From positions 1 to 64,000 of the forward strand of contig NZ_BMYK01000026.1 of NCBI RefSeq assembly GCF_014652235.1: DNA of 64,000 bases. The letters are read 5' to 3'. The first letter of the stretch is position 1; every line of letters starts with the position of its first letter. Below are positions 1-64,000 of the stretch, one piece after another. The position numbers were made by a program, and so were the translations under genes. Under the pieces are notes generated by a model that saw only the letters and a program-made list of their open reading frames with translations, ran no database searches and had not been told where the DNA came from. Origin of the DNA: Pseudorhodoferax aquiterrae. Its GTDB lineage: Bacteria > Pseudomonadota > Gammaproteobacteria > Burkholderiales > Burkholderiaceae_C.

Positions 1-2
1 GC

Positions 3-48
3 TGCCCGCCATCGTCTGGAATGGGTGCCCGCGATCAGTGGAATGCGC
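3..48 (-). repeat. Two tandem 23-bp repeats, likely terminal repeats of an IS21-like element
   Basis: Bases 3-25 and 26-48 are two adjacent imperfect copies of a 23-base unit (TGCCCGC.ATC...TGGAATG on the plus strand). Similarity to the IS66 tnpC reading frame stops just where these repeats begin. Multiple short terminal repeats are typical of IS21-family ends, so a second element probably inserted in tnpC with its body lying left of the window. The repeats are seen directly; the family assignment is inference. Confidence 0.45.
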
Positions 49-836
49 ACTTGAGCATCGCCACCGGGGTCTCGTCGGCATGCAGCACGTGGCGCCCGAG
101 CAGGTCCTCGCGCATGGCCTGCACCAACGGCGCCAGCTCCACGCCGATGGCGCCGATCCATTCGGCCTGGGTGGAGCGCGGCACTGCGAAGCCTGCGCGG
201 CCCAGGCTGGCCTCTTGGCGGTACAGCGGTCGGTGGTCGATGTACGTGGCCACTGCCACATGCGCCATCAGGCCGGCGGTGGCGATGCCCTTGTCGATCA
301 CACAGGCTGGCACTTGTGCCTGGACCAGCGTCTGGCACCGGGTACAGGCCCACTTGCCGCGCACATGGCGCTGCACGCTGAAGCGTCCAGGCTCATAGTC
401 CAGCTTCTCGGCCATGTCTTGGCCGATGCGCTTCATCTGGCAGCCGCAGCCCGGTGTGGTGCAGGTGGTGTCGTCGGGTTCGTGGTGGATGTCGTGGCGT
501 GGCAGGTGGGCCGGCAGCGCCTGGCGCTTCGGGGGTCTGCTTCTCGCCGGCTGGCGACTGCAGCTTGTCTACCTCGCGCTCCAGGGCTTGCAGGTCCTCG
601 TCGATGGCCTCTTGCAGCAGGCTCCTCTGCTCGAGACTGAAGCGTTCGGCGCTGGCGGCAAACTTCAGCCGCTTGAGCACGGCCATCTCATGGGCCATCT
701 TGGCGTTCAGCGCCTGGGCGTGCCGTACCTCGTTCTGCAGCCGGCTGGCCAAGGCGCACACCTCGGCGAAGCTCATGCCCGAGAACGCCGGATCAAGGGC
801 TGCATCAAGGGCGTTGGCGCTGCTGCTGTCCATCAC
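35..836 (-). pseudogene. tnpC: IS66 transposase TnpC, frameshifted and C-terminally truncated
   Basis: This is the N-terminal part of the IS66 DDE transposase. The first frame (836 down to about 540) gives the leucine-rich coiled coil that starts MMDSSSANALDAAL and contains LKRLKFAASAERFS. The sequence then continues in another frame from about 530 with the zinc-binding stretch CTTPGCGCQMKRIGQDMAEK, then PLYRQE and HADETPVAML. The switch lies near 515-545, in a C-rich run, and fits one gained or lost base. After HADETPVAMLK the similarity ends and a stop follows at 35, next to the IS21-like repeats. The catalytic second and third acidic residues are missing. Given the two lesions it is certainly non-functional. 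Confidence 0.85.
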
Positions 837-896
837 GCGGTGATGGTGCCAGCAGGCTCAGCCGGCCACCATCGGCACAGTCCGCAATGGACGGGC

Positions 897-1225
897 TCAC
901 ACCACCTTGATCACGCCGGCCTCGCCGATACGCTGCCAGGGCAGTCCGAGCACCAAGGCCTTCAGCTGCGAGTGGGTCAGCGACAGCGTGCTGCCATCGC
1001 TGGGCCGGACGAAGCGGCCGCTGTTCAGCCGCCGCGCTGCCAACCACACCCCGATGCCGTCGTGTACCAGCACCTTCATGCGGTTGGCCCGTCGGTTGGA
1101 AAACAGGTAGGCATGGTGGGGACGCGCCTCGCCGAAGACCTTGACCACGCGGGCCAGCGCCGACTCGGTGCCAGCGCGCATGTCCAGCGGCTCGCAGGCC
1201 AGCCACACGCCTCCACGCGGATCAC
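897..1225 (-). pseudogene. tnpB: IS66 accessory protein TnpB with an early frameshift
   Basis: TnpB is the roughly 115-residue IS66 accessory protein needed for transposition; its biochemical role is unclear. The family signature is clear: PLDMRAGTESALARVV, then PHHAYLFSNRRANRMKVLVHD and GVWLAARRLNSG. The GTG start at 1225-1223 overlaps the tnpA stop as GTGA and gives VIRVEAC, but the rest of the protein is in another frame. Restoring one G after GAGGCG near 1211 would read VIRVEAVWLACEPLDM, which matches the family. A downstream GTG (VWLACEP) could still give a slightly shortened protein, so residual function is not excluded. Confidence 0.75.
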
Positions 1226-1578
1226 CGCAGCAGCTCGCGCGTCCAGGCCGCGAAGTCCGTTGCGGCACTGGCCGGCCATGTGATCATCATCGTGACCGGG
1301 CCGCGGCGCAGTTCGACGCGGATGTCTGCCGACGCGGCAGCGGCCTCGGGTGACGCCATCAGCGGCAGTGCGATGAACTCGCCAGCGTTGGCGGGTCTCA
1401 CTTGGTCTTCGCGGGCCAATTGCCGCCAGCGGTGCACGACGTTGGCGTTGATGCCGTGCGCCATTGCCACCTTGGCCACCGACGCGCCGGGCTCATCGCA
1501 TTCCGCTACTACCTGGGTCTTCGTCGCAGCGCTGTAGCGCCGCCGGGCCTGTGTCTTCTCGCTTGTCATCGCGTCCAC
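1222..1578 (-). CDS. tnpA: IS66 TnpA, helix-turn-helix protein
   Basis: A 118-residue protein of the IS66 Orf1 family. The N-terminal half has the IS3/IS66-type helix-turn-helix (RRRYSAATKTQVVAEC, then SVAKVAMAHGINANVVHRWR). The C-terminal half is the family tail that ends VTMMITWPASAATDFAAWTRELLR-like. It is the only intact gene of the element. The start may be the first Met or the fourth residue (MTSEK). Its stop overlaps the tnpB start by four bases, so translation of the two was coupled in the intact element. Confidence 0.85.
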   Translation of the reverse strand: MDAMTSEKTQARRRYSAATKTQVVAECDEPGASVAKVAMAHGINANVVHRWRQLAREDQVRPANAGEFIALPLMASPEAAAASADIRVELRRGPVTMMITWPASAATDFAAWTRELLR

Positions 1579-2140
1579 CTAAGTTACGTGGACACGATCC
1601 TTGCCGCCGCTTCGGTTCAGTTCAGGATGACTTGGCCGGACGCATACGGAGCTACGCAGCAACAGCATCGTTCAAAATGCGGCCCCGAACTGCTCGCGAG
1701 GGTTTTCTGACCGCAGCCGCGAGATGCTGGGCGCGATGCGTACACGCGCAAGGGCTGTCCGTCGCGGAAGTGGCGAAGCTCTTGAACGTCTCTTGCCACG
1801 AGGCGCTTACACGCGCGGGCGAGAGCTTGTCGGTCTCGAGCTGGTCAAAGCATGCCCGTTAGGACGTCTTGAGCCTGCTTTTCAACTGTATACGTTACGT
1901 TGAGGAGTCCATGGCGCGCACGACCACCAAGGATGCCCCCTTGCAACGCCAACGGACTCCTAAGGAAGGTTAGCAACCACGGGCGGATCGACGACTTTTT
2001 CTCCACGCGTCGCTCAAATCATCGGATCTGGCGAGGTCGCTGGCGAAACCATTCCATCGGCATGGTCCATGGCCTGCATGGCGGAACACATCCTGATGTG
2101 GTAGGGCAGCATCTGGCCCCCTGATCTTCCGGGCAATCGT
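1579..2140. other. Intergenic stretch between the IS66 remnant and the antitoxin-like gene
   Basis: No full gene is recognisable. Two details are visible. A 20-codon ORF at 1911-1973 (MARTTTKDAPLQRQRTPKEG) has a good Shine-Dalgarno (GAGGAG) just upstream and may be the stub of a gene cut by rearrangement. Arms AGGAGTCC (1903-1910) and GGACTCCT (1954-1961) form an 8-bp inverted repeat around it, which would hide the ribosome site. A short helix-turn-helix-like stretch (LSVAEVAKLLNVS) around 1755-1800 could be another remnant. All are weak. Confidence 0.3.
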
Positions 2141-2611
2141 TCAATGAGCCGCGGCTGTTGCCAGGGCCAAGATGCGCTCAACAGGAACTCCTTGCTCCAA
2201 CGCCATGCGTGGAGTCAGTCCATCGAGGGCTCCAGAAGGCATTTCCAAGAAGGAAAGCAACTGCCAGCCGTCAGCAGTGCCGAGGCATTTGGCCAAAGGT
2301 TGCAGTACCGGCCAGATGCCCGGCTCGAACTGCCAGCTTGGCAGCTTGAAGCCATTTCGGAGGTCTGAAACCCCAACGCAGCGCCCCGCTTTGATCCAGG
2401 CGTTGATCGTGACGCTGGTTGTTCCAATGAGCGCGGCTGCTTCGTTCGAGGTGACCATGTCTGCGGCGTCTAGCCGGGTCCGACGAAACTTCGCGCTCGC
2501 CCGTACCAGTGCCTCTGACTGAGCCGCAGATGCATAGCGGTCAGACGACTCGCTGCGCTGATCGTGCTTGCTTCCGGCTGCCTGCGGCAAAGTGAAGGGA
2601 GGAGTGCTCAT
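2141..2611 (-). CDS. Antitoxin-like DNA-binding protein with a DUF2384/ParS-type C-terminus
   Basis: The protein has about 156 residues from the Met chosen here (MSTPPFTL); an upstream Met at 2674 is possible, but that extra sequence is arginine-rich and unlike a protein start. A helix-turn-helix of the excisionase/Xre sort lies in the middle (VTSNEAAALIGTTSVTINAWIKAG). The C-terminus (LLSFLEMPSGALDGLTPRMA, then LEQGVPVERILALA) matches the pattern of the Xre/MbcA/ParS toxin-binding domain. In type II systems such proteins bind and repress a RES-domain toxin. No RES toxin is visible next to it: the flanks are IS debris and a response regulator. It may be a solitary regulator or the leftover of a toxin-antitoxin pair. 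Domain assignment is by eye. Confidence 0.6.
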   Translation of the reverse strand: MSTPPFTLPQAAGSKHDQRSESSDRYASAAQSEALVRASAKFRRTRLDAADMVTSNEAAALIGTTSVTINAWIKAGRCVGVSDLRNGFKLPSWQFEPGIWPVLQPLAKCLGTADGWQLLSFLEMPSGALDGLTPRMALEQGVPVERILALATAAAH

Positions 2612-2728
2612 GCTAGGTGGGCGTTTGCGGTCGTGCGCTCGCCGCGGCAGTCTGCGCGCGTCGCCGCAACGCATCTTGCGCCAACGCCGTCTTCAGGGGC
2701 AAGCTGGAGGTTGCAAGCAACTGCAACG

Positions 2729-3103
2729 TCAGCTCGCTAGCTGCTCTCGCAGCAGGTGCACGAGCGCGTCTGTGTCAGCCGGCTTGCTCAGGTGGTGGTC
2801 GAACGCACCATTGGCCCGAATCTGCGAAAGGAGGAGAACGTTGCCAGACAACGCGATCAGCAAGGGGGGACGGTCGACGAACTTCTGACGCAAGGCGTGG
2901 GCCAAAGACTCGCCGTTCATGCCGGGCATCTCCAGATCCAGCACCGCGGCGACGGGGCGTTGGCTGGTGGCATGGTCGAGAGCTTCTCGCCCTCCGTACG
3001 CCACGAAGAACCCCGCGTCTGGGAAATGCATTTCGAGCAGCATCCCCAGCAGGTCGGCAGAGTCATGCTCGTCGTCTACGATCAGGATGATGGGCTTGGA
3101 CAT
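2729..3103 (-). CDS. Single-domain response regulator (CheY-like receiver)
   Basis: A 124-residue stand-alone receiver domain with all catalytic residues: acidic pair D10/D11, phospho-acceptor D56 (VLDLEMPGMNGE), S86 in LIALSG, and K107 in the SKP motif. It has no output domain, so it would act by protein contact or as a phosphorelay intermediate. It is divergent from the histidine kinase that starts 56 bases away at 3160, and that kinase is the obvious partner. The shared short intergenic region probably holds both promoters. Confidence 0.88.
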   Translation of the reverse strand: MSKPIILIVDDEHDSADLLGMLLEMHFPDAGFFVAYGGREALDHATSQRPVAAVLDLEMPGMNGESLAHALRQKFVDRPPLLIALSGNVLLLSQIRANGAFDHHLSKPADTDALVHLLREQLAS

Positions 3104-3159
3104 GGCGGGCCGGCCCGGTACGTTCTACAGGTAATACGTGCGCCAGGAGAGGATGGATC

Positions 3160-4254
3160 ATGCGGCTAGCAACTTTTTTGGAAACGGCCAGGGACCAAAT
3201 CCTGGAAGAGGTCGTTGCTTTCGCAAAAACGATTCCCGCCTTGCAGAACTGTGACGACAAGGCGCTGCGCAACCATCTGCCTAACGTCTTAGAAGCCATT
3301 TCGGCCGACTTGCGAACGCCGCAGACCCGTACGGAGTCCATCGACAAGTCGCATGGCAACGCGCCGGTTCAGCCGGGTCAGAGTTCCGCGCAGACCCATG
3401 GCTTGATGCGGGCACAAAGCGGAATCGACATCGAGCAGCTGGTGGCCGAGTTCAGGGCCATGCGGTCGAGCGTTCTGCGGCTGTGGTCAGAGTCCCATTC
3501 CGTGGAGCCGACCACCATCGAGGACATCACGCGGTTCAACGAGGCGATCGACCAGGCCGTAGCTGAATCCGTGCAGTTCTACGCCCAGGAGCGCGAGCGT
3601 TGGCGCGAGATTTTCCTGGGCGTCCTTGGTCATGATCTGTGCGGCCCGCTCAATGCCATCAGCCTCACGGCAGATGTCATGATCAAGCAAGGCATCGCTC
3701 CAGCCCAGCAAACTGCCATGCTCGGAAGGCAGGTCAGCCGGATGAAGACTCTCCTGGACTCGCTCCTGGAGTACAGCCGGTCCAGCCTAGGTGCCGGTAT
3801 GGCTTTGCATTTGGCCCAAACCGATCTGGCAGCTGCCTGCAGCGAAGAGGTCCAACTACAGCTTGCCGCGTTTCCGGACGCCAAGATCGCGTTCCATGCA
3901 CATGGGCCGGCCGAGGGTGCGTACGACGCATCTCGGGTGCGGGAGGCGCTCGGAAATCTCGTGTCTAACGCTGTTCGACATGGGGACGTTGGGGGAAACA
4001 TCACGGTAAGGGTCGAGGGCACCGCCAATGGAGTGGCCGTGTCGGTCGAAAACCCCGGCGAACTGGCGCCAGAGAGCATGGAACAACTCTTCGAGCCTCT
4101 TCACCGCGGGCAAAGCGGTCCGGGGCTAGACCGCACCAACCTGGGACTGGGGCTGTTCATCGCCAGGCAGATCGCCCGTGCGCACGGCGGCGACGTCGTG
4201 GGTCGGTGCGATCACCATCAAGTGACTTTCACGCTGAAGCTGCCCAAAAAGTAA
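3160..4254 (+). CDS. Soluble sensor histidine kinase with an RsbRD-type N-terminal domain
   Basis: A 364-residue kinase without a membrane segment. Residues 1-145 are helical and resemble the RsbRD/RsbT co-antagonist N-terminal domain seen in many soluble bacterial kinases. The HisKA H-box is FLGVLGHDLCGPLNAI with H158 as phospho-acceptor. The HATPase domain follows with N-box REALGNLVSNAVRHG, G1-like NPGEL and G2 LGLGLFIARQIARAHGG. A strong Shine-Dalgarno (AGGAGAGG) precedes the ATG. It is divergent from the single-domain regulator at 2729-3103, with which it likely forms a two-component system. The signal is unknown; the position next to other sensors does not define it. Confidence 0.88.
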   Translation: MRLATFLETARDQILEEVVAFAKTIPALQNCDDKALRNHLPNVLEAISADLRTPQTRTESIDKSHGNAPVQPGQSSAQTHGLMRAQSGIDIEQLVAEFRAMRSSVLRLWSESHSVEPTTIEDITRFNEAIDQAVAESVQFYAQERERWREIFLGVLGHDLCGPLNAISLTADVMIKQGIAPAQQTAMLGRQVSRMKTLLDSLLEYSRSSLGAGMALHLAQTDLAAACSEEVQLQLAAFPDAKIAFHAHGPAEGAYDASRVREALGNLVSNAVRHGDVGGNITVRVEGTANGVAVSVENPGELAPESMEQLFEPLHRGQSGPGLDRTNLGLGLFIARQIARAHGGDVVGRCDHHQVTFTLKLPKK

Positions 4255-4329
4255 ATGGGGGCGCGTGGGTCGACTGCGCGCGGTGACAAAGCCGGCCACC
4301 TACTGCCTTCCGTGCGCCATGGCAGGACG

Positions 4330-4362
4330 TTCCGCTACTTCTGTGTCGTGGAAAATTTGCGT
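4330..4362 (+). promoter_or_regulatory. Promoter-like block shared with the paralogue at 14577
   Basis: TTCCGC (4330-4335), a 16-base spacer and AAAATT (4352-4357) lie five bases ahead of the ATG at 4363. The paralogous gene at 14577 has TTCCGC, 16 bases and TAAATT at the same distance, with the spacer also conserved (ACTTC.GTGTCG.GG). Neither gene has a Shine-Dalgarno. This fits a conserved promoter giving a leaderless mRNA. The sequence conservation is seen; the promoter role is inference. Confidence 0.45.
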
Positions 4363-5232
4363 ATGAAGAAATCGATCGATTACGACAGCCTTGACGCTGC
4401 CATCCTCATTGCGATTGCGAACGGCCAACGTGAAGTGCGCGATCTGAGGTCTGGGGCCGTCCGGGTCGAGGCGCAGAAGATCGTGAAGCATCTGAACAAT
4501 GGCACTCCATACTGGCGTGTCGTGCAGCGCCGGCTCCAGACGCTCAGGACTGCAGGTCGCATCAGCTTCACCCGCCCGTCCCGGCTGAACCCTGAAGGGG
4601 GCTGGGTCATGGCCTTGAAACCGACGGCGCAGGATGCAGCGACTTCCGCGCCAGCCAAGACGCTCGGTCGGATCGCCTACGGCGTTGCGGCCAGGACCCG
4701 GGGGCTGAGCCGGCGGTGGCTCCACCTCAGCGCCGAGCAAAAACTGGAGTGGGAATTGATCGCCTCGGCCGTGGTGGATGCCTACGAGGGTTCACGCGGC
4801 CGAGCTGAGCGGCCGTGCAGCCAAGCAAGTACAGCGGTGGTGGCTTCTGCCTTTGATGCCGCGCCGCAGGGATCGTCCGGTCAGGTAGGCATTCTTGCGG
4901 CGACTCTGCGTGGTTCGCCCAATTCCTGTGCCCACAGTGCCTGGGCTGCGTCAGCGCTCCATGAGGACCGGCAGCAGCGAGGAGATGTCGTACGGCTTGG
5001 CGATAACGACAAAGCCTTCTTTGATCGCAGCTTGAGCAATGTCGCTGTGCCCACTGACCAGTACCGACCTGACGTGCGGGTGCGATCGCCGGATCGTGCG
5101 CACCAGTTCGACGCCATGCATGCCATCCATGACGATGTCGGACACCACGAAATCGGGGTTGAATCCGGCTCTCAAGGTCTTGAGCGCCTCCTCCCCGCTG
5201 CGCACCGCCCTGACGACGAAGCCATACGTTGA
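4363..5232 (+). CDS. Hypothetical winged-helix-like protein, paralogue of the gene at 14577, with a run-on C-terminus
   Basis: I do not recognise the family. The first 145 residues align along their whole length with the 148-residue protein at 14577-15023: DYDSLDAAILIAIANGQREV, then VVQRRLQTLRTAGRI, GGWVMA, the spacing LGRIAYGVAA and LSRRWLHLSAEQKLEWELIASAVV-like tail. The helix-rich first 80 residues look like a winged-helix DNA-binding fold. The paralogue stops shortly after the shared ISA.V..AYE motif, whereas this one runs on for more than 130 codons, the last 282 bases antisense to the end of the hybrid kinase gene. The run-on is low complexity and probably reflects a lost stop or a frameshift near 4790-4810. 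The start at 4363 is chosen from the paralogue; there is no Shine-Dalgarno. Confidence 0.6.
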   Translation: MKKSIDYDSLDAAILIAIANGQREVRDLRSGAVRVEAQKIVKHLNNGTPYWRVVQRRLQTLRTAGRISFTRPSRLNPEGGWVMALKPTAQDAATSAPAKTLGRIAYGVAARTRGLSRRWLHLSAEQKLEWELIASAVVDAYEGSRGRAERPCSQASTAVVASAFDAAPQGSSGQVGILAATLRGSPNSCAHSAWAASALHEDRQQRGDVVRLGDNDKAFFDRSLSNVAVPTDQYRPDVRVRSPDRAHQFDAMHAIHDDVGHHEIGVESGSQGLERLLPAAHRPDDEAIR

Positions 5233-6929
5233 CAGCAGTTGGTCGGCCGCGTCGCGCACGTCGTCGTTGTCGTCGACGAGCAGAATCGACGTTCCGGTCA
5301 TGTCTGGAGCTGCGCTGGGTTCGGATCCCCTCTCCGTTTTCCTTTGACCAGATTCGTTCCCTGGCAGCACGAGCGTCACCCGCGTTCCGTCACCGACGGC
5401 GCTGATCACCTCGACGGCCCCTTTCGCCGACTCGACGAAAGCAGCCACCTGGGCCAGTCCAAGCCCTGTGCCTTTGCCCTGCGGCTTGGTCGTAAAGAAC
5501 GGTTCGAAAATGCGCTCCTGCAACTCCTGACCGATGCCGATTCCTGAATCGCGAACCGTCACGGCCAGGCTGGTATCGCCGTTTGGGCTCAACCGCGCCT
5601 GAGCGGACAATTCGATGACACCGCCCTGAACCAACGCATCCCTGGCATTCGTCACCAGGTTCGTCACGGCGATCTCCAGTTCCAACGGGTCCACCCTGAG
5701 GGCCGGAAGATCACTCCCGATGTCGAGAACGAGCGTGTGCTGCGCGCCAAGCAGGTGCTTGGTCGTGTCCGCGATCCTGGCCAACTCATCGCCCGGCACG
5801 ATGCTCCGCAGGGTCAGCGTCCGCTGGGTCGACAGGAGGGACAACTGACGCGTCAAAGCTTCCGCCTTCTTCACGCTTCGGCGGACGACCTGAATGTCCG
5901 CCTCGCCGGCTTCGCCGATCCGCCGACGCAAAATCGTCAGCCGTCCGGTCACGACCTGCAGGATGTTGTTCAGATCGTGCGCGAGGCCAGCGCCGAGTTG
6001 GCCCACCAGACGCAGCTTTTCGGCTTGAGCCAACTTGGTTTCTGCACGCTCGCGTCGATGGATGGCCGCTTGCAGCTCCTCGGTCCTGCGTTGCAGGTTG
6101 TCGACGGCATCTGCCAGGCGACGCTGCACCATCCGGAAGTGCTGTGCAAGAAGGAGCAGCACCACGCTGAAGCGATGATGCCCTCGACGCGCACAGCGTA
6201 CCAAGCCAAGGTGTAGCGGGCTCCGCCGAAGGTGCTCAACCAGACGCCTGCTGCCTCGGCAGCAAGCACTACGATAAGCCATACGAAGATGGCGCGCTGA
6301 TGCAATCCTCGCAGCAGGATCAGCGCGACTGCCCCGGCGGCGAGCAACGCAGCCACATAGGAGCCGTACAAACTGAACAAACCAAAAAACTGCTGCCCGC
6401 TGTGGTCGTCGGTCGCAGCCACGTCCGTGAACTGCGAGCCGATGGCGCCAAACAGGGCAGCAGCCAGCGCCACGACCGTCGGGAAGCGGGCCTGTCGGGC
6501 GATACCCCTGTCACTGCCGACCTCGCACAAGGCGGCCCACACGATAAAGACCGCGAAGCCAGCTCGCCAGACGATGAACAATGCGCTCACCGCGTGCTCT
6601 GAACCCATCACTGGTTGGTCCGGAATCAAGGCGCCGGGAAAGGTCAGGAGGTGCAATACGGCCATGAGGCCGGAAAAGAGGTAGGCGGCAGCGATGACCG
6701 CGTGCGATAGGGGTTGCCTTGGCGCACTGGTCAGCAGCCAGAACGTTGCCAGATTGATCATCGCAGTGGCCGCAGCGTAGATCCCACTGACGTGAGGCAG
6801 AGGACGCAGCGGCACAGCCGCGAAGGGAAGTACTGCCGCGGTCGAGATAAGGACCAACGCTGCTGAGAAGAAGACCTTTCGCTGCTGCTTGGCGCTCGCG
6901 ATTTCATCGACGACGTCCTGAACTTGCAT
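4951..6929 (-). pseudogene. MASE4 membrane hybrid histidine kinase, split by a one-base frameshift
   Basis: Read from ATG 6929 (Shine-Dalgarno GGAGA), the first frame gives MQVQDVVDEIASAKQQRKVF followed by about seven to eight membrane helices of the MASE4 type, ending near 6175 at RVEGIIASA. The rest is in another frame from there: FSVVLLLLAQHF, a coiled coil, HisKA with GAGLAHDLNNIL (histidine near residue 318 of the repaired protein), HATPase with TNLVTNARDAL and GTGLGLAQV, then a receiver domain with DD, phospho-acceptor in VVSDIVMDG and K in IAKPYD. The span of 1979 bases becomes exactly 660 codons if one base is added. Inserting a G in TCAGCG|TGGTG restores a continuous ASAVVLLLL helix. 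It is either a recent mutation or a sequencing error. Intact, it would be a membrane sensor autophosphorylating onto its own receiver. Confidence 0.75.
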
Positions 6930-7065
6930 CCGCTCTCCATGGGAACGGAGAAGATTGTCGCTGTAACGTGACGTCCAAAAACACCTGTCCCGTTGTTCGG
7001 TTTCGCAAAGTGAATGCCGAACGCAAGATCGAAATGAGGGGCGCCGATCATGACCTGCCTTGCGA

Positions 7066-8682
7066 TCAGGCCCCCAATTTCGGATCTGAGGAGAACGATC
7101 TCGCCACTTGGTTTCGGCCTTGCTGCTTCGCGCGGTAGAGAGCTTTGTCTGCTGCCGAGACCAACGCGGTTGACGTGCTTTGCGGCCCCGGAACGAGCGC
7201 AGCCACGCCAAGGCTGACGGTCACGATGCCCATCGTCGAGCCCGCGTGCGCGATGGCCAGGTCCTTGACGGCGCCGCGGCACGCTTCAGCGACTGCTCCC
7301 GCACCCTCGAGGTCCGTTCCGCGCAAGAGGATGACCATCTCTTCTCCCCCGTAGCGGGCCACCAAGTCCTCGGGGCGGCGAACCACGGTGCGCAAGGCGG
7401 CGGCCACGCGAACGAGACAGCTGTCGCCCTTGACGTGACCGTAGGTGTCGTTGAACTGCTTGAAGAAGTCCACGTCGACCATGATCACCGCAAGTGCCGT
7501 CCCATCACGCTGCGCTTGTTTAAAGGATCGCTCCAGCCGCCGATCAAAGTACCCGCGGTTCGGCAGGCCGGTGAGACCGTCGAGCTGCGCGAGCTTTTGA
7601 AGGCGGGCGTTGGCAAGGGCAAGGGCGCCGTGGGCCTCACGGAGCTCCTTCTCTGCGCGAAGTCTCTGTCGCAATGCACGTCGGATGACTCGCAATCCCC
7701 CGAGCAGCGCCGCGCAAAGCAGAAGCACCCACAGCGTCTGCAGCCAAGAAGACACGCGCCAGGCGGAAAGCACCTCGTCATGCGACGAGGAGGCGATGAC
7801 CAGGACCGGGTAAGTTCTGCCACGTTCAAAGCTGTAGAACCGAGGCACGCCGTCGATCGGGGAGGGTGCGTCGCCAAAGCCAGCGCTGGTTTTCCCGAGA
7901 ACCAGTTCCACTGCGTCGGCTGGCTTGCCAATGTCGGAAGCGATCAGCGGATGCCTGGCGGCGTAGTGTCCCGCGATGGACAGCGTCACTGCGCCTTCGC
8001 CGACGTCGAACCGTTCGAGCACCAGCCGCAGATGCTCCAGGCTCAACGTGGCAAGCACCACGCCTTCAAAGCCGCCATCCGCGTCGTTGATCCGGCGAGA
8101 GATCGGTACGACCCATTTTCCCGACGACCGGCTGATGATGGGCGCACCGACCAGCGCGGATCCGCTTGAATTGCTGCGGTGGTGGAGGAAGTACGGTCGG
8201 TCCGAGTTGTTGGAGCCTTCATCCCAGAGTGGCTCCGACGTCGCTATCAAGGCACCCCCCGCGTTGTAGAGGAAGAGCCCTTGCAACTGGTCCGTTCGGG
8301 CCACGTGGTTCACCAGGACGGGCTGAAGGTCCAACAGTAGGTCGTTGGTTATTTCATCACGTTCCAGTGCGTGCACAAGGCTATCCAGGATGTGCTCCAC
8401 CTGAGCGATCGAGACCTCGACGCGATCCGACATGGCGCGAGCCAAATTGGTGTTCACCAGATGGGTCTGGGCGATCTCGTGCTTGCGTGTGGTAACCACC
8501 AGCCAGACGTTCGTTGCCAGAAGAGCAAGACCAACGAATCCGATCAGCCAGCGCGCAATGAACGTTCGCGGGCGTGGGCTTTCCGGCGGATCTCTTGGCT
8601 CCGCAAACTCGCTGAATCCCGTGGTCGGTTCCAGCAGCTCCTCATTCATCCGAGGAGGTTGGTTACCAGGCGGACTGCTCAA
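7066..8682 (-). CDS. Membrane diguanylate cyclase with a periplasmic dCache-type sensor
   Basis: A 538-residue protein that makes c-di-GMP. TM1 is at about 43-64, a periplasmic double-Cache-like ligand domain follows (about 65-310, with SDRPYFLHHR and GFEGVVLATL), TM2 is at about 313-333, then a short coiled coil and the GGDEF domain from 365. The catalytic signature is GGEEM (445-449), a Phe-to-Met variant of GGEEF that keeps both glycines and acids, so activity is likely. An RxxD inhibitory I-site (RPED, 436-439) sits five residues before it. Met12 is an alternative start. It lies just upstream of the MASE4 kinase on the same strand. Small organic ligands such as amino or organic acids are usual for this sensor type, but none can be named here. 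Confidence 0.9.
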   Translation of the reverse strand: MSSPPGNQPPRMNEELLEPTTGFSEFAEPRDPPESPRPRTFIARWLIGFVGLALLATNVWLVVTTRKHEIAQTHLVNTNLARAMSDRVEVSIAQVEHILDSLVHALERDEITNDLLLDLQPVLVNHVARTDQLQGLFLYNAGGALIATSEPLWDEGSNNSDRPYFLHHRSNSSGSALVGAPIISRSSGKWVVPISRRINDADGGFEGVVLATLSLEHLRLVLERFDVGEGAVTLSIAGHYAARHPLIASDIGKPADAVELVLGKTSAGFGDAPSPIDGVPRFYSFERGRTYPVLVIASSSHDEVLSAWRVSSWLQTLWVLLLCAALLGGLRVIRRALRQRLRAEKELREAHGALALANARLQKLAQLDGLTGLPNRGYFDRRLERSFKQAQRDGTALAVIMVDVDFFKQFNDTYGHVKGDSCLVRVAAALRTVVRRPEDLVARYGGEEMVILLRGTDLEGAGAVAEACRGAVKDLAIAHAGSTMGIVTVSLGVAALVPGPQSTSTALVSAADKALYRAKQQGRNQVARSFSSDPKLGA

Positions 8683-8913
8683 CTCCGCTCCTTACACAGG
8701 GTTTGCCAGCATGGAGGCTACGGACCCCAGCGTGGTCGTCACGCCCCGGTTCCTCCAACCTTCGAAGTCAACGTTATCCCGGTCCAACAGCGGGCCAACA
8801 ATGGCGCAGGTGGATGTCGCTGCTCCGGCGCATACCAAGATCCGGAGAACGAGCATTCCTTCTAGCCCGCATTCGAAACAATGCGGCTGGCGGTTCTGGG
8901 AGCCGCGACAGCG

Positions 8914-9096
8914 TCACTTTTTGTCGGCCAGATGGCGCTCGACATCGTCGGCCTGGGTGCCCACCGCCTGGACGGCCTCCTTCAAGCGTTCGGGCGTGAC
9001 GTTGAACTTCTTGGCCCAACCGCGAAGTTCATAGTCCTCGTGCACGTTGATGCGTTGGCGGTCTTGCCCGCCGGTCTTGCTTTTGTCGTCTGCCAT
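8914..9096 (-). CDS. DUF3606 small protein
   Basis: A 60-residue protein matching the DUF3606 pattern: lysine/aspartate-rich start MADDKSKTGGQDRQRINV, then DYELRGWAKKFNVTPERLKE and AVQAVGTQADDVERHL. It is preceded by a well-placed AGGAG. The function of the family is unknown. It lies back-to-back with the ExoIII-LigD gene that starts 304 bases away on the other strand, so a shared regulatory region is possible. Confidence 0.85.
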   Translation of the reverse strand: MADDKSKTGGQDRQRINVHEDYELRGWAKKFNVTPERLKEAVQAVGTQADDVERHLADKK

Positions 9097-9400
9097 GTTG
9101 TGCTCCTATTTAGCGGCGTTCGGTGCCACCGCAGAGAACATGCCATGCGATTGCTTGCGCGCCCGACAGACGTGGCCGAAACCGTCAGCCAGATGCGGCT
9201 TACGGTGCAACTAACAAGGCCCGACCGACGAGAGGTTGAAGGCACCTCCTACATCCGACCGGTTGCTGATGCTTCAAGCTGCAGCCAAGAAGGGGTGAAT
9301 GGATGATGGCTGTTGCCACCAACCCATGGAACGGCCTCAAATCGCTCCGCGCTCCAACCCTTTCGCGCCCCGAACGGCCTTGACCAGAACCTTTTTCGAC
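9097..9400. other. Divergent intergenic region between DUF3606 and the LigD fusion
   Basis: 304 bases without a recognisable gene. It should hold the promoters of both divergent genes, but I see no clear consensus box. The reading frame of the ligase fusion is open back to 9299, with no homologous sequence upstream of the Met at 9401. Confidence 0.4.
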
Positions 9401-12400
9401 ATGCGCGTCGCCACCTGGAACGTCAACAACGTCGTGAAGCGCCTGGACCTCCTGCGCGATTGGCTGGAGCGCACGCGGCCTGACGTGGTGGCATTGCAGG
9501 AGCTCAAGGCGCCGACGGCAGACTTCCCAACAGAGCAGTTGGAGGCAATCGGCTATCGCTCCTTGGTGGTGGGACAGCGCACCTGGAACGGCGTGGCGCT
9601 GTTGGCCCGTGGGCATGAGCCGTTGCCCGTGGTGACGTCGCTTCCAGGCGATCCCAAGGACAAAGAGGCCCGCTACATCGAAGCCGCCATCAACGGGGTG
9701 TTGTGTGCCTGCCTCTACCTGCCCAACGGTAACCCGCAGCCGGGGCCCAAGTTCGACTACAAGATGCGCTGGTTCGAGCGCATGCGGCTGCGTGCGCAGG
9801 AGCTGTGGAACTCGGGTCAACCGGTGGTCCTGCTTGGCGACTGGAACGTGGTGCCCACGGACCGGGACATCTACAAGTCCGACACTTGGCGAGACGATGC
9901 GCTGCTGCAGCCAGAGCCCCGGGAAGCGTTCGCAGCCATCCTGTCGCAGGGTTGGACCGATGCGCTGGAGAGCGTGCATCCGGGCGGCAAGCAATTCACC
10001 TTCTGGGACTACCGCCGCAAGCGCTGGGAGCGCAACGCCGGGCTGCGCATCGACCACATCCTGGTGGGGGAGCGACTGAAGGTCATCGATGCAGGGGTGG
10101 ACCGAGAGGAACGCGGCCGGGAAGGGGCCAGCGACCACGCCCCCGTCTGGGCAGAGCTGGAGCCGAATCTCACCAAAGCGCCGGCGCGCCGTGCTGCCAA
10201 GAAGTCGGCGGCGCCCCGTCCGTCCCAGAAGCCGGGAGGCACCGAGGCGGCCGAGCCCGATGCCGCACCGCTCGGTCGCTACAAAGCCAAGCGCGATTTC
10301 ACGAAGACCGCCGAGCCCAGTGGAAAGGCGGTCCAAAGGAGAGGGAAGAAGTCCAAGGCGCTGGCCTTCGTCATCCAGAAGCATTGGGCATCGCGGCTGC
10401 ACTACGACCTGCGCCTGGAGCTGGGAGGCGTGATGGTGTCCTGGGCCGTGCCCAAGGGGCCTTCCTACGACCCTGCGATCAAGCAGATGGCCATCCACGT
10501 CGAAGACCATCCAGTCGACTACAACACTTTCGAGGGGGACATTCCGAAAGGCGAGTACGGCGGCGGCACCGTCATCGTCTGGGACCGCGGCACCTGGGAG
10601 CCTGTCGAAGACCCCGCGGAGGGCATGACCAAGGGCAAGCTCATCTTCAAGCTGCACGGCGAGAAGCTGGCAGGGCTGTGGGAGCTGGTGCGGATCTCCA
10701 AGCCCGGGGCGAAGAAGCAGGAGCAGTGGATCTTCTTCAAGAAGCGCGGCGACGCCTGGGTGCGGCCTAGCACCGAGTACGACGTGATCTCCGCGCTGCC
10801 GGACAGCGTGGTCGAGAAACCACTGGGCCCTATCGAAGAGCGCGAGCCGCGCGAACGGCCAACCGCCAAGCGCCCGTCGGCTGCCCAGGCCGAAGAGCAC
10901 CTGCAGCGCGGCAAGCGGGCGGCGCTGCCTGCGAAAGTCCAGCCGCAGCTCGCCACGCTGGTGTCGTCGGTGCCCCCTGGCGACTGGGTCGTGGAGAGCA
11001 AGTTCGATGGGTACCGCATGCTCGTGCGCGTGGACGGCGATCGCGTGCAGCTCTTCACCCGCAACGGACACGACTGGACCGCCAAGCTGCAGCCCGTGGC
11101 CGAGGCCGTGGCCGCGCTGGGCTTGGACAGCGCCTGGCTCGATGGCGAGATCGTCGTGATGAACGATGCCGGGCTGCCGGACTTCAACCTGCTCCAGAAC
11201 GCGATCGACAACGCGCGGACCAAGGACGTCGAGATGTTCGTGTTCGACATCCTGTTCCTCGGCGGGAAAGACGTGCGCGAGGTGCCGCTGGCGAGCCGGC
11301 GTGCGGTGCTGCAGGAGCTGTTCAAGGCCGTGGACAGCGAGGCGCTGCACTTCAGCCAGTCGTTCGACGTGGTACCAGGCCAGCTCCTGGAAGCCGCCTG
11401 TCAGATGGGCATGGAGGGCGTCATGGTCAAGCGCGCCGACGCACCCTACGTGGCCGGCCGGACGGAGACTTGGCTGAAGCTCAAGTGCCAGAACCGTCAG
11501 GAGTTCGTGGTGGTCGGCTACACCGACCGTTCGAACGCGCCAGGCGAAGTGGGCAGCCTGCTGCTCGGCTACCACGAAGCCGGCCAGCTCCACTTCGCCG
11601 GGTCGGTGGGAACGGGATGGGGGTCCGCCAAAGGCCGCGACCTGAAGGTGACGCTGGCCAAGCTGCAGGTCAAGGAAGCCACCGTCGACACCGAAGAGGC
11701 CAAGCCGGGACGCTGGTCCAAGCGCAGGGCAGGCGACGAACACTGGGTGCAGCCGAAGATGGTGGTCGAGGTGGCGTTCTCGGAGTGGACGCCGGATGGC
11801 CGCATCCGCCACCCTGTGTTCCGCGGCGTGCGCACCGACAAGCCGCCAACCAACATCGTGCGCGAGCGGCCGACGGCGGCCGGCAGGGCGCCCGCGGCGG
11901 CAAAGCCAGCGGCCAAGACCGCCATCAAGGTCTCGAACCCGGAGCGCGTCATCGATCCGACCACCGGGCTGCGCAAGGTCGATGTCGTGCGCTACTACGA
12001 GAGCGTGGCCGAGTGGATGCTGCCGCATCTGAAGGGCCGGCCGGTGTCCCTCGTGCGCGGGCCGACGGGAATCACGGGCGAGCTCTTCTTCCAGAAGCAC
12101 GACGACAAGCTGTCGATCCCGCACGTTCGTAATCTTCCGGCGCACCTGTGGCCAGGGCATGCGGAGCTGCTCGAGATCCCGGATGCCAAGGCGCTGGTCG
12201 CGTGCGCCCAGATGAACGTCCTGGAGTTCCACACCTGGAACTCGGCCGCGAAGAACATCGACAAACCCGACCGCATCGTCTTCGACTTGGACCCGGGCGA
12301 GGGCACGCCTTGGCAGCACGTCCAGGAGGCGGCCACGCTCGTGCGCGCTATGCTCGAGCAGCTTGGGCTGGAGAGCTGGCTGAAAACTTCAGGCGGCAAG

Positions 12401-12793
12401 GGCCTGCACGTGGTCGTGCCGTTGGCGCCGCGGCTGGACTACGACACCGTCAAAAGCTTCTCACAGGCCGTGGTGCAGCACCTGGCGCGGACCATCCCAA
12501 CGCGCTTCGTGGCCAAGAGCGGACCGAAGAACCGCGTGGGCAAACTGTTCGTGGACTACCTGCGCAACGGCCACGGCGCGACGACGGCAGCGGCGTTCTC
12601 GGCGAGGTCGCGGCCGGGGCTTGGGGTGTCGATGCCCGTCGCATGGGAGCAGCTCGGTGAACTCAAGAGCGGCGCGCAGTGGACGATCACAAACGCGCGG
12701 GAATACCTGAGCTTTCAGAAGCATGATCCCTGGTCGGCCTACTGGAAGACGAGACAGACTTTGACCGCGGCGATGAAAACGTTGGCGCGGTAG
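9401..12793 (+). CDS. ligD: Exonuclease III - DNA ligase D fusion protein (EXO-PE-LIG-POL)
   Basis: A 1130-residue four-domain DNA-repair enzyme. Residues 1-255 are an exonuclease III/AP-endonuclease-like EEP nuclease: WNVNN at the start, LQELK, GDWNVVPTDRDIY and the terminal SDHAP with D245/H246. A Lys/Ala/Pro-rich linker (about 260-300) leads into a complete LigD. Its phosphoesterase domain has SRLHYDLRLE (H334, D336) and IHVEDHP (H366). Its ATP-dependent ligase has adenylation lysine K534 in SKFDGYR. Its primase-polymerase has FDLDPGEG (D962, D964) and GGKGLH (H1003). LigD with Ku repairs double-strand breaks by end joining. The PE-LIG-POL order matches Pseudomonas LigD, but usual LigD proteins begin near the motif GRYKAKRDF, found here at about residue 290. 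The start is the Met beginning MRVATWNVNN, the natural ExoIII start. No Ku gene is in the window. The fusion would couple abasic-site or 3'-end cleaning to gap filling and ligation. Confidence 0.93.
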   Translation: MRVATWNVNNVVKRLDLLRDWLERTRPDVVALQELKAPTADFPTEQLEAIGYRSLVVGQRTWNGVALLARGHEPLPVVTSLPGDPKDKEARYIEAAINGVLCACLYLPNGNPQPGPKFDYKMRWFERMRLRAQELWNSGQPVVLLGDWNVVPTDRDIYKSDTWRDDALLQPEPREAFAAILSQGWTDALESVHPGGKQFTFWDYRRKRWERNAGLRIDHILVGERLKVIDAGVDREERGREGASDHAPVWAELEPNLTKAPARRAAKKSAAPRPSQKPGGTEAAEPDAAPLGRYKAKRDFTKTAEPSGKAVQRRGKKSKALAFVIQKHWASRLHYDLRLELGGVMVSWAVPKGPSYDPAIKQMAIHVEDHPVDYNTFEGDIPKGEYGGGTVIVWDRGTWEPVEDPAEGMTKGKLIFKLHGEKLAGLWELVRISKPGAKKQEQWIFFKKRGDAWVRPSTEYDVISALPDSVVEKPLGPIEEREPRERPTAKRPSAAQAEEHLQRGKRAALPAKVQPQLATLVSSVPPGDWVVESKFDGYRMLVRVDGDRVQLFTRNGHDWTAKLQPVAEAVAALGLDSAWLDGEIVVMNDAGLPDFNLLQNAIDNARTKDVEMFVFDILFLGGKDVREVPLASRRAVLQELFKAVDSEALHFSQSFDVVPGQLLEAACQMGMEGVMVKRADAPYVAGRTETWLKLKCQNRQEFVVVGYTDRSNAPGEVGSLLLGYHEAGQLHFAGSVGTGWGSAKGRDLKVTLAKLQVKEATVDTEEAKPGRWSKRRAGDEHWVQPKMVVEVAFSEWTPDGRIRHPVFRGVRTDKPPTNIVRERPTAAGRAPAAAKPAAKTAIKVSNPERVIDPTTGLRKVDVVRYYESVAEWMLPHLKGRPVSLVRGPTGITGELFFQKHDDKLSIPHVRNLPAHLWPGHAELLEIPDAKALVACAQMNVLEFHTWNSAAKNIDKPDRIVFDLDPGEGTPWQHVQEAATLVRAMLEQLGLESWLKTSGGKGLHVVVPLAPRLDYDTVKSFSQAVVQHLARTIPTRFVAKSGPKNRVGKLFVDYLRNGHGATTAAAFSARSRPGLGVSMPVAWEQLGELKSGAQWTITNAREYLSFQKHDPWSAYWKTRQTLTAAMKTLAR

Positions 12794-13108
12794 CTTCTGT
12801 CGGGCATTCGCGATCGACGAGTCCCACGAGAGATGCCGCGGCCGTCCCGCGTTGATGTTTCTTTGCAACGTGCTTCGCTGCGATGGACGGAGCCTTGGTC
12901 CATCGACCAGTCGAGCGGCCTAAATCGCATGAGACTAGTCGGAGCAGTCGCTGACAAGCCAATCGAAAGGACCAGGCTGGGGCGGGCGATCGCCGCTGAT
13001 AAATCGCATCGAGACCGAGCACCGCCGAAAAGTGCTCGCCGTCAAAGATCGTGTTTTGGTGCTTAAGGTGCAGTAGCTCCGGTTGGCCATATCCGCAGCA
13101 GAGAGCAC
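12794..13108. other. Intergenic stretch after ligD
   Basis: No gene is recognisable on either strand; the open frames here look like chance frames of GC-rich DNA. The segment lies between ligD and an EAL-domain remnant and may be decayed coding sequence. Confidence 0.4.
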
Positions 13109-13387
13109 GTGCTTCGGGCGGAGCTGGCTCCAAATACCACGCTAAACACTGCTATCACGGACCACCTACCAAAACTATTCAGTCAAGAACTACCAGAATT
13201 ATTGTGCCGCCATGGCAATCACGGGTGTGGGGAAATTCAGGGTTATCTTTTCAGCAGACCGCTGGCGTCGGATTGCTTCTTGGACTTCGTGCGCGAGCAA
13301 CAGGCCACAGCCATCAATGCGAAGGAAGTGAGGCGCCTCATGGCGCTCGGTGGCCCTTCGTCGCGTACCAGCCCCGCGCCGTTGTGA
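13109..13387 (+). pseudogene. Remnant of the C-terminal end of an EAL phosphodiesterase
   Basis: Within this 92-codon frame, residues from about 13190 onward read RHGNHGCGEIQGYLFSRPLA followed by SDCFLDFVREQQ, which is the characteristic last 35-40 residues of EAL domains (the loop with the glutamine of the QGYxFSRP motif). Nothing upstream in any frame supplies the rest of an EAL or GGDEF domain. It is therefore the tail of a degraded c-di-GMP phosphodiesterase gene, not a working protein. Confidence 0.55.
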
Positions 13388-13575
13388 GATGGCGACTGTG
13401 CTGACCGCGAGCGATGCTTGGGCGCCGCCACACGGAGATGCCTTAAGGCCGAGGGTAGGCACTGACGGCGCCGTGAGGGACGGCGGGTTGTCCTACGTCG
13501 AGTGGCTTGGCAAAAATTGGCATTTCATCTGAAATGATGATCGCAAGGGCTTGATAAATCACAAGAAACGTGCTT

Positions 13576-13590
13576 TGGCCCAAAAGCTGC
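13576..13590 (+). promoter_or_regulatory. Sigma-54 (-24/-12) promoter of the PEP-CTERM gene
   Basis: TGGCCCAAAAGCTGC has the invariant GG and GC dinucleotides with the exact spacing of the TGGCAC-N5-TTGC consensus. It lies 41 bases ahead of the ATG at 13632. RpoN-dependent expression under PrsK/PrsR is known for PEP-CTERM genes in betaproteobacteria, so the context supports it. Confidence 0.55.
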
Positions 13591-13591
13591 G

Positions 13592-13615
13592 GAAGTAACT
13601 GTACGTACGTACTTC
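13592..13615 (+). promoter_or_regulatory. Inverted repeat with a GTAC core at the PEP-CTERM start site
   Basis: GAAGTA (13592-13597) and TACTTC (13610-13615) form a perfect 6-bp inverted repeat around a GTACGTACGTAC core (13601-13612). It lies immediately downstream of the -12 element, where the transcript should begin, and could be an operator or a 5' mRNA hairpin. Function is inferred from position only. Confidence 0.3.
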
Positions 13616-13631
13616 GCGTGCGGGGTCTAGG

Positions 13632-14423
13632 ATGAGAAAGATGAAATCTGTGATTTTGAAATCGGGTGCGGCAGCTCTGGCTGCGTTTTGCGTCAGCGCC
13701 GTGTCTGCCGCGCCCATCGCCCAGTGGGACTACATGGTCAACAGCTCGTTCTTGGCGGCCGAAACGCAGTTCACGAGCGGTCGCGCTTCGAGCAACGGCG
13801 TGGCCTCGTCTGACGAAATCAATTGGGGAGTCGCTGGCGGCACCGTCGGGGTCAACCGCAGTGGGCTGATCATTTCCAATTCACCCAGTGGCGGCGTTCT
13901 CATCACCGATGGCGATGCCGCGCTGGCGAACAGCTACACCCACGTGAACAACGGCAACCTCGGCCGCAACAGCGTTTCCTTGAAAGTGGCCGAGATCGCA
14001 GCCCAGCTGCAGCTGCGTCCGACCAACTCCGGTCTGCCGTATTCCTCCGTGGGCGCGACGTACACGATCAATTTCGCTGAAACGCCCAACGTGGCGGGCA
14101 CTTGCGTGGTTCAGAGCGCAGTCGCCTGCGATGACATCTTCGTTCTTGCCGGCTCCCTCAACGAATCGTTCACCTACGACGGCTTCGAATATTTCGTCAG
14201 TTTCTTCGCTGCTCCGACGTTGACCGCCCTGGATCCAGCCGTTTGCGCAGCGGCCGGTGCCGACGCTGGGTGCCTGGGCTTCACGACGCAAGAGTTCATG
14301 AGCACCACCGTGAATTTCAACCTGATGATCACCAGCAAGGCCATCGACGTTCCCGAACCAGCCTCCGTGGCGCTTCTGGGCCTGGGACTGCTCGGCCTTG
14401 CCGCATCGCGCCGACGCAACTAG
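13632..14423 (+). CDS. THxN-type PEP-CTERM exported protein
   Basis: A 263-residue exported protein. The signal peptide covers about residues 1-27 (SGAAALAAFCVSAVSAAP). The mid region contains the family motif NSYTHVNN, typical of THxN PEP-CTERM proteins, which have no known enzymatic role. The C-terminus is a full PEP-CTERM sorting signal: VPEPASVALLGLGLLGLAAS followed by RRRN, meaning PEP motif, hydrophobic helix, arginine cluster. Such proteins are processed by exosortase and sent to the surface or matrix; no exosortase is in this window. The second in-frame ATG at 13641 has a better-placed purine-rich site (AGGATGAG) and may be the true start. A sigma-54 promoter lies just upstream. Base composition is a little lower in GC than its neighbours. 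Confidence 0.88.
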   Translation: MRKMKSVILKSGAAALAAFCVSAVSAAPIAQWDYMVNSSFLAAETQFTSGRASSNGVASSDEINWGVAGGTVGVNRSGLIISNSPSGGVLITDGDAALANSYTHVNNGNLGRNSVSLKVAEIAAQLQLRPTNSGLPYSSVGATYTINFAETPNVAGTCVVQSAVACDDIFVLAGSLNESFTYDGFEYFVSFFAAPTLTALDPAVCAAAGADAGCLGFTTQEFMSTTVNFNLMITSKAIDVPEPASVALLGLGLLGLAASRRRN

Positions 14424-14542
14424 TCCGTAGCCAGACGCCAGCCCTCGGTGCGACCCACGGTCGTCGGGGGCCGGCTGCAGGGCGCGGTCGCGCACCGCGA
14501 TCGGCGTGCCTTGAACGGTTCAGCGCAGGACGCACCGGAATG

Positions 14543-14576
14543 TTCCGCAACTTCGGTGTCGCGGTAAATTCTGTCG
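14543..14576 (+). promoter_or_regulatory. Promoter-like block shared with the paralogue at 4363
   Basis: TTCCGC (14543-14548), 16 bases, TAAATT (14565-14570), then the ATG six bases later. The same arrangement precedes the paralogue at 4363. The -10-like box is so close to the ATG that the mRNA would be leaderless, and there is no Shine-Dalgarno. Conservation is observed; the role is inferred. Confidence 0.45.
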
Positions 14577-15023
14577 ATGGACAACCTGGTCGATTACAGC
14601 GCTTTGGACGTGGCCATCCTCGAGGCCATTGCAAACGGTCACCGCGAGATGGGCGATTTGAAAGAGGGCGCTGTGAAGAGGGAAGCGCTCAAAATCGTCT
14701 CGGCGACAAGAAGCGGCCTTTTGTATCGACGCATCGTAGAGCGGCGGCTGCAAGCGATGCGGGCCGCAGGTCGCATCGGATACACACGCCGTTCAAAATC
14801 GAGTCCTGACGGCGGTTGGGCCGTCATGCCCGAAGAGAAAAAGGCGGACGAGAGTCCCGTGGCGATCGACAAAACGTTCGGTCGCGTGGCCCACGATGCT
14901 GTAGCAAAAGCGGGCGGCTGGAGCCCTCGCTGGCAGCACATGAGCAACGAGCAGAAGCAGCAGTGGGAAACCATAGCTTCGGCCGTCATCGAGGCCTACG
15001 AGAAAAGGCGCGTGACCGCCTAG
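14577..15023 (+). CDS. Hypothetical winged-helix-like protein, paralogue of the gene at 4363
   Basis: A 148-residue soluble protein of unknown family. It begins with DYSALDVAILEAIANGHREM, continues with RIVERRLQAMRAAGRIGYTR and GGWAV, then a linker rich in Lys/Asp/Glu. It ends with a second conserved block (WSPRWQHMSNEQKQQWETIA and SAVIEAYE). The first block looks like a winged-helix domain with a wing of basic residues. The full-length similarity to 4363-4800, together with the shared upstream block, shows a duplicated, probably co-regulated pair. This copy ends normally and should be taken as the reference length. It follows the PEP-CTERM gene by 153 bases but has its own promoter block. 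Confidence 0.7.
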   Translation: MDNLVDYSALDVAILEAIANGHREMGDLKEGAVKREALKIVSATRSGLLYRRIVERRLQAMRAAGRIGYTRRSKSSPDGGWAVMPEEKKADESPVAIDKTFGRVAHDAVAKAGGWSPRWQHMSNEQKQQWETIASAVIEAYEKRRVTA

Positions 15024-15463
15024 TTTGCTGAACGCGTTTTCCGGAGCGAGCGGGTGCGCCTGCCGCGTTGGCAAGCTGGCGATGCAAATCCCATGCTGAA
15101 CTACTCCCGGATGCGACGCCCGCTCATGGCCCCCGTAAGAGAGGGGAATGCTCCTCCTGTCACATGGCTTTGCTACCGTTGCGGCGGGCGTCATCGTCCC
15201 CTGTCCACTAGGTAGTGTGGGCTGCCGGAAACCAGGCCTTTCCCGCTCGCCCGGAGCGAAACCCGGGCGCCAATTTTTTGCTGCTGTACGCAGTGGAGCA
15301 GGAGCGGAGCCGCCTCAGGAAGGCGCTTCGGTCAGGGCGCCCGGGTCAGTCGCTGGGGCGGCTGGACCGAGCGAGGTTCAAGTTCAGCGCAGAGGCGGCC
15401 AGTAAACCGATGCATGGCGCCGATGATTGAGGCGAGCTGCGGCACCTCTGCGAGCGTTTCCAG
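15024..15463. other. Intergenic stretch
   Basis: 440 bases in which I see no supported gene, terminator or RNA. The open frames that cross it have no recognisable protein features. Confidence 0.4.
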
Positions 15464-16150
15464 CTAACGCTTCAGGAAAGGCAACGTCAACCTTCGACCT
15501 TCTAGCAGCTGAAGCAAGTGCTTGACGAGGTCGGCAGCGAGACTGTCCAGTGCCGCTGGGCCCTCCAGGAGTCTGAGCGTCTCTCGGCACTGCTCAAGAA
15601 CGATGAGAACTTCAGGCGGCATAACTTTGCGGGCCATGCGAAGCTGGCACACCTCGAAGTCGTGGCGCAGCGGTGGCAACATGTTGGCATCGATCTTAGA
15701 AGCTGCGCGGCGCAACGCCGACGCGTTGACCGTGAGCGTTCGAGTCACCAGCTGACCGAGATCTTGATCAGCTCGGCGGGAGCGATTGCTGCAGGGCTGC
15801 TCATCCTTAGTGACCTGGGTCGGCTGCGGCGGGATCGTGCGGTGGATGAAGGGCGCGGCTTCGCTTTCGCGGACACCCACGACCGATAGCAATGCCAACG
15901 TTGACGAGCACACCAGCCGCGTCGTGCTGGCACGATCGGCCGCCTTTTCGTGCGCGGACGACGGGCGGCGCGCAGGCTGCGCCGATTCGGACCACCCTTT
16001 CCTGCATCGCGGCGCCATGGCGGCGGAGACGACGCATCCGAGCGCGATGGTCACTCGCGCCCTTAAATGTCCGCTCGAGCGTGCGGCGAGGGTTTCGCCG
16101 TGAAGCATGCGAAAGAAGCGATGGTGGAGGAGGGCCTTCGGGGGGCGCAT
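15464..16150 (-). CDS. Hypothetical protein with a helical C-terminal half
   Basis: The last 95 codons (RTLTVNASALRRAASK to the end, including MPPEVLIVLEQCRETLRLLE and LAADLVKHLLQLLEG) look like true coding sequence: third positions are mostly G or C and the protein is predicted helical. I do not recognise the family. The N-terminal 125 residues are less convincing; they contain two short hydrophobic stretches (TIALGCVVSAAMA and TLALLSVVGV) and many Arg/Ser. The start could be at 16150, at 16108 or further in, and there is no obvious Shine-Dalgarno. It could be an exported protein or the decayed end of a longer gene. Confidence 0.4.
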   Translation of the reverse strand: MRPPKALLHHRFFRMLHGETLAARSSGHLRARVTIALGCVVSAAMAPRCRKGWSESAQPARRPSSAHEKAADRASTTRLVCSSTLALLSVVGVRESEAAPFIHRTIPPQPTQVTKDEQPCSNRSRRADQDLGQLVTRTLTVNASALRRAASKIDANMLPPLRHDFEVCQLRMARKVMPPEVLIVLEQCRETLRLLEGPAALDSLAADLVKHLLQLLEGRRLTLPFLKR

Positions 16151-16294
16151 GAAGCACTTTTGCAGGGCTGCGAGCTAATTCGCATGCCCGCATTGTTCGA
16201 TGTTCGGCCTTCGGGATCATGGCGCGATCGTGACGCGTTCGACGACCGTCCGTGCCATCGCAGGCGCTGCTTGCTCGGAACCTGAAGCGCTGGC

Positions 16295-18889
16295 TCACGG
16301 CCCGGTGGCCTCGATCATGTCCTGGACCCGCTGACAAAACGCGTTCAGATCGAAAGGTTTCGTCAAAACGTGCATCCCGTTGAGAAGGTGCGTGTGGCTC
16401 AGTGCAGAGTGGTCGGCGTATCCGGTGACGAACAACACCTTGATGGCGGGCTGCATCGTGCGAGCGGCTTCCGCGACCTGGCGTCCGTTCATGCCGCCAG
16501 GCAGACCGACGTCGGTGACCAAGAACGAGATGCGGAGGTCCGCCTGCAACTGCCGTACGGCGTCGGGACCGTCTGCCGCTTCCAGCACGCTGTGGCCCAT
16601 TTCACGGAGCACTTCGGCCATGAGCGTGCGGACCGCATGCTCATCGTCGACGACAAGGATCGTCGCGCCCGGCCCTGCGTCGGGCGGCGCCTTGGTTGGC
16701 GCGATACTTTCGCCGGGCCCTGTCGGCTCTCCTTCGTGGCGAGGAAGGTACATGCACACCGTCGTTCCTGCGCCCAACTTCGAATGGATGCGCGCTTGCC
16801 CACCCGACTGGCGAGCAAAGCCGTAAACCATGGACAGGCCCAAGCCGGTACCTGCACCGATCGGTTTGGTCGTGAAGAAGGGCTCAAAGGCGTGCTCGAC
16901 CACGTCCTCCGGCATGCCAGTCCCGTTGTCCGTGACGCAGATGCTCACGTACTGTCCCGGGGTGAGCTGAAGAGCGAGGGCGCCCTCTTCACCGATCGTT
17001 CGGTTCGCGGTCTCGATGGTCAGCCGCCCGCCGTTGGGCATCGCGTCCCGCGCGTTGATGCACAGGTTGAGCAGCGCGCTCTCCAATTGACCAGGATCGG
17101 CAAGCACCTGCCAAAGTCCGTTTGCCGGAGCCACCTCCAACGCCACTTGTGGACCGATGGTTCGTCGCACAAGGTCCTCGAACCCTTCGATGAGGCTGTC
17201 GACTTGGAGCACCCTCGGCTCAAGCGTTTGCTGTCTGGAGAAGGCGAGAAGCCGATGGGTCAACGCCGCCGCTCGCTTGGTGGCCGCCTGGCCCATATCC
17301 ACGTATCGCGCGAGCGCCGCGTCGCCTTTGAGGCGCCGCTGCAGCATCTCGAAGCTGCCCGAGATGGCGCCTAGCAAATTGTTGAAGTCGTGCGCCAGAC
17401 CACCGGTCAGTTGCCCGACCGCCTCCATCTTTTGCGATTGGCGCAACGCAGCTTCAGATCGCATAAGCTCCTGCGTTCGCTCCCGTACCTGGCGCTCCAG
17501 GGAGTCGGCAAGGTTTTGCAGGTCCTGTTCGGCGCGTCGGCGCTGAACCGCTTGTCGAGTGCGCAGGGCCACCTCACGCACGAGGGCAAGTTCGTGCGGC
17601 GTCCAATTCCTCGCTGTGGCGTGGTTCAAATAGAGCAGGGCGACAATTCCCCCTGCTTCGCTGACCGGCATGTTGACCACGGCCTGCGCGCTGATGGCAA
17701 CGAGCGCATCGGCGTTGTCACGGGTGCGGGGGTCCAAGAAGGCGTCCGCGAACACCACGGTGTCGCCGCGCTTGAGGTCCTCGATGTAGGAGCCGTAGTC
17801 GCGGAAACGCAGCACGCCGGCCAGCGTCTGGATGCCTGGCGCGTTCCAATCACGGGCAATCGCTATGGTCTCGGCCTGGGTGTCCACCGTCCCGTAGCCC
17901 GCCCGGCTCACATCAAGCGCGCGGCCAAGCGCTTCGGCCGCGCGATACGCGACTTCGCTGGCGTCGTCGAGCACACCGTAGACCTCCCGATCCAGGTAGT
18001 CCAGCAGCTCCGTGCGCCGGCGACCGAGGACTTCGGGAGTGATGTCCTGAGAGATCCCTGCAAGAAACGCAGGCCTGCCGTCCGCATCCCTTTCCAGACG
18101 CCCCTGGATGCGGACCCAGCCCTGCTGATCGTCGGGGCGGAGCACACGGTAGTCGATCCGGTAGACCTCTCCGGTTGCAACGGTGCGTTGCACGGCCGTT
18201 TGCATCCGCGAACGGTCGTCGGCGTGGACAGCTTCCAACAACTGGGCGTACGTGAACGGCAGATTCGGATCGCGGCCGAAATTCGTTTTGCAGTGTTTGG
18301 ATGCGCGCAGTTCAAGCTTGTCCAGGTCCAGCTGCCAAATGCCGAGATCCCCTGCGTCCGCAGCAGCCAAGAGTCTGGCCTCGTTGATCTCGATTTCCCG
18401 CTCGCGCGCCACGACCTGCGACGCCAGCACCGAGTTGGTTTGCTCCAGTCCGGAAAGCCGTTCGCGATCCGCTGTCACGTCCATCTGGCTACCAAAGAAG
18501 TAGGCGACCCCGCCGTCCTTGGCTCGCACCGGCCCCAACAGCAAACGGTTCCAGAAGGTCTTTCCGTCCTTGCGGTAGTTGCACAGCTCGAGCTGGATGG
18601 TTGTTCGTGCCTCAACGGCCTCGCGGATCTTGCGCACCGCGCTCGGATCCGTCTGCGGCCCCTGCAGAAAGCGGCAGTTGCGGCCGACGATCTCCGATCG
18701 CTCGTAACCCGTCATCGTGCAGAAGGCTGCGTTGACGAAGACGATCGGGTTGTCCGTCTGTCGCGGATCCGTGATCACCATGGGCATCCGCGTCGCGCGG
18801 ACGGCCGCCACGAACGGGTCCGTTCCGTCATCAAGCCCCACCAGTCGCGGGTCGAGATCGAAGTCCGAAGGGTTTGGCGACTCGGCCAC
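16295..18889 (-). CDS. LOV-domain hybrid histidine kinase (blue-light sensor)
   Basis: An 864-residue soluble sensor. Residues 30-140 are a LOV domain with the photoactive signature [10 protein letters not shown] (adduct cysteine C72) and the flavin contacts R73, Q76, N104 (NYRKDG), N114 (FWN) and Q135 (GSQMDVT). Next come a PAS_3-type domain (about 170-285) and a GAF domain (about 300-450). A coiled coil leads to HisKA ([15 protein letters not shown]500), HATPase ([19 protein letters not shown]) and a C-terminal receiver with D793 in VTDVGLPGG and the KPF lysine. It should convert blue light into autophosphorylation and internal transfer. The start is GTG with AGGAG upstream. It is divergent from the response regulator at 19211. 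The full set of LOV residues makes flavin binding very likely. Confidence 0.92.
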
Positions 18890-19210
18890 GGAAGTCTCCT
18901 GTCGTAACTGCCGTCAGTCCCCGGGGGCGAGGACCAGGCTGAAAGCCATGCGACGCAGGGAGGAGCCTACCTCACTCGGCGCGCGGTGCGTGGTGCCCTT
19001 GCAACGCTGCCTCCTCGACACAATTCCTATGGCGACTAGCGCCTTCGGTGGATCTCCTCGTGGATGCGCCTTCAGCCGCCGACTCGCGCGCTGTTGCTGC
19101 GCGTACGAGTCGTCCTGAACCGCTGAGGAGCGTTTTGCCTACCGACGGCGGCTGCGTTTCAGACCAACCTGTGACCCTGTTCCGGGAACGCTCCAAACGA
19201 CGAGGTGGCG
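18890..19210. other. Divergent intergenic region between the LOV kinase and the response regulator
   Basis: 321 bases without a gene. It contains the AGGAG of the LOV kinase (next to 18889) and GAGG of the regulator (19202-19205) and presumably two promoters, but I see no clear boxes. Confidence 0.4.
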
Positions 19211-19561
19211 ATGCGCGTGTTTGTGGTGGAAGACAGTGCCACGATCAATCTCATCGAGACGTTGAAAGAGTTGTTCGGTGCCGAGATCGTGGGCTGGGCC
19301 GCGACCGAGAGCCATGCGATCAAGATGCTCGCCGAATTGGACTGGGACGTCGCGCTGGTGGATCTTTTCGTGGCCTCTGGCTCGGGGTTAAGCGTTGCCC
19401 GCGCGCTTCAGGGACGGGACAAGGCGAGGCCTGTCTTCGTGACCACCAACTACGCTACTCCCGACATGCGATCGCGATGCGCAGCCTTGAACGTGGATGC
19501 CGTTTTCGACAAGTCGGTGGAACTGGATCTGCTGTTCGACCAGCTTGCGATCCTGCGGTAA
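19211..19561 (+). CDS. Single-domain response regulator
   Basis: A 116-residue receiver domain with E7/D8, phospho-acceptor D51 (VALVDLFVASG), T78/T79 in PVFVTTN and K101 in VFDKS. The usual proline after the lysine is replaced by Ser-Val, an atypical ending. There is no output domain. The ATG at 19211 is preceded by GAGG; a GTG at 19205 would add two residues. It lies opposite the LOV hybrid kinase and is the likely downstream acceptor in a light-driven relay; that pairing is inferred from position. Confidence 0.82.
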   Translation: MRVFVVEDSATINLIETLKELFGAEIVGWAATESHAIKMLAELDWDVALVDLFVASGSGLSVARALQGRDKARPVFVTTNYATPDMRSRCAALNVDAVFDKSVELDLLFDQLAILR

Positions 19562-19610
19562 GAAGAACCGCTCGACGCATGTCCAACACCGATCCACCGC
19601 AACGCCAATC

Positions 19611-19715
19611 GGAAAAAAGCACCCGCCGTTTGGCGGGTGCGAACGTTGCGTTGACCCGGCGTGGCGGCCGGGCCCTCGCAGTGTCCTCCACCTCTTTGCA
19701 TCTTGCAATCGAAGA
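19611..19715 (-). ncRNA. Structured minus-strand RNA element, copy 1
   Basis: Read on the minus strand, this element starts near TTTCTTCGATTGC. It has a first hairpin CCCGGC-CGCCAC-GCCGGG (19655-19672) and ends in a strong rho-independent terminator, GCACCCGCC-AAAC-GGCGGGTGC, followed by six T. A second copy of the same length lies at 20613-20718. No minus-strand gene ends here, so the terminator most likely belongs to a small RNA. I do not recognise a named family. Transcription is inferred. Confidence 0.6.
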
Positions 19716-19906
19716 AACTCCGCACCCGACCGGCCTGTGCTCAGCGACTTGTGCGAGCAGGGAGAAGACCTCTGATTCGACACCCTGGACCTCATCCCAG
19801 AAATGAGGAACAGCTACCTCTTTGTGGTGCCGTTGTCGCAAGTCCAGAGAAGATCGGCGGCCTGCCGACCGGCCGGGCTTATTGCCTCAACAAGATACCA
19901 ACACCC

Positions 19907-20602
19907 ATGCTGACAACCTTCGACCCCGGGCGCATGTTCCTCAAGGACCTGCCTTTAGCCTTTTTGGGTGAAGTGGCGTTTCGAACCCTCTTCGCTTACT
20001 GCGCCGTCTTCCTGTTCCTCAAACTGAGCGGTCGGCGTGGCATCCGCCAACTTTCGCTGTTCGAACTGGTGGTCATCCTGACTCTGGGCTCGGCAGCGGG
20101 AGACGTGTCCTTCTACGAAGACGTGCCGATCTTCCCGGTCGCGATGGTGTTCCTGACGCTGCTCGCGGTGTACCGACTGACGACCATGGCCATGGCCCGG
20201 AGCAAGCGGTTCGAAAGCTGGATGGATGGCAGGCCGGTCACGGTCATCGAAGACGGGCTGTACAAGCTGGAATCGTTGGAAGGCCTCAACATGTCCTCGT
20301 CCGAGCTGTTCATGGAGCTTCGACAGCGCGGCGTGGAGCATCTCGGCCAAGTCAGGCTTGCCATCCTGGAGACCGATGGAGACGTGAGCCTGTACTTCTT
20401 CGAGCCCGAGCAAGTGCGAGCGGGGTTGTCGGTGCTGCCGCCCGAACACCGGGAGGTGGTCCAAGAACCGCCGACGCAAGGTCTGTATTGCTGCGTCCGT
20501 TGCGGCTTCTCAAGCGACCTCAGCGCCGGCAGGGCCGCCAAATGCTTGCGTTGTGACCATGACAGGTGGACAAGAGCGCTGACGCGTCCCCGCGTGCAGT
20601 GA
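19907..20602 (+). CDS. DUF421 (YetF-like) membrane protein with a C-terminal zinc ribbon
   Basis: About 231 residues. The N-terminal part has three predicted membrane helices (LAFLGEVAFRTLFAYCAVFL, SLFELVVILTLGSAAGDV, FPVAMVFLTLLAVYRL). The cytoplasmic DUF421 domain follows: DGRPVTVIEDGLYKLESLEG, ELFMELRQRGVEHLGQVRLA and ILETDGDVSLYFFE. The family is widespread and of unknown function. The C-terminus carries CVRC and CLRCD, spaced as a small zinc ribbon, which is not part of the core domain. The start at 19907 (MLTTFDPG) is tentative; Met at 19934 is possible. The gene sits between the two copies of the minus-strand RNA element. Confidence 0.82.
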   Translation: MLTTFDPGRMFLKDLPLAFLGEVAFRTLFAYCAVFLFLKLSGRRGIRQLSLFELVVILTLGSAAGDVSFYEDVPIFPVAMVFLTLLAVYRLTTMAMARSKRFESWMDGRPVTVIEDGLYKLESLEGLNMSSSELFMELRQRGVEHLGQVRLAILETDGDVSLYFFEPEQVRAGLSVLPPEHREVVQEPPTQGLYCCVRCGFSSDLSAGRAAKCLRCDHDRWTRALTRPRVQ

Positions 20603-20612
20603 TCTCGCAAGC

Positions 20613-20718
20613 GGAAAAAACACCCGCCAGACGGCGGGTGCAAAGCTCGTTTTACCCAGCGTTGCGGCACTGGGCTCGTTCAGTGTGCGGCAGACGGAGC
20701 GAAGTGGCAATCGAAAAA
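20613..20718 (-). ncRNA. Structured minus-strand RNA element, copy 2
   Basis: Same architecture as the copy at 19611: TTTTTTCGATTGC at the 5' side, hairpin CCCAGTG-CCGCAA-CGCTGGG, and terminator CACCCGCC-GTCT-GGCGGGTG with six T. Compared with copy 1, the first stem changes its bases but keeps pairing (C-G replaced by A-T and by a G-U wobble that is valid only in the minus-strand transcript). This points to selection on RNA structure. The element starts 10 bases after the stop of the DUF421 gene and is antisense to nothing recognisable. Confidence 0.6.
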
Positions 20719-20859
20719 AATCCCGCGCAACTTCGCACTCTACCCATCTCGGCACCTGCAACTGCACCTGATTCGCGCGGTCTCTAAGGGGAACCATCCC
20801 TAACGCTACGCGCGCAACCAACATAATGGTGATCGAGCGATCAAAACAACAACTCTAAT

Positions 20860-21654
20860 TTGCCGACCGCGAAGGTCGGCCTTTCCCTAGATGCGCGGAC
20901 TTCAAGTCTTCAATGCCTCTTCTGCCACCAACTCAATCCGGCTGATGTAGGTTATTACAACAAGTGTGACGAGCAGTTAAATCTGCGTCCTTGCTATCGC
21001 TGCGAAGGGATTGACCTCAGGACCGCTTCGAATTGCCACAAATGCGGTGGAGATTTCTCGGAAGCGTTGACTCAGACAGGTGATTTCCAGTTCAGGCCGT
21101 CCAATTTCGGCCAGCAGATGATCGACGGAGCTGCGAAAAATTCGAGAATCGCGGAGTCCATTGCTAAATCTTTGGTTGGTGAGAATTCCTCGCATCATGA
21201 TCTCAATCGTGACGATCAGATCGCCTCGCCGCAGAAGGGGCCCGTTGCCGCGACAGTTCGACCAAGGCCCCGCGTTGCAATGGCAGGGGCTTTGCTCCTG
21301 CTGCTGACCGCCGCTTCGGCTTTTCTGTTCGCTGGAAACCCCGCGAAGATCGATCCGGCGAGGGGCCAACCACCGTCAGCCGGGATCGTGTCCAACTCGA
21401 GCGGCCTTGAAGCGACATCGGCGTTGGTTGGGTCGTCCACTGGCGCCCCGTCGAACCTCAAGGTGGTGGACTCACCTCGCCTAAGCGGCGGACACCAAGA
21501 CGATGGAAGGCCTTCCTCGACCTCAGCGAATGACACCGCACTGGGATTGTCCGCCCCGCAAAAAATCAATGCCCCATCAGGTCCCGCGCGAATCCCGGCA
21601 AACACGGAAACGTGCCCCTCTGCCGTTGCGGCGCTAGGGCTCTCCAGTCCATAG
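20860..21654 (+). CDS. Zinc-ribbon single-pass membrane protein, hypothetical
   Basis: 264 residues. The N-terminal 65 residues hold two zinc-ribbon-like knuckles. The second is complete (C45/C48 and C59/C62). The first has C19/C22, but in YYNKCDEQL one of the second pair is Tyr, so it may be degenerate. A membrane helix lies at about 141-160 (VAMAGALLLLLTAASAFLFA), followed by a Ser/Pro/Gly-rich, probably periplasmic tail of 100 residues with two cysteine-poor segments. The only in-frame start is TTG at 20860, without a Shine-Dalgarno, and a stable hairpin begins two bases later, so the start is uncertain. Codon use is less GC-rich than the surrounding genes, which hints at different ancestry. 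Function unknown. Confidence 0.6.
   Translation: MPTAKVGLSLDARTSSLQCLFCHQLNPADVGYYNKCDEQLNLRPCYRCEGIDLRTASNCHKCGGDFSEALTQTGDFQFRPSNFGQQMIDGAAKNSRIAESIAKSLVGENSSHHDLNRDDQIASPQKGPVAATVRPRPRVAMAGALLLLLTAASAFLFAGNPAKIDPARGQPPSAGIVSNSSGLEATSALVGSSTGAPSNLKVVDSPRLSGGHQDDGRPSSTSANDTALGLSAPQKINAPSGPARIPANTETCPSAVAALGLSSP
20862..20880 (+). promoter_or_regulatory. Stable hairpin at the start of the zinc-ribbon gene
   Basis: GCCGACC-GCGAA-GGTCGGC is a perfect 7-bp stem followed by CTTTCC. It overlaps the first codons of the gene from 20860. It could be a weak terminator of an upstream leader RNA or a structure that limits translation. A 10-codon frame ATG 20826 to TAA 20858 ends right before the TTG start. 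Confidence 0.4.
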
Positions 21655-21682
21655 CACTCGTTTCAAAGAGATCCTCACAAAA

Positions 21683-22747
21683 ATGAACAAACTCCTCCTG
21701 CGTGCGCTGACCATGGCGACGTTTCTCCTTCACGTCGCTTCATTCGCCGGGGCCGAGTACAAGATCGTGACGGCTTCCGAAAGGGGAACGTACATCAAGA
21801 TCGGGCAGGATCTTGCGCAGTTTGTGGCGCCATCTGCGGATTTGAAGTTCGAGGTTTTGCCCTCCGCGGGTTCGGCGGCAAACGTACGGCGGTTGCGTTA
21901 CGACGCGGGCGTGAAACTCGCCTTGGTGCAATCGGACGTGTATCAAGCGTTCCTCGACATCGCTGCTGGAGGCAACGTTGAAGCCAAGGACATGATTCGG
22001 CCGCTGCGCGTGATCATGCCGCTTTACAACGAGGAGATTTACTTCATCGTTCGAGCCGACTCGGAGTTGAACTACATCCACGAAATCAAGAACGCGAAAA
22101 TCGGGGCGGGCGAATCAGGCAGTGGAACGGCGCTGACCTCGGCGACGCTTTATCGTTTGATGTTTGGTGAGCCGATGCCTCCGTCGAACACCACGTACCT
22201 TTCCAACGAGGACGCGCTGATCAAGCTTGTGACCGACAAAAGCATGGACGTGGTGGCAGTCGTCGCAGGACAGCCGGCGAAGTTGCTCGTGGACATGAAG
22301 CCTGAATCGCGGAAACTGATCAAGCTGCTCAAGTTCGATCCCAATCACGCGACCAGTGCATCGGTTCTCAAAACCTATTTTGCTGCCGACGTGCTCTCCA
22401 AGAATTACCCCAACCTGCTTGCGTCAGACATTCCGGGCCTTGCGGTGAAAGCTTTTCTTGTGACCTATGACTTCCAGTTCAAAGACACGGAAACCCACCT
22501 GCGCAACATGACGCGTTCTCTGTGCCAAAACTTCTCGACGCTTCAGGAGAAGGGGCATCCGAAGTGGCGCGAAGTCCAAATGGCTCTTCCCGACTTGGGC
22601 CGCGGGTGGTTCTACTACCCTCCGACGACGCGAGAGATCCGATCCTGCATCGCTGGCAAGACTCAGCAGGCGTTGCCTGTGAAGATGAAGCCTTCGAAGA
22701 ACTGCTCACAACAGGAGCAGGTCCTCGGGCTGTGCACTCCAGTCTGA
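21683..22747 (+). CDS. TAXI-family TRAP transporter solute-binding protein, orphan
   Basis: 354 residues with a signal peptide at 1-24 (TFLLHVASFAGAEY). The mature part has the TAXI family features: ERGTYIKIGQDLA near the N-terminus, then VRRLRYDAGVKLALVQSDVY, IYFIVRADSELNYIHEIKNA and GESGSGTALTSATLY. It would bind a solute, possibly a dicarboxylate or amino acid, in the periplasm. The membrane subunits of a TRAP transporter (DctQ/DctM or the fused form) are not adjacent, so it may serve a distant transporter or act as a sensor protein. It follows the zinc-ribbon gene by 28 bases and the two may form an operon. It shares the lower GC of that gene. The cysteine-rich C-terminal tail (about 40 residues) is unusual. 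Confidence 0.88.
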   Translation: MNKLLLRALTMATFLLHVASFAGAEYKIVTASERGTYIKIGQDLAQFVAPSADLKFEVLPSAGSAANVRRLRYDAGVKLALVQSDVYQAFLDIAAGGNVEAKDMIRPLRVIMPLYNEEIYFIVRADSELNYIHEIKNAKIGAGESGSGTALTSATLYRLMFGEPMPPSNTTYLSNEDALIKLVTDKSMDVVAVVAGQPAKLLVDMKPESRKLIKLLKFDPNHATSASVLKTYFAADVLSKNYPNLLASDIPGLAVKAFLVTYDFQFKDTETHLRNMTRSLCQNFSTLQEKGHPKWREVQMALPDLGRGWFYYPPTTREIRSCIAGKTQQALPVKMKPSKNCSQQEQVLGLCTPV

Positions 22748-22853
22748 GCGGGGCGCCGTTGGACCGTTCGGCCCCACGAACGTAGCTCCGGATTCAGGCC
22801 GGCATCCTTGGGATCGCACGGCCAACCGCGTCGCGAACAAAGGCACGTGAGCG

Positions 22854-24959
22854 TCAAAAGCCGAGTTCGCGCACCAGGACGGCGAGGATCTGTCGGGCGT
22901 ACCTTGCGGCAGGTGGCTCCCAGCGGCCCGAGATGGACAACTGGCCTCTCCACGACTGGCCGCTCAGCATCTCCGGCAAGGGATCCTGCAACGTCAGCAC
23001 GACGTGATACGCACCGTGTTCTGGCACCAATTGGTTGCCTTTCTCACGCGTCAAGAGATGCCCCCCGCTCTGGGCCGCCACCTCCGGGCGAGGCAGACTG
23101 CGGGCGGTGTCGCGGTCGATCGAGGCGACCTCCAACGCAAGCCCACGCAAGGGCGCGGCAGGGGCAATGAACACGGCCGCATCGCCAACGGCGATCGTTC
23201 GCACCATGTCCTCGTCCACCCAGGTCTCCACGATCCACCGACCGTCGTCGCGAACGAGAAGTCCGATCCGCTCGCGACGCGCGACCCACTGGCCTGGGCG
23301 CAGGTCGGGATCGACGTCCCGCAAGTGGCCCGCGAACGGCGCGGTCGGGCGATAAGTCTGAAGCTCTGCTTCGACGTTGGCCAATTCCGCGCGCGTGGCC
23401 GAGACAATGTCTTCGCTGACGAGCAGCTGTTTGCGCGTTTCGGCGTCGAATCCGGCCGTGGCGGCCTGCCATTGAAGCCCTTGTAAGCGGGCCGACAAAG
23501 CGGCTCTTCGCTGCGTCAGCTCGTACGAGTGCAGGCTCATCAACTCCGCCCCTAGGGCAACCGGCTGGCCGTCCCAGAAAGGTAACGCTTCAAGACGGGC
23601 ATGTCCGGGCGCGTAAACCGGCCAAATTTCCGCCGGCCGCAACAAGGCCGTCGCCGTGGAGCGCGTCGGCCAAGGCAAGAGGGTGAGCAGCACAGCCGTG
23701 AAAAGGAGCGCTACCGTCCAGCGCGTCCTTGACGACGCACGGATGCGTGGCCAACGCGCTCGCCATGCCACCCACTCCTGTCGCAACGGCGCCATGATGA
23801 ACCAGCCGATCTCGACCGCGAACAACAAGATGCCGAGAACCTTCAAGAAGAACTGGTAGACCAGCAGCGCAATGCCGAGAAAGAGCACGCAGCGATAAAC
23901 CCAGGTCGCCCATGCGAATCCGATCATGGCACGCGTGCGCGCAGAAGAAAGGAACTCGGGGACCGGTTCTCGAAGATCGAAGAGGCGTTCTCGCAAATGC
24001 CACCGAGCCAGTGCAAAGCTGCGCTCGTGCAGGTTCGGCATGTCCAGCGCATCGGAGAGGATGAAGTACCCGTCGAAGCGCATGAACGGGCTGGCGTTGA
24101 TGGCCAGCGTCACTAGCCAGCTGGTCGTGGCCAGCACGAAGGCTGCCGAACGCCAGGCACCGTCAGGCAGAAACGCCCACGCCAGCGTGGCCCATGCCGC
24201 GATGTGCAGTTCCGTCACGATGCCTGCGCACGCCACACGCAACCGGCGACGTGCGTCCGTGAGCTTCCAGGTCTCGTTGGTGTCGGTGTAGGCCACTGGC
24301 CACATCACGAGGAAGGCCACCCCCATCGTCGGCACGCGGCACCCGTAGTGCTTTGCAGTGAAAGCATGGCCGAGTTCGTGGAGGAACTTCGTGACGAAAA
24401 GCGCCAAGCCGTACGCGGCCAGGCCCTGCCAGCTGAACGCGTCCACCAGGGACGCCTGGAACACGTCCCATTGCCGGGCGGCTTGACCGACGCCCACCAG
24501 CAACGCCGCCACCGTCAACCAGCGGAACGATGAGGTCCCGAACAACCGGGCGGCGGGCAGCCAGCGATGGAGCCACGCATCAGGTCTCCAAAGTGGGATC
24601 CGGAAGAACAAGTAATGATGCAGCAGCCATTTCCACAGCGACGAGCGCTGGCGGGCCCACCTTTCGGCCCATTCGTCCGCGCGACCTGGCTCGGGTCGCG
24701 TCAGCTGGTGTCCGGCCAAGAACTCGATCACTCGCTCGACGTCTTGCGTTTGCATGTCCAACGTGGTGTTCGCGCAAACGTCAGCGGCAATCGCCTCCAC
24801 GTTGGCTTGTGACCAGCGCTTCAAGATCTCGAAGGTTGGCCAGTCGAGTCGGAAGAACAGCTGACGAACGGGGTCGTGGAGCGTCCAGCTCGGCTGGCCA
24901 TCGGGCAGGGCAGGGCCGGGATGAAGAACCAATTCTTCGCGCAGAGGCGGCAACGCCAT
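22854..24959 (-). CDS. M50 (site-2-protease-like) membrane metallopeptidase with HlyD-like tail
   Basis: 701 residues, last gene of the adhesin operon. Residues 20-90 resemble a PqqD-like domain ([14 protein letters not shown]). The membrane core carries the zinc motif HELGH (H194, E195, H198) and, about 100 residues later, FDGY with D296, together the M50 active site, plus several membrane helices up to about 430. After a further helix near 440-460 the C-terminal 230 residues look like a HlyD barrel-sandwich and beta-barrel: [11 protein letters not shown], a coiled coil with [33 protein letters not shown] and [17 protein letters not shown]. Such fused proteins occur beside HlyD and TolC genes in Proteobacteria. 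Its substrate is unknown; the giant protein of the operon is the natural candidate. It starts 2 bases after the upstream adaptor gene ends, so translation is coupled. Confidence 0.82.
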
Positions 24960-24961
24960 CG

Positions 24962-26326
24962 TCACAGTCCCAAGGTGGCCCGTGCGGTTGCAAGCGGCCG
25001 TCGCAACGCCCAATAGGAAAGGGGCACCCAGCCTGCGTAGAGCTTGGCCGCGCCCTTGAGACCCACACGATGTGCCGTGGGACCATCCAAGGTCGCTCGC
25101 AGCCGATAGGCGTAGCCGCCTTCGGGGCGCTGGACCGCATCGTGAGCGAAGTAGCGCACCCGCGCGGTGATCGGCTCCAGCGGCGTGGCGTTGAGGTACA
25201 GCTTCACCTGCGCGCCAGGCTGCAGCGCGATCGCATCGGCCAGCGGCAGCCATGCCTCGATCTCCACGTCGTCCGGCTCCGCGATGCGAAGGATCCGTTC
25301 GCCCACGGTGACCGGCTTGCCGATCCACTCGCTCGGGTCGTCGAACAACACGGTGCCCCCCTGCGGCGCTAGCACGCGGGCGCGGGCCAGTTGGCCGTCC
25401 AAGTACTCGACCTCGGCGCGCTTCTCGTCGATCTTGCCGGTGAGCAAGACGAGCTGCGACTTGGCGCGCGCATCGCCCAGGGCTTGCTGCGACGACTGCC
25501 GGTACTCCGTTTCGATCGTGGCCAGCGCCTTGCGGGCAACGTCCAGCCGTCCCTGGATGAGCATCTCATCGAACCCGAACAGCACCTGGCCTTTGGCGAC
25601 GCTGTCGTTCGGCTGGACCTGGAAGTGGGCGATGACGCCGTCCAGCGGTGCGCGCACCACGGCTGGATGAGCGGGCACCAGTTCGCCGGGAGCGAGCACC
25701 GTCAAGCGAACGGGACATGCAGCGACGAGCAACGAAGCGGCCAGCCAACGCACACTTGCGCGCCGCCACCAAACGGGACGTTTGGCTCCCTCCGACGTCG
25801 CGTTTCCAAGGCGCGAGAACCAGCCGCCCACCGCTCCCACGCCGCGCGGGCGGCGCAGCGCAGCGAACGCGTGCCACCACGCCTGCGTCCATTCGCGGGC
25901 CAGCGCGACGTCCATGTCGCTCCATGGGCGCTCGCCGAGCAGCACCAGCAGGGATTGCTCGGTTTCGCCGCTTCCTCCCATGGGAAGCACCAGGGCATGC
26001 GCAGGCCACCATTCGGCCCAACCGGCAGCCAAGTCGGATGGAAGGTCGTCGCTTGCCAAACGTCCGTCAGCAGGAGGTTGTGCTGCCACGTGCCGGCACA
26101 GTCGGGTGACCCATTGCGCATACGGAGCGTTGGCCTCGGGCTGCAGCACGCCCGACAGGCTATCGATGCCAGCGTCTGCGCGCCAAAACACGCTCTGCCG
26201 ATACGGCAGCAGCTGCAACGTGTCGTTGACGAGCAGAAAGGCCAGCTCGCGCGCGTTTTTGGCCAGCCGGGCACGGCGGACCAGCTCGTACAGCCGAGCG
26301 ACCGCAGCCCCACCCGATTCCTGCAT
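24962..26326 (-). CDS. HlyD-type periplasmic adaptor with N-terminal GAF-like domain
   Basis: 454 residues. Residues 1-160 are cytoplasmic and GAF-like ([50 protein letters not shown]). A single membrane helix lies at about 194-212 ([20 protein letters not shown]). The periplasmic part has the two lipoyl-like halves of a membrane-fusion protein ([20 protein letters not shown] and [19 protein letters not shown]), a coiled-coil hairpin between them and a beta-barrel ([20 protein letters not shown]). The start overlaps the stop of the giant protein gene as TGATG, so the two are co-translated. The GAF-like front would let a cytoplasmic ligand act on export; that is inference. Confidence 0.85.
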
Positions 26327-29300
26327 CAGGCCGGGACCCTCACGACGCGTTCAGGCATCCAGCCGGAGCCCGCCTGGGACGCAACGCGGATCTGTTCGCT
26401 CAGCCCTGGATGACCGAACGAGATCCGCTTCCCCTTGCCGATCGACATCTTGAACACCGATCGGGCCTCGCGCCCCTCGGCATCGCGCGCGATCACGACC
26501 ACTTGCAGCTCGCCATCGAACCCCGCCGGGGGATCCACTCGGAAGGTGCCCGTGCGGGCGTCGAACTGCACCCAGGCCGGCAGCTCGGCACCGTCAGCGC
26601 GCCTGGCGGTCAAGCTCACCGTGGCGTCCGGCTGCGTGTGAGCGAACGCGTCGGAAGGCAGGGTGAAGCTGCTCGGGTCGCCTGGCTCGACGTACTGGTC
26701 CGTGATGCCCATGAAGACGCTCAGCCTGGGCTGGGTGTCGCTCAGTACCATGACGCGGAAACCCGACGGTTGGGTCAACGCATCGCCGAAGCGGTCCGGC
26801 AGAGCCGCCACGGCCTCGGTGGCAACCCTTTCGACGGACGCAAACGTGATCGGCACGGTCGGCTGCGCAACGGGCACGTCGAACGCGAAAGCCGGCGCGG
26901 CGACCGGCGCGGGCTCGGGAGCAGCCGGCTGCGCAGCAGGCGGTAGCACCGGCGGCGGATCCACGGCCACTGGGCGGTCGTCGTCGGCAGTCCCCGTCGC
27001 GGCCACGCCGTCGGAGTTGTCGGCGGTGAAGACTTCGGCGGACCCGCCGTCGTCCCTGATGGTGGCCGTGCCGACAGCTGCCGTGCCGCCCGTGCTGCGA
27101 GCAAGCAGGCGAAGGGTTTCGCTCCCTTCGAAGCTGCTGTCGTTGACCACGGCCACCCGAACCAGCAGCCGGCCGCTTCCACCGACCTGGACCAAGCTGC
27201 CGGCATTGTAGGAACGCCACGCGATGCCGTCGAAGACTTCCAGAGCAGTGCCTGTGTCGGCACCGGCCGTGGCCGTTCCAGACTCCAGTGCCAAGGTCAC
27301 ACGTTCGCCGCCGGCTGCGTCGACCGCGAACACGATGTAAGGCGACGCTTCGCTCACCGTGGGGCTGCTGACGCTCAGCGGCCGGTCGTCGTCTGGCACC
27401 GCCGACGCGTCGATGCTGCCGTCGGGCCCGAAGATGCTCCCCGTGCCGTCATCGCGGATCGTCGCATCGCCGCGCACGGCGGCCCCGCCCCGCGGCGTGG
27501 CTATCAGCGCAAACGCTTCGCCGTTGTCGGCCACGGCGTCGTCAACGATGGACGTGCGGACCAACAGTTGGCCGCTGGCCGGCAACGCGATCGGACCCGC
27601 ATAGTCGGCCCATGTCGTTCCGCCGTCCACGGAAACCTGCAGCCCTGGCCCGAAATCGGTGCCTCCGCCCGTGGCAGATCCGCCTTCCAAGGCAAGGCTA
27701 AGGGATCGGCCTGGGCTGCCGCTGACGGTAAAGACCGCCGTCGGCGAAGCTTCGTTGACGATGGGATTGCTGACGAAGACCGGGCGGTCATCGCTGCGAG
27801 GGGCGCTCGGATCGATGCTTCCATCGGGCCGGTAGACGTCGCCGCCGCCGTCGTCCTTCAGCGTCGCGGTGCCGGTGGTCGTGCCCGTCCCGGTCGTGAC
27901 CGTGAGCGCAAACGTCTCGCCGTCGTCGCTGAACCCATCGTCGACCACGGGCGTGCGAACCAAGAAAGTTCCGAGAGCGGGGACCGTCACGTTGCTCGCG
28001 TAAGCCGACCAGGTCACACCACCGTCGATCGACACCTCGAGGCCTCCAGGGCCTTCGCTGCCGAAGTCCGTGCCGAGCCCGGTTGCGGTGCCTGCCGACA
28101 ACGCAAGGGTCACCGACTGCCCAGGCGACGCGCTGACGGTGAAGACGGCAAAGGGCGATGCCTCGTTCACGACAGGATTGCTCACGCTCGGCATCGAGAG
28201 GGTGTCGATGGCCAGCGCCACTCGGTTGTCCGCGTCGCTCCCGTCGTTGTTCAGGTTGCCCGCTGCGTCGGTGAATGCAGCGCTGGCCACGCTGATCGAC
28301 CCCGTCATTGCGACGCCGATCGTTGGCGTGAACCGCGCGGTGTAGGTGGTCCCGCTGCCGGTGAAATCGCTCAGCGTGCCGCCCGCGACGGCGATGTCTC
28401 CTAGGACGAAATCGGAAGATGGCTCCGAAAGCGTGAACGTGAGCACCGCGGTGTCGCCGCGTCGCAGGTTGGTCCGGTCGGCGGAGATGGCGATCGTCGG
28501 ACGCGCGCCGTCGTAGGCGATGGCCACCGAGTTGTCAGCGTCTGAGCCGTCCCCGTTGAAGTTGCCAGCAGCGTCGGCGAAGACGCCGCTTGCCACGGTG
28601 ACGGACCCTGCAGCGCCGCTCGGAGTGAAAGTCGCCGTGTAGACGGAGCCGCTGCCGCTGAAGTTGCTGAGCGTGCCTCCGGTGACCGCCACGTCTGCTG
28701 CGCTGAAGTCCGCAGAGGGTTCGGACAAGGTGAAAGTGATGGTGGCGGTTTCACCGAGCTTGAGACTGGCTCGGTCGGTCGAGACCACCACGGTGGGCGA
28801 CGTTCCGTCGTACGAGATGGCCACCGAGTTGTCGGCGTCCAGGCCGTCCGCGTTGAAGTTGCCGGCAGCGTCAGAGAATGCGGCGCTGGCGACGGAGACG
28901 GACCCTGCAGCTGCGCTTGGAGTGAACGTCGCCGTGTAGACGGTGCCGCTGCCAACGAAATTGCTGAGCGTGCCGCCGGTGACCGTCACGTCCGGTGTGC
29001 CGAAGTCGGTGGAAGGCTCGGACAGGGTGAAGGTGATGACCGCAGCTTCGCCTTGCTTGAGGCTCGCCCGATCCGTCGAGACGACGACGGTGGGTCGGGT
29101 GCCGTCGTGGGCGATGGCCACCAAGTTGTTGGCGTCCGCGCCGTCCGCATTGAAGTTGCCAGCGGCGTCGGAGAAGGTGGCGCTGGCCACGGAGATCGTT
29201 CCGCTCGCAGCATTCGGTGAGAACGTCGCGGTGTAAACCGAGCCGCTGCCGCTGAAGTTGCTGAGCACGCCGCCCGTGACGGCGACGTCGGCGGCGCCGA

Positions 29301-32300
29301 AGTCCGCAGACGGCTCGGACAGCGCGAACGTCACGAGGGCGGTTTCGCCCAAACGCAGGTTCGTGCGGTCGGTCGAAACGGCGACGGTGGGGCGCACGGT
29401 GTCGATGAAGAGCGTTGCGGTGTTGTCCGCGTCCGTCCCGTCTGCGTTGGGCGTGCCGCCAGCACCGGAGAAAGCGTTGCTTGCCACGTGGATGAGGCCT
29501 GGCGATGTAACGTTGTCCCTGGGCGTGAACGTCGCGCTGTAGCTGCTGCCGCTGCCCGCAAAATTGCTCAAGGTGCCGCCGCTGACGCTGATGTCCGCCA
29601 ACGTGAAGTCGGAAGATGGCTCGGAGAGCGTGAACGTGAGCGTTGCGGTCTCGCCGCCACGCAGGGCCGACTTGTCGCTGGTGATGGTGATCGTCGGCGC
29701 CGCGGCCACGTCGTCGTTGAGGATGGAGCCGGTTGCGGCCGTGCCGAGCGCGAGCGTCCGCCCGTTGGTGCTGCCAGCGGTCAAGGTCACGACGACCGTC
29801 TCGTCCGGCTCCACGTTTCCATCGACGCTGGGGGTGATGGTGATCGTGCCCGTCGTCGCACCCGCAGCGATCGTCAGCGTACCGGTTCCGGAGCTGGTGT
29901 AGTCGCTGCCAGCCGTCGCCGTCCCCGACAACGCGTAATTGACGGTGGTCGCAAAGGCCGAAGCGTGGCTGAGCGCGATGGTGTAAGTGAGCACCCCACC
30001 CGAGTCTTCCACGACGGAGGATGGTGTCACGGTGATGGACACCGCCGGGGTGTCGTCGTCCGCCGTGCCCGTCGTGGGCGTTGAGGTGTTGTTGCCAGGC
30101 AGGAACACCCCGACCTCGGTGCCATCGTCTTGGATGGTTCCAGTTCCGGTTGCCCCTGCCGCGTTGGTCACCGCTCCGTTCACGCCACCGGTGCCAAGGG
30201 TGAACGACTCGGCGCCCTCGTACACGGCATCGTTGCTGATGGCGGTCCGTACCAGGACCGAGGTGACGCCGGGCGCGAGCGTGATGCCGCTCGAAGCGGA
30301 GACCCAAGCCGATCCATCGAAATACTCCAGCGCTGCGCTGGTGGCCGTGTCCGTCCCGACCGATGCCGAGCCGCTTGCGAGGCCAGGCGTGAACGCCACG
30401 CTGCTCGTGCTCGGTCGGTCCAGCGCGATCCGGAACACCGCATAAGGAGAAGCCTCGCTCACCGCGACGTTGCTCACCGAGATCGTGGGCGTGTCGTTGT
30501 CCGCCACCCCCGCCACGGGGACAGGGCCGTTGGTGCCTGCCAGAAAAACGTTCGTGCTGGTCCCGTCGTCCTTGATCGTGGCAACGCCTGTGGCACCCGA
30601 GGCGTTCGCGACGCTCCCGGTGATGGCACCGGTGGCCAGCGAGAAACTCTCCGCCCCTTCGAACGTTACGTCGTTGGTGATGGCCGTGCGCACGAGCACC
30701 GACGTCGTTCCTGCCGCGAGCGTGACCCCCCCAGAGGCGGAAACCCAATTCGATCCGTTGAAGAATTGCAGTGCGCCACTGGGTCCGGTGTCCGTGCCGA
30801 TCGTGGCCGTCCCCCCCACCAGCGTCGGGTTGAAGCTGATGGAGCTGGCTGCGGCGAAGTCCAGGCTGACTTCGAAGACCGCGTAAGGGGATGTTTCGCT
30901 GACGGTCGTGCTGCTGACGCTGATCGTCGGGGTCGCCACGGCGCTCACGGAGATCTGGACGGTAGCCGCGTCCGATTCGGCGCTTCCATCGCTGATCGTG
31001 TAGGTGAAGCTGTCGCCGGTGGTGTCACCGGGTGCAGGTCGGTACTCGGTCGTGCCGTCCGCCTTGATGAACAGGATGCCGTGGGAGAGCGCCACCTGCA
31101 TCCAGCCGTTGGCGGCCAGATGGCCGGCGTCGCTTCCATTGGCCGCGAAAGCGGCTCCGTTCACCCGTGCGACGGTCAGTGCGCTGGCCGGCGTTTCCAC
31201 GTCGCCGTCGGCACCTGCAACCGGATCGTTGTTCGTGATGACGTTGCGCCCTGCGAGCAAGGTGTCGGCCGGGGTCGTGTAGTCGTTGCCACGGGCAATG
31301 GGGTAGTCGTTGACGGGTGCGACTGCGATGACGACCGTTCCCGTCGTCGTCGTGACCCCGTCCGACACGGTATAGGTGAACGTGGCATTCCCGTTGAAAT
31401 TGGCCGTGGGCGTGAACGTGACGGTTCCATCAGGGTTCTTGACGACGGTACCGCCGGCGCCGCTGCTCACGCTGGCCAGGGTCAGCGTGGTGCTGTCCGG
31501 GTCGCTGTCGTTGCCCAGCAAGTCTGCGGCGGTCAAGGTGAGCGGCGTGTCCTCGGAGGTGTTGAAGGCGTCGCTGGCTGCGATCGGCGCGTCGTTGGCT
31601 CCGTTGATGGTGATCGTCAGCGTCGCCGTGTCGGTTTTCGCCAGCGAGTTGGTGACCGTGTAGTAGAAGACCTCGGTCAGGGCCGCACCCGTGTTCAGGC
31701 CGTTGACGGTCGGGTTGGCGTTGTCGATCGTGTAGACGTACGTGCCGTTTGCGTTGAGCCGCAACGTGCCGTAAAGCCCGACGAGGTCGATGAAGCCGCC
31801 CGCGGTGATGGCCGTGCTGCTTGAAGCGGAGGCGATGCGGCCTGCCGTGACCGGATTGGCCCCGAACGTGGCGCCGCTGCCTGCAGCGTCCGACGTCGGA
31901 GTGCCGCTGCCGGACGTGACGGTGCCGGTCACGGCGTTGCCTGCTGGGTTGACGCCAGCCGATGTCCCTTGCTCGGTGCCAAAAACGGCATCGTCTCGTG
32001 CGTTCGGGTCGTTGGCCGTGGAAGCCTGAACGTTGATCGTCAGCGTGGCGGTGCTCACGAGGCCACCGACGTCCTGCAGCGTGTAGGTGAAGACGTCGGA
32101 GCCGGACGTGCCGCCGGTCGCGTCGGGAAGTGGCGTGTACACGTAGCTGCCGTCGCTATTGAGGACCAAGGTGCCCAGGGCCCCGTTGACCGTCGTGCCG
32201 CCCGCGGCAAGGAAACCGATGGTCCCGCTGGGCGCGCTGGTGATCAGCTTGTCGAGCGTGACGGTGTTGCCGGAGATCGCCGTCACCTTCGCTCCCGCCG

Positions 32301-34437
32301 GGATGTTGGTGCCGGTCGCGGTCATGCCCACGACGACGTTGCCTGCGATGCCGGAAAGCGTGATCGTCGAGTACTGAACCGCCGCTGCTGTGTTGACCGT
32401 GGCTTCCTTGCCGCTGGGCAGGTTGGAATTGCCGTCGCGCGTCGCGTCCGGGTAGAAGTCGATCTTGGTCGTGCCGCCGGTGATCGTGAAGGGCGTGTTC
32501 GTCGAGTAGTGGTCGATGGTGCCGCTCAGGCCGATCGAAAACGAGCCGTCGGCGTTGGTCGCTTTGCTCGTGACTTGGATCAGCGCGTTGCTGGAGGTCC
32601 TGAGCAGGTAGTACGCGTTGCTGATCTTGCTCGTGTACAGGTAGTCACCGACGTTGACGGACTTGTAAAAGCTGCCGTTGCTTCCAGAGAACGTGAGGCT
32701 CGTGGCCGTGCCGCCTGCGGTGTAGCTTGCGAGCGTGCCGCTGGCCGTTAGGCCGGCCATGGACAAGGCTTCGCCGTACTTGTCCACGTCGGTGTCGTTG
32801 CTCAGCACGTTGCCAGTGCTTTTGCTCCCGATCGTGTCGGTGCCGCTGTAGGCCGTCCCGTCTGTAAGCAGGCTGACTTTGGCGTTGCCCACGTCGGCCG
32901 CTCCAACTGGCGTGTCGTTGGCGCCTTCGATGGTGATCTTGAGACGGGCGGTGGAGACCGTGGACTGCGTGTCCCCGATCCGATAGGTGAAGGTGTCCGT
33001 CAGGGTGTTGGAGGTACCCCTCAAGGCTTGCACGGCCGCGTTCGCGTTGTTGATCGCGTAGCTGTAGTTTCCATCCGTGCCGATGGTGAGCACGCCGTAT
33101 GCGCCCGTGATCGCGGTGCCGCCGCCTGCCAACGTGGTGGTCACAGCCGTGCCAGCGGTGCTCGTCCCGGCAGCGTTCACGGCGGGATTGGCGCTGCCGG
33201 CGTCGTTGCCAAGCACGTTGCCGGTCGCGTTGCTGCCGCCACTCCCGTTGGCGAGTCCGCCTTTCTCGACCGCTGTCCCTGCGTCATCCAAGGCACTGGC
33301 AGGTGTGTAGTGGTTGAGGTAGTTGTTGAGCGCCGTGTCGACAGGGTCGCTGCTCGTGCCGTAGTTGCCCCCCGCGGTGAACTTCGTCGGGTCCGTGACG
33401 AGCAGGTAGGCGACCTCACCGGCATCACCTGTGCCGATCACCCCGTCGGCACCGGGGGCGTAGAAGTAGAAGCCGTTGGTGACGCCGTTGCTCTTGAACT
33501 GGCGGCTGGCCACGCCGTAGATCGACTGGTCCACTCCGCTGCTGTCTTTGTACTGCAGGTACCCAGTGACGTTGTTCCCCGAGAAATAGGGGTCGCCAGG
33601 ATTGGCCGAGACGAATTGAAAGCCGGTGCCACCGAAAGGTGTGAGGACCGCGATGTTGTTCAACGCACTGGCTTCCTCGCTGAGCGCCGACGGCGTTCCC
33701 GTGTACGCCTGCGTGAAGGACACCGTGGCGTCTTCAACAGCGTAAGTGACGCCATCGATGGTGACGCTGCCGTGGTCGTTCTCGGTCGCGATGCGTTGCT
33801 GCTCGGGTGCGCCGATGCGCTGTCCAGAAATGGCCACCGCGAACGCCTCACCCTCGTCGCCGGCCGTGTCGGCTGCGCCGTTGAGACGCGCGTCCAGACC
33901 GTGGCCCAGCTCCTCCACGAGCACGCGCGCGAGGGTGGCAGTGTCCGCGCTGCGATTCACCCAGTCTGCGTTCAGAAAGATGACCGGCTTCCCATCCGGG
34001 CCGGACGCTGAGAACGCGCCGAGCGCACCGTGCATCTCCGCTTGGGACCGAAGCTGCACTTCGATGCCCGCGCCGAAGCCCGGTTGGTTGAGCAGCGTCT
34101 GTGCGGAGGACTGCCACGCTTGCGACGGCTGAGCTTGCCCCCCGTTGAACAACGTGAAGAGGTGCTGCAACGCATCCGGCTTGGACAGGAACTCGGTGAC
34201 TTGTCGCTCTGCCTCTTGACGTGCCGTCTGAAGGACCGCCGGCTCGCGGGCGGCCGCAGCCGCAGCACCTGACGCTTGGGCGGCACCGGTATCTGCGGCA
34301 TGAGGTTTGCTGACCGCACTGGCGGCATCGACGACGGCTGCGCCGTCGAACATGAAGCGCTGTTCGAGCGCCATGGGCCGCGGGCCGCTGCGGATCAACG
34401 ATCGACCAGCACCGGGGGAGGGGAGGGGCTTGCGCAT
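26326..34437 (-). CDS. Giant repetitive surface protein (Ig-like, Calx-beta, VCBS repeats)
   Basis: 2703 residues, very rich in Gly, Thr, Ser, Ala, Asp and almost without Cys. The N-terminus has no Sec signal but carries MALEQRFMFDGAAVVDA, a variant of the LEPRxxFDGA head seen in many giant surface proteins. Residues 150-230 contain VLVEELGHGLDARLNG and DEGEAFA, a block that recurs in this group. VCBS/cadherin-like repeats cover about 430-1160 (for example GVLTIGTDGNYSYAI and EGANDTP). Calx-beta-like units cover about 1160-1580, five Ig-like units 1580-2085, and further Calx-beta-like units 2085-2490. The last 200 residues include a putative Ig-like domain (LPAWVQFDARTGTFRVDPPA). It is expected to be exported by its neighbours and to act in adhesion or biofilm. 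No RTX nonapeptide block or C-terminal T1SS signal is obvious. Confidence 0.88.
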   Translation of the reverse strand: MRKPLPSPGAGRSLIRSGPRPMALEQRFMFDGAAVVDAASAVSKPHAADTGAAQASGAAAAAAREPAVLQTARQEAERQVTEFLSKPDALQHLFTLFNGGQAQPSQAWQSSAQTLLNQPGFGAGIEVQLRSQAEMHGALGAFSASGPDGKPVIFLNADWVNRSADTATLARVLVEELGHGLDARLNGAADTAGDEGEAFAVAISGQRIGAPEQQRIATENDHGSVTIDGVTYAVEDATVSFTQAYTGTPSALSEEASALNNIAVLTPFGGTGFQFVSANPGDPYFSGNNVTGYLQYKDSSGVDQSIYGVASRQFKSNGVTNGFYFYAPGADGVIGTGDAGEVAYLLVTDPTKFTAGGNYGTSSDPVDTALNNYLNHYTPASALDDAGTAVEKGGLANGSGGSNATGNVLGNDAGSANPAVNAAGTSTAGTAVTTTLAGGGTAITGAYGVLTIGTDGNYSYAINNANAAVQALRGTSNTLTDTFTYRIGDTQSTVSTARLKITIEGANDTPVGAADVGNAKVSLLTDGTAYSGTDTIGSKSTGNVLSNDTDVDKYGEALSMAGLTASGTLASYTAGGTATSLTFSGSNGSFYKSVNVGDYLYTSKISNAYYLLRTSSNALIQVTSKATNADGSFSIGLSGTIDHYSTNTPFTITGGTTKIDFYPDATRDGNSNLPSGKEATVNTAAAVQYSTITLSGIAGNVVVGMTATGTNIPAGAKVTAISGNTVTLDKLITSAPSGTIGFLAAGGTTVNGALGTLVLNSDGSYVYTPLPDATGGTSGSDVFTYTLQDVGGLVSTATLTINVQASTANDPNARDDAVFGTEQGTSAGVNPAGNAVTGTVTSGSGTPTSDAAGSGATFGANPVTAGRIASASSSTAITAGGFIDLVGLYGTLRLNANGTYVYTIDNANPTVNGLNTGAALTEVFYYTVTNSLAKTDTATLTITINGANDAPIAASDAFNTSEDTPLTLTAADLLGNDSDPDSTTLTLASVSSGAGGTVVKNPDGTVTFTPTANFNGNATFTYTVSDGVTTTTGTVVIAVAPVNDYPIARGNDYTTPADTLLAGRNVITNNDPVAGADGDVETPASALTVARVNGAAFAANGSDAGHLAANGWMQVALSHGILFIKADGTTEYRPAPGDTTGDSFTYTISDGSAESDAATVQISVSAVATPTISVSSTTVSETSPYAVFEVSLDFAAASSISFNPTLVGGTATIGTDTGPSGALQFFNGSNWVSASGGVTLAAGTTSVLVRTAITNDVTFEGAESFSLATGAITGSVANASGATGVATIKDDGTSTNVFLAGTNGPVPVAGVADNDTPTISVSNVAVSEASPYAVFRIALDRPSTSSVAFTPGLASGSASVGTDTATSAALEYFDGSAWVSASSGITLAPGVTSVLVRTAISNDAVYEGAESFTLGTGGVNGAVTNAAGATGTGTIQDDGTEVGVFLPGNNTSTPTTGTADDDTPAVSITVTPSSVVEDSGGVLTYTIALSHASAFATTVNYALSGTATAGSDYTSSGTGTLTIAAGATTGTITITPSVDGNVEPDETVVVTLTAGSTNGRTLALGTAATGSILNDDVAAAPTITITSDKSALRGGETATLTFTLSEPSSDFTLADISVSGGTLSNFAGSGSSYSATFTPRDNVTSPGLIHVASNAFSGAGGTPNADGTDADNTATLFIDTVRPTVAVSTDRTNLRLGETALVTFALSEPSADFGAADVAVTGGVLSNFSGSGSVYTATFSPNAASGTISVASATFSDAAGNFNADGADANNLVAIAHDGTRPTVVVSTDRASLKQGEAAVITFTLSEPSTDFGTPDVTVTGGTLSNFVGSGTVYTATFTPSAAAGSVSVASAAFSDAAGNFNADGLDADNSVAISYDGTSPTVVVSTDRASLKLGETATITFTLSEPSADFSAADVAVTGGTLSNFSGSGSVYTATFTPSGAAGSVTVASGVFADAAGNFNGDGSDADNSVAIAYDGARPTIAISADRTNLRRGDTAVLTFTLSEPSSDFVLGDIAVAGGTLSDFTGSGTTYTARFTPTIGVAMTGSISVASAAFTDAAGNLNNDGSDADNRVALAIDTLSMPSVSNPVVNEASPFAVFTVSASPGQSVTLALSAGTATGLGTDFGSEGPGGLEVSIDGGVTWSAYASNVTVPALGTFLVRTPVVDDGFSDDGETFALTVTTGTGTTTGTATLKDDGGGDVYRPDGSIDPSAPRSDDRPVFVSNPIVNEASPTAVFTVSGSPGRSLSLALEGGSATGGGTDFGPGLQVSVDGGTTWADYAGPIALPASGQLLVRTSIVDDAVADNGEAFALIATPRGGAAVRGDATIRDDGTGSIFGPDGSIDASAVPDDDRPLSVSSPTVSEASPYIVFAVDAAGGERVTLALESGTATAGADTGTALEVFDGIAWRSYNAGSLVQVGGSGRLLVRVAVVNDSSFEGSETLRLLARSTGGTAAVGTATIRDDGGSAEVFTADNSDGVAATGTADDDRPVAVDPPPVLPPAAQPAAPEPAPVAAPAFAFDVPVAQPTVPITFASVERVATEAVAALPDRFGDALTQPSGFRVMVLSDTQPRLSVFMGITDQYVEPGDPSSFTLPSDAFAHTQPDATVSLTARRADGAELPAWVQFDARTGTFRVDPPAGFDGELQVVVIARDAEGREARSVFKMSIGKGKRISFGHPGLSEQIRVASQAGSGWMPERVVRVPA
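28180..29700 (-). repeat. Five tandem ~300-bp Ig-like repeats in the giant surface protein gene
   Basis: Five consecutive units of roughly 96-102 codons each begin with PT(I/V)xxSxDRxxLxxGxxA and contain FTLSEPSxDF, GGTLSxFxGSG, YTATFTP and FxDAAGNxNxDGxDADN. The middle copies are also very alike in DNA, so copy number can change by recombination. The repeat resembles the bacterial Ig-like domains of large adhesins. Confidence 0.85.
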
Positions 34438-34467
34438 GAACGACTCCGATGAGTCTTGACGGGGAGC

Positions 34468-35232
34468 TTATTGCGGCGGCGTGATGAGCACACGGCCGCT
34501 CATGCCTGCAACGAGTTCGGGAAAGCGGCTGGTGACGGCCGCAGCCACCTTGACGGATTGGCTGACGGGATCCACCCGGGCGCCGATGCGAAGGAAGCGT
34601 GCAGGATACGTTTTCCCGGTTTCGTCGATCTGGATGGAGAACGTGCCCCCGACCTTGATCCAGGCGAGCCAGCGCGATGGCACCAGGAACTCCAACTCGA
34701 GCACGCTGTCGTCGATGATGTCGAGCAGGGCTTGGCCTGGCTGAACGAATTGCTGTTCGCGCACCTTCTGCTCGGCAACGCGTCCTGCAAATGGCGCGGC
34801 TACGCCGCATTTGGCCAGGAGGGCTCGCGTGGCCGCCAAGTCGGCCTGCGCCTTAGCCACGGCGGTGCGCGACAGCTCCAAGTCCAACTGGCCCACGGAG
34901 TTCAGTTCTGCCAGCCGCTGGTTCGATCGGTAGGTCTGCTCGGCGCCCTGCACCTCGACCTCAGCTTTTCGAAGCTGGGCCTGTTGCAGCGTGCAATCGA
35001 AACTCACCAAGGTCTGGCCCGACTTGAACGCGCCGCCCTCGGGGATGGGCAGACGGCTCACCTTGGCGCCGATCTCTGCAGCCACCGTGGTGTACCGCTG
35101 AGGCATGAGCTGGGCACGGATCTCCTGACGCTCGAGGGCCGGCCTTGCTGCCTCATTCGAAACCGTCTGCGCGGCGACGCTGCCAAGGACAAGCACACCG
35201 CCGACCGCCACGGTCCAACAACGACGCTTCAC
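34468..35232 (-). CDS. HlyD/RND-type periplasmic adaptor subunit
   Basis: 254 residues from the GTG at 35232, which overlaps the stop of the TolC-like gene as GTGA. An N-terminal export helix covers about residues 4-21 (VAVGGVLVLGSVA). The body has the lipoyl-like half AAEIGAKVSRLPIPEGGAFK, a coiled coil (LRKAEVEVQGAEQTYRSNQR and ALLAKCG), the second half VAAPFAGRVAEQKVREQQFV, and a beta-barrel (LELEFLVPSRWLAWIKVGG). It would bridge an inner-membrane component and the TolC-like channel. It is shorter than typical HlyD (about 450 residues) and closer to short RND-type adaptors. The giant protein gene begins 30 bases downstream. Confidence 0.86.
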   Translation of the reverse strand: MKRRCWTVAVGGVLVLGSVAAQTVSNEAARPALERQEIRAQLMPQRYTTVAAEIGAKVSRLPIPEGGAFKSGQTLVSFDCTLQQAQLRKAEVEVQGAEQTYRSNQRLAELNSVGQLDLELSRTAVAKAQADLAATRALLAKCGVAAPFAGRVAEQKVREQQFVQPGQALLDIIDDSVLELEFLVPSRWLAWIKVGGTFSIQIDETGKTYPARFLRIGARVDPVSQSVKVAAAVTSRFPELVAGMSGRVLITPPQ

Positions 35233-36770
35233 CGTTGCACTGCCGCGCCCTGCGGCGCAGTGACCTGAAGCCAATTGGGGGCCGCGATCTGGATCTGCTC
35301 GGTCAGAGCAGCCAAGCCGAGTTCGTCGGTGTTGCCGATGCGCGGCTCCAGGCCCAAGTTTGCGGCGAGCTTGCTTTCGGCGGCTTGCACTTGGGCAAGG
35401 GCTTGGTAGCGTCGCAGCAGGCTGAGGATGGCCGCGGTGTCGTTGCCGACGCGGTCCAGCTTGCTCTGCGCCTGCGCCGCCTCACGGTTGCGCACGTGCT
35501 CGGCGATGCGCTGGTCGGCGGCGTAGATGGCGTCGGCGCGGCTGAACTGGCTGCGCGCATTGAGCACTTGCAGCCGCGCCAGGTGCACCTGCGTGACGAC
35601 TGCCATCTGCATGGCGATTCGGCGCTGATCGGCCAGCGCCACGCCCGCCTCGGAAAGCTTGACCTGTGCCGGTCCCGTCAGCAGGTTGAACAGGTTGAAC
35701 GACAGCTGGATGCCGGCCTCGTTCCAGTGCCGGTTGACGAGGTAGCTGTCGGAGTCGTATTTGACGCCGTAGTTGAAGCTCAGGTTGGGAAAGAGGCGCA
35801 GCATGCTTCTGCGCACTTCCTCCCGGGCGATGCGGCCGTTGTAGTGCTGCTCGCGCAGGTCGGCGTTGTTTTCGAGGGCGATCTCCTCCAAGCGCTGCAC
35901 CGGAACGCCCGCCAGGCCATCGTCCTTGATCTCGGGCTGCGCGTCGGCGATCCTCAGCGGCTGATCCAAAGGCGCGTTGATCAGCGAAGCCAGCTCGAGG
36001 TGAGCCGCGCCTAGCTCTTGATCGATGTACTCGAGCAAGCGCATGTTCTCAAGCAGCTGCCTTTGGTAGCGCAGCGCGTCCAACGGGTTGCGCACGCGCT
36101 CCTGCTCGGCCTTGCGTGCATCGCCCAGGGCTTCCTCGGCCATCGCCAGCGTGCGCTCCACGTCGCCGCGCAATTTCTGAGCGCTTGCCGCGCGCCAATA
36201 GGCGGTGCGGACGTCCTGCATCAGCACGTGCATGGCCTTGCGGCGCCGTTCGGTAGCGATCAGGACCCGGTCGGCTTGTTGCTTGGAGCCGTAGTAGCCC
36301 ATGCCCACGTCCAGCAGGCTCCAGCTGAAGTCCAAGCCCAGCAAGTGGTGGGTGCGGTCCTGGGAGATGAACCGTGACGGCGACAGGCTGCCATCGTCGG
36401 CGTTGCGGCTCTCGCTGATCCGGTCGTTGCTGCGCGTCTGGTAGCCGGCCTGGGCCAGCAAGCGCGGCAGCATGTCGTACTTGCCGATCTCAAGCTGGTT
36501 GAGGGCCAGCGCCTCCTCCATCATCTTGGCCCGACGATCGAGGTTGTACTTCAGTGCCCGAGCAAGCGCCTCCGACAGCGTCAAGGCATTGCCGCTCAGC
36601 GGCTCGACGCCCGCCCTCCCTGCCGCTCGGTCCGCCCCCGTTGAGGGTTGAAGTTCGGAAGCGGTCAGTGGCCTGGGTGCGATCGACGAGCAGGCCGTCA
36701 ATGCGAAAGCAGCAGCGGCGGCGATGAGCGCGCGGTAAGGGGCGGCTTGCAGGATGCGTTCAGGCGGCAT
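35229..36770 (-). CDS. TolC-family outer-membrane channel lipoprotein
   Basis: 513 residues from Met 36770, chosen because it gives a lipoprotein signal with lipobox FALTAC (C27). Upstream codons back to 36923 have no signal features. The two TolC repeats can be seen: LTLSEALARALKYNLDRRAK with LLAQAGYQTRSND and LDFSWSLLDVGMGYYGSKQQ in the first, and LEEIALENNADLREQHYNGR with LRLFPNLSFNYGVKYDSD and IQLSFNLFNLLTGPAQVKLS in the second. Long coiled-coil helices lie between them. This is the outer-membrane duct of a type I-like or efflux apparatus and the first gene of the operon. Two large secreted-protein features downstream suggest export of a giant protein rather than drug efflux. Confidence 0.88.
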   Translation of the reverse strand: MPPERILQAAPYRALIAAAAAFALTACSSIAPRPLTASELQPSTGADRAAGRAGVEPLSGNALTLSEALARALKYNLDRRAKMMEEALALNQLEIGKYDMLPRLLAQAGYQTRSNDRISESRNADDGSLSPSRFISQDRTHHLLGLDFSWSLLDVGMGYYGSKQQADRVLIATERRRKAMHVLMQDVRTAYWRAASAQKLRGDVERTLAMAEEALGDARKAEQERVRNPLDALRYQRQLLENMRLLEYIDQELGAAHLELASLINAPLDQPLRIADAQPEIKDDGLAGVPVQRLEEIALENNADLREQHYNGRIAREEVRRSMLRLFPNLSFNYGVKYDSDSYLVNRHWNEAGIQLSFNLFNLLTGPAQVKLSEAGVALADQRRIAMQMAVVTQVHLARLQVLNARSQFSRADAIYAADQRIAEHVRNREAAQAQSKLDRVGNDTAAILSLLRRYQALAQVQAAESKLAANLGLEPRIGNTDELGLAALTEQIQIAAPNWLQVTAPQGAAVQR

Positions 36771-37110
36771 GTGAAGGGACCGCAGGTGGGGACCGGCGGT
36801 CGAATGGTTGGAAAACGCTGGCTCCAGGCCGATGCGATCGCGCGCTCCGGCGGAGACTGTTGCACGATTCGGAGCGGCTGTGGCGCCGCGAGCCGGCGAA
36901 TTGCACCAGCGTGCGTGCTTCATCTTACGAAGCGCTCACAGGACCAACAAGCCGATATGTGGACTGGACGCCACGCTTTTCGAGCTTGACGGTAGGTGCT
37001 GAGGGAAACCCTTGGACTGAAAACACGCCGCAACAGGTTCAAACGTCCGCCGGATATTCGAATAGCCTGTAGATCAAGATGAGTTGTTGAAGTTGGGGCA
37101 AAGGCGGCCT
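36771..37110. other. Intergenic region upstream of the secretion operon
   Basis: 340 bases between the end of a diguanylate cyclase gene and the TolC-like start, both on the minus strand. It should contain the operon promoter and the cyclase terminator. I see no hairpin with a T-run and no clear promoter consensus. Confidence 0.35.
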
Positions 37111-38352
37111 TCAACGGAGTCGCTGGAACTCGGACGTGGAAAGTGCATGCAACTGGTAAGCGTTGCTGACCCGGTTGCGGCCGGTGTTTTTTGCCTCGTA
37201 CAGCGCGTGGTCGGTGGATGCATACAGCCATTCCAACTCTCGCCCGCTTCCCGAACCGATGGTGCTGACGCCGCAGCTCGCCGTCACCGCAATGGAACTC
37301 CCTCCAGGCAGATCAAAAGCTGCGGTGGCCATCGAAGAGCAGAGCTTGTTGGCAACGCCCACGGCGTCCTTGTTGTTCGTATCGGGCAGCACGATCATGA
37401 ACTCTTCACCGCCCATGCGCCCGACCAGATCCGTGTCTCTGACGCTTCGCGACATCAGACGCGCCGCGTTCACGAGCACTGCATCGCCGGCTTGATGGCC
37501 GTGAACGTCGTTGATGCGTTTGAAGTGATCCAAGTCGAGCATCACCGCGCTTATGTCAGACCCTCTGCGCCGCGCGCGAAGCAGTTGCGCGCCGGCGCGT
37601 CGAAGAAGCTCCGCGCGACTCAGAACGCCCGTCAGCGCATCGTGTTCGGCAGCGCGTTTCAGCTCTTCGTTCTTTCTCTCGATCGCCTTGCGCGCCATGA
37701 TCACCGACGCATCTTTGCGCCATAGCATGATGCTCAGAAGAACGCTGATCACGGAGATCGTCAAACCGTCGGATCGGTTGCTGAGCAGCACCGCGTGACT
37801 GTGTTGGGTCAGCGGAAGCGCAAAGAAGAACGCCGAATATCCGACGGCATGAACCGTGGCGGCCATCGCAGGCGACATGAGCATCAGCAAGCCAATTGCA
37901 ATGCTGCCGATCAGAAAAGGACTGGTGTTGGGCGTCACCGCTTGGTCGATGACCGTCACCGCCACGCAGAACAACAGTCCTCCGGTCGGAACGCCGAACT
38001 GCAGCGCCTTGACCGCAACGTGCTCGACGGGCAATCGACGGATTGCGATGGTGGCGAAGGCGACCACGATCCACCACGCCAGGAAATACAAATGGGCAAT
38101 CCCGATGTGCCTGCGCCACAACGCTTCGACGCTATCCAGTTCGAGAGTGAATGGCCAGAAGATAACTGCATACGCGCCGACAAGGCTTCCCACGCTGAAC
38201 GCGATGATGAGTAGGCGTCGCAGGTTGATGCGATACAACTCGATGCGTGTCTCGTCGTCAATGTCTTGCAGCTCACGCAGACCCGACATCAAGTGCGAAG
38301 GTGCGTGACCAAGCGCCCGCATCTTGTGGCGAATGCCTGTGCGAATGCTCAT
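37111..38352 (-). CDS. Polytopic membrane diguanylate cyclase
   Basis: 413 residues. After a basic N-terminus there are about six membrane helices between residues 45 and 215 (LLIIAFSVGSLVGAYAVIFW, AHLYFLAWWIVVAFATIAI, GGLLFCVAVTVIDQA, LIGSIAIGLLMLMSPAMAAT and more). A short coiled coil leads into GGDEF (EHDALTGVLSRAELL). The active site is GGEEF (314-318) and an RDTD I-site sits five residues before it, so a working, feedback-inhibited cyclase is expected. The membrane part is of the general 5TM/6TM type without a named sensor family I can assign. It lies directly upstream of the secretion operon on the same strand, which would suit local c-di-GMP control of the adhesin. Confidence 0.9.
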   Translation of the reverse strand: MSIRTGIRHKMRALGHAPSHLMSGLRELQDIDDETRIELYRINLRRLLIIAFSVGSLVGAYAVIFWPFTLELDSVEALWRRHIGIAHLYFLAWWIVVAFATIAIRRLPVEHVAVKALQFGVPTGGLLFCVAVTVIDQAVTPNTSPFLIGSIAIGLLMLMSPAMAATVHAVGYSAFFFALPLTQHSHAVLLSNRSDGLTISVISVLLSIMLWRKDASVIMARKAIERKNEELKRAAEHDALTGVLSRAELLRRAGAQLLRARRRGSDISAVMLDLDHFKRINDVHGHQAGDAVLVNAARLMSRSVRDTDLVGRMGGEEFMIVLPDTNNKDAVGVANKLCSSMATAAFDLPGGSSIAVTASCGVSTIGSGSGRELEWLYASTDHALYEAKNTGRNRVSNAYQLHALSTSEFQRLR

Positions 38353-38451
38353 GGGCTCTCCAAAATTCCACTGCCGAACGAAAGCGGAACGTTCACGTCT
38401 TCACCGAAGCGCCGCCCAACGTCGGAATTGTTGTTCGCTTAGCATCGAACA

Positions 38452-38685
38452 ATGTGGCAAGAATATGAAGTCGTCTTTGGAAGGACTGCCGTTCGTTTGC
38501 AAGCGTGGAACCGTCATCTGCAATCGATCCTGAAGGCGGCGTCGCCGCGCGCGATGGACTACGAGGACATCGCTTTACGGTTAGGCGAGATCCCCTGGGA
38601 GGTCTTGTGGGCCTGCCATGTCTTGGTTCGGGCGAAGGTGGCTTCGCGCCGGACCGACGCCGAGTTCTGCGTCGCGAAGCCTTGA
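38452..38685 (+). CDS. Possible small hypothetical protein
   Basis: A 77-codon frame (MWQEYEVVFGRTAVRLQAWN, then DYEDIALRLGEIPWEVLWAC and HVLVRAKVASRRTD). It fits in the space between two minus-strand genes and has a plausible helical composition, but there is no Shine-Dalgarno, no recognised family and the true start may be internal. Low confidence. Confidence 0.3.
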   Translation: MWQEYEVVFGRTAVRLQAWNRHLQSILKAASPRAMDYEDIALRLGEIPWEVLWACHVLVRAKVASRRTDAEFCVAKP

Positions 38686-38719
38686 TCGCCGCGCTTCAGC
38701 GCACCCACGCGGCGCGGAT

Positions 38720-40870
38720 TCAGCTGACCCTGCGGCCCCGGCCTGCGCGCTTGGCGTCGTAGAGCAGGGCGTCCGCCTTCTCGAGCAACGCGGTCCATGG
38801 CTCGCCCGGTCTCACGCTGCAGGCCACGCCGATGCTTGCGCCAATGCTTAGCTCCAACGCGCCCACCTGGAACGGCTTGTCCACCGCAGCGATGATCTTG
38901 TCGGCGACCGCATCCGCGTGCGACGCCTGGCCAATACCCGAGAGGACCACCGCGAACTCGTCGCCCCCCAGCCGCGCAACCGCATCGGTCGGTCGAACCA
39001 ACTTGCCGAGCCGATGCGCAAACGCTCTCAGGAGCTCGTCGCCCGTGGCGTGGCCATGCAGGTCGTTGACCGGCTTGAAGCGATCAAGATCGATGGCCAG
39101 GACTGCGAGGCTTTCGCCTTCGCCGGCCTGCACCATCTTCGTCACGTGGCTTTCCAGTCCCGAGCGGTTCAACAGGCCGGTCAACGGGTCACGTTGGCTG
39201 AGCTGCAACAGCCTGTCCTCCTCCAGACGGTGCCGACTGATGTCGTGCGCAACGAGCACAAACCCCTCGGTCGCTCCACGGCCATCGCGCAACGGGACGA
39301 GCGTCACGGAAAGGGTAACGCGGTTGTGGAAAGGGACGTCGAAGCTAACCGTCTCTCCTGAAAGCACCTTCGCAGCCCAGGGTCTGCAGCGCTCGTAGTC
39401 GGCAGGGTCCAAGATGTCGCGCAGAAGGACACCGAGGAAGAAGTCACGGGGGGTGGGGCATGCCCACCGCTCGAAGCTCCTGTTCGCAAACTGAACCCGG
39501 CCGGACCCATCGACGACGCACACGTGGGCCGGAAGCGCCTCGATCACCGCTCCCAGGGTGGCGCTCCTTTGGGCCAACATGTGCTCCAGGTCTTTGCGTG
39601 CCGTCACGTCTTGAAAGGCACCGACCAGCTTGACGGGCTGTCCATGGTCGAAGAGCACCTCGCCGACCGAGCGCACCCAAATCGGCCGTCCCTTGGCGGT
39701 GATAAATCGAAGTTCCAAGTCCCAGGGCTCCCCGGTGCGGATGCCGGTCTCCACCGCTTCCTGGATGAGTGGGCGGGACTCGGGCGCGTAGAACTCGATC
39801 GCACTGTGCAAGGTGGGAAAAAAGTCGTCGTCTACCTCATGAATGAGCCTGGTCTGATCGGACCAAGTGACCTGCGAAGTGGCGACGTCGACTTCCCAGC
39901 CTCCTACACCGGCAACCTGACCTGTGCGATAGAGGAACTGCTGATTTGCCCAAAGCGCCTCTTCAGCAGCCTTGCGATCGGTCACGTCGCGACCGACGCT
40001 GTGCAACAGCTTGCTGCCATCCGCCCCGCGTTGCAGGCGTGTGGTCCAGGCCACCCACACCGTTTTCCCTTCCGCGTTGAGGATGCGGTTTTCGCCGGTG
40101 TGAGGCGTGCCAGTCTCGAACACCGCAAGCAGCCGCGCTCTGACCTTGTCTTTGTCGTTCGCCTCCACCCGATCAAAGAGGTTCGTTCCAACCATCTCCT
40201 CCGGAGAACGCCCGAACTGCCTCGCGTACGCGGGATTGGCGTAGACCAACTCACCCGTTGGGCGACACAGGCCGACGAGATCGGACTGCTCTTCGACGAG
40301 AGCCCGATGGCGTGCCTCGCTGTCCTCCAGGGCCTTGCTGTACTCAGTGCGCACTGCGAGCGATTTGTTGATCAGGTCGCGGCGCATCTCCAACGCCTGC
40401 GTCGCAATGCGTGCGAGAGACCGCAGCGTTTCGGCCTGCTCTGCGCTGAGCTGACGCGGCTGTCGGTCGATAACGCACAAGGTGCCAACCCTTGCGCCGC
40501 CGTCCACTTCCAGCGGTGCCCCGGCGTAAAAGCGGATGTCAGGCCCACCTGTCACGAGTGGATTGCGTGAGAACCGGTCGTCTCGGGTGGCATCGGGCAC
40601 TTCGAACACATCATGGCCTTGGATCGCGTGTGCGCAAAAGGCCACGTCACGAGGGGTCTCGTTCACGCCCGGAAGTCCAACATTGGCCTTGAACCATTGC
40701 CGCTCTTCATCGACCAGGCTGATCAGGGCAATGGGGGCTTCACAGACCTGCGAGGCCAACTGCGCGATGGAGTCGAAAACCGCTTCGGGTTCGCTGTCCA
40801 ACACGACCAGGTTTCGCAGTCGCGCCAAGCGCTCTTCCTCCGACTGCAGCTGCAAGGTGGAACGGGGCAT
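38720..40870 (-). CDS. Soluble GAF-PAS-PAS-PAS diguanylate cyclase
   Basis: 716 residues without membrane segments. Residues 10-165 are a GAF domain (FDSIAQLASQVCEAPIALIS, RFYAGAPLEVDGGARVGTLC). Three PAS domains follow: about 180-300 (SDLVGLCRPTGELVYANPAY), 305-430 (a PAS_3-type with GGWEVDVATSQVTWSD) and 435-550 (ALPAHVCVVDGSGRVQFANR). The GGDEF domain starts at LSQRDPLTGLLNRSGLE, with catalytic GGDEF (635-639) and I-site RPTD, so it should be active. The GAF domain closely resembles that of the EAL protein at 62072, suggesting related input signals. No neighbour defines the ligand. Confidence 0.9.
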   Translation of the reverse strand: MPRSTLQLQSEEERLARLRNLVVLDSEPEAVFDSIAQLASQVCEAPIALISLVDEERQWFKANVGLPGVNETPRDVAFCAHAIQGHDVFEVPDATRDDRFSRNPLVTGGPDIRFYAGAPLEVDGGARVGTLCVIDRQPRQLSAEQAETLRSLARIATQALEMRRDLINKSLAVRTEYSKALEDSEARHRALVEEQSDLVGLCRPTGELVYANPAYARQFGRSPEEMVGTNLFDRVEANDKDKVRARLLAVFETGTPHTGENRILNAEGKTVWVAWTTRLQRGADGSKLLHSVGRDVTDRKAAEEALWANQQFLYRTGQVAGVGGWEVDVATSQVTWSDQTRLIHEVDDDFFPTLHSAIEFYAPESRPLIQEAVETGIRTGEPWDLELRFITAKGRPIWVRSVGEVLFDHGQPVKLVGAFQDVTARKDLEHMLAQRSATLGAVIEALPAHVCVVDGSGRVQFANRSFERWACPTPRDFFLGVLLRDILDPADYERCRPWAAKVLSGETVSFDVPFHNRVTLSVTLVPLRDGRGATEGFVLVAHDISRHRLEEDRLLQLSQRDPLTGLLNRSGLESHVTKMVQAGEGESLAVLAIDLDRFKPVNDLHGHATGDELLRAFAHRLGKLVRPTDAVARLGGDEFAVVLSGIGQASHADAVADKIIAAVDKPFQVGALELSIGASIGVACSVRPGEPWTALLEKADALLYDAKRAGRGRRVS

Positions 40871-41079
40871 CGTGCGTCGCGTCCTTTCTTCTGCTGCGGT
40901 CGAGGAACCCGCAGAACTGTCTTGTAAGGCCGCACCTTGCCGTCTGCAGCATGCGCCGCCTGTGGTGATCGCCTTTGTACCTGAATTGCCTTTTCAATCT
41001 GCCCTTTTGACCCTTACCGTGGGTCAGTCAAGACGTCGGACGAGAAGCATGTCTTCCGCACCAAGGCATATCGGCTCGA

Positions 41080-42819
41080 TCAGAACGCTTCCCAGTCTGC
41101 CTCAACGCTCGGTTGCTTGGGTTTGGCCTTGCCATCCTTGACGTGCTTGACAGGGGAACGCGTCGGCCGGTGATGGATCGGCCTTGGTTCCGGCCGGCGC
41201 GGCTGGGTCGCCCGCGTGGACGTCGGCGGGACCAAAGATTGGTGTGTCGCTTGGTCCAGCTGAGCCCCCGCCACGCGGAAGACCGCGACGACATCGCTCA
41301 TCTGCGCGGCCTGACTTTTGAGGCTGTCCGCCGCAGCGGCCATCTCTTCGACCAAGGCCGCGTTCTGCTGAGTGACCTGATCGAGTTGGGAGACAGCCTC
41401 GCCGATTTGACCGATGCCGCTGCTCTGTTCCCTGCTGGCCGCGCTGATCTCTGCGATGAGGTCATTAACACGCCTCACGTGACCCACAATGTCCTGCATG
41501 GATGCACCGGCGTCCGCCACGAGCTTGGCTCCACCTTGCACGCGCTCGCCGCTTTGCGTGATGAGGTCCTTGATCTCTTTGGCCGCCCCAGCGCTTCGCT
41601 GCGCCAGGACCCGGACCTCGCTTGCAACGACAGCAAACCCCCTGCCTTGCTCCCCAGCTCGCGCAGCTTCGACGGCCGCGTTGAGCGCCAAGATGTTCGT
41701 TTGGAAGGCGATGCCGTCGATGACACCGATGATGTCCGCCACTTTGGAGGAAGACTGGGAAATGTCTTGCATGGTCGCGATGACGTTGGAGACAACGCGG
41801 CCTCCTTCCTCGGCCGCGGACGACGCCGTCTGCGCAAGCTGCGCGGCCTGCTGCGCAGTGTCCGAATTCTGTCGGATGGTCGCGGTCAGTTGTTCCTTGG
41901 ACGCCGCAGTCTGCTCCAGGCTGCTAGCCTGAGCTTCCGTGCGCGAACTCAGGTCGCTGTTGCCGCTTGCGATCTCCGTGGACCCGGTGGTGATGGAGTC
42001 CGAACTGTTCCGCACCTGGTGCACGATCCCCGCCAACTTCTCGTTCATGTCTCGCAAAGCAGATAGCAGGACGCCGGTTTCGTCCTTGCTCTGCACTTCG
42101 ATCACCGAGGTGAGGTCACCTTTCGCGACGGTCTGGGCCACATGGACGGCCGTCTCGAGAGGGACCGTGATGGAGCGAGTCATGATGAAGGCCAAAAAGG
42201 CGCCCAGGCCGAGAGCCGCCGCCAAGATGCCGGTCACCTCCAGCTGCGCCAAAGAGAACGCGGCTTGCGACGTCGCGAACGCGTCTTGTCCGCCTTGAAC
42301 CTGGAACTGGACCGCCTTGTCCAGCGCGCTGACCAACGTCGCGTAGGCCTTGCCGCTGTCGCCCATGTACGCGCGCCTGGCTGCCTCGGCGTTGTCCTCG
42401 CCCTTGCTCGACTCGTTCAGCATGCGGCCGGCCGCTTCCAGGTAGGCGCGCTGCGCGATTTGAACGGCCGTGGCCAGTTCGCGCTCTGGCCCGTCGTCGA
42501 CCAGAGGCGCGTACCGTTGCCAAGCCGACGCCATGGTTCCCTGTGCCGCCTTCACCACCGCTTCCTGGGTCTTCATGTCGGCCGGCGTTGCCGCCGACAA
42601 ATGGGCACCTTCGGCGTTGCGGAGCACGGCCAGTTCGGTACGGTAATCGTCCAACGCATCCATGGAGACCAGCCAATTGGTGGCCATGTCCTTCGTCGCG
42701 TTGTTGACCTTGCCGAGCTGGTACAACGCTAAAGCGCCGACGAGCACAGCAAGGACCAAGACAATTCCAAATCCCAAGCCGAGGCGGGGGCCGATGTTGA
42801 AGCGGTTGATCAGTTTCAT
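41080..42819 (-). CDS. Methyl-accepting chemotaxis protein with CheR/CheB-docking tail
   Basis: 579 residues from the Met starting MKLINRFNIGPRLGLGF. TM1 lies at about 12-32, a periplasmic four-helix bundle (4HB_MCP type) at 33-190, TM2 at about 192-212, HAMP near 213-265, and the signalling hairpin to the end. The hairpin tip has [20 protein letters not shown] and [18 protein letters not shown]. After a basic, Pro-rich linker the protein ends in DWEAF, a form of the xWxxF pentapeptide that docks CheR and CheB. It is thus a major, self-adapting receptor that can help methylate receptors lacking the tail, such as that at 58326. The ligand is unknown. No other che genes are in the window. Confidence 0.92.
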   Translation of the reverse strand: MKLINRFNIGPRLGLGFGIVLVLAVLVGALALYQLGKVNNATKDMATNWLVSMDALDDYRTELAVLRNAEGAHLSAATPADMKTQEAVVKAAQGTMASAWQRYAPLVDDGPERELATAVQIAQRAYLEAAGRMLNESSKGEDNAEAARRAYMGDSGKAYATLVSALDKAVQFQVQGGQDAFATSQAAFSLAQLEVTGILAAALGLGAFLAFIMTRSITVPLETAVHVAQTVAKGDLTSVIEVQSKDETGVLLSALRDMNEKLAGIVHQVRNSSDSITTGSTEIASGNSDLSSRTEAQASSLEQTAASKEQLTATIRQNSDTAQQAAQLAQTASSAAEEGGRVVSNVIATMQDISQSSSKVADIIGVIDGIAFQTNILALNAAVEAARAGEQGRGFAVVASEVRVLAQRSAGAAKEIKDLITQSGERVQGGAKLVADAGASMQDIVGHVRRVNDLIAEISAASREQSSGIGQIGEAVSQLDQVTQQNAALVEEMAAAADSLKSQAAQMSDVVAVFRVAGAQLDQATHQSLVPPTSTRATQPRRPEPRPIHHRPTRSPVKHVKDGKAKPKQPSVEADWEAF

Positions 42820-42933
42820 GATGGTGTGGCTTTGATGACTCGTTGCCGCAGGACAAGACGGCAGCATGGCACCGAACCGACTGGGCAGCAGTGCCAGTTC
42901 CCGACCCCATCGCTGTCGCGCTCGGTCAGAATA

Positions 42934-43233
42934 TCAACGAATGACTAGGCTTGCATGCGCCACAGCGTTCGTTCGTCGGCCACACGGTGCCGTTGCACGG
43001 GTACGCAGTGCCTCCGAGACACTGCGTTCGCTCCTGCGTTCCGTTTTACCGTGGAAGAGGGTTACCAGAGCGATCGTGGCCGCGAGGAACGACGCGATGC
43101 CGAGGCCGACGGCGACCGGCGCCACTGCCGGCGCCGGAGCAACCTCAGCATCAAGAGATTTCGGAACTCGCAAGGATCTGCGCACGCCCTTGGTCGGCGC
43201 CGATGCTCCCACTGACAGCCAGCGCCACCTCAT
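42934..43233 (-). CDS. Possible small membrane protein
   Basis: A 99-codon frame with one hydrophobic segment (PVAVGLGIASFLAATIALVT) between basic ends. It overlaps the 3' end of the gene at 43151 by 83 bases in another frame. No family is recognised and the ribosome site is poor. It may be a real second gene or a chance frame. Confidence 0.25.
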   Translation of the reverse strand: MRWRWLSVGASAPTKGVRRSLRVPKSLDAEVAPAPAVAPVAVGLGIASFLAATIALVTLFHGKTERRSERSVSEALRTRATAPCGRRTNAVAHASLVIR

Positions 43234-43441
43234 GGGCTCGTTTCCATACCGAGGCTGCCCGCAGCATGGCAGGGCTTGGTTGCGGTGCTTGCTCGTCCTG
43301 CGCGTCGCTCACCCATTGCCGGTAGGCCAACTGCGCGGCCACAGGATCAAGCCCAGCGGTGTCAAACACCTGCTGGGCCGGGCGCAGGCCCAACGTCCGC
43401 TGACTGATTGGTGCTTCGTTAGCGATCCATCGCAATGCCAT
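43151..43441 (-). CDS. Small hypothetical protein
   Basis: 96 residues, MALRWIANEAPISQRTLGLR, then QQVFDTAGLDPVAAQLAYRQ and AMLRAASVWKRAHEVALAV. A well-placed Shine-Dalgarno (AGGAG, seven bases before the ATG) supports expression. It is predicted helical and soluble, with no recognised domain. It lies on the same strand as the chemoreceptor downstream, about 330 bases away, and divergent from the diguanylate cyclase at 43831. Confidence 0.55.
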   Translation of the reverse strand: MALRWIANEAPISQRTLGLRPAQQVFDTAGLDPVAAQLAYRQWVSDAQDEQAPQPSPAMLRAASVWKRAHEVALAVSGSIGADQGRAQILASSEIS

Positions 43442-43776
43442 TGTTTGCTCCTGAAGGTGTCCCTGTATCTGGGCGTTGGTATTGTCGAGCGCCGCCTCTG
43501 CCGTACTGTGGAGTAAGTGTGACGCAGCTTCTGCGCCGGACTTTGCCCTGCGCTGGCCTGCATGCCGTCTTGGGGCGAATCCGCGCAGAAATTCGCAGCA
43601 CCGTGATGTCGAGCCGCATCACAATCGCCGCCGTGCGCTGAACCACGCCTTTCAAGCGCGCCAAGCAGGCCACCGTGCTTCTTGTCCGCCTGACTCGCCG
43701 CCCCATGCGACCGCCGCGTGCGCTCGTAAGCAGCACGTCAGCAATGGAAAGGTTGGTTGCTGAAAGTCCGCGAAAC

Positions 43777-43824
43777 CACTTCGGGGGCCGAAGTCCGAAG
43801 TGCCCACCTCGGCCTTTTGGGGAG
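43777..43824 (+). promoter_or_regulatory. Leader with alternative hairpins ahead of a diguanylate cyclase
   Basis: CACTTCGG (43777-43784) can pair with either of two adjacent copies of CCGAAGT (43788-43794 or 43795-43801, the latter extended to CCGAAGTG). A competing stem GGCCGA (43786-43791) with TCGGCC (43809-43814) is followed by TTTT and then the GGGGAG ribosome site of the gene at 43831. Mutually exclusive stems next to a T-run and a ribosome site suggest attenuation or translational control. It does not match the c-di-GMP-I riboswitch pattern. Inference from sequence. Confidence 0.35.
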
Positions 43825-43830
43825 AACTGA

Positions 43831-45555
43831 ATGATCGATGCGGTGCTGCGCGCCATGGGCCTCGCGCTAGACGGTTTGGACGTCGGGTTCTGCGCATTCG
43901 ACTCGCAGGATCGCGCAGTGGCTTGGAACGTTACGTTCTTGGAGCTTTTTCCTGAGCACGACGGGCACGTGCGCGTGGGCGAGCACTATGCTGAAAATCT
44001 TCGCCGCTTCTATGCAGGCAGACTGAACGAGGACGAGCGCCATGACATCGATCGCTACGTCCAGGAAGGGCTCTTGAGGCATCGCCGCCAGCAGCGGCCC
44101 TACGAGTTCGACCACGCCGATTACCGCTTGCGCGTCTCCTCCGTCGAGCTGGGACCGTTCGGTCGTGTGAGGATTTGGCGCAAGGTCGCCACGCTGCCTG
44201 CGCGGGTCGTCCATCCAGGCAGTAGCACGCGTCGCCTCGCAGAAACGAACGCAACCGCGGTGCTGGAACGCTTCACGGACGGTGTGCTGATCGTGGACGT
44301 GGCCAACCAAGCGATGTGGGCGAACGACGCCTTCCTTCAGCTCTACGGCCTTCGTTCATTGGACGCGGTGATCGGACGAACGTTCGAGCAGCTCTACAGC
44401 ACCACTTGGGCGGGCCTGAGAGAAGAACGGCTGGAACCGATGCTTTTCTCCTTGCGCGAGGGCCAGCGCTATCCGGGCATGCCCTTCGAACTCAGCCTTC
44501 CGGGTGATCGATGCGTGCGGGTTGTGGCTCAGACCGGGGAGGTCGATGGTCGCGGCTACTTCGTGCACGTCGACGTGACCGATTCGAAGCGACAGCAGGC
44601 AGCGCTTGCCAAAGCCGAGAGCAGCTACCGGCTGCTTGCAGAGCATTCCAGCGACATCATCATCGCCATGCAAGGCGGTCTCATCTCCTACGCTTCACCT
44701 GCGATCACGCCGCTGCTCGGCTGGGATCCGCGCGAGGTTCAAGGCCAGCATCTGGTGCGCCTGTGCCATCCCGACGACGTGCCGGCCGTGACGTCGGCGC
44801 TTAAGTCGCTCCAGCATCAGCCTGAGGTGGACCACCGCGCTCGTGCGATGCACAAGAACGGAAGTCACGTATGGGTGGAGGCCCGCGCGACGCGAACGAA
44901 GTCCGACGCGCACGGCCGTCCTTCGATGTTGGTTCTGAACCTTCGCTCCATCATGGCGCGCAAGGCAACTGAGGAAGAGCAAGAAAGAACTGCCCAGCGC
45001 ATGGCCGCCCTCGTCACCACCGACGCTCTCACCGGCTTGGCCAACCGACGCAAGCTGGAACAGGCCCTTGCCGCTGAATGGCGCAGGGCTCAACGGGAGG
45101 GGGGTGCGCTCAGCGTTCTGGTTCTGGACATCGATCACTTCAAGACATTGAACGACACCTACGGCCACCCGTTCGGCGATGCAGTTCTCCGTTCGTTCGG
45201 GCCGATGCTCGACTCGTTCACGCATCGTGCAGGCGATCTGGCTGCACGCTTGGGCGGAGAAGAGTTCGTGTTGCTTCTGCCGCTTACGGATGAACGGCAG
45301 GCGCTAGCGGTTGCCGAAAAACTGAGGTCGGCCGTAGAACAAGCCAGATTCGGCGGCACGAGGGAGGTGGCCATCACCGTCAGCATCGGTGTCGCGACGT
45401 CCGATGGCCACGCATTCAAGGGGGCTGGAGCGATGGTGGCCGCCGCAGATGAGGCGCTTTACGCAGCAAAGCGCGGCGGGCGAAACCGCGTGGTAGCGGC
45501 AGGCAGGGAACCGCCGAAGCAGACCGTGGCGTCAAGTTGGCTACGCATCCAGTAG
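43831..45555 (+). CDS. Soluble PAS-PAS-PAS diguanylate cyclase
   Basis: 574 residues. The first 120 residues are a PAS-like fold of the PAS_7/12 type (LDGLDVGFCAFDSQDRAVAW, FPEHDGHVRVGEHYAENL). A second PAS covers about 145-260 (LERFTDGVLIVDVANQAMWA) and a third 265-385 (LLAEHSSDIIIAMQGGLISY, LLGWDPREV). The GGDEF domain begins at TTDALTGLANRRKLE, with GGEEF (475-479) and I-site RAGD, so an active cyclase is expected. There is no membrane helix. GGGGAG provides the ribosome site. The leader contains competing hairpins. It is followed by 320 bases and then the pseudopilin gene, so it is probably a single-gene unit. Confidence 0.9.
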   Translation: MIDAVLRAMGLALDGLDVGFCAFDSQDRAVAWNVTFLELFPEHDGHVRVGEHYAENLRRFYAGRLNEDERHDIDRYVQEGLLRHRRQQRPYEFDHADYRLRVSSVELGPFGRVRIWRKVATLPARVVHPGSSTRRLAETNATAVLERFTDGVLIVDVANQAMWANDAFLQLYGLRSLDAVIGRTFEQLYSTTWAGLREERLEPMLFSLREGQRYPGMPFELSLPGDRCVRVVAQTGEVDGRGYFVHVDVTDSKRQQAALAKAESSYRLLAEHSSDIIIAMQGGLISYASPAITPLLGWDPREVQGQHLVRLCHPDDVPAVTSALKSLQHQPEVDHRARAMHKNGSHVWVEARATRTKSDAHGRPSMLVLNLRSIMARKATEEEQERTAQRMAALVTTDALTGLANRRKLEQALAAEWRRAQREGGALSVLVLDIDHFKTLNDTYGHPFGDAVLRSFGPMLDSFTHRAGDLAARLGGEEFVLLLPLTDERQALAVAEKLRSAVEQARFGGTREVAITVSIGVATSDGHAFKGAGAMVAAADEALYAAKRGGRNRVVAAGREPPKQTVASSWLRIQ

Positions 45556-45876
45556 CGAACGTGAGCCGGACGATCTGATCGCCTGTTGGACAATCGACGG
45601 CGCCCTTCAGCGAACGACTCTGTCGATCTTGAACGCCAAGGTGCAGGGCTTGGGACAAGTCGCTTGCGCCCGAAGTGACACGATCTCACCAAGTCGCGGC
45701 GCGGTGACAGATTCTTGTAACCGATACGAACGTGTGCTGGAGTTCACAAGCGCCGGGCACTGGTTGCGTAAAAATGACGGTGCCAAGAATAAGAAATTCC
45801 GTTAATTCGAAAATCTTCAATTCATGGGCCGCCACTTCGCATCCGTAAGTTGCCGTGGCGAGGTGCAGCAAAGCGT
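45556..45876. other. Intergenic region ahead of the pseudopilin gene
   Basis: 321 bases without a gene. The last 150 bases are clearly AT-richer than the surroundings (AAGAATAAGAAATTCCGTTAAT and so on in pieces) and are the likely promoter region of the pilin/GGDEF-EAL pair. No consensus can be set firmly. Confidence 0.35.
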
Positions 45877-46353
45877 ATGTTCTTCCAGAATAACCAAGAG
45901 AGACTTAGAGGCAAACGCAGGATTCTAGGTTTCACGATTGTCGAATTGCTGGTGGGTGTGGTGGTCGTTGGGATTCTCATTTCCCTTGCCATACCTTACT
46001 ATCGGTCAAGCGGGAACAGGCAGAAGAATCAGACCGCCATCACGGACATCACCGTGATGGCGGTCTTTTTGCAGGCGTACCACATGGATTACGGCCGCTA
46101 TCCTGACGAACTGCCGGCCGACTTTCAAAAGTTGGATCCATGGGGCAATCCCTATCAGTACCTGCCCATAGAAGGCAGTAGCGTCGGAGAGCGGCGGAAA
46201 GACAAGTCGCTCGTTCCCATTAACACCGACTTTGACCTTTACAGCATGGGACCCGACGGTCGCAGCGTCGGCCCGTTGACGGCCAGCGCGAGCCGCGACG
46301 ACATCGTTCGTGCAGCCAACGGACGCTTCATCGGCGTGGCCGTCGATTTTTGA
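45877..46353 (+). CDS. Type II secretion-like pseudopilin (GspG-like)
   Basis: 158 residues from Met 45877; a TTG at 45850 would add nine. It has a prepilin leader ending KRRILG with cleavage before FTIVELLVGVVVVGILISLA, glutamate at +5. After the helix comes the GspG-type body: VFLQAYHMDYGRYPDELPAD, LDPWGNPYQYLPIEG and the C-terminal YSMGPDGRS, SRDDI calcium-loop-like region. It would be processed by a prepilin peptidase and assembled in a pseudopilus. No other T2SS or type IV pilus gene is in the window. The stop is only three bases from the start of the GGDEF-EAL gene, so the two are co-transcribed. The gene is AT-richer than its surroundings. Confidence 0.85.
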   Translation: MFFQNNQERLRGKRRILGFTIVELLVGVVVVGILISLAIPYYRSSGNRQKNQTAITDITVMAVFLQAYHMDYGRYPDELPADFQKLDPWGNPYQYLPIEGSSVGERRKDKSLVPINTDFDLYSMGPDGRSVGPLTASASRDDIVRAANGRFIGVAVDF

Positions 46354-46356
46354 ACC

Positions 46357-48978
46357 ATGGCTCTGCAGGGGGTGTTCCTGAGAACGGCGTTGGTCAAGAA
46401 GATCTTCGCGGGGCTCATGGCGTTGATCGTGTCGGCGTTCCTGGCAGCGGGACTGGGCTTCCATCATTTCACAACCGCCTACCAAGAGAGGGTCGCCTCT
46501 CAAATGGTTTTGCGTTCGACGCAGGCGTTCGAACGTGCTGTGCTGGATCGCCTTTTTGCGGCTCAGCGCGCGGCGGCGTCGATCGACAGCGATTCCGATG
46601 TCGCCACGGCCGTCGAAAAGGACAGGCACATTCAGCCCATCTTCTCGTCCGTGTCCATCCGAGAGACTCCTCTTCCGATGCGCGGGGAGGAGGGAAGAAC
46701 AGCTCGCCTTGAAACGGCTCCGACTGTCGATGGACCACCCCAAGTGCGGCTCCTCGTACCCGCTGCTCAGGGCAAGCGCGAAGTGGTCGCCGTCATCGAT
46801 CCCGGCTATCTGTTCGACCATGCCGACACTGCGATGCTGAACCTGTGTTTGGACATCACCGACGTGCCGCTTTGGTGTCCCGGTGGGCGGTTGCTCAGCG
46901 GGCAACCGACGTTGGTTCGTGCGCTGCAGTTTGAGCCCTACTTCCGCGGCTCTGCTTGGACTGTAAGGGCACAGGCAACGGATGAACTGAATCGCATCGA
47001 TGGTGCGTATGCGTTGTTCGTCGTCGCAGGGGTCGTTTTACTTGCAGTGCTTCTCTCGTCCATTGGTGCCTCGGTCTTCCTCCGGCGCGTCACCGCGGCT
47101 TTGGCCACCTTGATCACCGCGAATCGTGCAGCTCAGGCGGGACGGTTGGAGACTCGCGTGCAGGCGCAGAGTTGGAAGGATGAGTTGGCAGAGCTGGGGT
47201 CGTCCTTCAATGGCATGATGGAGGCGCTGGAGGCCAGTTTCCGGTACCAGCGGGTTGCGCAAGAATTGGACGCGGGCATCGTGGCGAAAAGGCCGCTGAA
47301 GGAGCTGGTCGAAATGGTCCGCGACTATGTGAGGGTGCGCGGCGCATCGGTAGGCGCCGACGTCACGGTAAGACCATTGGACCAAGCAGGTCACCGCGAC
47401 GATAGCGAAGCCCATCGGACGGGTGAACATGCGCTCTTTACCGCGGATGGCGTCGTCTATGAAGTCGTCTTCGCCAGCCCTGTACGAAATCCGCTGGAAA
47501 TAGGCCCGGTCCTCCAAGAGACGAAGAGCCTTGGGCAGCGACTGGTCATCGCTGCGGCGGCGTATGCCTACGAGCGTCAGCTTGCCGTGCAAGCGACCAC
47601 GGACAGCCTGACGGGGCTTGCCAATCGCTTCGGTTTCATCGAAGCCTTGCAACGGGTCATCGGCAAAGGCGCATCTTTCGACATCAGCATCGTCTACCTG
47701 GACTTGAACGGATTCAAGGAACTGAACGACGCATTCGGCCATACAGCCGGTGACGCGCTGCTGCGGGAAGTGGCAGGAAGGCTGTCTGCGTCGCTAAGGG
47801 GCACGGGCGCCGTCGCGTCACGGTTGGGAGGCGACGAGTTCGCCTTCGTGATTCCACAAGACGATGCAGCCACCGGTCTCGGTCGCATGCAGGCGGTGTT
47901 CCTGGAACCGTTCGAAATCGCGACTGTGAAGCTGCGTCTGAGCGGCAGTTTCGGCGTCGCGCGCGCTCCCCAACATGGCACCTCCGTCGTGGAGTTGCTG
48001 CGCAAAGCGGATGTGGCCATGTATCGGGCTAAGAGCAGTGGCCAAGCGGTCATGCACTACTCCGAGGAACTCGAAGGCGACACTGCGGTGCGACTGTCGC
48101 TCGTTGAAGAACTCCGTTCAGCCTTGGAGCGGTCTCAGTTCCACCTGGTGTTTCAGCCGCGTCTTCACCGGAACGAATCGGCAGCGTTGTCGGCGGAGGT
48201 TCTGCTTCGTTGGCAACACCCGACCTTGGGCACGGTGCCCCCTGCCAAGTTCATCCCGCTTGCCGAGCAGCATGGCCTCATCGACGCGATCGGTGATTGG
48301 GTTCTTGCGCAGGCGTGCCAGCAACTTGCCAGCTGGCGGAAGGCCGGTTTGCCAGTTGCCCAATTGTCGGTCAACGTATCCCCCACGCAATTGTTGGCTG
48401 ACGACTTCTTCTCGAGAACGGCGGCTCTTTTGGCCACCTGGCAGATCGAGGACGGTGGGATCGAACTCGAAGTCACCGAAAGTTCGCTCGTCCACGATGT
48501 GGTGAAAGCTTCACAAGGGATGCAGCGCCTGCGCGAGGTGGGGTGCCACATCGCCATCGACGACTTCGGGGTGGGATTCTCGGCGTTGAGCTACCTCAAC
48601 CGATTGCCGTTCGACACGTTGAAGGTGGACAAGAGCTTCGTTGACACCATCCACCTGGAGCCTTCCTCCAAGGCGATTGCCGCGGCCATCGTCGCACTTG
48701 CCAAGTCGCTCGACAAGGCGGTTGTGGCGGAGGGCGTCGAGATTCTCGAACAAGTGGCTGTGCTTCGCGATCTAGGGGTGGATGAGTTCCAAGGCTACTA
48801 CTTCAGCCGTCCGTTGGCGAAGGAGGACTTCGAAAGATTGGTTCGAAGATCCCATTGCAAAAGCGGAAGTCAGGAGCTATCGCAAGCTTCGATGGCTCTG
48901 AAGGGGTTGTCCGATCGACGCCCGGTGGAGGAGGCGGCCACGATCAAACCTACGTCGCTGTGGCCCCGCTTGCCATGA
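46357..48978 (+). CDS. Membrane HAMP-GGDEF-EAL protein
   Basis: 873 residues. TM1 lies at about 15-36, a periplasmic region at 37-220, TM2 at about 222-243, HAMP at 244-295, then a helical linker, GGDEF and EAL. The cyclase site GGDEF (491-495) is intact, but the RxxD inhibitory site is absent (GTGA in its place). The EAL signature is EVL (E614), a variant that keeps the essential glutamate. NVSPTQL, EVTESSL, IDDFGVGF, LKVDKSF and AEGVE are all present, so phosphodiesterase activity is likely too. Net direction cannot be told. It is coupled to the pseudopilin gene with a 3-base gap. Its last 29 bases overlap convergently with the hybrid kinase gene. Confidence 0.9.
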   Translation: MALQGVFLRTALVKKIFAGLMALIVSAFLAAGLGFHHFTTAYQERVASQMVLRSTQAFERAVLDRLFAAQRAAASIDSDSDVATAVEKDRHIQPIFSSVSIRETPLPMRGEEGRTARLETAPTVDGPPQVRLLVPAAQGKREVVAVIDPGYLFDHADTAMLNLCLDITDVPLWCPGGRLLSGQPTLVRALQFEPYFRGSAWTVRAQATDELNRIDGAYALFVVAGVVLLAVLLSSIGASVFLRRVTAALATLITANRAAQAGRLETRVQAQSWKDELAELGSSFNGMMEALEASFRYQRVAQELDAGIVAKRPLKELVEMVRDYVRVRGASVGADVTVRPLDQAGHRDDSEAHRTGEHALFTADGVVYEVVFASPVRNPLEIGPVLQETKSLGQRLVIAAAAYAYERQLAVQATTDSLTGLANRFGFIEALQRVIGKGASFDISIVYLDLNGFKELNDAFGHTAGDALLREVAGRLSASLRGTGAVASRLGGDEFAFVIPQDDAATGLGRMQAVFLEPFEIATVKLRLSGSFGVARAPQHGTSVVELLRKADVAMYRAKSSGQAVMHYSEELEGDTAVRLSLVEELRSALERSQFHLVFQPRLHRNESAALSAEVLLRWQHPTLGTVPPAKFIPLAEQHGLIDAIGDWVLAQACQQLASWRKAGLPVAQLSVNVSPTQLLADDFFSRTAALLATWQIEDGGIELEVTESSLVHDVVKASQGMQRLREVGCHIAIDDFGVGFSALSYLNRLPFDTLKVDKSFVDTIHLEPSSKAIAAAIVALAKSLDKAVVAEGVEILEQVAVLRDLGVDEFQGYYFSRPLAKEDFERLVRRSHCKSGSQELSQASMALKGLSDRRPVEEAATIKPTSLWPRLP

Positions 48979-51139
48979 CCGACTGCTGTAGCGCATCCAT
49001 CAGTTCTTCCAGATCGAACGGCTTTCGCAGCACTTGCACCGGCACCTCGGAAAGGCGCTCGGCGTAACCGGTAGCAACCAGAGCCGGCAGGTGAGGGTAG
49101 TGTTCGCGGACCCACTTGACCAAGTCCATGCCGTTCATGCTCCCAGGCATGACGACGTCCGTGAACAGCACGTCGAACGGAGCGCCGTCTCGCAGGCGCT
49201 CCACGGCTTCGTCCGCGGTGCGGCAGAGCGTCACCTGATGGAGACCGTCTTCCAGCGCCGGTACCAGCACGGACGATAAAAGCACGTCGTCTTCGACCAT
49301 CAGCACGCGCAGTGGCGTACGCGACACCGCAGCAGGCGCTTGCTCCTTTCCTGGGCCCGCAGCCACTGTGGAGATCGGCAGAAAAAGAGCCACGGTCGTT
49401 CCGCTACCGGGTTGGGTGTGCAGCTGAATATCGCCTCCTGACTGCCTTGCGAAGCCGTCAACCTGAGCCAGCCCCAGACCACTGCCTTGGCCAAGCGGCT
49501 TCGTGGTGAAGTAGGGCTCGAAAACCCGTGCCTTCACGTCGTCCGGGATGCCGACACCGGTATCGGCCACTTCGAGCCGCACGAAGAGATTGCCATCCAA
49601 ATGTGCGGTCTCTGACGCATCGGCCTGCCTTGCGCTGATGGTGATGCGACCCCGATCGGCAATCGCGTCTCTGGCGTTGAAGACCAAGTTCAGCAAGGCA
49701 AGTTCGAACTGAACGGGATCGACGAAAAGCGCTGGCAATCCCGGTTGCAAATTCGCCGTCAGTTCGATGTTCTCGCCGACCGCCTTGCTGGTCAGGTCTT
49801 GAGTGCTGAGAAGCACATCGCCAAGATGGACCGTCGTTGGCTGCAGCGCTTGCGCGCGGCCGAAAGTAAGGAGGTGCTTGACCAGGTCGCTGGCTTTTGA
49901 CGTGGCCCGGACAGCTCCAAGCAGCAGCTTGCGCGGCTGGCTTTCGGTCACGTGTCGGCTGAGCAATTGGTGAGCGCTGCTGATCGTCTGAAGCAGGTTG
50001 TTGAAATCGTGTGCGATGCCGCCGGTCAGGCGACCGATCGCCTCGTGCCGCTGTGCAGCGACCAGTTTCTCCTGTGCCGCTTGGTACTTGGCGACCGCCG
50101 ATTCGACGCGGCCTTCGAGTTCGTGGTTGGCGGACTGGATCGTGGCACCTGCATCGTGGAGTGCCACGCTCACCTCGTCGACCTCCCGCACACCAGTCCT
50201 CAGGCGCTCGGGAACCGACCCTGTGGCAAGCGCGGCAGCCGACCTTTGAAGGGCCCGGACCACGCTGCTGATGCCTTGGGCGCCGAACAACGCCAACGCG
50301 AGGCTGACGAGCAGAAGAACTGCTGAGGCCGCAACGGCCTGCGTCGTCACGCGCGTCGCCGTGGACGCGAGCGCGGCCTTGGGCGTGCCCACGACCACGG
50401 TCCAGCCGAAAGCGTTCGCTGGGCCGACGAAGGTGAACGAGTGGACGCCGTCGAGCGTCACCGAGTCTTCAAACCCCACCTTGCCCGCTCTCGCGCGGTC
50501 CAAGGTTGCACCGGTGGCCTTGCGACCGACCCACTTCTCGGGGTCTCGACTTCGTGCGACCACCGTCTGCTCACTGTCCAGCACCGCGATGACGCCGCCC
50601 AGGGGAAGCGTGGAGTCGTTCAACAGGGACTGGATCGCTTGGGGTTCGAACGACACGGCGACGTTCATGCCCGGCCTTGCGGAATGGGCCACAGCTACCA
50701 GTACGCTCACCACCGGCTTGGGCGTGCCGTTGCCCAGCGTGCTGAACACCACGGTCGGACGGTCGCCCGGTGTTGGAAGACCCACGTCGCTGAGCATAGG
50801 TTGTGCTGCGAACGGCCTTGGAGTCTCAACGAAGACGCGTCTGCCGCTGTAAAGGGTCACCCAGTTGGAGGCGTCCACGGCTGCTGCGGCCTCGTCGTGG
50901 AACTTGGAGAGAGACTTCTCCTGCAAAGCACTGCTCGAGGCCAATGTTCTCGCGAGGAGCACCCGTTGATCCACGTGACGTTCTGTCGCGGTGCTCACCC
51001 AGTTGGCCAAACGTTCCACCTTGTCCAACGCCAGTTCCACCTCCTTGTTGTACAGGAAAGTGGCGAACACACCGAAGCCAACGGCGGCTGGCACCCACAC
51101 TGCCAAAACCAGCATCAACAGGCGTGCTCGGAGACTCAT
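48950..51139 (-). CDS. Membrane dCache-HAMP hybrid histidine kinase
   Basis: 729 residues. TM1 is at about 8-30, a periplasmic double-Cache sensor at 35-265 (WVSTATERHVDQRVLLARTL, PVVSVLVAVAHSARPGMNVA, FTFVGPANAFGWTVVVGTP), TM2 at about 272-292, then a HAMP-like linker and coiled coil. HisKA has [14 protein letters not shown] (H377). HATPase has LNLVFNARDAI and [18 protein letters not shown]. The C-terminal receiver has ED in VEDD, phospho-acceptor D661 (LFTDVVMPG) and KPF. It autophosphorylates and passes phosphate to its own receiver; output must go through a phosphotransfer protein or another regulator, none adjacent. Convergent with the GGDEF-EAL gene (29-base overlap). Confidence 0.92.
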   Translation of the reverse strand: MSLRARLLMLVLAVWVPAAVGFGVFATFLYNKEVELALDKVERLANWVSTATERHVDQRVLLARTLASSSALQEKSLSKFHDEAAAAVDASNWVTLYSGRRVFVETPRPFAAQPMLSDVGLPTPGDRPTVVFSTLGNGTPKPVVSVLVAVAHSARPGMNVAVSFEPQAIQSLLNDSTLPLGGVIAVLDSEQTVVARSRDPEKWVGRKATGATLDRARAGKVGFEDSVTLDGVHSFTFVGPANAFGWTVVVGTPKAALASTATRVTTQAVAASAVLLLVSLALALFGAQGISSVVRALQRSAAALATGSVPERLRTGVREVDEVSVALHDAGATIQSANHELEGRVESAVAKYQAAQEKLVAAQRHEAIGRLTGGIAHDFNNLLQTISSAHQLLSRHVTESQPRKLLLGAVRATSKASDLVKHLLTFGRAQALQPTTVHLGDVLLSTQDLTSKAVGENIELTANLQPGLPALFVDPVQFELALLNLVFNARDAIADRGRITISARQADASETAHLDGNLFVRLEVADTGVGIPDDVKARVFEPYFTTKPLGQGSGLGLAQVDGFARQSGGDIQLHTQPGSGTTVALFLPISTVAAGPGKEQAPAAVSRTPLRVLMVEDDVLLSSVLVPALEDGLHQVTLCRTADEAVERLRDGAPFDVLFTDVVMPGSMNGMDLVKWVREHYPHLPALVATGYAERLSEVPVQVLRKPFDLEELMDALQQSVMASGATAT

Positions 51140-51505
51140 GGCTCAGCTTTCGACTCCACGTTTTCGATTGCGGCGGAACGATGCACCTGGATCGGTGTCC
51201 GGTGCGATCCCAACAGCCGTATCGCCGGTCCCCGTGCCGATGGTCGGCGGATATTAGTACGCCAAATGTCACGAATTCAAGCGAGGCACAGGCCGTAGAA
51301 TTTTTGTGTCCTTCCTGTGAAAAGATCCCAAAAAATTGGCGGGACGACGGGCCTCTTGATGGTCCAGCCGTTTATCACTTGCAGGCAATGCATCACGCCA
51401 GCTGATTGTTTCGGAGGAGCGGATTCGTCGAGAACGATTCTCGTTGGCAATCGACGGGTCGCCGTGCAACGACATAAGAACCGCTGCGAATTGGAAGGAG
51501 ACTTC
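51140..51505. other. Intergenic region between the hybrid kinase and a small gene
   Basis: 366 bases in which the promoter of the kinase (minus) and of the small gene at 51506 (plus) should lie. The frame of the small gene is open back to 51317, but that extension has no ribosome site and contains many Cys and Arg, so I treat it as non-coding. Confidence 0.35.
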
Positions 51506-51745
51506 ATGGACGGCACCAACACCGCCCTGCTCGCGTTGGTAGACGTGCGCGCTGCTTTGGATGAATCTGCGCTCGACGCCTCTGACCTGCGGATTGCCAG
51601 ACACGCAACGCAACGATTGTTTGAAATCGTCCACGAGCAGGGAGTCGCCAGCGCTGAGCTGAAGCCGCACTGGGAAGCCCTCCGACGGGTTGCAGACAGC
51701 GTTCCAGCCGTATGCAAACTCGGAACTGTGCTCAAGTGTGCGTGA
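51506..51745 (+). CDS. Small hypothetical helical protein
   Basis: 79 residues: MDGTNTALLALVDVRAALDE, then ASDLRIARHATQRLFEIVHE and LKPHWEALRRVADSVPAV. A strong Shine-Dalgarno (GGAAGGAG) five to twelve bases before the ATG decides the start. Predicted helical and soluble; no recognised family and no clear link with the neighbours. Confidence 0.6.
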   Translation: MDGTNTALLALVDVRAALDESALDASDLRIARHATQRLFEIVHEQGVASAELKPHWEALRRVADSVPAVCKLGTVLKCA

Positions 51746-52184
51746 CCAGCCGTCCAGAGCGTCAATGAGCGACGCGTGCTAGCAACGCTTTCCACAGTTT
51801 CGCCACAATCAAGCCGCATGCGGTCAGAAAATTTTTGCGTCGATCGAATTGCTGGAAAACCCAGATGCCGCGTACCTCGATCATGACCTCGAAGATGTGT
51901 CGGGCAGTCCCGACAACGTCATCCGGTGCAGGGCGCTGCAGGGCAGGCGGTCCCCGTTCTCCCATGAAAAATCCGAACTGCGGGAATGCTACTTGCCCAA
52001 GGCGACGGGGTGCGCTCGCAATGTGCGCCATGGCTGCGGCGGTGCCACGTGTCGACCATTGACGACTTCGGCTTGACCTGACGCTGGCATTGCGAGACCT
52101 GGTCGACCGAAACGCGGGGGCTCAAAGGCGCTCCGCCTCAGTGCCACGTGAAAAACAACAGAGAGCGTTCCGTAGAGGTAGAGC
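51746..52184. other. Intergenic region ahead of the MASE3 GGDEF-EAL gene
   Basis: 439 bases. Open frames on both strands exist, but none has a recognisable domain or ribosome site. The 3' end holds the GAGGTAGAG ribosome site of the next gene. It may include decayed coding sequence. Confidence 0.35.
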
Positions 52185-55085
52185 ATGAAGACTGAGGAGC
52201 GGAGTCGTTTGGAGGTGCCGGTCGACTTGAGGTCGGCACAACGCAAGGTGTTGTTCCTCGCCGTCATGTCCGCCATGGTGGCCGCGTTGGTGCTGGCTAC
52301 GCCCAATGCCCTTCTGGGCTCGGACAAAGCCGCGGAGGTCGCCCATTTCATTGCCGAGATGGCCGCCTTCGCCGTCGCAACGCACGTCATTGCCACCGCA
52401 TGGTGTGGCTTGAGCCCTTCGGTGTGCCGGGTTGCGAACGCGCTGATCCTTTGCTTTGGCGTCATTGCAGGCTTGGACCTGCTGCACGCGATGACGCACG
52501 AGGCAGGGCACCATCCGATGCTTGCGCTGAACGAGTCCACCGCCGACTTTTACTGGATCGCGGGCCGGCTCTTCCAGCTGGCCGTCGTGGCCGTGTTGCT
52601 CACGCACCTCAGTTTGCCCTGGCAGCAGACGTGGTGGGCACTCGGCGCGTTCGTGATCCTTTGCATCATCGCGTTCATCGGGCTCAGGATGGGCACTGAG
52701 CAGCTCTCCGCGAACGCTGCCGAGGCTGGCGCAGCAGGCCTCGCGATGGCCAACCTCGTGGCGTCGTTCGCCTTCTACGCAAGGCTTCGAGCACGCAAAG
52801 ACGATTCGGAGCTGTGGCTGGCCCTCAGCACTTTTTTTGCAGCTGCGTCGCAGTTGATATTCGGCCTGTATGGTTCCCGCAGCGTGCAAGCCGAGTTCAT
52901 GGTCGACGTGTTCCGCCTGGGGTCGTACGCCTGCCTCACGCGAGCCCTCTATCTAGCAGGAGTCCGCGGGCCGATTCGGAGGTTGGTTCTTGCGGAAAAC
53001 CTTTTGAAGGAGCGCGAGTCGGAGTTGAACACCATCGTTGAGAACATTCCCGCTGGGCTCTGCCGGCTGGACGCGAACCTCAAGCTCCGGTACGCCAACC
53101 GCAACTTCCGCAAAATCATGCGGATTCTCCATCGACACCTCCCAGGGACCCCGTTCGACGCGTTCGTCCAGCCCGAGGACGCACCGGTTCTGAAAGACCA
53201 CTTTCAACACGCACTGGCTGGCGCGAGGGTGGAGTTCGATTTCTCCACGAGTTTGGCGGGGGCCGAACCCAGGTACAGGCACGTGGTACTCGCACCCACG
53301 AGCCGAGAGGGGGTCATCAACGGTGTGCTGGCGATCATCTCGGACGTTTCGGAACGGGAAAACGCCATACGACAGGCGGCGGACGCTGCCCACGAAACGT
53401 TGGAACTGAAGTCAGCCTTGGACGCGCATGCCATCGTGGCGGTCACTGACGCGCGCGGCGTCATCACAAGGGTGAACGACAAGTTCGTGGCAATCTCGAA
53501 GTACCCCCGTGAAGAATTGATCGGGAAGACGCACCGCATCATCAATTCCGGACATCATCCCAAAGGCTTCTTCGCCGACATGTGGAAGGTGATTTCCAGC
53601 GGTGAGGTTTGGAACGGCGAGATCTGCAACAGGGCCAAGGACGGCACGCGCTATTGGGTGCAGACGACCATCGTTCCATTGATCAACGAAAAGGGTGTTC
53701 CAGAGCAGTACATCGCGATACGCGCGGACATCACCAAGCGCAAGGAGGCGGAGGCCGAGGCACAGCGGATGGCCCTGCACGACGCGCTCACGGGCCTGCC
53801 CAACCGCCGGTTGATGGGCGACCGACTGCAACATGCCATCGATGCGGCCCACCGCGAACGCAGCTTCGGCGCGCTGCTGATGCTGGACATGGACAACTTC
53901 AAGGACGTCAACGACAGCTTCGGTCACGCCGCGGGCGATCAGCTGCTCCGCCAGATCGCCTCAAGGATCACCGAGTGCGTGCGCAAGACCGACACGGTGG
54001 CTCGGCTGGGCGGAGACGAGTTCGTCGTCATCTTGGAAAAACTGGCGGACACGCAGGCCCAGGCCACCGCCAACACCCTGGACATCGGCACCAAGATCTT
54101 GGAGGCCCTCAGACAACCGTACACGCTCTCGGCGCAGACGGTGAACACCAGTGCGAGCATCGGGGTGGTCTTGGTTCGCGGGGACGACGACTGCCCAGAC
54201 GAGATGGTCAAACAGGCAGACATGGCGTTGTACGAGGCCAAGGACGAAGGACGCAATCGGATCGTCTTCTTCGATCCGAAGCTCCAGTCGGAGATCAACT
54301 CGCGCGCGGAACTGCTGCGAGAACTTCGCTGGGCCGACGAGCGCGGCGAGTTGAGGCTCTTCTACCAGCCCGTGGTGAACGCCAACCTGGACATCATCGG
54401 GGTGGAGGGTTTGATCCGATGGCAGCAGCATCGCCTCGGTCTCGTATCGCCGGCCGATTTCATCCCTTTGGCTGAGCAATCCAACTTGATCATCGCAATC
54501 GGGGAGTGGGTCCTCAAGGAAGCGTGCCGCCAACTGAGAGAGTGGGAAGGTGACGAGTTGCGCAAACACTGGACGCTTGCGGTCAACGTCAGCGCCAAGC
54601 AGTTTCACGACGAGAACTTCGTGAGTTCGGTGATCCGAATCTTGGAGGCGACCGAAGCCCCTGCAGGGAAGTTGAGGCTCGAGTTGACCGAAAGCATGAT
54701 GCACGTGAACGTCGATCGGACCATCGTGAAAATGCAAACCTTGAAGACGCTCGGCGTGCTGTTCGCGCTCGACGACTTCGGAACCGGGTATTCGTCGTTG
54801 AGTTACTTGAAGCGCCTGCCCTTAGACCATTTGAAGATCGACAAGTCCTTCGTCAACGACCTCGAGACCGATTCGAACGACGTGGCGATCACCCGCACCG
54901 TGCTGTCGCTCGCCGAGAACATGGGTTTGTCGGTCATCGCGGAGGGCGTGGAGACGGCGGAGCAGCTTCGACTCCTTCGCAGTTATGGCTGCCAGGCATT
55001 TCAGGGTTATTACTTCAGCAAGCCGGTACCGAAAGAGCAACTTGCCATCAGCGTGGGGCGCACATCGGACCTCATCTCCAGTTGA
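52185..55085 (+). CDS. MASE3-like membrane PAS-PAS-GGDEF-EAL protein
   Basis: 966 residues. Residues 20-265 form seven to eight membrane helices of MASE3 type, with LDLLHAMTHEAG and FYWIAGRLFQL at the conserved places. PAS1 covers about 280-395 (ENIPAGLCRLDANLKLRYAN). PAS2 covers about 410-530 (AIVAVTDARGVITRVNDKFV, GKTHRIINSGHH), which is the Aer-like, possibly flavin-binding type. The GGDEF site (609-613) is intact with I-site RKTD. The EAL signature is EGL (E741), and NVSAKQF, ELTESMM, LDDFGTGYSS, LKIDKSF and AEGVE are complete, so both activities are possible. Ribosome site GAGGTAGAG. The next cyclase gene begins 11 bases after the stop, so the two form an operon. Confidence 0.92.
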   Translation: MKTEERSRLEVPVDLRSAQRKVLFLAVMSAMVAALVLATPNALLGSDKAAEVAHFIAEMAAFAVATHVIATAWCGLSPSVCRVANALILCFGVIAGLDLLHAMTHEAGHHPMLALNESTADFYWIAGRLFQLAVVAVLLTHLSLPWQQTWWALGAFVILCIIAFIGLRMGTEQLSANAAEAGAAGLAMANLVASFAFYARLRARKDDSELWLALSTFFAAASQLIFGLYGSRSVQAEFMVDVFRLGSYACLTRALYLAGVRGPIRRLVLAENLLKERESELNTIVENIPAGLCRLDANLKLRYANRNFRKIMRILHRHLPGTPFDAFVQPEDAPVLKDHFQHALAGARVEFDFSTSLAGAEPRYRHVVLAPTSREGVINGVLAIISDVSERENAIRQAADAAHETLELKSALDAHAIVAVTDARGVITRVNDKFVAISKYPREELIGKTHRIINSGHHPKGFFADMWKVISSGEVWNGEICNRAKDGTRYWVQTTIVPLINEKGVPEQYIAIRADITKRKEAEAEAQRMALHDALTGLPNRRLMGDRLQHAIDAAHRERSFGALLMLDMDNFKDVNDSFGHAAGDQLLRQIASRITECVRKTDTVARLGGDEFVVILEKLADTQAQATANTLDIGTKILEALRQPYTLSAQTVNTSASIGVVLVRGDDDCPDEMVKQADMALYEAKDEGRNRIVFFDPKLQSEINSRAELLRELRWADERGELRLFYQPVVNANLDIIGVEGLIRWQQHRLGLVSPADFIPLAEQSNLIIAIGEWVLKEACRQLREWEGDELRKHWTLAVNVSAKQFHDENFVSSVIRILEATEAPAGKLRLELTESMMHVNVDRTIVKMQTLKTLGVLFALDDFGTGYSSLSYLKRLPLDHLKIDKSFVNDLETDSNDVAITRTVLSLAENMGLSVIAEGVETAEQLRLLRSYGCQAFQGYYFSKPVPKEQLAISVGRTSDLISS

Positions 55086-55096
55086 AGAAGGGTGAC

Positions 55097-56266
55097 ATGC
55101 CAGCTGCGACCATCGGGGCCTTCCACCGCATCGCAAGGGTGCTTCAAATCTCGCACATTGCAGCGCTCTTCGTTCTTCTTGCGCTTGGAGTTCTCCTGTG
55201 GAGCAACATTTCCGACTTCCGACGCGCGGAGGCATGGATCGATCGCTCGCACGACGTACAAACTCAGATCGACACCGTGCGTTCGACCGTTCTGCACGGA
55301 GGGCTGGCGCTTCGCAATTACGCCATATCTCCAAAAGAGGAATTCCTTTCGGCGACGGCGCGACTGTCGCAAGCCGCGACGAGCGCCACGACGCAGCTGG
55401 AGAATCTGGTGGCAGAAGATCCTGATCAGCTGGTCAGGGCGCAAGAAGTGGCGGCTGAGGCGCGCGAGATCGTCGGCTGGTACTTGAGTTCGCGGGTCAT
55501 CGCCGAGCGAGACGGGGTTGCCGCTCTGCAGCAGTCACTATCCTCGCGCGTGAACATCGATGCCAGCTCGCGACTGAGAAGATTGCTGGACGACATGGAC
55601 GAGGAGGAAGGGCGCCGGTTGGACGTGCGCAGGGCTCAGCGGGAGGAACGATTCGCGGCGGTCCAGCGCTGGTGCCTCGTACTGGGCGCAGCGTTTGTCG
55701 GCTTCACGTTGGGTACTGTCATCCATGTCAACAAGCTGGTGGGCCTGGGGGAGTCCAAGGTCAGGGACCTCCACGCGCACGCCGACAAGGATCCTCTGAC
55801 GGGGTTGAGCAACCGTCGGGCGTTGCAAAGACAGGCCGAAGCTTTGAACGGCATGCCAATGGCCGTGATCAGCTTTGACCTGGACAGGTTCAAACCGGTG
55901 AACGACGCTTACGGCCACGCAGCAGGCGACCACGTGCTCAAGACCGTCGCGCAGCGCCTTTTGCACCAATCGCGCGGCGGGGACTTGGTGGCGAGGGTCG
56001 GCGGCGACGAGTTCGTGATCTTGATTCCGGGTTTGCAGGACGATCACACCCTTGGAGCGATCGCTGCGCGCGTGCGAACCGCCATCGAGGCGCCTGTCGC
56101 TTTCGGACCGGGTGAACTGAGTGTCGGCGCTTCAGTCGGTTACGCGTGCACCGCGGGCGACAAGACGTTTGCATGTCTGTGCGAGTCGGCCGACGCGATG
56201 TCGTATGCCGTGAAACGGTCTACGCAGAACGCTCAGGGGAACGAGCGAGGGCGCAGGGTGGGCTAG
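55097..56266 (+). CDS. CHASE3-type membrane diguanylate cyclase
   Basis: 389 residues from ATG 55097, which has an excellent ribosome site (AGAAGGGTG); a TTG at 55082 is in frame but worse. TM1 lies at about 19-37 (HIAALFVLLALGVLLWS). The periplasmic helical region at 40-185 (VQTQIDTVRSTVLHGGLALR, FLSATARLSQAATSATTQLE) is CHASE3-like. TM2 lies at about 190-210, and the GGDEF domain begins at DKDPLTGLSNRRALQ. GGDEF (302-306) and I-site RGGD are intact. It is second in an operon with the MASE3 GGDEF-EAL protein, so opposing activities may be tuned together. Confidence 0.9.
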   Translation: MPAATIGAFHRIARVLQISHIAALFVLLALGVLLWSNISDFRRAEAWIDRSHDVQTQIDTVRSTVLHGGLALRNYAISPKEEFLSATARLSQAATSATTQLENLVAEDPDQLVRAQEVAAEAREIVGWYLSSRVIAERDGVAALQQSLSSRVNIDASSRLRRLLDDMDEEEGRRLDVRRAQREERFAAVQRWCLVLGAAFVGFTLGTVIHVNKLVGLGESKVRDLHAHADKDPLTGLSNRRALQRQAEALNGMPMAVISFDLDRFKPVNDAYGHAAGDHVLKTVAQRLLHQSRGGDLVARVGGDEFVILIPGLQDDHTLGAIAARVRTAIEAPVAFGPGELSVGASVGYACTAGDKTFACLCESADAMSYAVKRSTQNAQGNERGRRVG

Positions 56267-56376
56267 CGGCAGGGCGGGCGCTTGGTCTTGCCGATAGGTT
56301 GAAGTGTGGTGTCGGTGCCTGCACAGTGTGCGAGCCGAACCATGAACCGTAACTGGGGCTTAAAAGGAGCTGGAAC

Positions 56377-57996
56377 ATGAACGGTCTGCGGACTCTCAAG
56401 ATCGGCCAAAGGTTGGGCCTTGCTTTCTCCGTGGTGCTGCTCATCGTGGTGGTCAGTGCCGCCATCGGCGTCTGGCGGCTCAAGGAGTCGAACGACGCGA
56501 CGCAACGGCTTGGTACGGTGGACAAGGAGCGTCAGGAGCTGGCCATTCGCTGGCGTCAAACGATCGACTCCAACTGGATCCGAACCGAGGCGGCGATGCT
56601 GGACACCGATCCTGGAAGGATCGCGCGCATGCAGGCCGACATCGAGAAGACGTCCCAGCTCACGTTGAGCATACGGGAGAAGCTTCTTCAGATGGTCCGC
56701 ACCGACGTCGGCAAGCAGCTCATGCAGGACATCGATGCCAAGCGCGAAGCCTACCGCACGCCACGCGGTGCGCTGCTCAAGCGACACCGTGGCGGTGAGG
56801 ACGTTTCCGTCGAGCTGGAGCGCACGCTGCGCCCTCTGGCTGATGCTTAAAGCCAAAGCATCCAGAAATTCGAGCAGCGGCAGCAGGACCTGTACCTGCA
56901 GGCGCTCAAGGATGCGCAAACGTCTGCCGAACACGGGCAAATGGTGCTTATCGCGTGCGGCATCGTCGCCGTGCTGCTCGGCGCGGCGTTCGTGTGGGCG
57001 ATTTCACGGTCGATCACGCGCCCGCTCGGAGACGCCGCGGTGCTGGCGCGACGCATTGCCGACGGGGACCTCACGAACCACGTCCAGATCGATGGGCGGG
57101 ACGAAGCCACCGACTTGGCCATGGCGCTGCGCGACATGCAGCAAAAGCTTGAGACCGTCGTATCGGGCGTGCGCCGCAGCGCCGACGGCGTCGCAACGGC
57201 GAGCGCAGAGATTGCGCAAGGCAACAACGACCTTTCCTCGCGGACCGAGCAACAGGCTTCTTCCTTGGAGGAGACCGCCGCATCGATGGAGCAGCTCAGC
57301 TCGACCGTCCAACAGAACGCGGACAACGCACGTCAAGCGAAGAGTTTGGCAGAGAACGCCTCGATGGTCGCAGGACGGGGAGGCGAGGTGGTGACGCAGG
57401 TCGTCGACACGATGAAAGGCATCGACGAAAGCTCGGGACGGATCGCCAACATCATCGGGACCATCGATTCCATCGCATTCCAAACGAACATCCTAGCGCT
57501 CAATGCGGCGGTCGAGGCAGCTCGAGCCGGGGAGCAGGGACGGGGTTTCGCGGTCGTGGCGACGGAGGTTCGCGGTTTGGCCAGTCGATCGGCGGAGGCG
57601 GCGCGCGAGATCAAGGCGCTCATCGGCACCAGCGTGGAACGCGTTCAACTTGGAACCAAGCTCGTGGCCGAGGCGGGCGACACCATGCAGGAGGTCGTGA
57701 AGGCCATTCGGCACGTGAGCGATCTGGTCGGCGAAATCAGCGCGGCCAGCAGCGAGCAGAGCTCGGGCGTGTCGCAAGTCGGAGAGGCCGTCACGCTGAT
57801 GGATCAGGCGACGCAGCAAAACGCCGCGCTCGTCGAACAGTCCGCTGCTGCCGCCGGCAGTCTGCGTCAGCAGGCGGAGAACCTGGTTCAGGCCATGGCG
57901 GTGTTCAAGGTGGGCAACGCGCCATCCGAGGGCAACGGAGCTGCCGCGACGATGCGTGGGACGAGCCAACTCGGGGGCACGCTGCGGCTCGCCTGA
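56377..57996 (+). pseudogene. Methyl-accepting chemotaxis protein interrupted by an in-frame TAA
   Basis: Reading from ATG 56377 (GGAG upstream), the frame gives TM1 (LGLAFSVVLLIVVVSAAIGV) and a 4HB-type periplasmic bundle, then stops at TAA 56848-56850 (codon 158). The same frame continues without any shift to 57996: [22 protein letters not shown]2 ([19 protein letters not shown]), HAMP, and the signalling hairpin with [20 protein letters not shown]. Without the stop it is a normal 539-residue receptor. The rest is well conserved, so the stop is recent or a sequencing error. Downstream ATG 56941 with TM2 could in principle yield a receptor lacking the sensor part. No docking pentapeptide is present. 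Confidence 0.85.
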
Positions 57997-58325
57997 GCCG
58001 GCGAGGGGCCGCAGGTCGGCGTGGGAGCCTTGGTTGCGGCGCAAGCAAGATGGGACGTCACGTTCCCGCTTCGGCCCTTGCCGACGCGCCTTGCAAGCTT
58101 CTGATCGACGGCGGCGTTCGGCGCCGGCTTGCCGACCGCTCGTGACCTGCGGCGTATCAAGGACACGTGCCGGGCGTGGCGCCGCCGACACGATCGCAGG
58201 GTGAGACCTGCCGCACGTCTCTCCATACTGCCGTTCGGCGGCTTTTCGGGGTTCACCGATCTAGCCAAACACCCAAGCTTGGTATTGAATGCCGCGCTAA
58301 ATCGGCGTTTCGTCGGAGGGATGAC
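57997..58325. other. Intergenic region between two chemoreceptor genes
   Basis: 329 bases without a recognisable gene or terminator. Ends with GGAGGG, the ribosome site for the receptor at 58326. Confidence 0.35.
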
Positions 58326-59960
58326 ATGGGCAAGAAGAATCCGTTTGGCATCGTTGGCAGGCTTTATCTCATCACCGCCGTGCTGGTGGCAGTGCTGGCT
58401 GCGACGGCGGTGATGGCGTCGATTCAATTGGGCGAGGTGGTTCGGCTCGCCGAAAGCACGGAGTCGCTGCGCGTTCCTCAGTTGCAACGGGTGGCCGCCA
58501 TCGAACTGAACGTGACGCGCGTGTCCTTGCAACTGCGCCACGCCATCCTGGCGCGGACGCCGGATGAGCTGGCGACGACCTTCAAAGACATTCAAGCCAA
58601 ACGCGCCCTTCTGAACGACTTGGTGAGCACCTACGACGGGCAGTTGAACGGTCCAGATGCGGCAGCGAGACGCGGCGACATCGAAAAGCTTTACGCGGCC
58701 TTTTGGAAGGTCGGCGAAGTGAACGTGAAGCTCATCCAGGACGGGGGCAAGGAAGATGCTTTTGCGTACCTGGTGGACAGCACCATCCCGGCGCGCAATG
58801 CCCTCTTGGATGTGTTGGCAGACAACGTGAAGTACCAAGAGGCTGGCCTTCGCAACGACTTGGCCAAGGTTCGAGCCGATGCGAGCGCGGTGAAATGGGT
58901 CCTCATCCCTCTTGTAGCGATCGCAACGGTAGGCTTGCTGATCTTTGCCGGCTACGTCGCACGCACGCTTCGCGGGCGGGTTGCCCGCTCTTGCGCCGTT
59001 GCAGAGCGCGTGCGAGATGGCGATCTCACCCACGAGATCGTGGATCGTCTGCGTGACGAGTTCACGCCCTTGCTGGCCGCTCTCGCGGACATGCAAAAAG
59101 CGCTGACCAACGTGGTCGATGGCGTGCGCGAGCACGCTGAAGGGGTCGCGACAGCGAGCGCCGAGATTGCGCACGGCAACGCCGATCTGAGCAACAGGAC
59201 CGAACAGCAGGCATCGGCCGTGCAGCAAATGGCGGCGGCTATGGACGAGTTAAGCACCACCGTCCAACAGAACGCCGCGAACGCGGGACAAGCCAGCAGC
59301 CATGCCAACGCTGCTTGCGAAGTTGCCGAGCGCGGTGGAGCGGCCATGCACGAGGTCATCGCGACCATGCGGACGATCAGCGAGAGCAGCAAGAAGATCG
59401 CCGACATCATCGGGGTGATCGACGGCATTGCCTTTCAGACCAACATCCTCGCTCTGAACGCTGCGGTCGAAGCGGCTCGGGCCGGAGAGCAAGGCAGGGG
59501 GTTCGCTGTGGTCGCGGGTGAGGTGCGCACGTTGGCAGGACGCTCCGCAGAGGCGGCAAAGGAGATCCGTGCCTTGATCCAGGAAAGTGTGGGTCGGGTG
59601 GAGCAGGGCGCTCAGATGGTGGACAACGCCGGTGCGACCATGCAAGAGATGGTCCAGTCCATCCGCAAGGTGACCGAGATCGTGGCAGAGATCAGCAACG
59701 CCAGCGCGGAACAAGGACACGGCGTCGCACAGGTGGGTCAGACGGTGACCCACATCGACGAGGCCACGCAGCAGAACGCAGCACTCGTGGAAGAGAGCGC
59801 CGCAGCAGCATCGAGCTTGGACCGGCAGGCCAAGGATCTTGTCGAATCGGTAGCGATCTTCAAGACCCGCAAGTCTCAAAGCCTTGGCCTCTCGTCCAGC
59901 CAGGCCGCCGTTCCGGCGCTGCGTGCTCCCAAACGCCCCTTGAGCCTCTCACGGGCCTGA
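58326..59960 (+). CDS. Methyl-accepting chemotaxis protein
   Basis: 544 residues from ATG 58326 (GGAGG upstream), starting [19 protein letters not shown]1 is at about 12-32, a 4HB-like periplasmic domain follows ([40 protein letters not shown]), TM2 is at about 196-216 and HAMP at 217-268. The signalling hairpin has [20 protein letters not shown] at the tip. The C-terminus has no docking pentapeptide, so its adaptation would depend on receptors such as that at 41080. It closely resembles the broken receptor just upstream, pointing to a tandem duplication of receptors. The HD-GYP gene starts 18 bases after its stop, so both are likely on one mRNA. Confidence 0.92.
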
Positions 59961-59978
59961 CGTCTGCCGGTCGAAGCG

Positions 59979-61217
59979 ATGCTCAAGAAGATCGCATGTT
60001 CCCAATTGCGCTTGGGCATGTTCGTGCACGAGTTCTGCGGCTCGTGGGTCGATCACCCGTTCTGGCGCTCGAAGTTCGTCCTCGGGACCGATGCGCAGCT
60101 GCAAAAGATCCTCCAATCCGGCGTCAGCGAGTTGTGGATCGATACGGACAAAGGGCTTGATCTGGAGGGTGGCGCGACCGAGGTCGAGGTCAAAGCCCTG
60201 GCCGAGGCGGAACTCGAGCGGTTTGCCACCATGCCGGCGCCGCTGTTCCCGTCCGTGAACGACAACGTCAGCGCGGTGGAGGAAGCCAGCCGTCTGATCC
60301 AACGGTCGATGCCGAGGATCACTTCGATGTTTGCAGACGCGAGGCTAGGCAAAGCATTGGACTTGCCTGGGTGCGAGAGCCTGGTGTCGGACATCTGCGA
60401 GTCGGTGATCGCAAAACCCGACGCGCTGATCAGCGTGGCAAGGCTCAAACGACACGACGAATACACCTACATGCATTCGGTGGCCGTGTGCGCTTTGATG
60501 GTGGGGCTTGGCCGCCAGCTCGGCCTGAACGAGCGCTTGCTTATGAAGGTAGGTCTGGCTGGGATGCTGCACGACGTAGGCAAAGCAGTGATGCCGCTCG
60601 GCATCCTGAACAGACCTGGCAAGCTCTCGGACGCCGAATTCGAGGTGATGCGAACGCACGCGGTGCGAGGTCACGAGCTCCTGACGGAAGGTGGGGGAGT
60701 GGGCCCGGTCGTGCTCGACGTCTGCCTTCACCATCACGAACGGGTGGACGGCACCGGGTACCCGCATCGCTTGTCTGGCGACCGGATCAGCGCCGTGGCG
60801 AAGATGGGTGCGATCTGCGACGTCTACGACGCGGTCACTTCGGACCGTCCCTACAAAAAGGGTTGGAGCCCGGCCGAATCGCTCCGACAAATGGTGCAGT
60901 GGAAGGGGCACTTCGACACCAAGGTGTTCCAAGCGTTCGTGCGGACCGTTGGCATCTATCCCACCGGCTCGCTCGTGCGTCTGCGCTCGGGCCGGCTGGC
61001 AGTGGTAGCAGAGCAGAATCACGCAAACCTGTTGGCCCCACGGGTGAAGGCGTTCTTCAACTTGGAGTCGAACGTCCGCGTGTTCCCACGGGACGTGGAC
61101 CTCGCCGACCCTGCAGAAGGCGACGCCATCGTGGGCTTCGAATCGCCGTCCGATTGGCGTTTCAACGATCTGGACGAGTTGTGCGGTTTGAAGCCAGCGT
61201 TCTCGGCCGGCAGGTAG
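59979..61217 (+). CDS. HD-GYP c-di-GMP phosphodiesterase with DUF3391
   Basis: 412 residues, soluble. Residues 1-130 are the DUF3391 domain that often precedes HD-GYP (SQLRLGMFVHEFCGSWVDHP, GVSELWIDTDKG). The HD-GYP domain follows: ISVARLKRHDEYTYMHSVAV, HD pair in MLHDVGK (H198, D199), HAVRGHELL, LHHHERVDGTGYP with GYP at 260-262, and AKMGAICDVYDAVTSDRPYK. All metal-binding positions are present, so hydrolysis of c-di-GMP to pGpG or GMP is expected. The C-terminal 80 residues are a small beta domain (GSLVRLRSGRLAVVAEQ). It is downstream of a chemoreceptor with an 18-base gap, a possible link between chemotaxis and c-di-GMP breakdown. Confidence 0.93.
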   Translation: MLKKIACSQLRLGMFVHEFCGSWVDHPFWRSKFVLGTDAQLQKILQSGVSELWIDTDKGLDLEGGATEVEVKALAEAELERFATMPAPLFPSVNDNVSAVEEASRLIQRSMPRITSMFADARLGKALDLPGCESLVSDICESVIAKPDALISVARLKRHDEYTYMHSVAVCALMVGLGRQLGLNERLLMKVGLAGMLHDVGKAVMPLGILNRPGKLSDAEFEVMRTHAVRGHELLTEGGGVGPVVLDVCLHHHERVDGTGYPHRLSGDRISAVAKMGAICDVYDAVTSDRPYKKGWSPAESLRQMVQWKGHFDTKVFQAFVRTVGIYPTGSLVRLRSGRLAVVAEQNHANLLAPRVKAFFNLESNVRVFPRDVDLADPAEGDAIVGFESPSDWRFNDLDELCGLKPAFSAGR

Positions 61218-61492
61218 AACCTGCGCCTCATCCAGGCAACGCCCTGCCTCGATCAGCGGGGGCGAACCCCCGCGCCACCGGCTCATGACGACGCGCGTCC
61301 GAGAACACAACGAGACTGAAAGTTTCGAAGGCATGATCTGCACCGGTCCTGACGTGCACGACGGCGAACGCCATGTCGATGGCTTCGCTGCGGTTGCATC
61401 ATGAACAGACCCCATCAGCGTCCGCCCGAGCCTTCAGAATTGGCCTGACGGCCTAGCCTCATACCGGGCCGGCCTGCATCCCACGAGAACAA

Positions 61493-61846
61493 ATGAGAAC
61501 TGCTGACCTTACTGGTCCCGACCTCGACGCCTGGGTGGCGCGGGCTGAGGGGCGCAAACACATCGCCATCCTGCCCATGGACGCGAGCGACGACCCTGCC
61601 GAGTCGGAATTTGCGTGCTTTGCGGATGGGCATCGCTTCGACCCCTCCGTCGATCCGGCGCTGGGCCAGCCCATCATGGAGCGCGAGCGCATTGGCTCCA
61701 TGTGGGATGGACTGCAGGAAGTGTGGTGCGCGATGGTGCCCGGACGAGAGCCGGGCCTAGGAGGCTTGATGGGAGGCCCTTCGATGCTGATTGCGGGGAT
61801 GCGCGCTCGCGTTGTGCAGGTTTACGGCGACCAGGTACCGACTTGA
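61493..61846 (+). CDS. DUF2591 (NinX-like) protein
   Basis: 117 residues. The start MRTADLTGPDLDAWVARAEG, the middle PALGQPIMERERI and the end GPSMLIAGMRARVVQVYGD match the DUF2591 family, known mostly from phage and prophage genomes (NinX) and also found as single chromosomal genes. Function unknown. No other phage gene is nearby, so it is probably a domesticated or accessory gene. Confidence 0.75.
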   Translation: MRTADLTGPDLDAWVARAEGRKHIAILPMDASDDPAESEFACFADGHRFDPSVDPALGQPIMERERIGSMWDGLQEVWCAMVPGREPGLGGLMGGPSMLIAGMRARVVQVYGDQVPT

Positions 61847-62071
61847 CCGCCCCGGCTCGACCTGCGCGGTTCGTTCACCGAAGAAAGACATCTGAAGGCG
61901 CAACCGCTGCACCAGCAAAGGCAGCCGGCCGTGGTTTCGGCAGGTCGTGAAGTAATGCGCACATTTCCGTAGCTTTTGTTTGCTAAGGGCGTGCGGCGCG
62001 GTGTTGTGCGAAGTTTGTCGGTGTGGCGGACCCTCCCACGCCCGAGACTTCCAGCATTACAAAGGGTACTT

Positions 62072-63865
62072 ATGCTGGAACTGCTCACAGGCGCGTCAGA
62101 AGCCGAGAGAGAGCGCCTTCTCGTTCTGGAGGCGACCAAGCTCGTCGATTCGCCTGCGACCGAGGATTTCGACCGGATCACGCGGCTTGCTGCTGCAATG
62201 TTCAACGTTCCCACGGCGCTGATCTCCTTCATCACCCACGACCGCCAGTGGTTCAAGTCAAAGGTCGGCATGGAGGTGCCGGAGACGGAGCGAGGGGCCG
62301 CGTTCTGCGACCACGCGATTCGTTCGTCCGATGTCCTGGTGGTGGAAGACGCCGCCAGGGACCGGCGTTTCAAATTCAACCGTCTGGTCTGTGGTCAGCC
62401 GGGCATCCGGTTCTATGCCGGCGCCCCGCTCATCACGCAGAGCGGCCATGCACTCGGCAGCCTGTGCATCATTGACACCGAACCGAGAGAGCTATCGGAG
62501 CAGGAAGCATCCCAACTCAAAGATTTGGCCGCGCTCGTCATGGTGCAGATCGAGCGGACGGTTTCCGTCGGGCGCGTCCACGAAGTCACCCATTTGCCCA
62601 ATCGAGCCCAACTGCGGTCCGATCTGCAGGACTTGGCCATGGCCGGTGACCCGGGCGCACGCGCACTCGCTCTGGTGGACGTCATGAGCAGCTCGCAGGT
62701 GCAATCGGCCTTGCTCGCGCTTGGCCTTCCTGCCCTCGAGCGCTCCGTTCGCGTCATCGGCAGCAGGCTTGGCAGCCTGCTTGGCTCGGACATCACCGTC
62801 TACCACGTCAGCGAGACCCGCTTCGCGTTCATGCTGAGCGTTGGCCAGCAGGAGGAAGCATCGACCAAGCTGGAATGGATCATGGCGCGCATGCGCGAGC
62901 CGTTCCGCTTCGATGGCGTCGCGTTCACACTGGAGGCGCGGTGCGGTGCGCTGATGTTCGATGCCAAATCGGACGGTCGCCGGGACCTGCTGCGCATGGC
63001 AACTTCAGCCTTGGTGCAAGCGGGGGCAGAGTCCGCCGCGCTGCGCTGGTATGCGGCGGACATGGACGTCCCTCATAGACGGGCCTACGCGTTGGTCAAG
63101 ATGCTTCCGGAGAGCCTGGAGAACGGCGAATTTCGATTGGTGTACCAACCCAAACTGGACGTTGCGAAGAGGCGCTTTTCCGGCGTCGAAGCGCTGCTGC
63201 GCTGGTCCCACCCCGTGATGGGCACCATCTCCCCCGCCGAATTCGTCCCGGCCATCGAAAAGACGGCCGCGATCCATCAGCTGACGGACTGGGTGCTCGA
63301 AGCAGCGCTTGCGCAGACCGCTGAATGGCAAAGCCAAGGGCTGTTCATCACCGTCGCGGTCAACGCCTCTGCCAAGAACTTGGAGCATCCTGAGTTTGCA
63401 AGCAAGGTCCGAGAAGCATGCGATCGCCACCGCGTCGACCCGAAGTGGCTGCATATCGAATGCACCGAGAACTCAGTGCTGACGGGAAGCCGGACTTCGG
63501 ACACCCTGCAAGAGATCGAGAAGTTGGGTGTGCAGATTTCCCTCGACGATTTTGGGGTCGGCTACTCGAATATCGCGTGCCTGAACCGGCTGCCCGTATC
63601 CTTACTCAAGCTGGACCGCTCGCTGGTCGCACCCATTGCCACGGACTTCCGCGCTTGGACGCTTGCGCAGTCGCTCATCGACTTCGGTCACTGCCTAGGC
63701 TACCGGATGCTGGCCGAAGGGGTGGAAGACGCGGAGACTTACGAAATGCTCGTCCAAGCAGGATGCGACGCGATCCAGGGCTACTTCGTCTCAAGGCCCA
63801 TCGAGGCGACGGACCTGTTGCCGTTTCTCCGTGCGCAGATTCCAGCTCGATTGTTGGTCAGCTGA
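62072..63865 (+). CDS. GAF - degenerate GGDEF - EAL phosphodiesterase
   Basis: 597 residues from ATG 62072 (AAAGGG upstream); the frame is open to 61976 but that part has no protein features. A GAF domain covers about 20-165 (FDRITRLAAAMFNVPTALIS, RFYAGAPLITQSGHALGSLC) and is very like the GAF of the cyclase at 38720. A GGDEF-like fold at about 170-335 retains THLPNRAQL but has SETRF in place of GGDEF, so it cannot make c-di-GMP and may bind GTP or be structural. The EAL domain is complete: VEALLRW (E373), NASAKNL, ECTENSV, LDDFGVGYS, LKLDRSL, AEGVE. A c-di-GMP phosphodiesterase gated by a GAF ligand is expected. Confidence 0.92.
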   Translation: MLELLTGASEAERERLLVLEATKLVDSPATEDFDRITRLAAAMFNVPTALISFITHDRQWFKSKVGMEVPETERGAAFCDHAIRSSDVLVVEDAARDRRFKFNRLVCGQPGIRFYAGAPLITQSGHALGSLCIIDTEPRELSEQEASQLKDLAALVMVQIERTVSVGRVHEVTHLPNRAQLRSDLQDLAMAGDPGARALALVDVMSSSQVQSALLALGLPALERSVRVIGSRLGSLLGSDITVYHVSETRFAFMLSVGQQEEASTKLEWIMARMREPFRFDGVAFTLEARCGALMFDAKSDGRRDLLRMATSALVQAGAESAALRWYAADMDVPHRRAYALVKMLPESLENGEFRLVYQPKLDVAKRRFSGVEALLRWSHPVMGTISPAEFVPAIEKTAAIHQLTDWVLEAALAQTAEWQSQGLFITVAVNASAKNLEHPEFASKVREACDRHRVDPKWLHIECTENSVLTGSRTSDTLQEIEKLGVQISLDDFGVGYSNIACLNRLPVSLLKLDRSLVAPIATDFRAWTLAQSLIDFGHCLGYRMLAEGVEDAETYEMLVQAGCDAIQGYFVSRPIEATDLLPFLRAQIPARLLVS

Positions 63866-64000
63866 GCGGTGCCCGGCGAGGTGGCCCACGGCAGCTGCCA
63901 AGCGCGCCGACTGAGTCCGCCCTGCCGGAGAAGTTTGCGCGCAGTTTGTCGACACGTGCTCAACCACATCCGTTCGCATCTGCAAGAGCCAGCGCAGCGC

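Follow-up and report, generated by a model that had tools for sequence, protein, structure and literature searches.

A single reading frame of Pseudorhodoferax aquiterrae encodes an exonuclease III (ExoIII)-type nuclease joined to a complete DNA ligase D (LigD), and we think it probable from the sequence (roughly 60%) that the product would act as a four-module end-joining enzyme, in which a 3'-end cleaner resembling NExo of Neisseria meningitidis is tethered to LigD. The usual account of bacterial end joining has Ku working with a three-domain LigD made up of phosphoesterase (PE), ligase (LIG) and polymerase (POL). We found no published description of an ExoIII-LigD fusion among the titles and abstract openings of the open-licence literature. 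The parts of the gene are as follows.

9401..12793, + strand: ExoIII-LigD fusion gene, 1130 codons and a stop; full-length homologues found
9401..10159, + strand: ExoIII/Xth-type nuclease domain, residues 1-253 (family models; AlphaFold2; NExo the closest solved structure)
9725..9727, + strand: codon of Asn109, equivalent by alignment to NExo N108, the 3'-phosphatase determinant (role from the sections of PMC6294502 used here)
9902..9904, + strand: codon of Leu168, equivalent by alignment to NExo H167, which blocks abasic sites in NExo (role from the same sections)
10160..10270, + strand: Lys/Arg/Ala/Pro-rich linker of 37 residues, predicted to be unstructured (pLDDT and conservation)
10271..10780, + strand: LigD 3'-phosphoesterase (PE) domain, catalytic residues kept (family models)
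10925..11866, + strand: ATP-dependent DNA ligase (LIG) domain, ESKFDGYR (family models and motif)
11924..12778, + strand: primase-polymerase (POL) domain, DLDPG and SGGKGLH (family models and motifs)

Translation of 9401-12793 gives 1130 residues and a single, terminal stop. Although the frame is already open at an ATG at 9299, 9401 is the more likely start, since relatives align from MRVATWN and their in-frame residues upstream of it differ. The earlier note had pointed out that no Met precedes the LigD part, and this can be extended: neither ATG, GTG nor TTG occurs in frame between codon 233 (in ExoIII) and codon 344 (in PE), so that by these codons an intact LigD has no start of its own. 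The note had also argued against a read-through, and the complete in-frame fusion is confirmed as real, because the same frame is present in many independent assemblies, which rules out an artefact of assembly as well as one of read-through. Relatives covering both ExoIII and LigD over full length were found, and the possibility that all relatives might have two separate genes is thereby disposed of.

The ExoIII part belongs to the ExoIII/Xth family when NCBIfam models are judged against their curated cut-offs (xth TIGR00633, 212 bits for a cut-off of 99; exoDNase_III TIGR00195, 210 for 182.6), and it stays below the models PRK11756 (153/280) and PRK13911 (66/503). The rest of the chain is a LigD by the same measure, both as a whole (DNA ligase D TIGR02776, 663 bits, cut-off 373) and in each of its domains (PE TIGR02777, 222, cut-off 144; LIG TIGR02779, 313, cut-off 228; POL TIGR02778, 297, cut-off 215). 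Pfam gives Exo_endo_phos 100 bits (residues 4-246), LigD_N 145 (residues 326-431), LigD_Prim-Pol 301, DNA_ligase_A_M 107 and DNA_ligase_A_C 87; matches by chance are excluded. Catalytic residues are present in ExoIII, LIG (KxDG), POL (DLD) and PE (P. aeruginosa LigD numbering). Frame, models and motifs thus agree with the initial reading of an ExoIII joined to a complete LigD with its key residues.

In the AlphaFold2 model of the fusion protein, residues 1-250 have a pLDDT of 75-98 and values lie under 50 from residue 259 on; the domain arrangement is not confident (pTM 0.36). Across 14 intact Comamonadaceae fusions the linker varies in length from 17 to 43 residues and none of its 37 positions is invariant, versus 53% of ExoIII positions, so that the "conserved linker composition" of the earlier note holds for composition (Lys/Arg/Ala/Pro) and not for sequence. 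The fusion shares domains and their order with known LigDs (e.g. that of Pseudomonas aeruginosa, PE-LIG-POL), and within the family sample those LigDs that lack ExoIII are about 41-71% identical to its LigD part; it differs from them by about 290 extra N-terminal residues, which amount to a whole ExoIII-type nuclease.

Two residues bear on what this nuclease would do. In NExo, H167 blocks abasic sites, its replacement by Gly or Ser admits them, and N108 promotes 3'-phosphatase activity (PMC6294502, in the sections used here). The fusion has the Asn that marks a NExo-type 3'-phosphatase, and at the gate it has Leu, which is neither the Gly/Ser that marks the AP endonucleases of the Xth family nor the His of NExo, although it is bulky; because of this Leu we propose that the enzyme works like NExo and do not assign it to that type. 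Leu at the gate is absent among the variants discussed in those sections of PMC6294502, and a Leu-gated enzyme might admit an abasic site all the same, since other determinants exist (section 12 of that paper).

The Leu/Asn pair occurs in 122/122 members of the nuclease subclade, a set defined by locus group and identity, of which 82 were placed in a tree and split from 14 others at 98*. It is also found in 12 of 52 other ExoIII and so is not specific to the subclade; in these 52, Gly/Ser at 167 is invariably accompanied by Gln/Ser at 108 (23 sequences), and His, Leu or Met by Asn (29). The best match among solved structures is NExo (180 bits; E. coli ExoIII 123, NApe 79). NExo (PDB 2jc4, 6fk4) is 39% identical to the fusion nuclease over 252 residues and has likewise the 3'-phosphatase Asn and a bulky gate residue, but its gate is His and it is not fused to LigD. 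E. coli exonuclease III (Xth, PDB 1ako; 35% identity) has the same family and catalytic residues but carries Ser/Gln at the two specificity positions and stands alone. Separate ExoIII-type enzymes are also encoded in the genome that carries the fusion: one (C4) with the NApe-like Gly/Ser pair and one (C27) with the His/Asn pair, the latter being, in these two residues, a closer counterpart of NExo than the fusion is.

We therefore picture, conditionally, a product in the order ExoIII-type nuclease, flexible linker, PE, LIG and POL, whose nuclease would have 3'-phosphatase, 3'-phosphodiesterase and some 3'-5' exonuclease activity, with little or no cutting at abasic sites. Its substrate would be a Ku-held break, or a gap, ending in a 3'-phosphate, 3'-phosphoglycolate or 3'-unsaturated aldehyde; the nuclease would restore the 3'-OH, POL would fill in and LIG would seal, all on the same chain, and the tether would confine a broad 3' exonuclease to the end being repaired, with LigD in control of it. 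It weighs against this reading that the PE-bearing fusions examined retain PE together with its 3'-phosphatase residues (residue 15 varies in two), so that 3'-phosphate cleaning is already provided there; the nuclease would add the removal of blocks that may be beyond PE, and among relatives it would in some cases substitute for PE. A comparable sequence of steps is known in vitro from the mycobacterial LigC system, where 3'-P removal by ExoIII/XthA/EndoIV is followed by Prim-Pol filling and ligase sealing (PMC5663958, in the part used here), with the difference that LigC and Prim-PolC are separate, mutually binding proteins, whereas the fusion is one chain of the LigD type.

Two variants carry the nuclease without PE. 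In Desertivirga (L014, one genome) an in-frame ExoIII-LIG-POL is found, and in L139 an ExoIII of the fused clade is attached to a LIG-POL that belongs to an ordinary LigD lineage; as judged from its sequence, ExoIII has taken the place of PE in the latter. Together with the uniform Leu/Asn pair of the subclade, these two forms favour 3'-end cleaning over the cutting of abasic sites, which the earlier note had offered side by side. A single-chain base excision repair, in which ExoIII would cut abasic sites and the polymerase, dRP-lyase and ligase of LigD would finish a short patch, comes close to the reading of the earlier note and is an unlikely alternative: E. coli ExoIII and NApe, well-studied members of the family, act as AP endonucleases (PMC6294502), short-patch repair has been reconstituted in vitro from B. 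subtilis LigD and an AP endonuclease, a dRP lyase is also present in P. aeruginosa LigD (both from the part of PMC4770248 used here), and all ExoIII catalytic residues are present in the fusion. Against this, the gate is never Gly/Ser in the subclade and is paired with the NExo-type Asn, the best solved match is a non-AP enzyme, an NApe-type enzyme is available separately in the genome, and it is PE, itself a 3'-end processor, that is replaced or missing in the two variants. The abasic-site role is, in our view, probably wrong.

It is more doubtful still that the main task of the ExoIII part is 3'-5' exonuclease trimming, which would expose short homologies at the ends and set the size of end-joining deletions. 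NExo and ExoIII do possess such an activity (PMC6294502), and a tether would target resection to the end being held; however, the kinetics of NExo favour 3'-phosphates (k3'P 1.9 per s versus k3'Exo 0.31 per s, same source), and we saw no sequence sign of higher processivity.

The history of the fusion bears on whether joining the two genes brings any gain. The host is a soil-type bacterium. Its genome has three ExoIII-LigD fusions and one ordinary LigD, and the fusion is present in 6/6 genomes searched of the genus. The dN/dS of the ExoIII part is 0.08-0.21 (5 comparisons), like that of PE, LIG and POL, and that of the linker 0.29-0.51; purifying selection acts on each domain. A second full in-frame fusion exists in a gammaproteobacterial genus, where at least 6 of the 199 genomes carry it; at most three candidates per genome were scored both in that search and in the family sample, so that the fusion counts are lower bounds. 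The fusions of this genus, of Desertivirga and, in decayed form, of Mycetohabitans have separate origins. By the tree, the join arose repeatedly: on an ExoIII tree of 96 of the 174 rows (all 42 fused or near, 40/80 alone and 14/52 other ExoIII), mapping the label "fused" takes 4 changes, the same number that starred branches force; a single fused clade is rejected with p-AU 3e-5, for a quick tree and a test named after the tree had been seen.

Decay is also seen. Among Comamonadaceae fusions, one is broken in LIG (L140) and one truncated (L141). The ExoIII of L142 lies inside the fused clade yet stands alone. Fourteen plasmid records contain a locus that covers 80% or more of the fusion; of six that were inspected, Mycetohabitans B12 and HKI 454 have the genes joined, B49 and B5 split, Sphingobium RAC03 has them adjacent, and Novosphingobium pSA2 shows the order ku..ligD-exo, exo being spread over two frames and the record listing no CDS at that place. 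No viral contig matched the peptide patterns of the fusion. Mycetohabitans was considered as a further intact fusion and rejected: we count it as a decayed lineage because the B12 ExoIII lacks catalytic residues (D147N, D218E, D245S) and ends in residues unlike the family, HKI 454 being also broken in POL.

A harmless join of neighbours that often travel together, with independent domains and no gain from being in cis, could be argued from these cases, since Mycetohabitans has split and joined states in one species, the joined one decayed, L142 stands alone, and subclade ExoIII genes adjoin ligD in several lineages, which makes read-through joins easy. We consider it very improbable, given that two full fusions are kept over several species, one of them under demonstrated purifying selection, that three paralogues are kept in one genome, that two PE-less forms exist, and that the linker is kept in kind though not in sequence. 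The same join seems to recur in unrelated bacteria, and the fusion is thus likely to be useful rather than an accident. As for a sequencing or assembly error, nothing was found in its support and its probability is negligible, the same frame being present in 14 intact, non-identical Comamonadaceae loci and in another genus.

No Ku was found within the window (the whole 64-kb stretch analysed); the search elsewhere in the genome called for by the earlier note gave four matches to PF02735 (Ku), one of them partial, and a Ku partner for LigD is thus present in the genome. Ku lies within 5 kb of 10/17 Comamonadaceae fusion loci. Part of the nuclease subclade is also linked to ku and ligD. Genes for LigD, a ligase or Ku occur no more than 5 kb from 11/60 subclade loci (the best-ranked phylum matches with flanks; one of the 11 is itself a fusion, L246) versus 0/50 other ExoIII loci (from other genomes, chosen by peptide patterns, with flanks up to 5 kb, less at contig ends), with a Fisher p of 0.0009 that overstates independence since 8 of the 11 linked loci come from one family. 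Neither a fusion nor such a gene nearby is seen in the remaining 49/60 subclade loci of this phylum sample, or in 17/19 unfused members taken from the family to which the window belongs. Examples of linkage are the run ligD-ku-TPR-hydrolase-xth of S. meliloti, whose xth falls in the nuclease subclade of the fusion, Rhizobium TH2 (xth adjoining ku-ku-ligD), Sphingobium (ku...ligD-xth) and Kaistella (xth-ku-ligD).

These observations lead us to a broader proposal, drawn from sequence comparison, to which we would give even odds: that an ExoIII subclade linked to end joining and specialised for blocked 3' ends would be a fourth LigD module, captured in cis on at least three occasions and able to replace PE, giving rise to a distinct ExoIII-LIG-POL class of ligases. 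The S. meliloti xth of the ligD-ku cluster, from the same subclade, would offer a testable partner in a well-studied bacterium. A fourth module joined repeatedly, and found in the place of PE, suggests that clearing blocked 3' ends is a bottleneck when bacteria repair breaks, and it points to an enzyme that may solve it.

An unbroken frame of the window carries both an ExoIII-type nuclease and a LigD, as the earlier note had proposed, and models of Pfam and NCBIfam match its domains:

9401-12793, + strand: ExoIII-LigD fusion gene, uninterrupted translation of 1130 residues, frame open from 9299
residues 1-253, + strand: Exo_endo_phos/xth domain
residues about 291-460, + strand: LigD phosphoesterase (PE)
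residues 509-822, + strand: ligase (LIG)
residues 842-1126, + strand: primase-polymerase (POL)

The curated NCBIfam cut-offs of TIGR00633, TIGR00195 and the four LigD models TIGR02776-02779 are exceeded. That no Met stands ahead of the LigD part is also correct: ATG, GTG and TTG are all absent in frame from codon 233 to codon 344, so that the usual codons cannot start an intact LigD separately. The strand opposite the gene holds an open frame of 1039 residues (9200-12319, reverse strand); antisense open frames are common in GC-rich coding DNA. Elsewhere in the window (22854-34437, reverse strand), a 2703-residue protein with repeated Ig-like, cadherin-like and Calx-beta domains adjoins HlyD-type and M50/HlyD-type proteins; to judge from these domains, it is perhaps a large secreted adhesin with its export genes.

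The window genome contains three fusions, on contigs C26 (the window), C44 (83% identical) and C21 (73%), and one LigD without ExoIII (C19, 54% identical). Full-length relatives with both parts, which the earlier note wished to see looked for, were found in all six genomes of the genus searched (at least one in each), as was LigD without ExoIII; the named relatives are Variovorax and Pseudorhodoferax, a group labelled Comamonadaceae. Of 200 genomes sampled from the window's family, 60 have some match at E 1e-60 and at least five an intact fusion (three of these from the window's genus), and there are at least one PE-less and at least two damaged fusions. The constraint on the nuclease part is about equal to that on the rest of the fusion: across 14 intact fusions from Comamonadaceae, invariant positions make up 53% of ExoIII, 55% of PE, 41% of LIG, 52% of POL and 0 of 37 in the linker, and comparing the window gene with five relatives gives a dN/dS of 0.08-0.21 for ExoIII, 0.11-0.28 for PE, 0.05-0.32 for LIG, 0.05-0.20 for POL and 0.29-0.51 for the linker. 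An AlphaFold2 model built with 38 sequences gives high confidence to the ExoIII domain and values below 50 to most of PE, where LigD rows are few, and to the linker, which supports a nuclease folding independently on a flexible linker; with a pTM of 0.36, this model holds no information on domain arrangement. One genome has a second, truncated fusion copy (L164, 9263-10270) with ExoIII, linker and the first PE residues, its frame broken.

The ExoIII-LigD join arose repeatedly. A tree of 96 ExoIII domains, 20 of them fused, requires four changes of the label "fused", four being forced by starred branches, and a single clade of all fused domains is rejected (p-AU 3e-5). The lineages are the Comamonadaceae (17 rows); a large gammaproteobacterial genus, probably Pseudomonas to judge by its LigD similarity and number of species, with an ExoIII-PE-LIG-POL frame of 1126-1168 residues in at least 6 of 199 genomes and intact motifs in the four copies examined, save one PE motif variant in L271; Desertivirga xinjiangensis, with a 979-residue ExoIII-LIG-POL frame lacking PE, in one genome; and Mycetohabitans rhizoxinica, joined in B12 and HKI 454 and separate in two sister records. 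As the joined Mycetohabitans gene has lost catalytic residues and its sisters are split, our tally is three sound origins plus a decayed one; the B12 plasmid record annotates it as just "DNA ligase D". Within the fused clade also falls a stand-alone ExoIII (L142, 8490-9425), whose basic tail ends in "..DAPLAG" about where fused proteins enter LigD; by its sequence it looks like a re-split fusion, or a pre-fusion form, and elsewhere in its genome stands a LigD without ExoIII (L175).

Some of the nuclease's relatives have ties to end joining. The 60 loci of its closest relatives examined come from a 398-genome phylum sample, in which 85 genomes match at E 1e-70. Of these loci, 11 have a gene for LigD, a ligase or Ku no further than 5 kb away, versus 0 of 50 loci of more distant ExoIII (Fisher p 0.0009); the independent cases are fewer than 11, since eight come from one family, L246 is itself a fusion and L224 has a single ligase gene only. 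The gene runs include ligD-ku-TPR-hydrolase-xth on S. meliloti pMl9, xth adjoining ku-ku-ligD in Rhizobium TH2, ku..ligD-xth in Sphingobium RAC03 and xth-ku-ligD in Kaistella. Counter-examples are the plasmid copies of Phenylobacterium and V. paradoxus, with no NHEJ gene found within 8 kb. In the window's family, NHEJ genes occur in the flanking stretch covered at 2 of 19 unfused ExoIII loci (L145, L147). Among 17 Comamonadaceae fusion loci, 10 have Ku at most 5 kb away; none was found in the 64-kb window. Some details of these loci may be recorded. On pMl9 (L159, 12381-15774), the TPR protein and alpha/beta hydrolase between ku and xth stand close head-to-tail with ligD. Two Sphingobium and Novosphingobium plasmids (L110, 3386-5903; L111, 3386-5866) both have genes for Ku, a small hypothetical protein, a KTSC-domain protein and a GNAT acetyltransferase before ligD-xth. 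In Sphingobium limneticum (L026, 5494-6335) the POL part of the ligD beside xth is split over two frames, and this ligD looks broken. At locus L096, a fragmentary Ku-type match (5119-5403) is followed about 8 kb on by a second (13027-13956).

Which activity the nuclease brings is suggested by two positions. Its best match among solved structures is Neisseria NExo (180 bits; A. fulgidus ExoIII 138, E. coli ExoIII 123, NApe 79), which the excerpt of PMC6294502 describes as a 3'-phosphatase that does not cut abasic sites: the abasic residue is kept out by His167 and let in by H167G or H167S, and N108 promotes 3'-phosphatase activity. At this gate the rest of the family has Gly or Ser, according to PMC4750427; Leu is not among the NExo gate variants in that excerpt of PMC6294502, which also credits E. 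coli ExoIII with both abasic-site cutting and 3'-end cleaning. We aligned 174 ExoIII domains with three references: all 122 members of the fused and related subclade carry Leu at the gate and Asn where NExo has N108, thus sharing the Asn of NExo but not its His. Among the 52 others, a small gate (Gly, Ser) pairs with Gln or Ser (23/23) and a bulky one (His, Leu, Met) with Asn (29/29, 12 of them Leu). The fused nuclease is therefore most likely, on these residues, a 3'-end cleaner. The earlier note's single-chain base-excision machine fares less well, abasic cutting being disfavoured by the uniform Leu/Asn pair; a base-excision role is nevertheless possible, since LigD itself acts as a 5'-dRP lyase and finishes short-patch repair once an AP endonuclease has cut (PMC4770248, in the part available).

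As a 3'-end cleaner, the nuclease would restore a 3'-OH at a damaged end of a break or gap, POL would add one or a few nucleotides and LIG would seal. Mycobacterial LigC follows this order in vitro (3'-phosphate removal, Prim-Pol filling, sealing), but with a separate cleaning enzyme, ExoIII, XthA or EndoIV; EndoIV, without strong exonuclease activity, worked best (PMC5663958, in part), a hint that such a chain would do without a strong exonuclease.

The two PE-less forms, Desertivirga and L139, bear on the same point. In L139, which lacks PE, the LIG-POL directly follows a fused-clade ExoIII and groups with the ordinary PE-bearing LigD L123 (support 99*). The PE catalytic residues are kept in the PE-bearing fusions aligned, residue 15 differing in two (labels partly from the excerpt of PMC8656161). 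As LigD PE takes off 3'-phosphates and 3'-ribonucleosides (same excerpt), a 3'-end cleaner would be its natural substitute.

No description of an ExoIII-LigD fusion was found in the titles and abstract openings searched; PMC7719229, in its available part, speaks of 20 additional domains among Ku and LigD proteins. We class the fusion as a new form of LigD. The window genome also encodes a Gly/Ser ExoIII (C4) and a His/Asn ExoIII (C27) besides its Leu/Asn fusions, and from these residues abasic-site cutting in this cell would more likely be the task of the C4 enzyme than of the fused nuclease.
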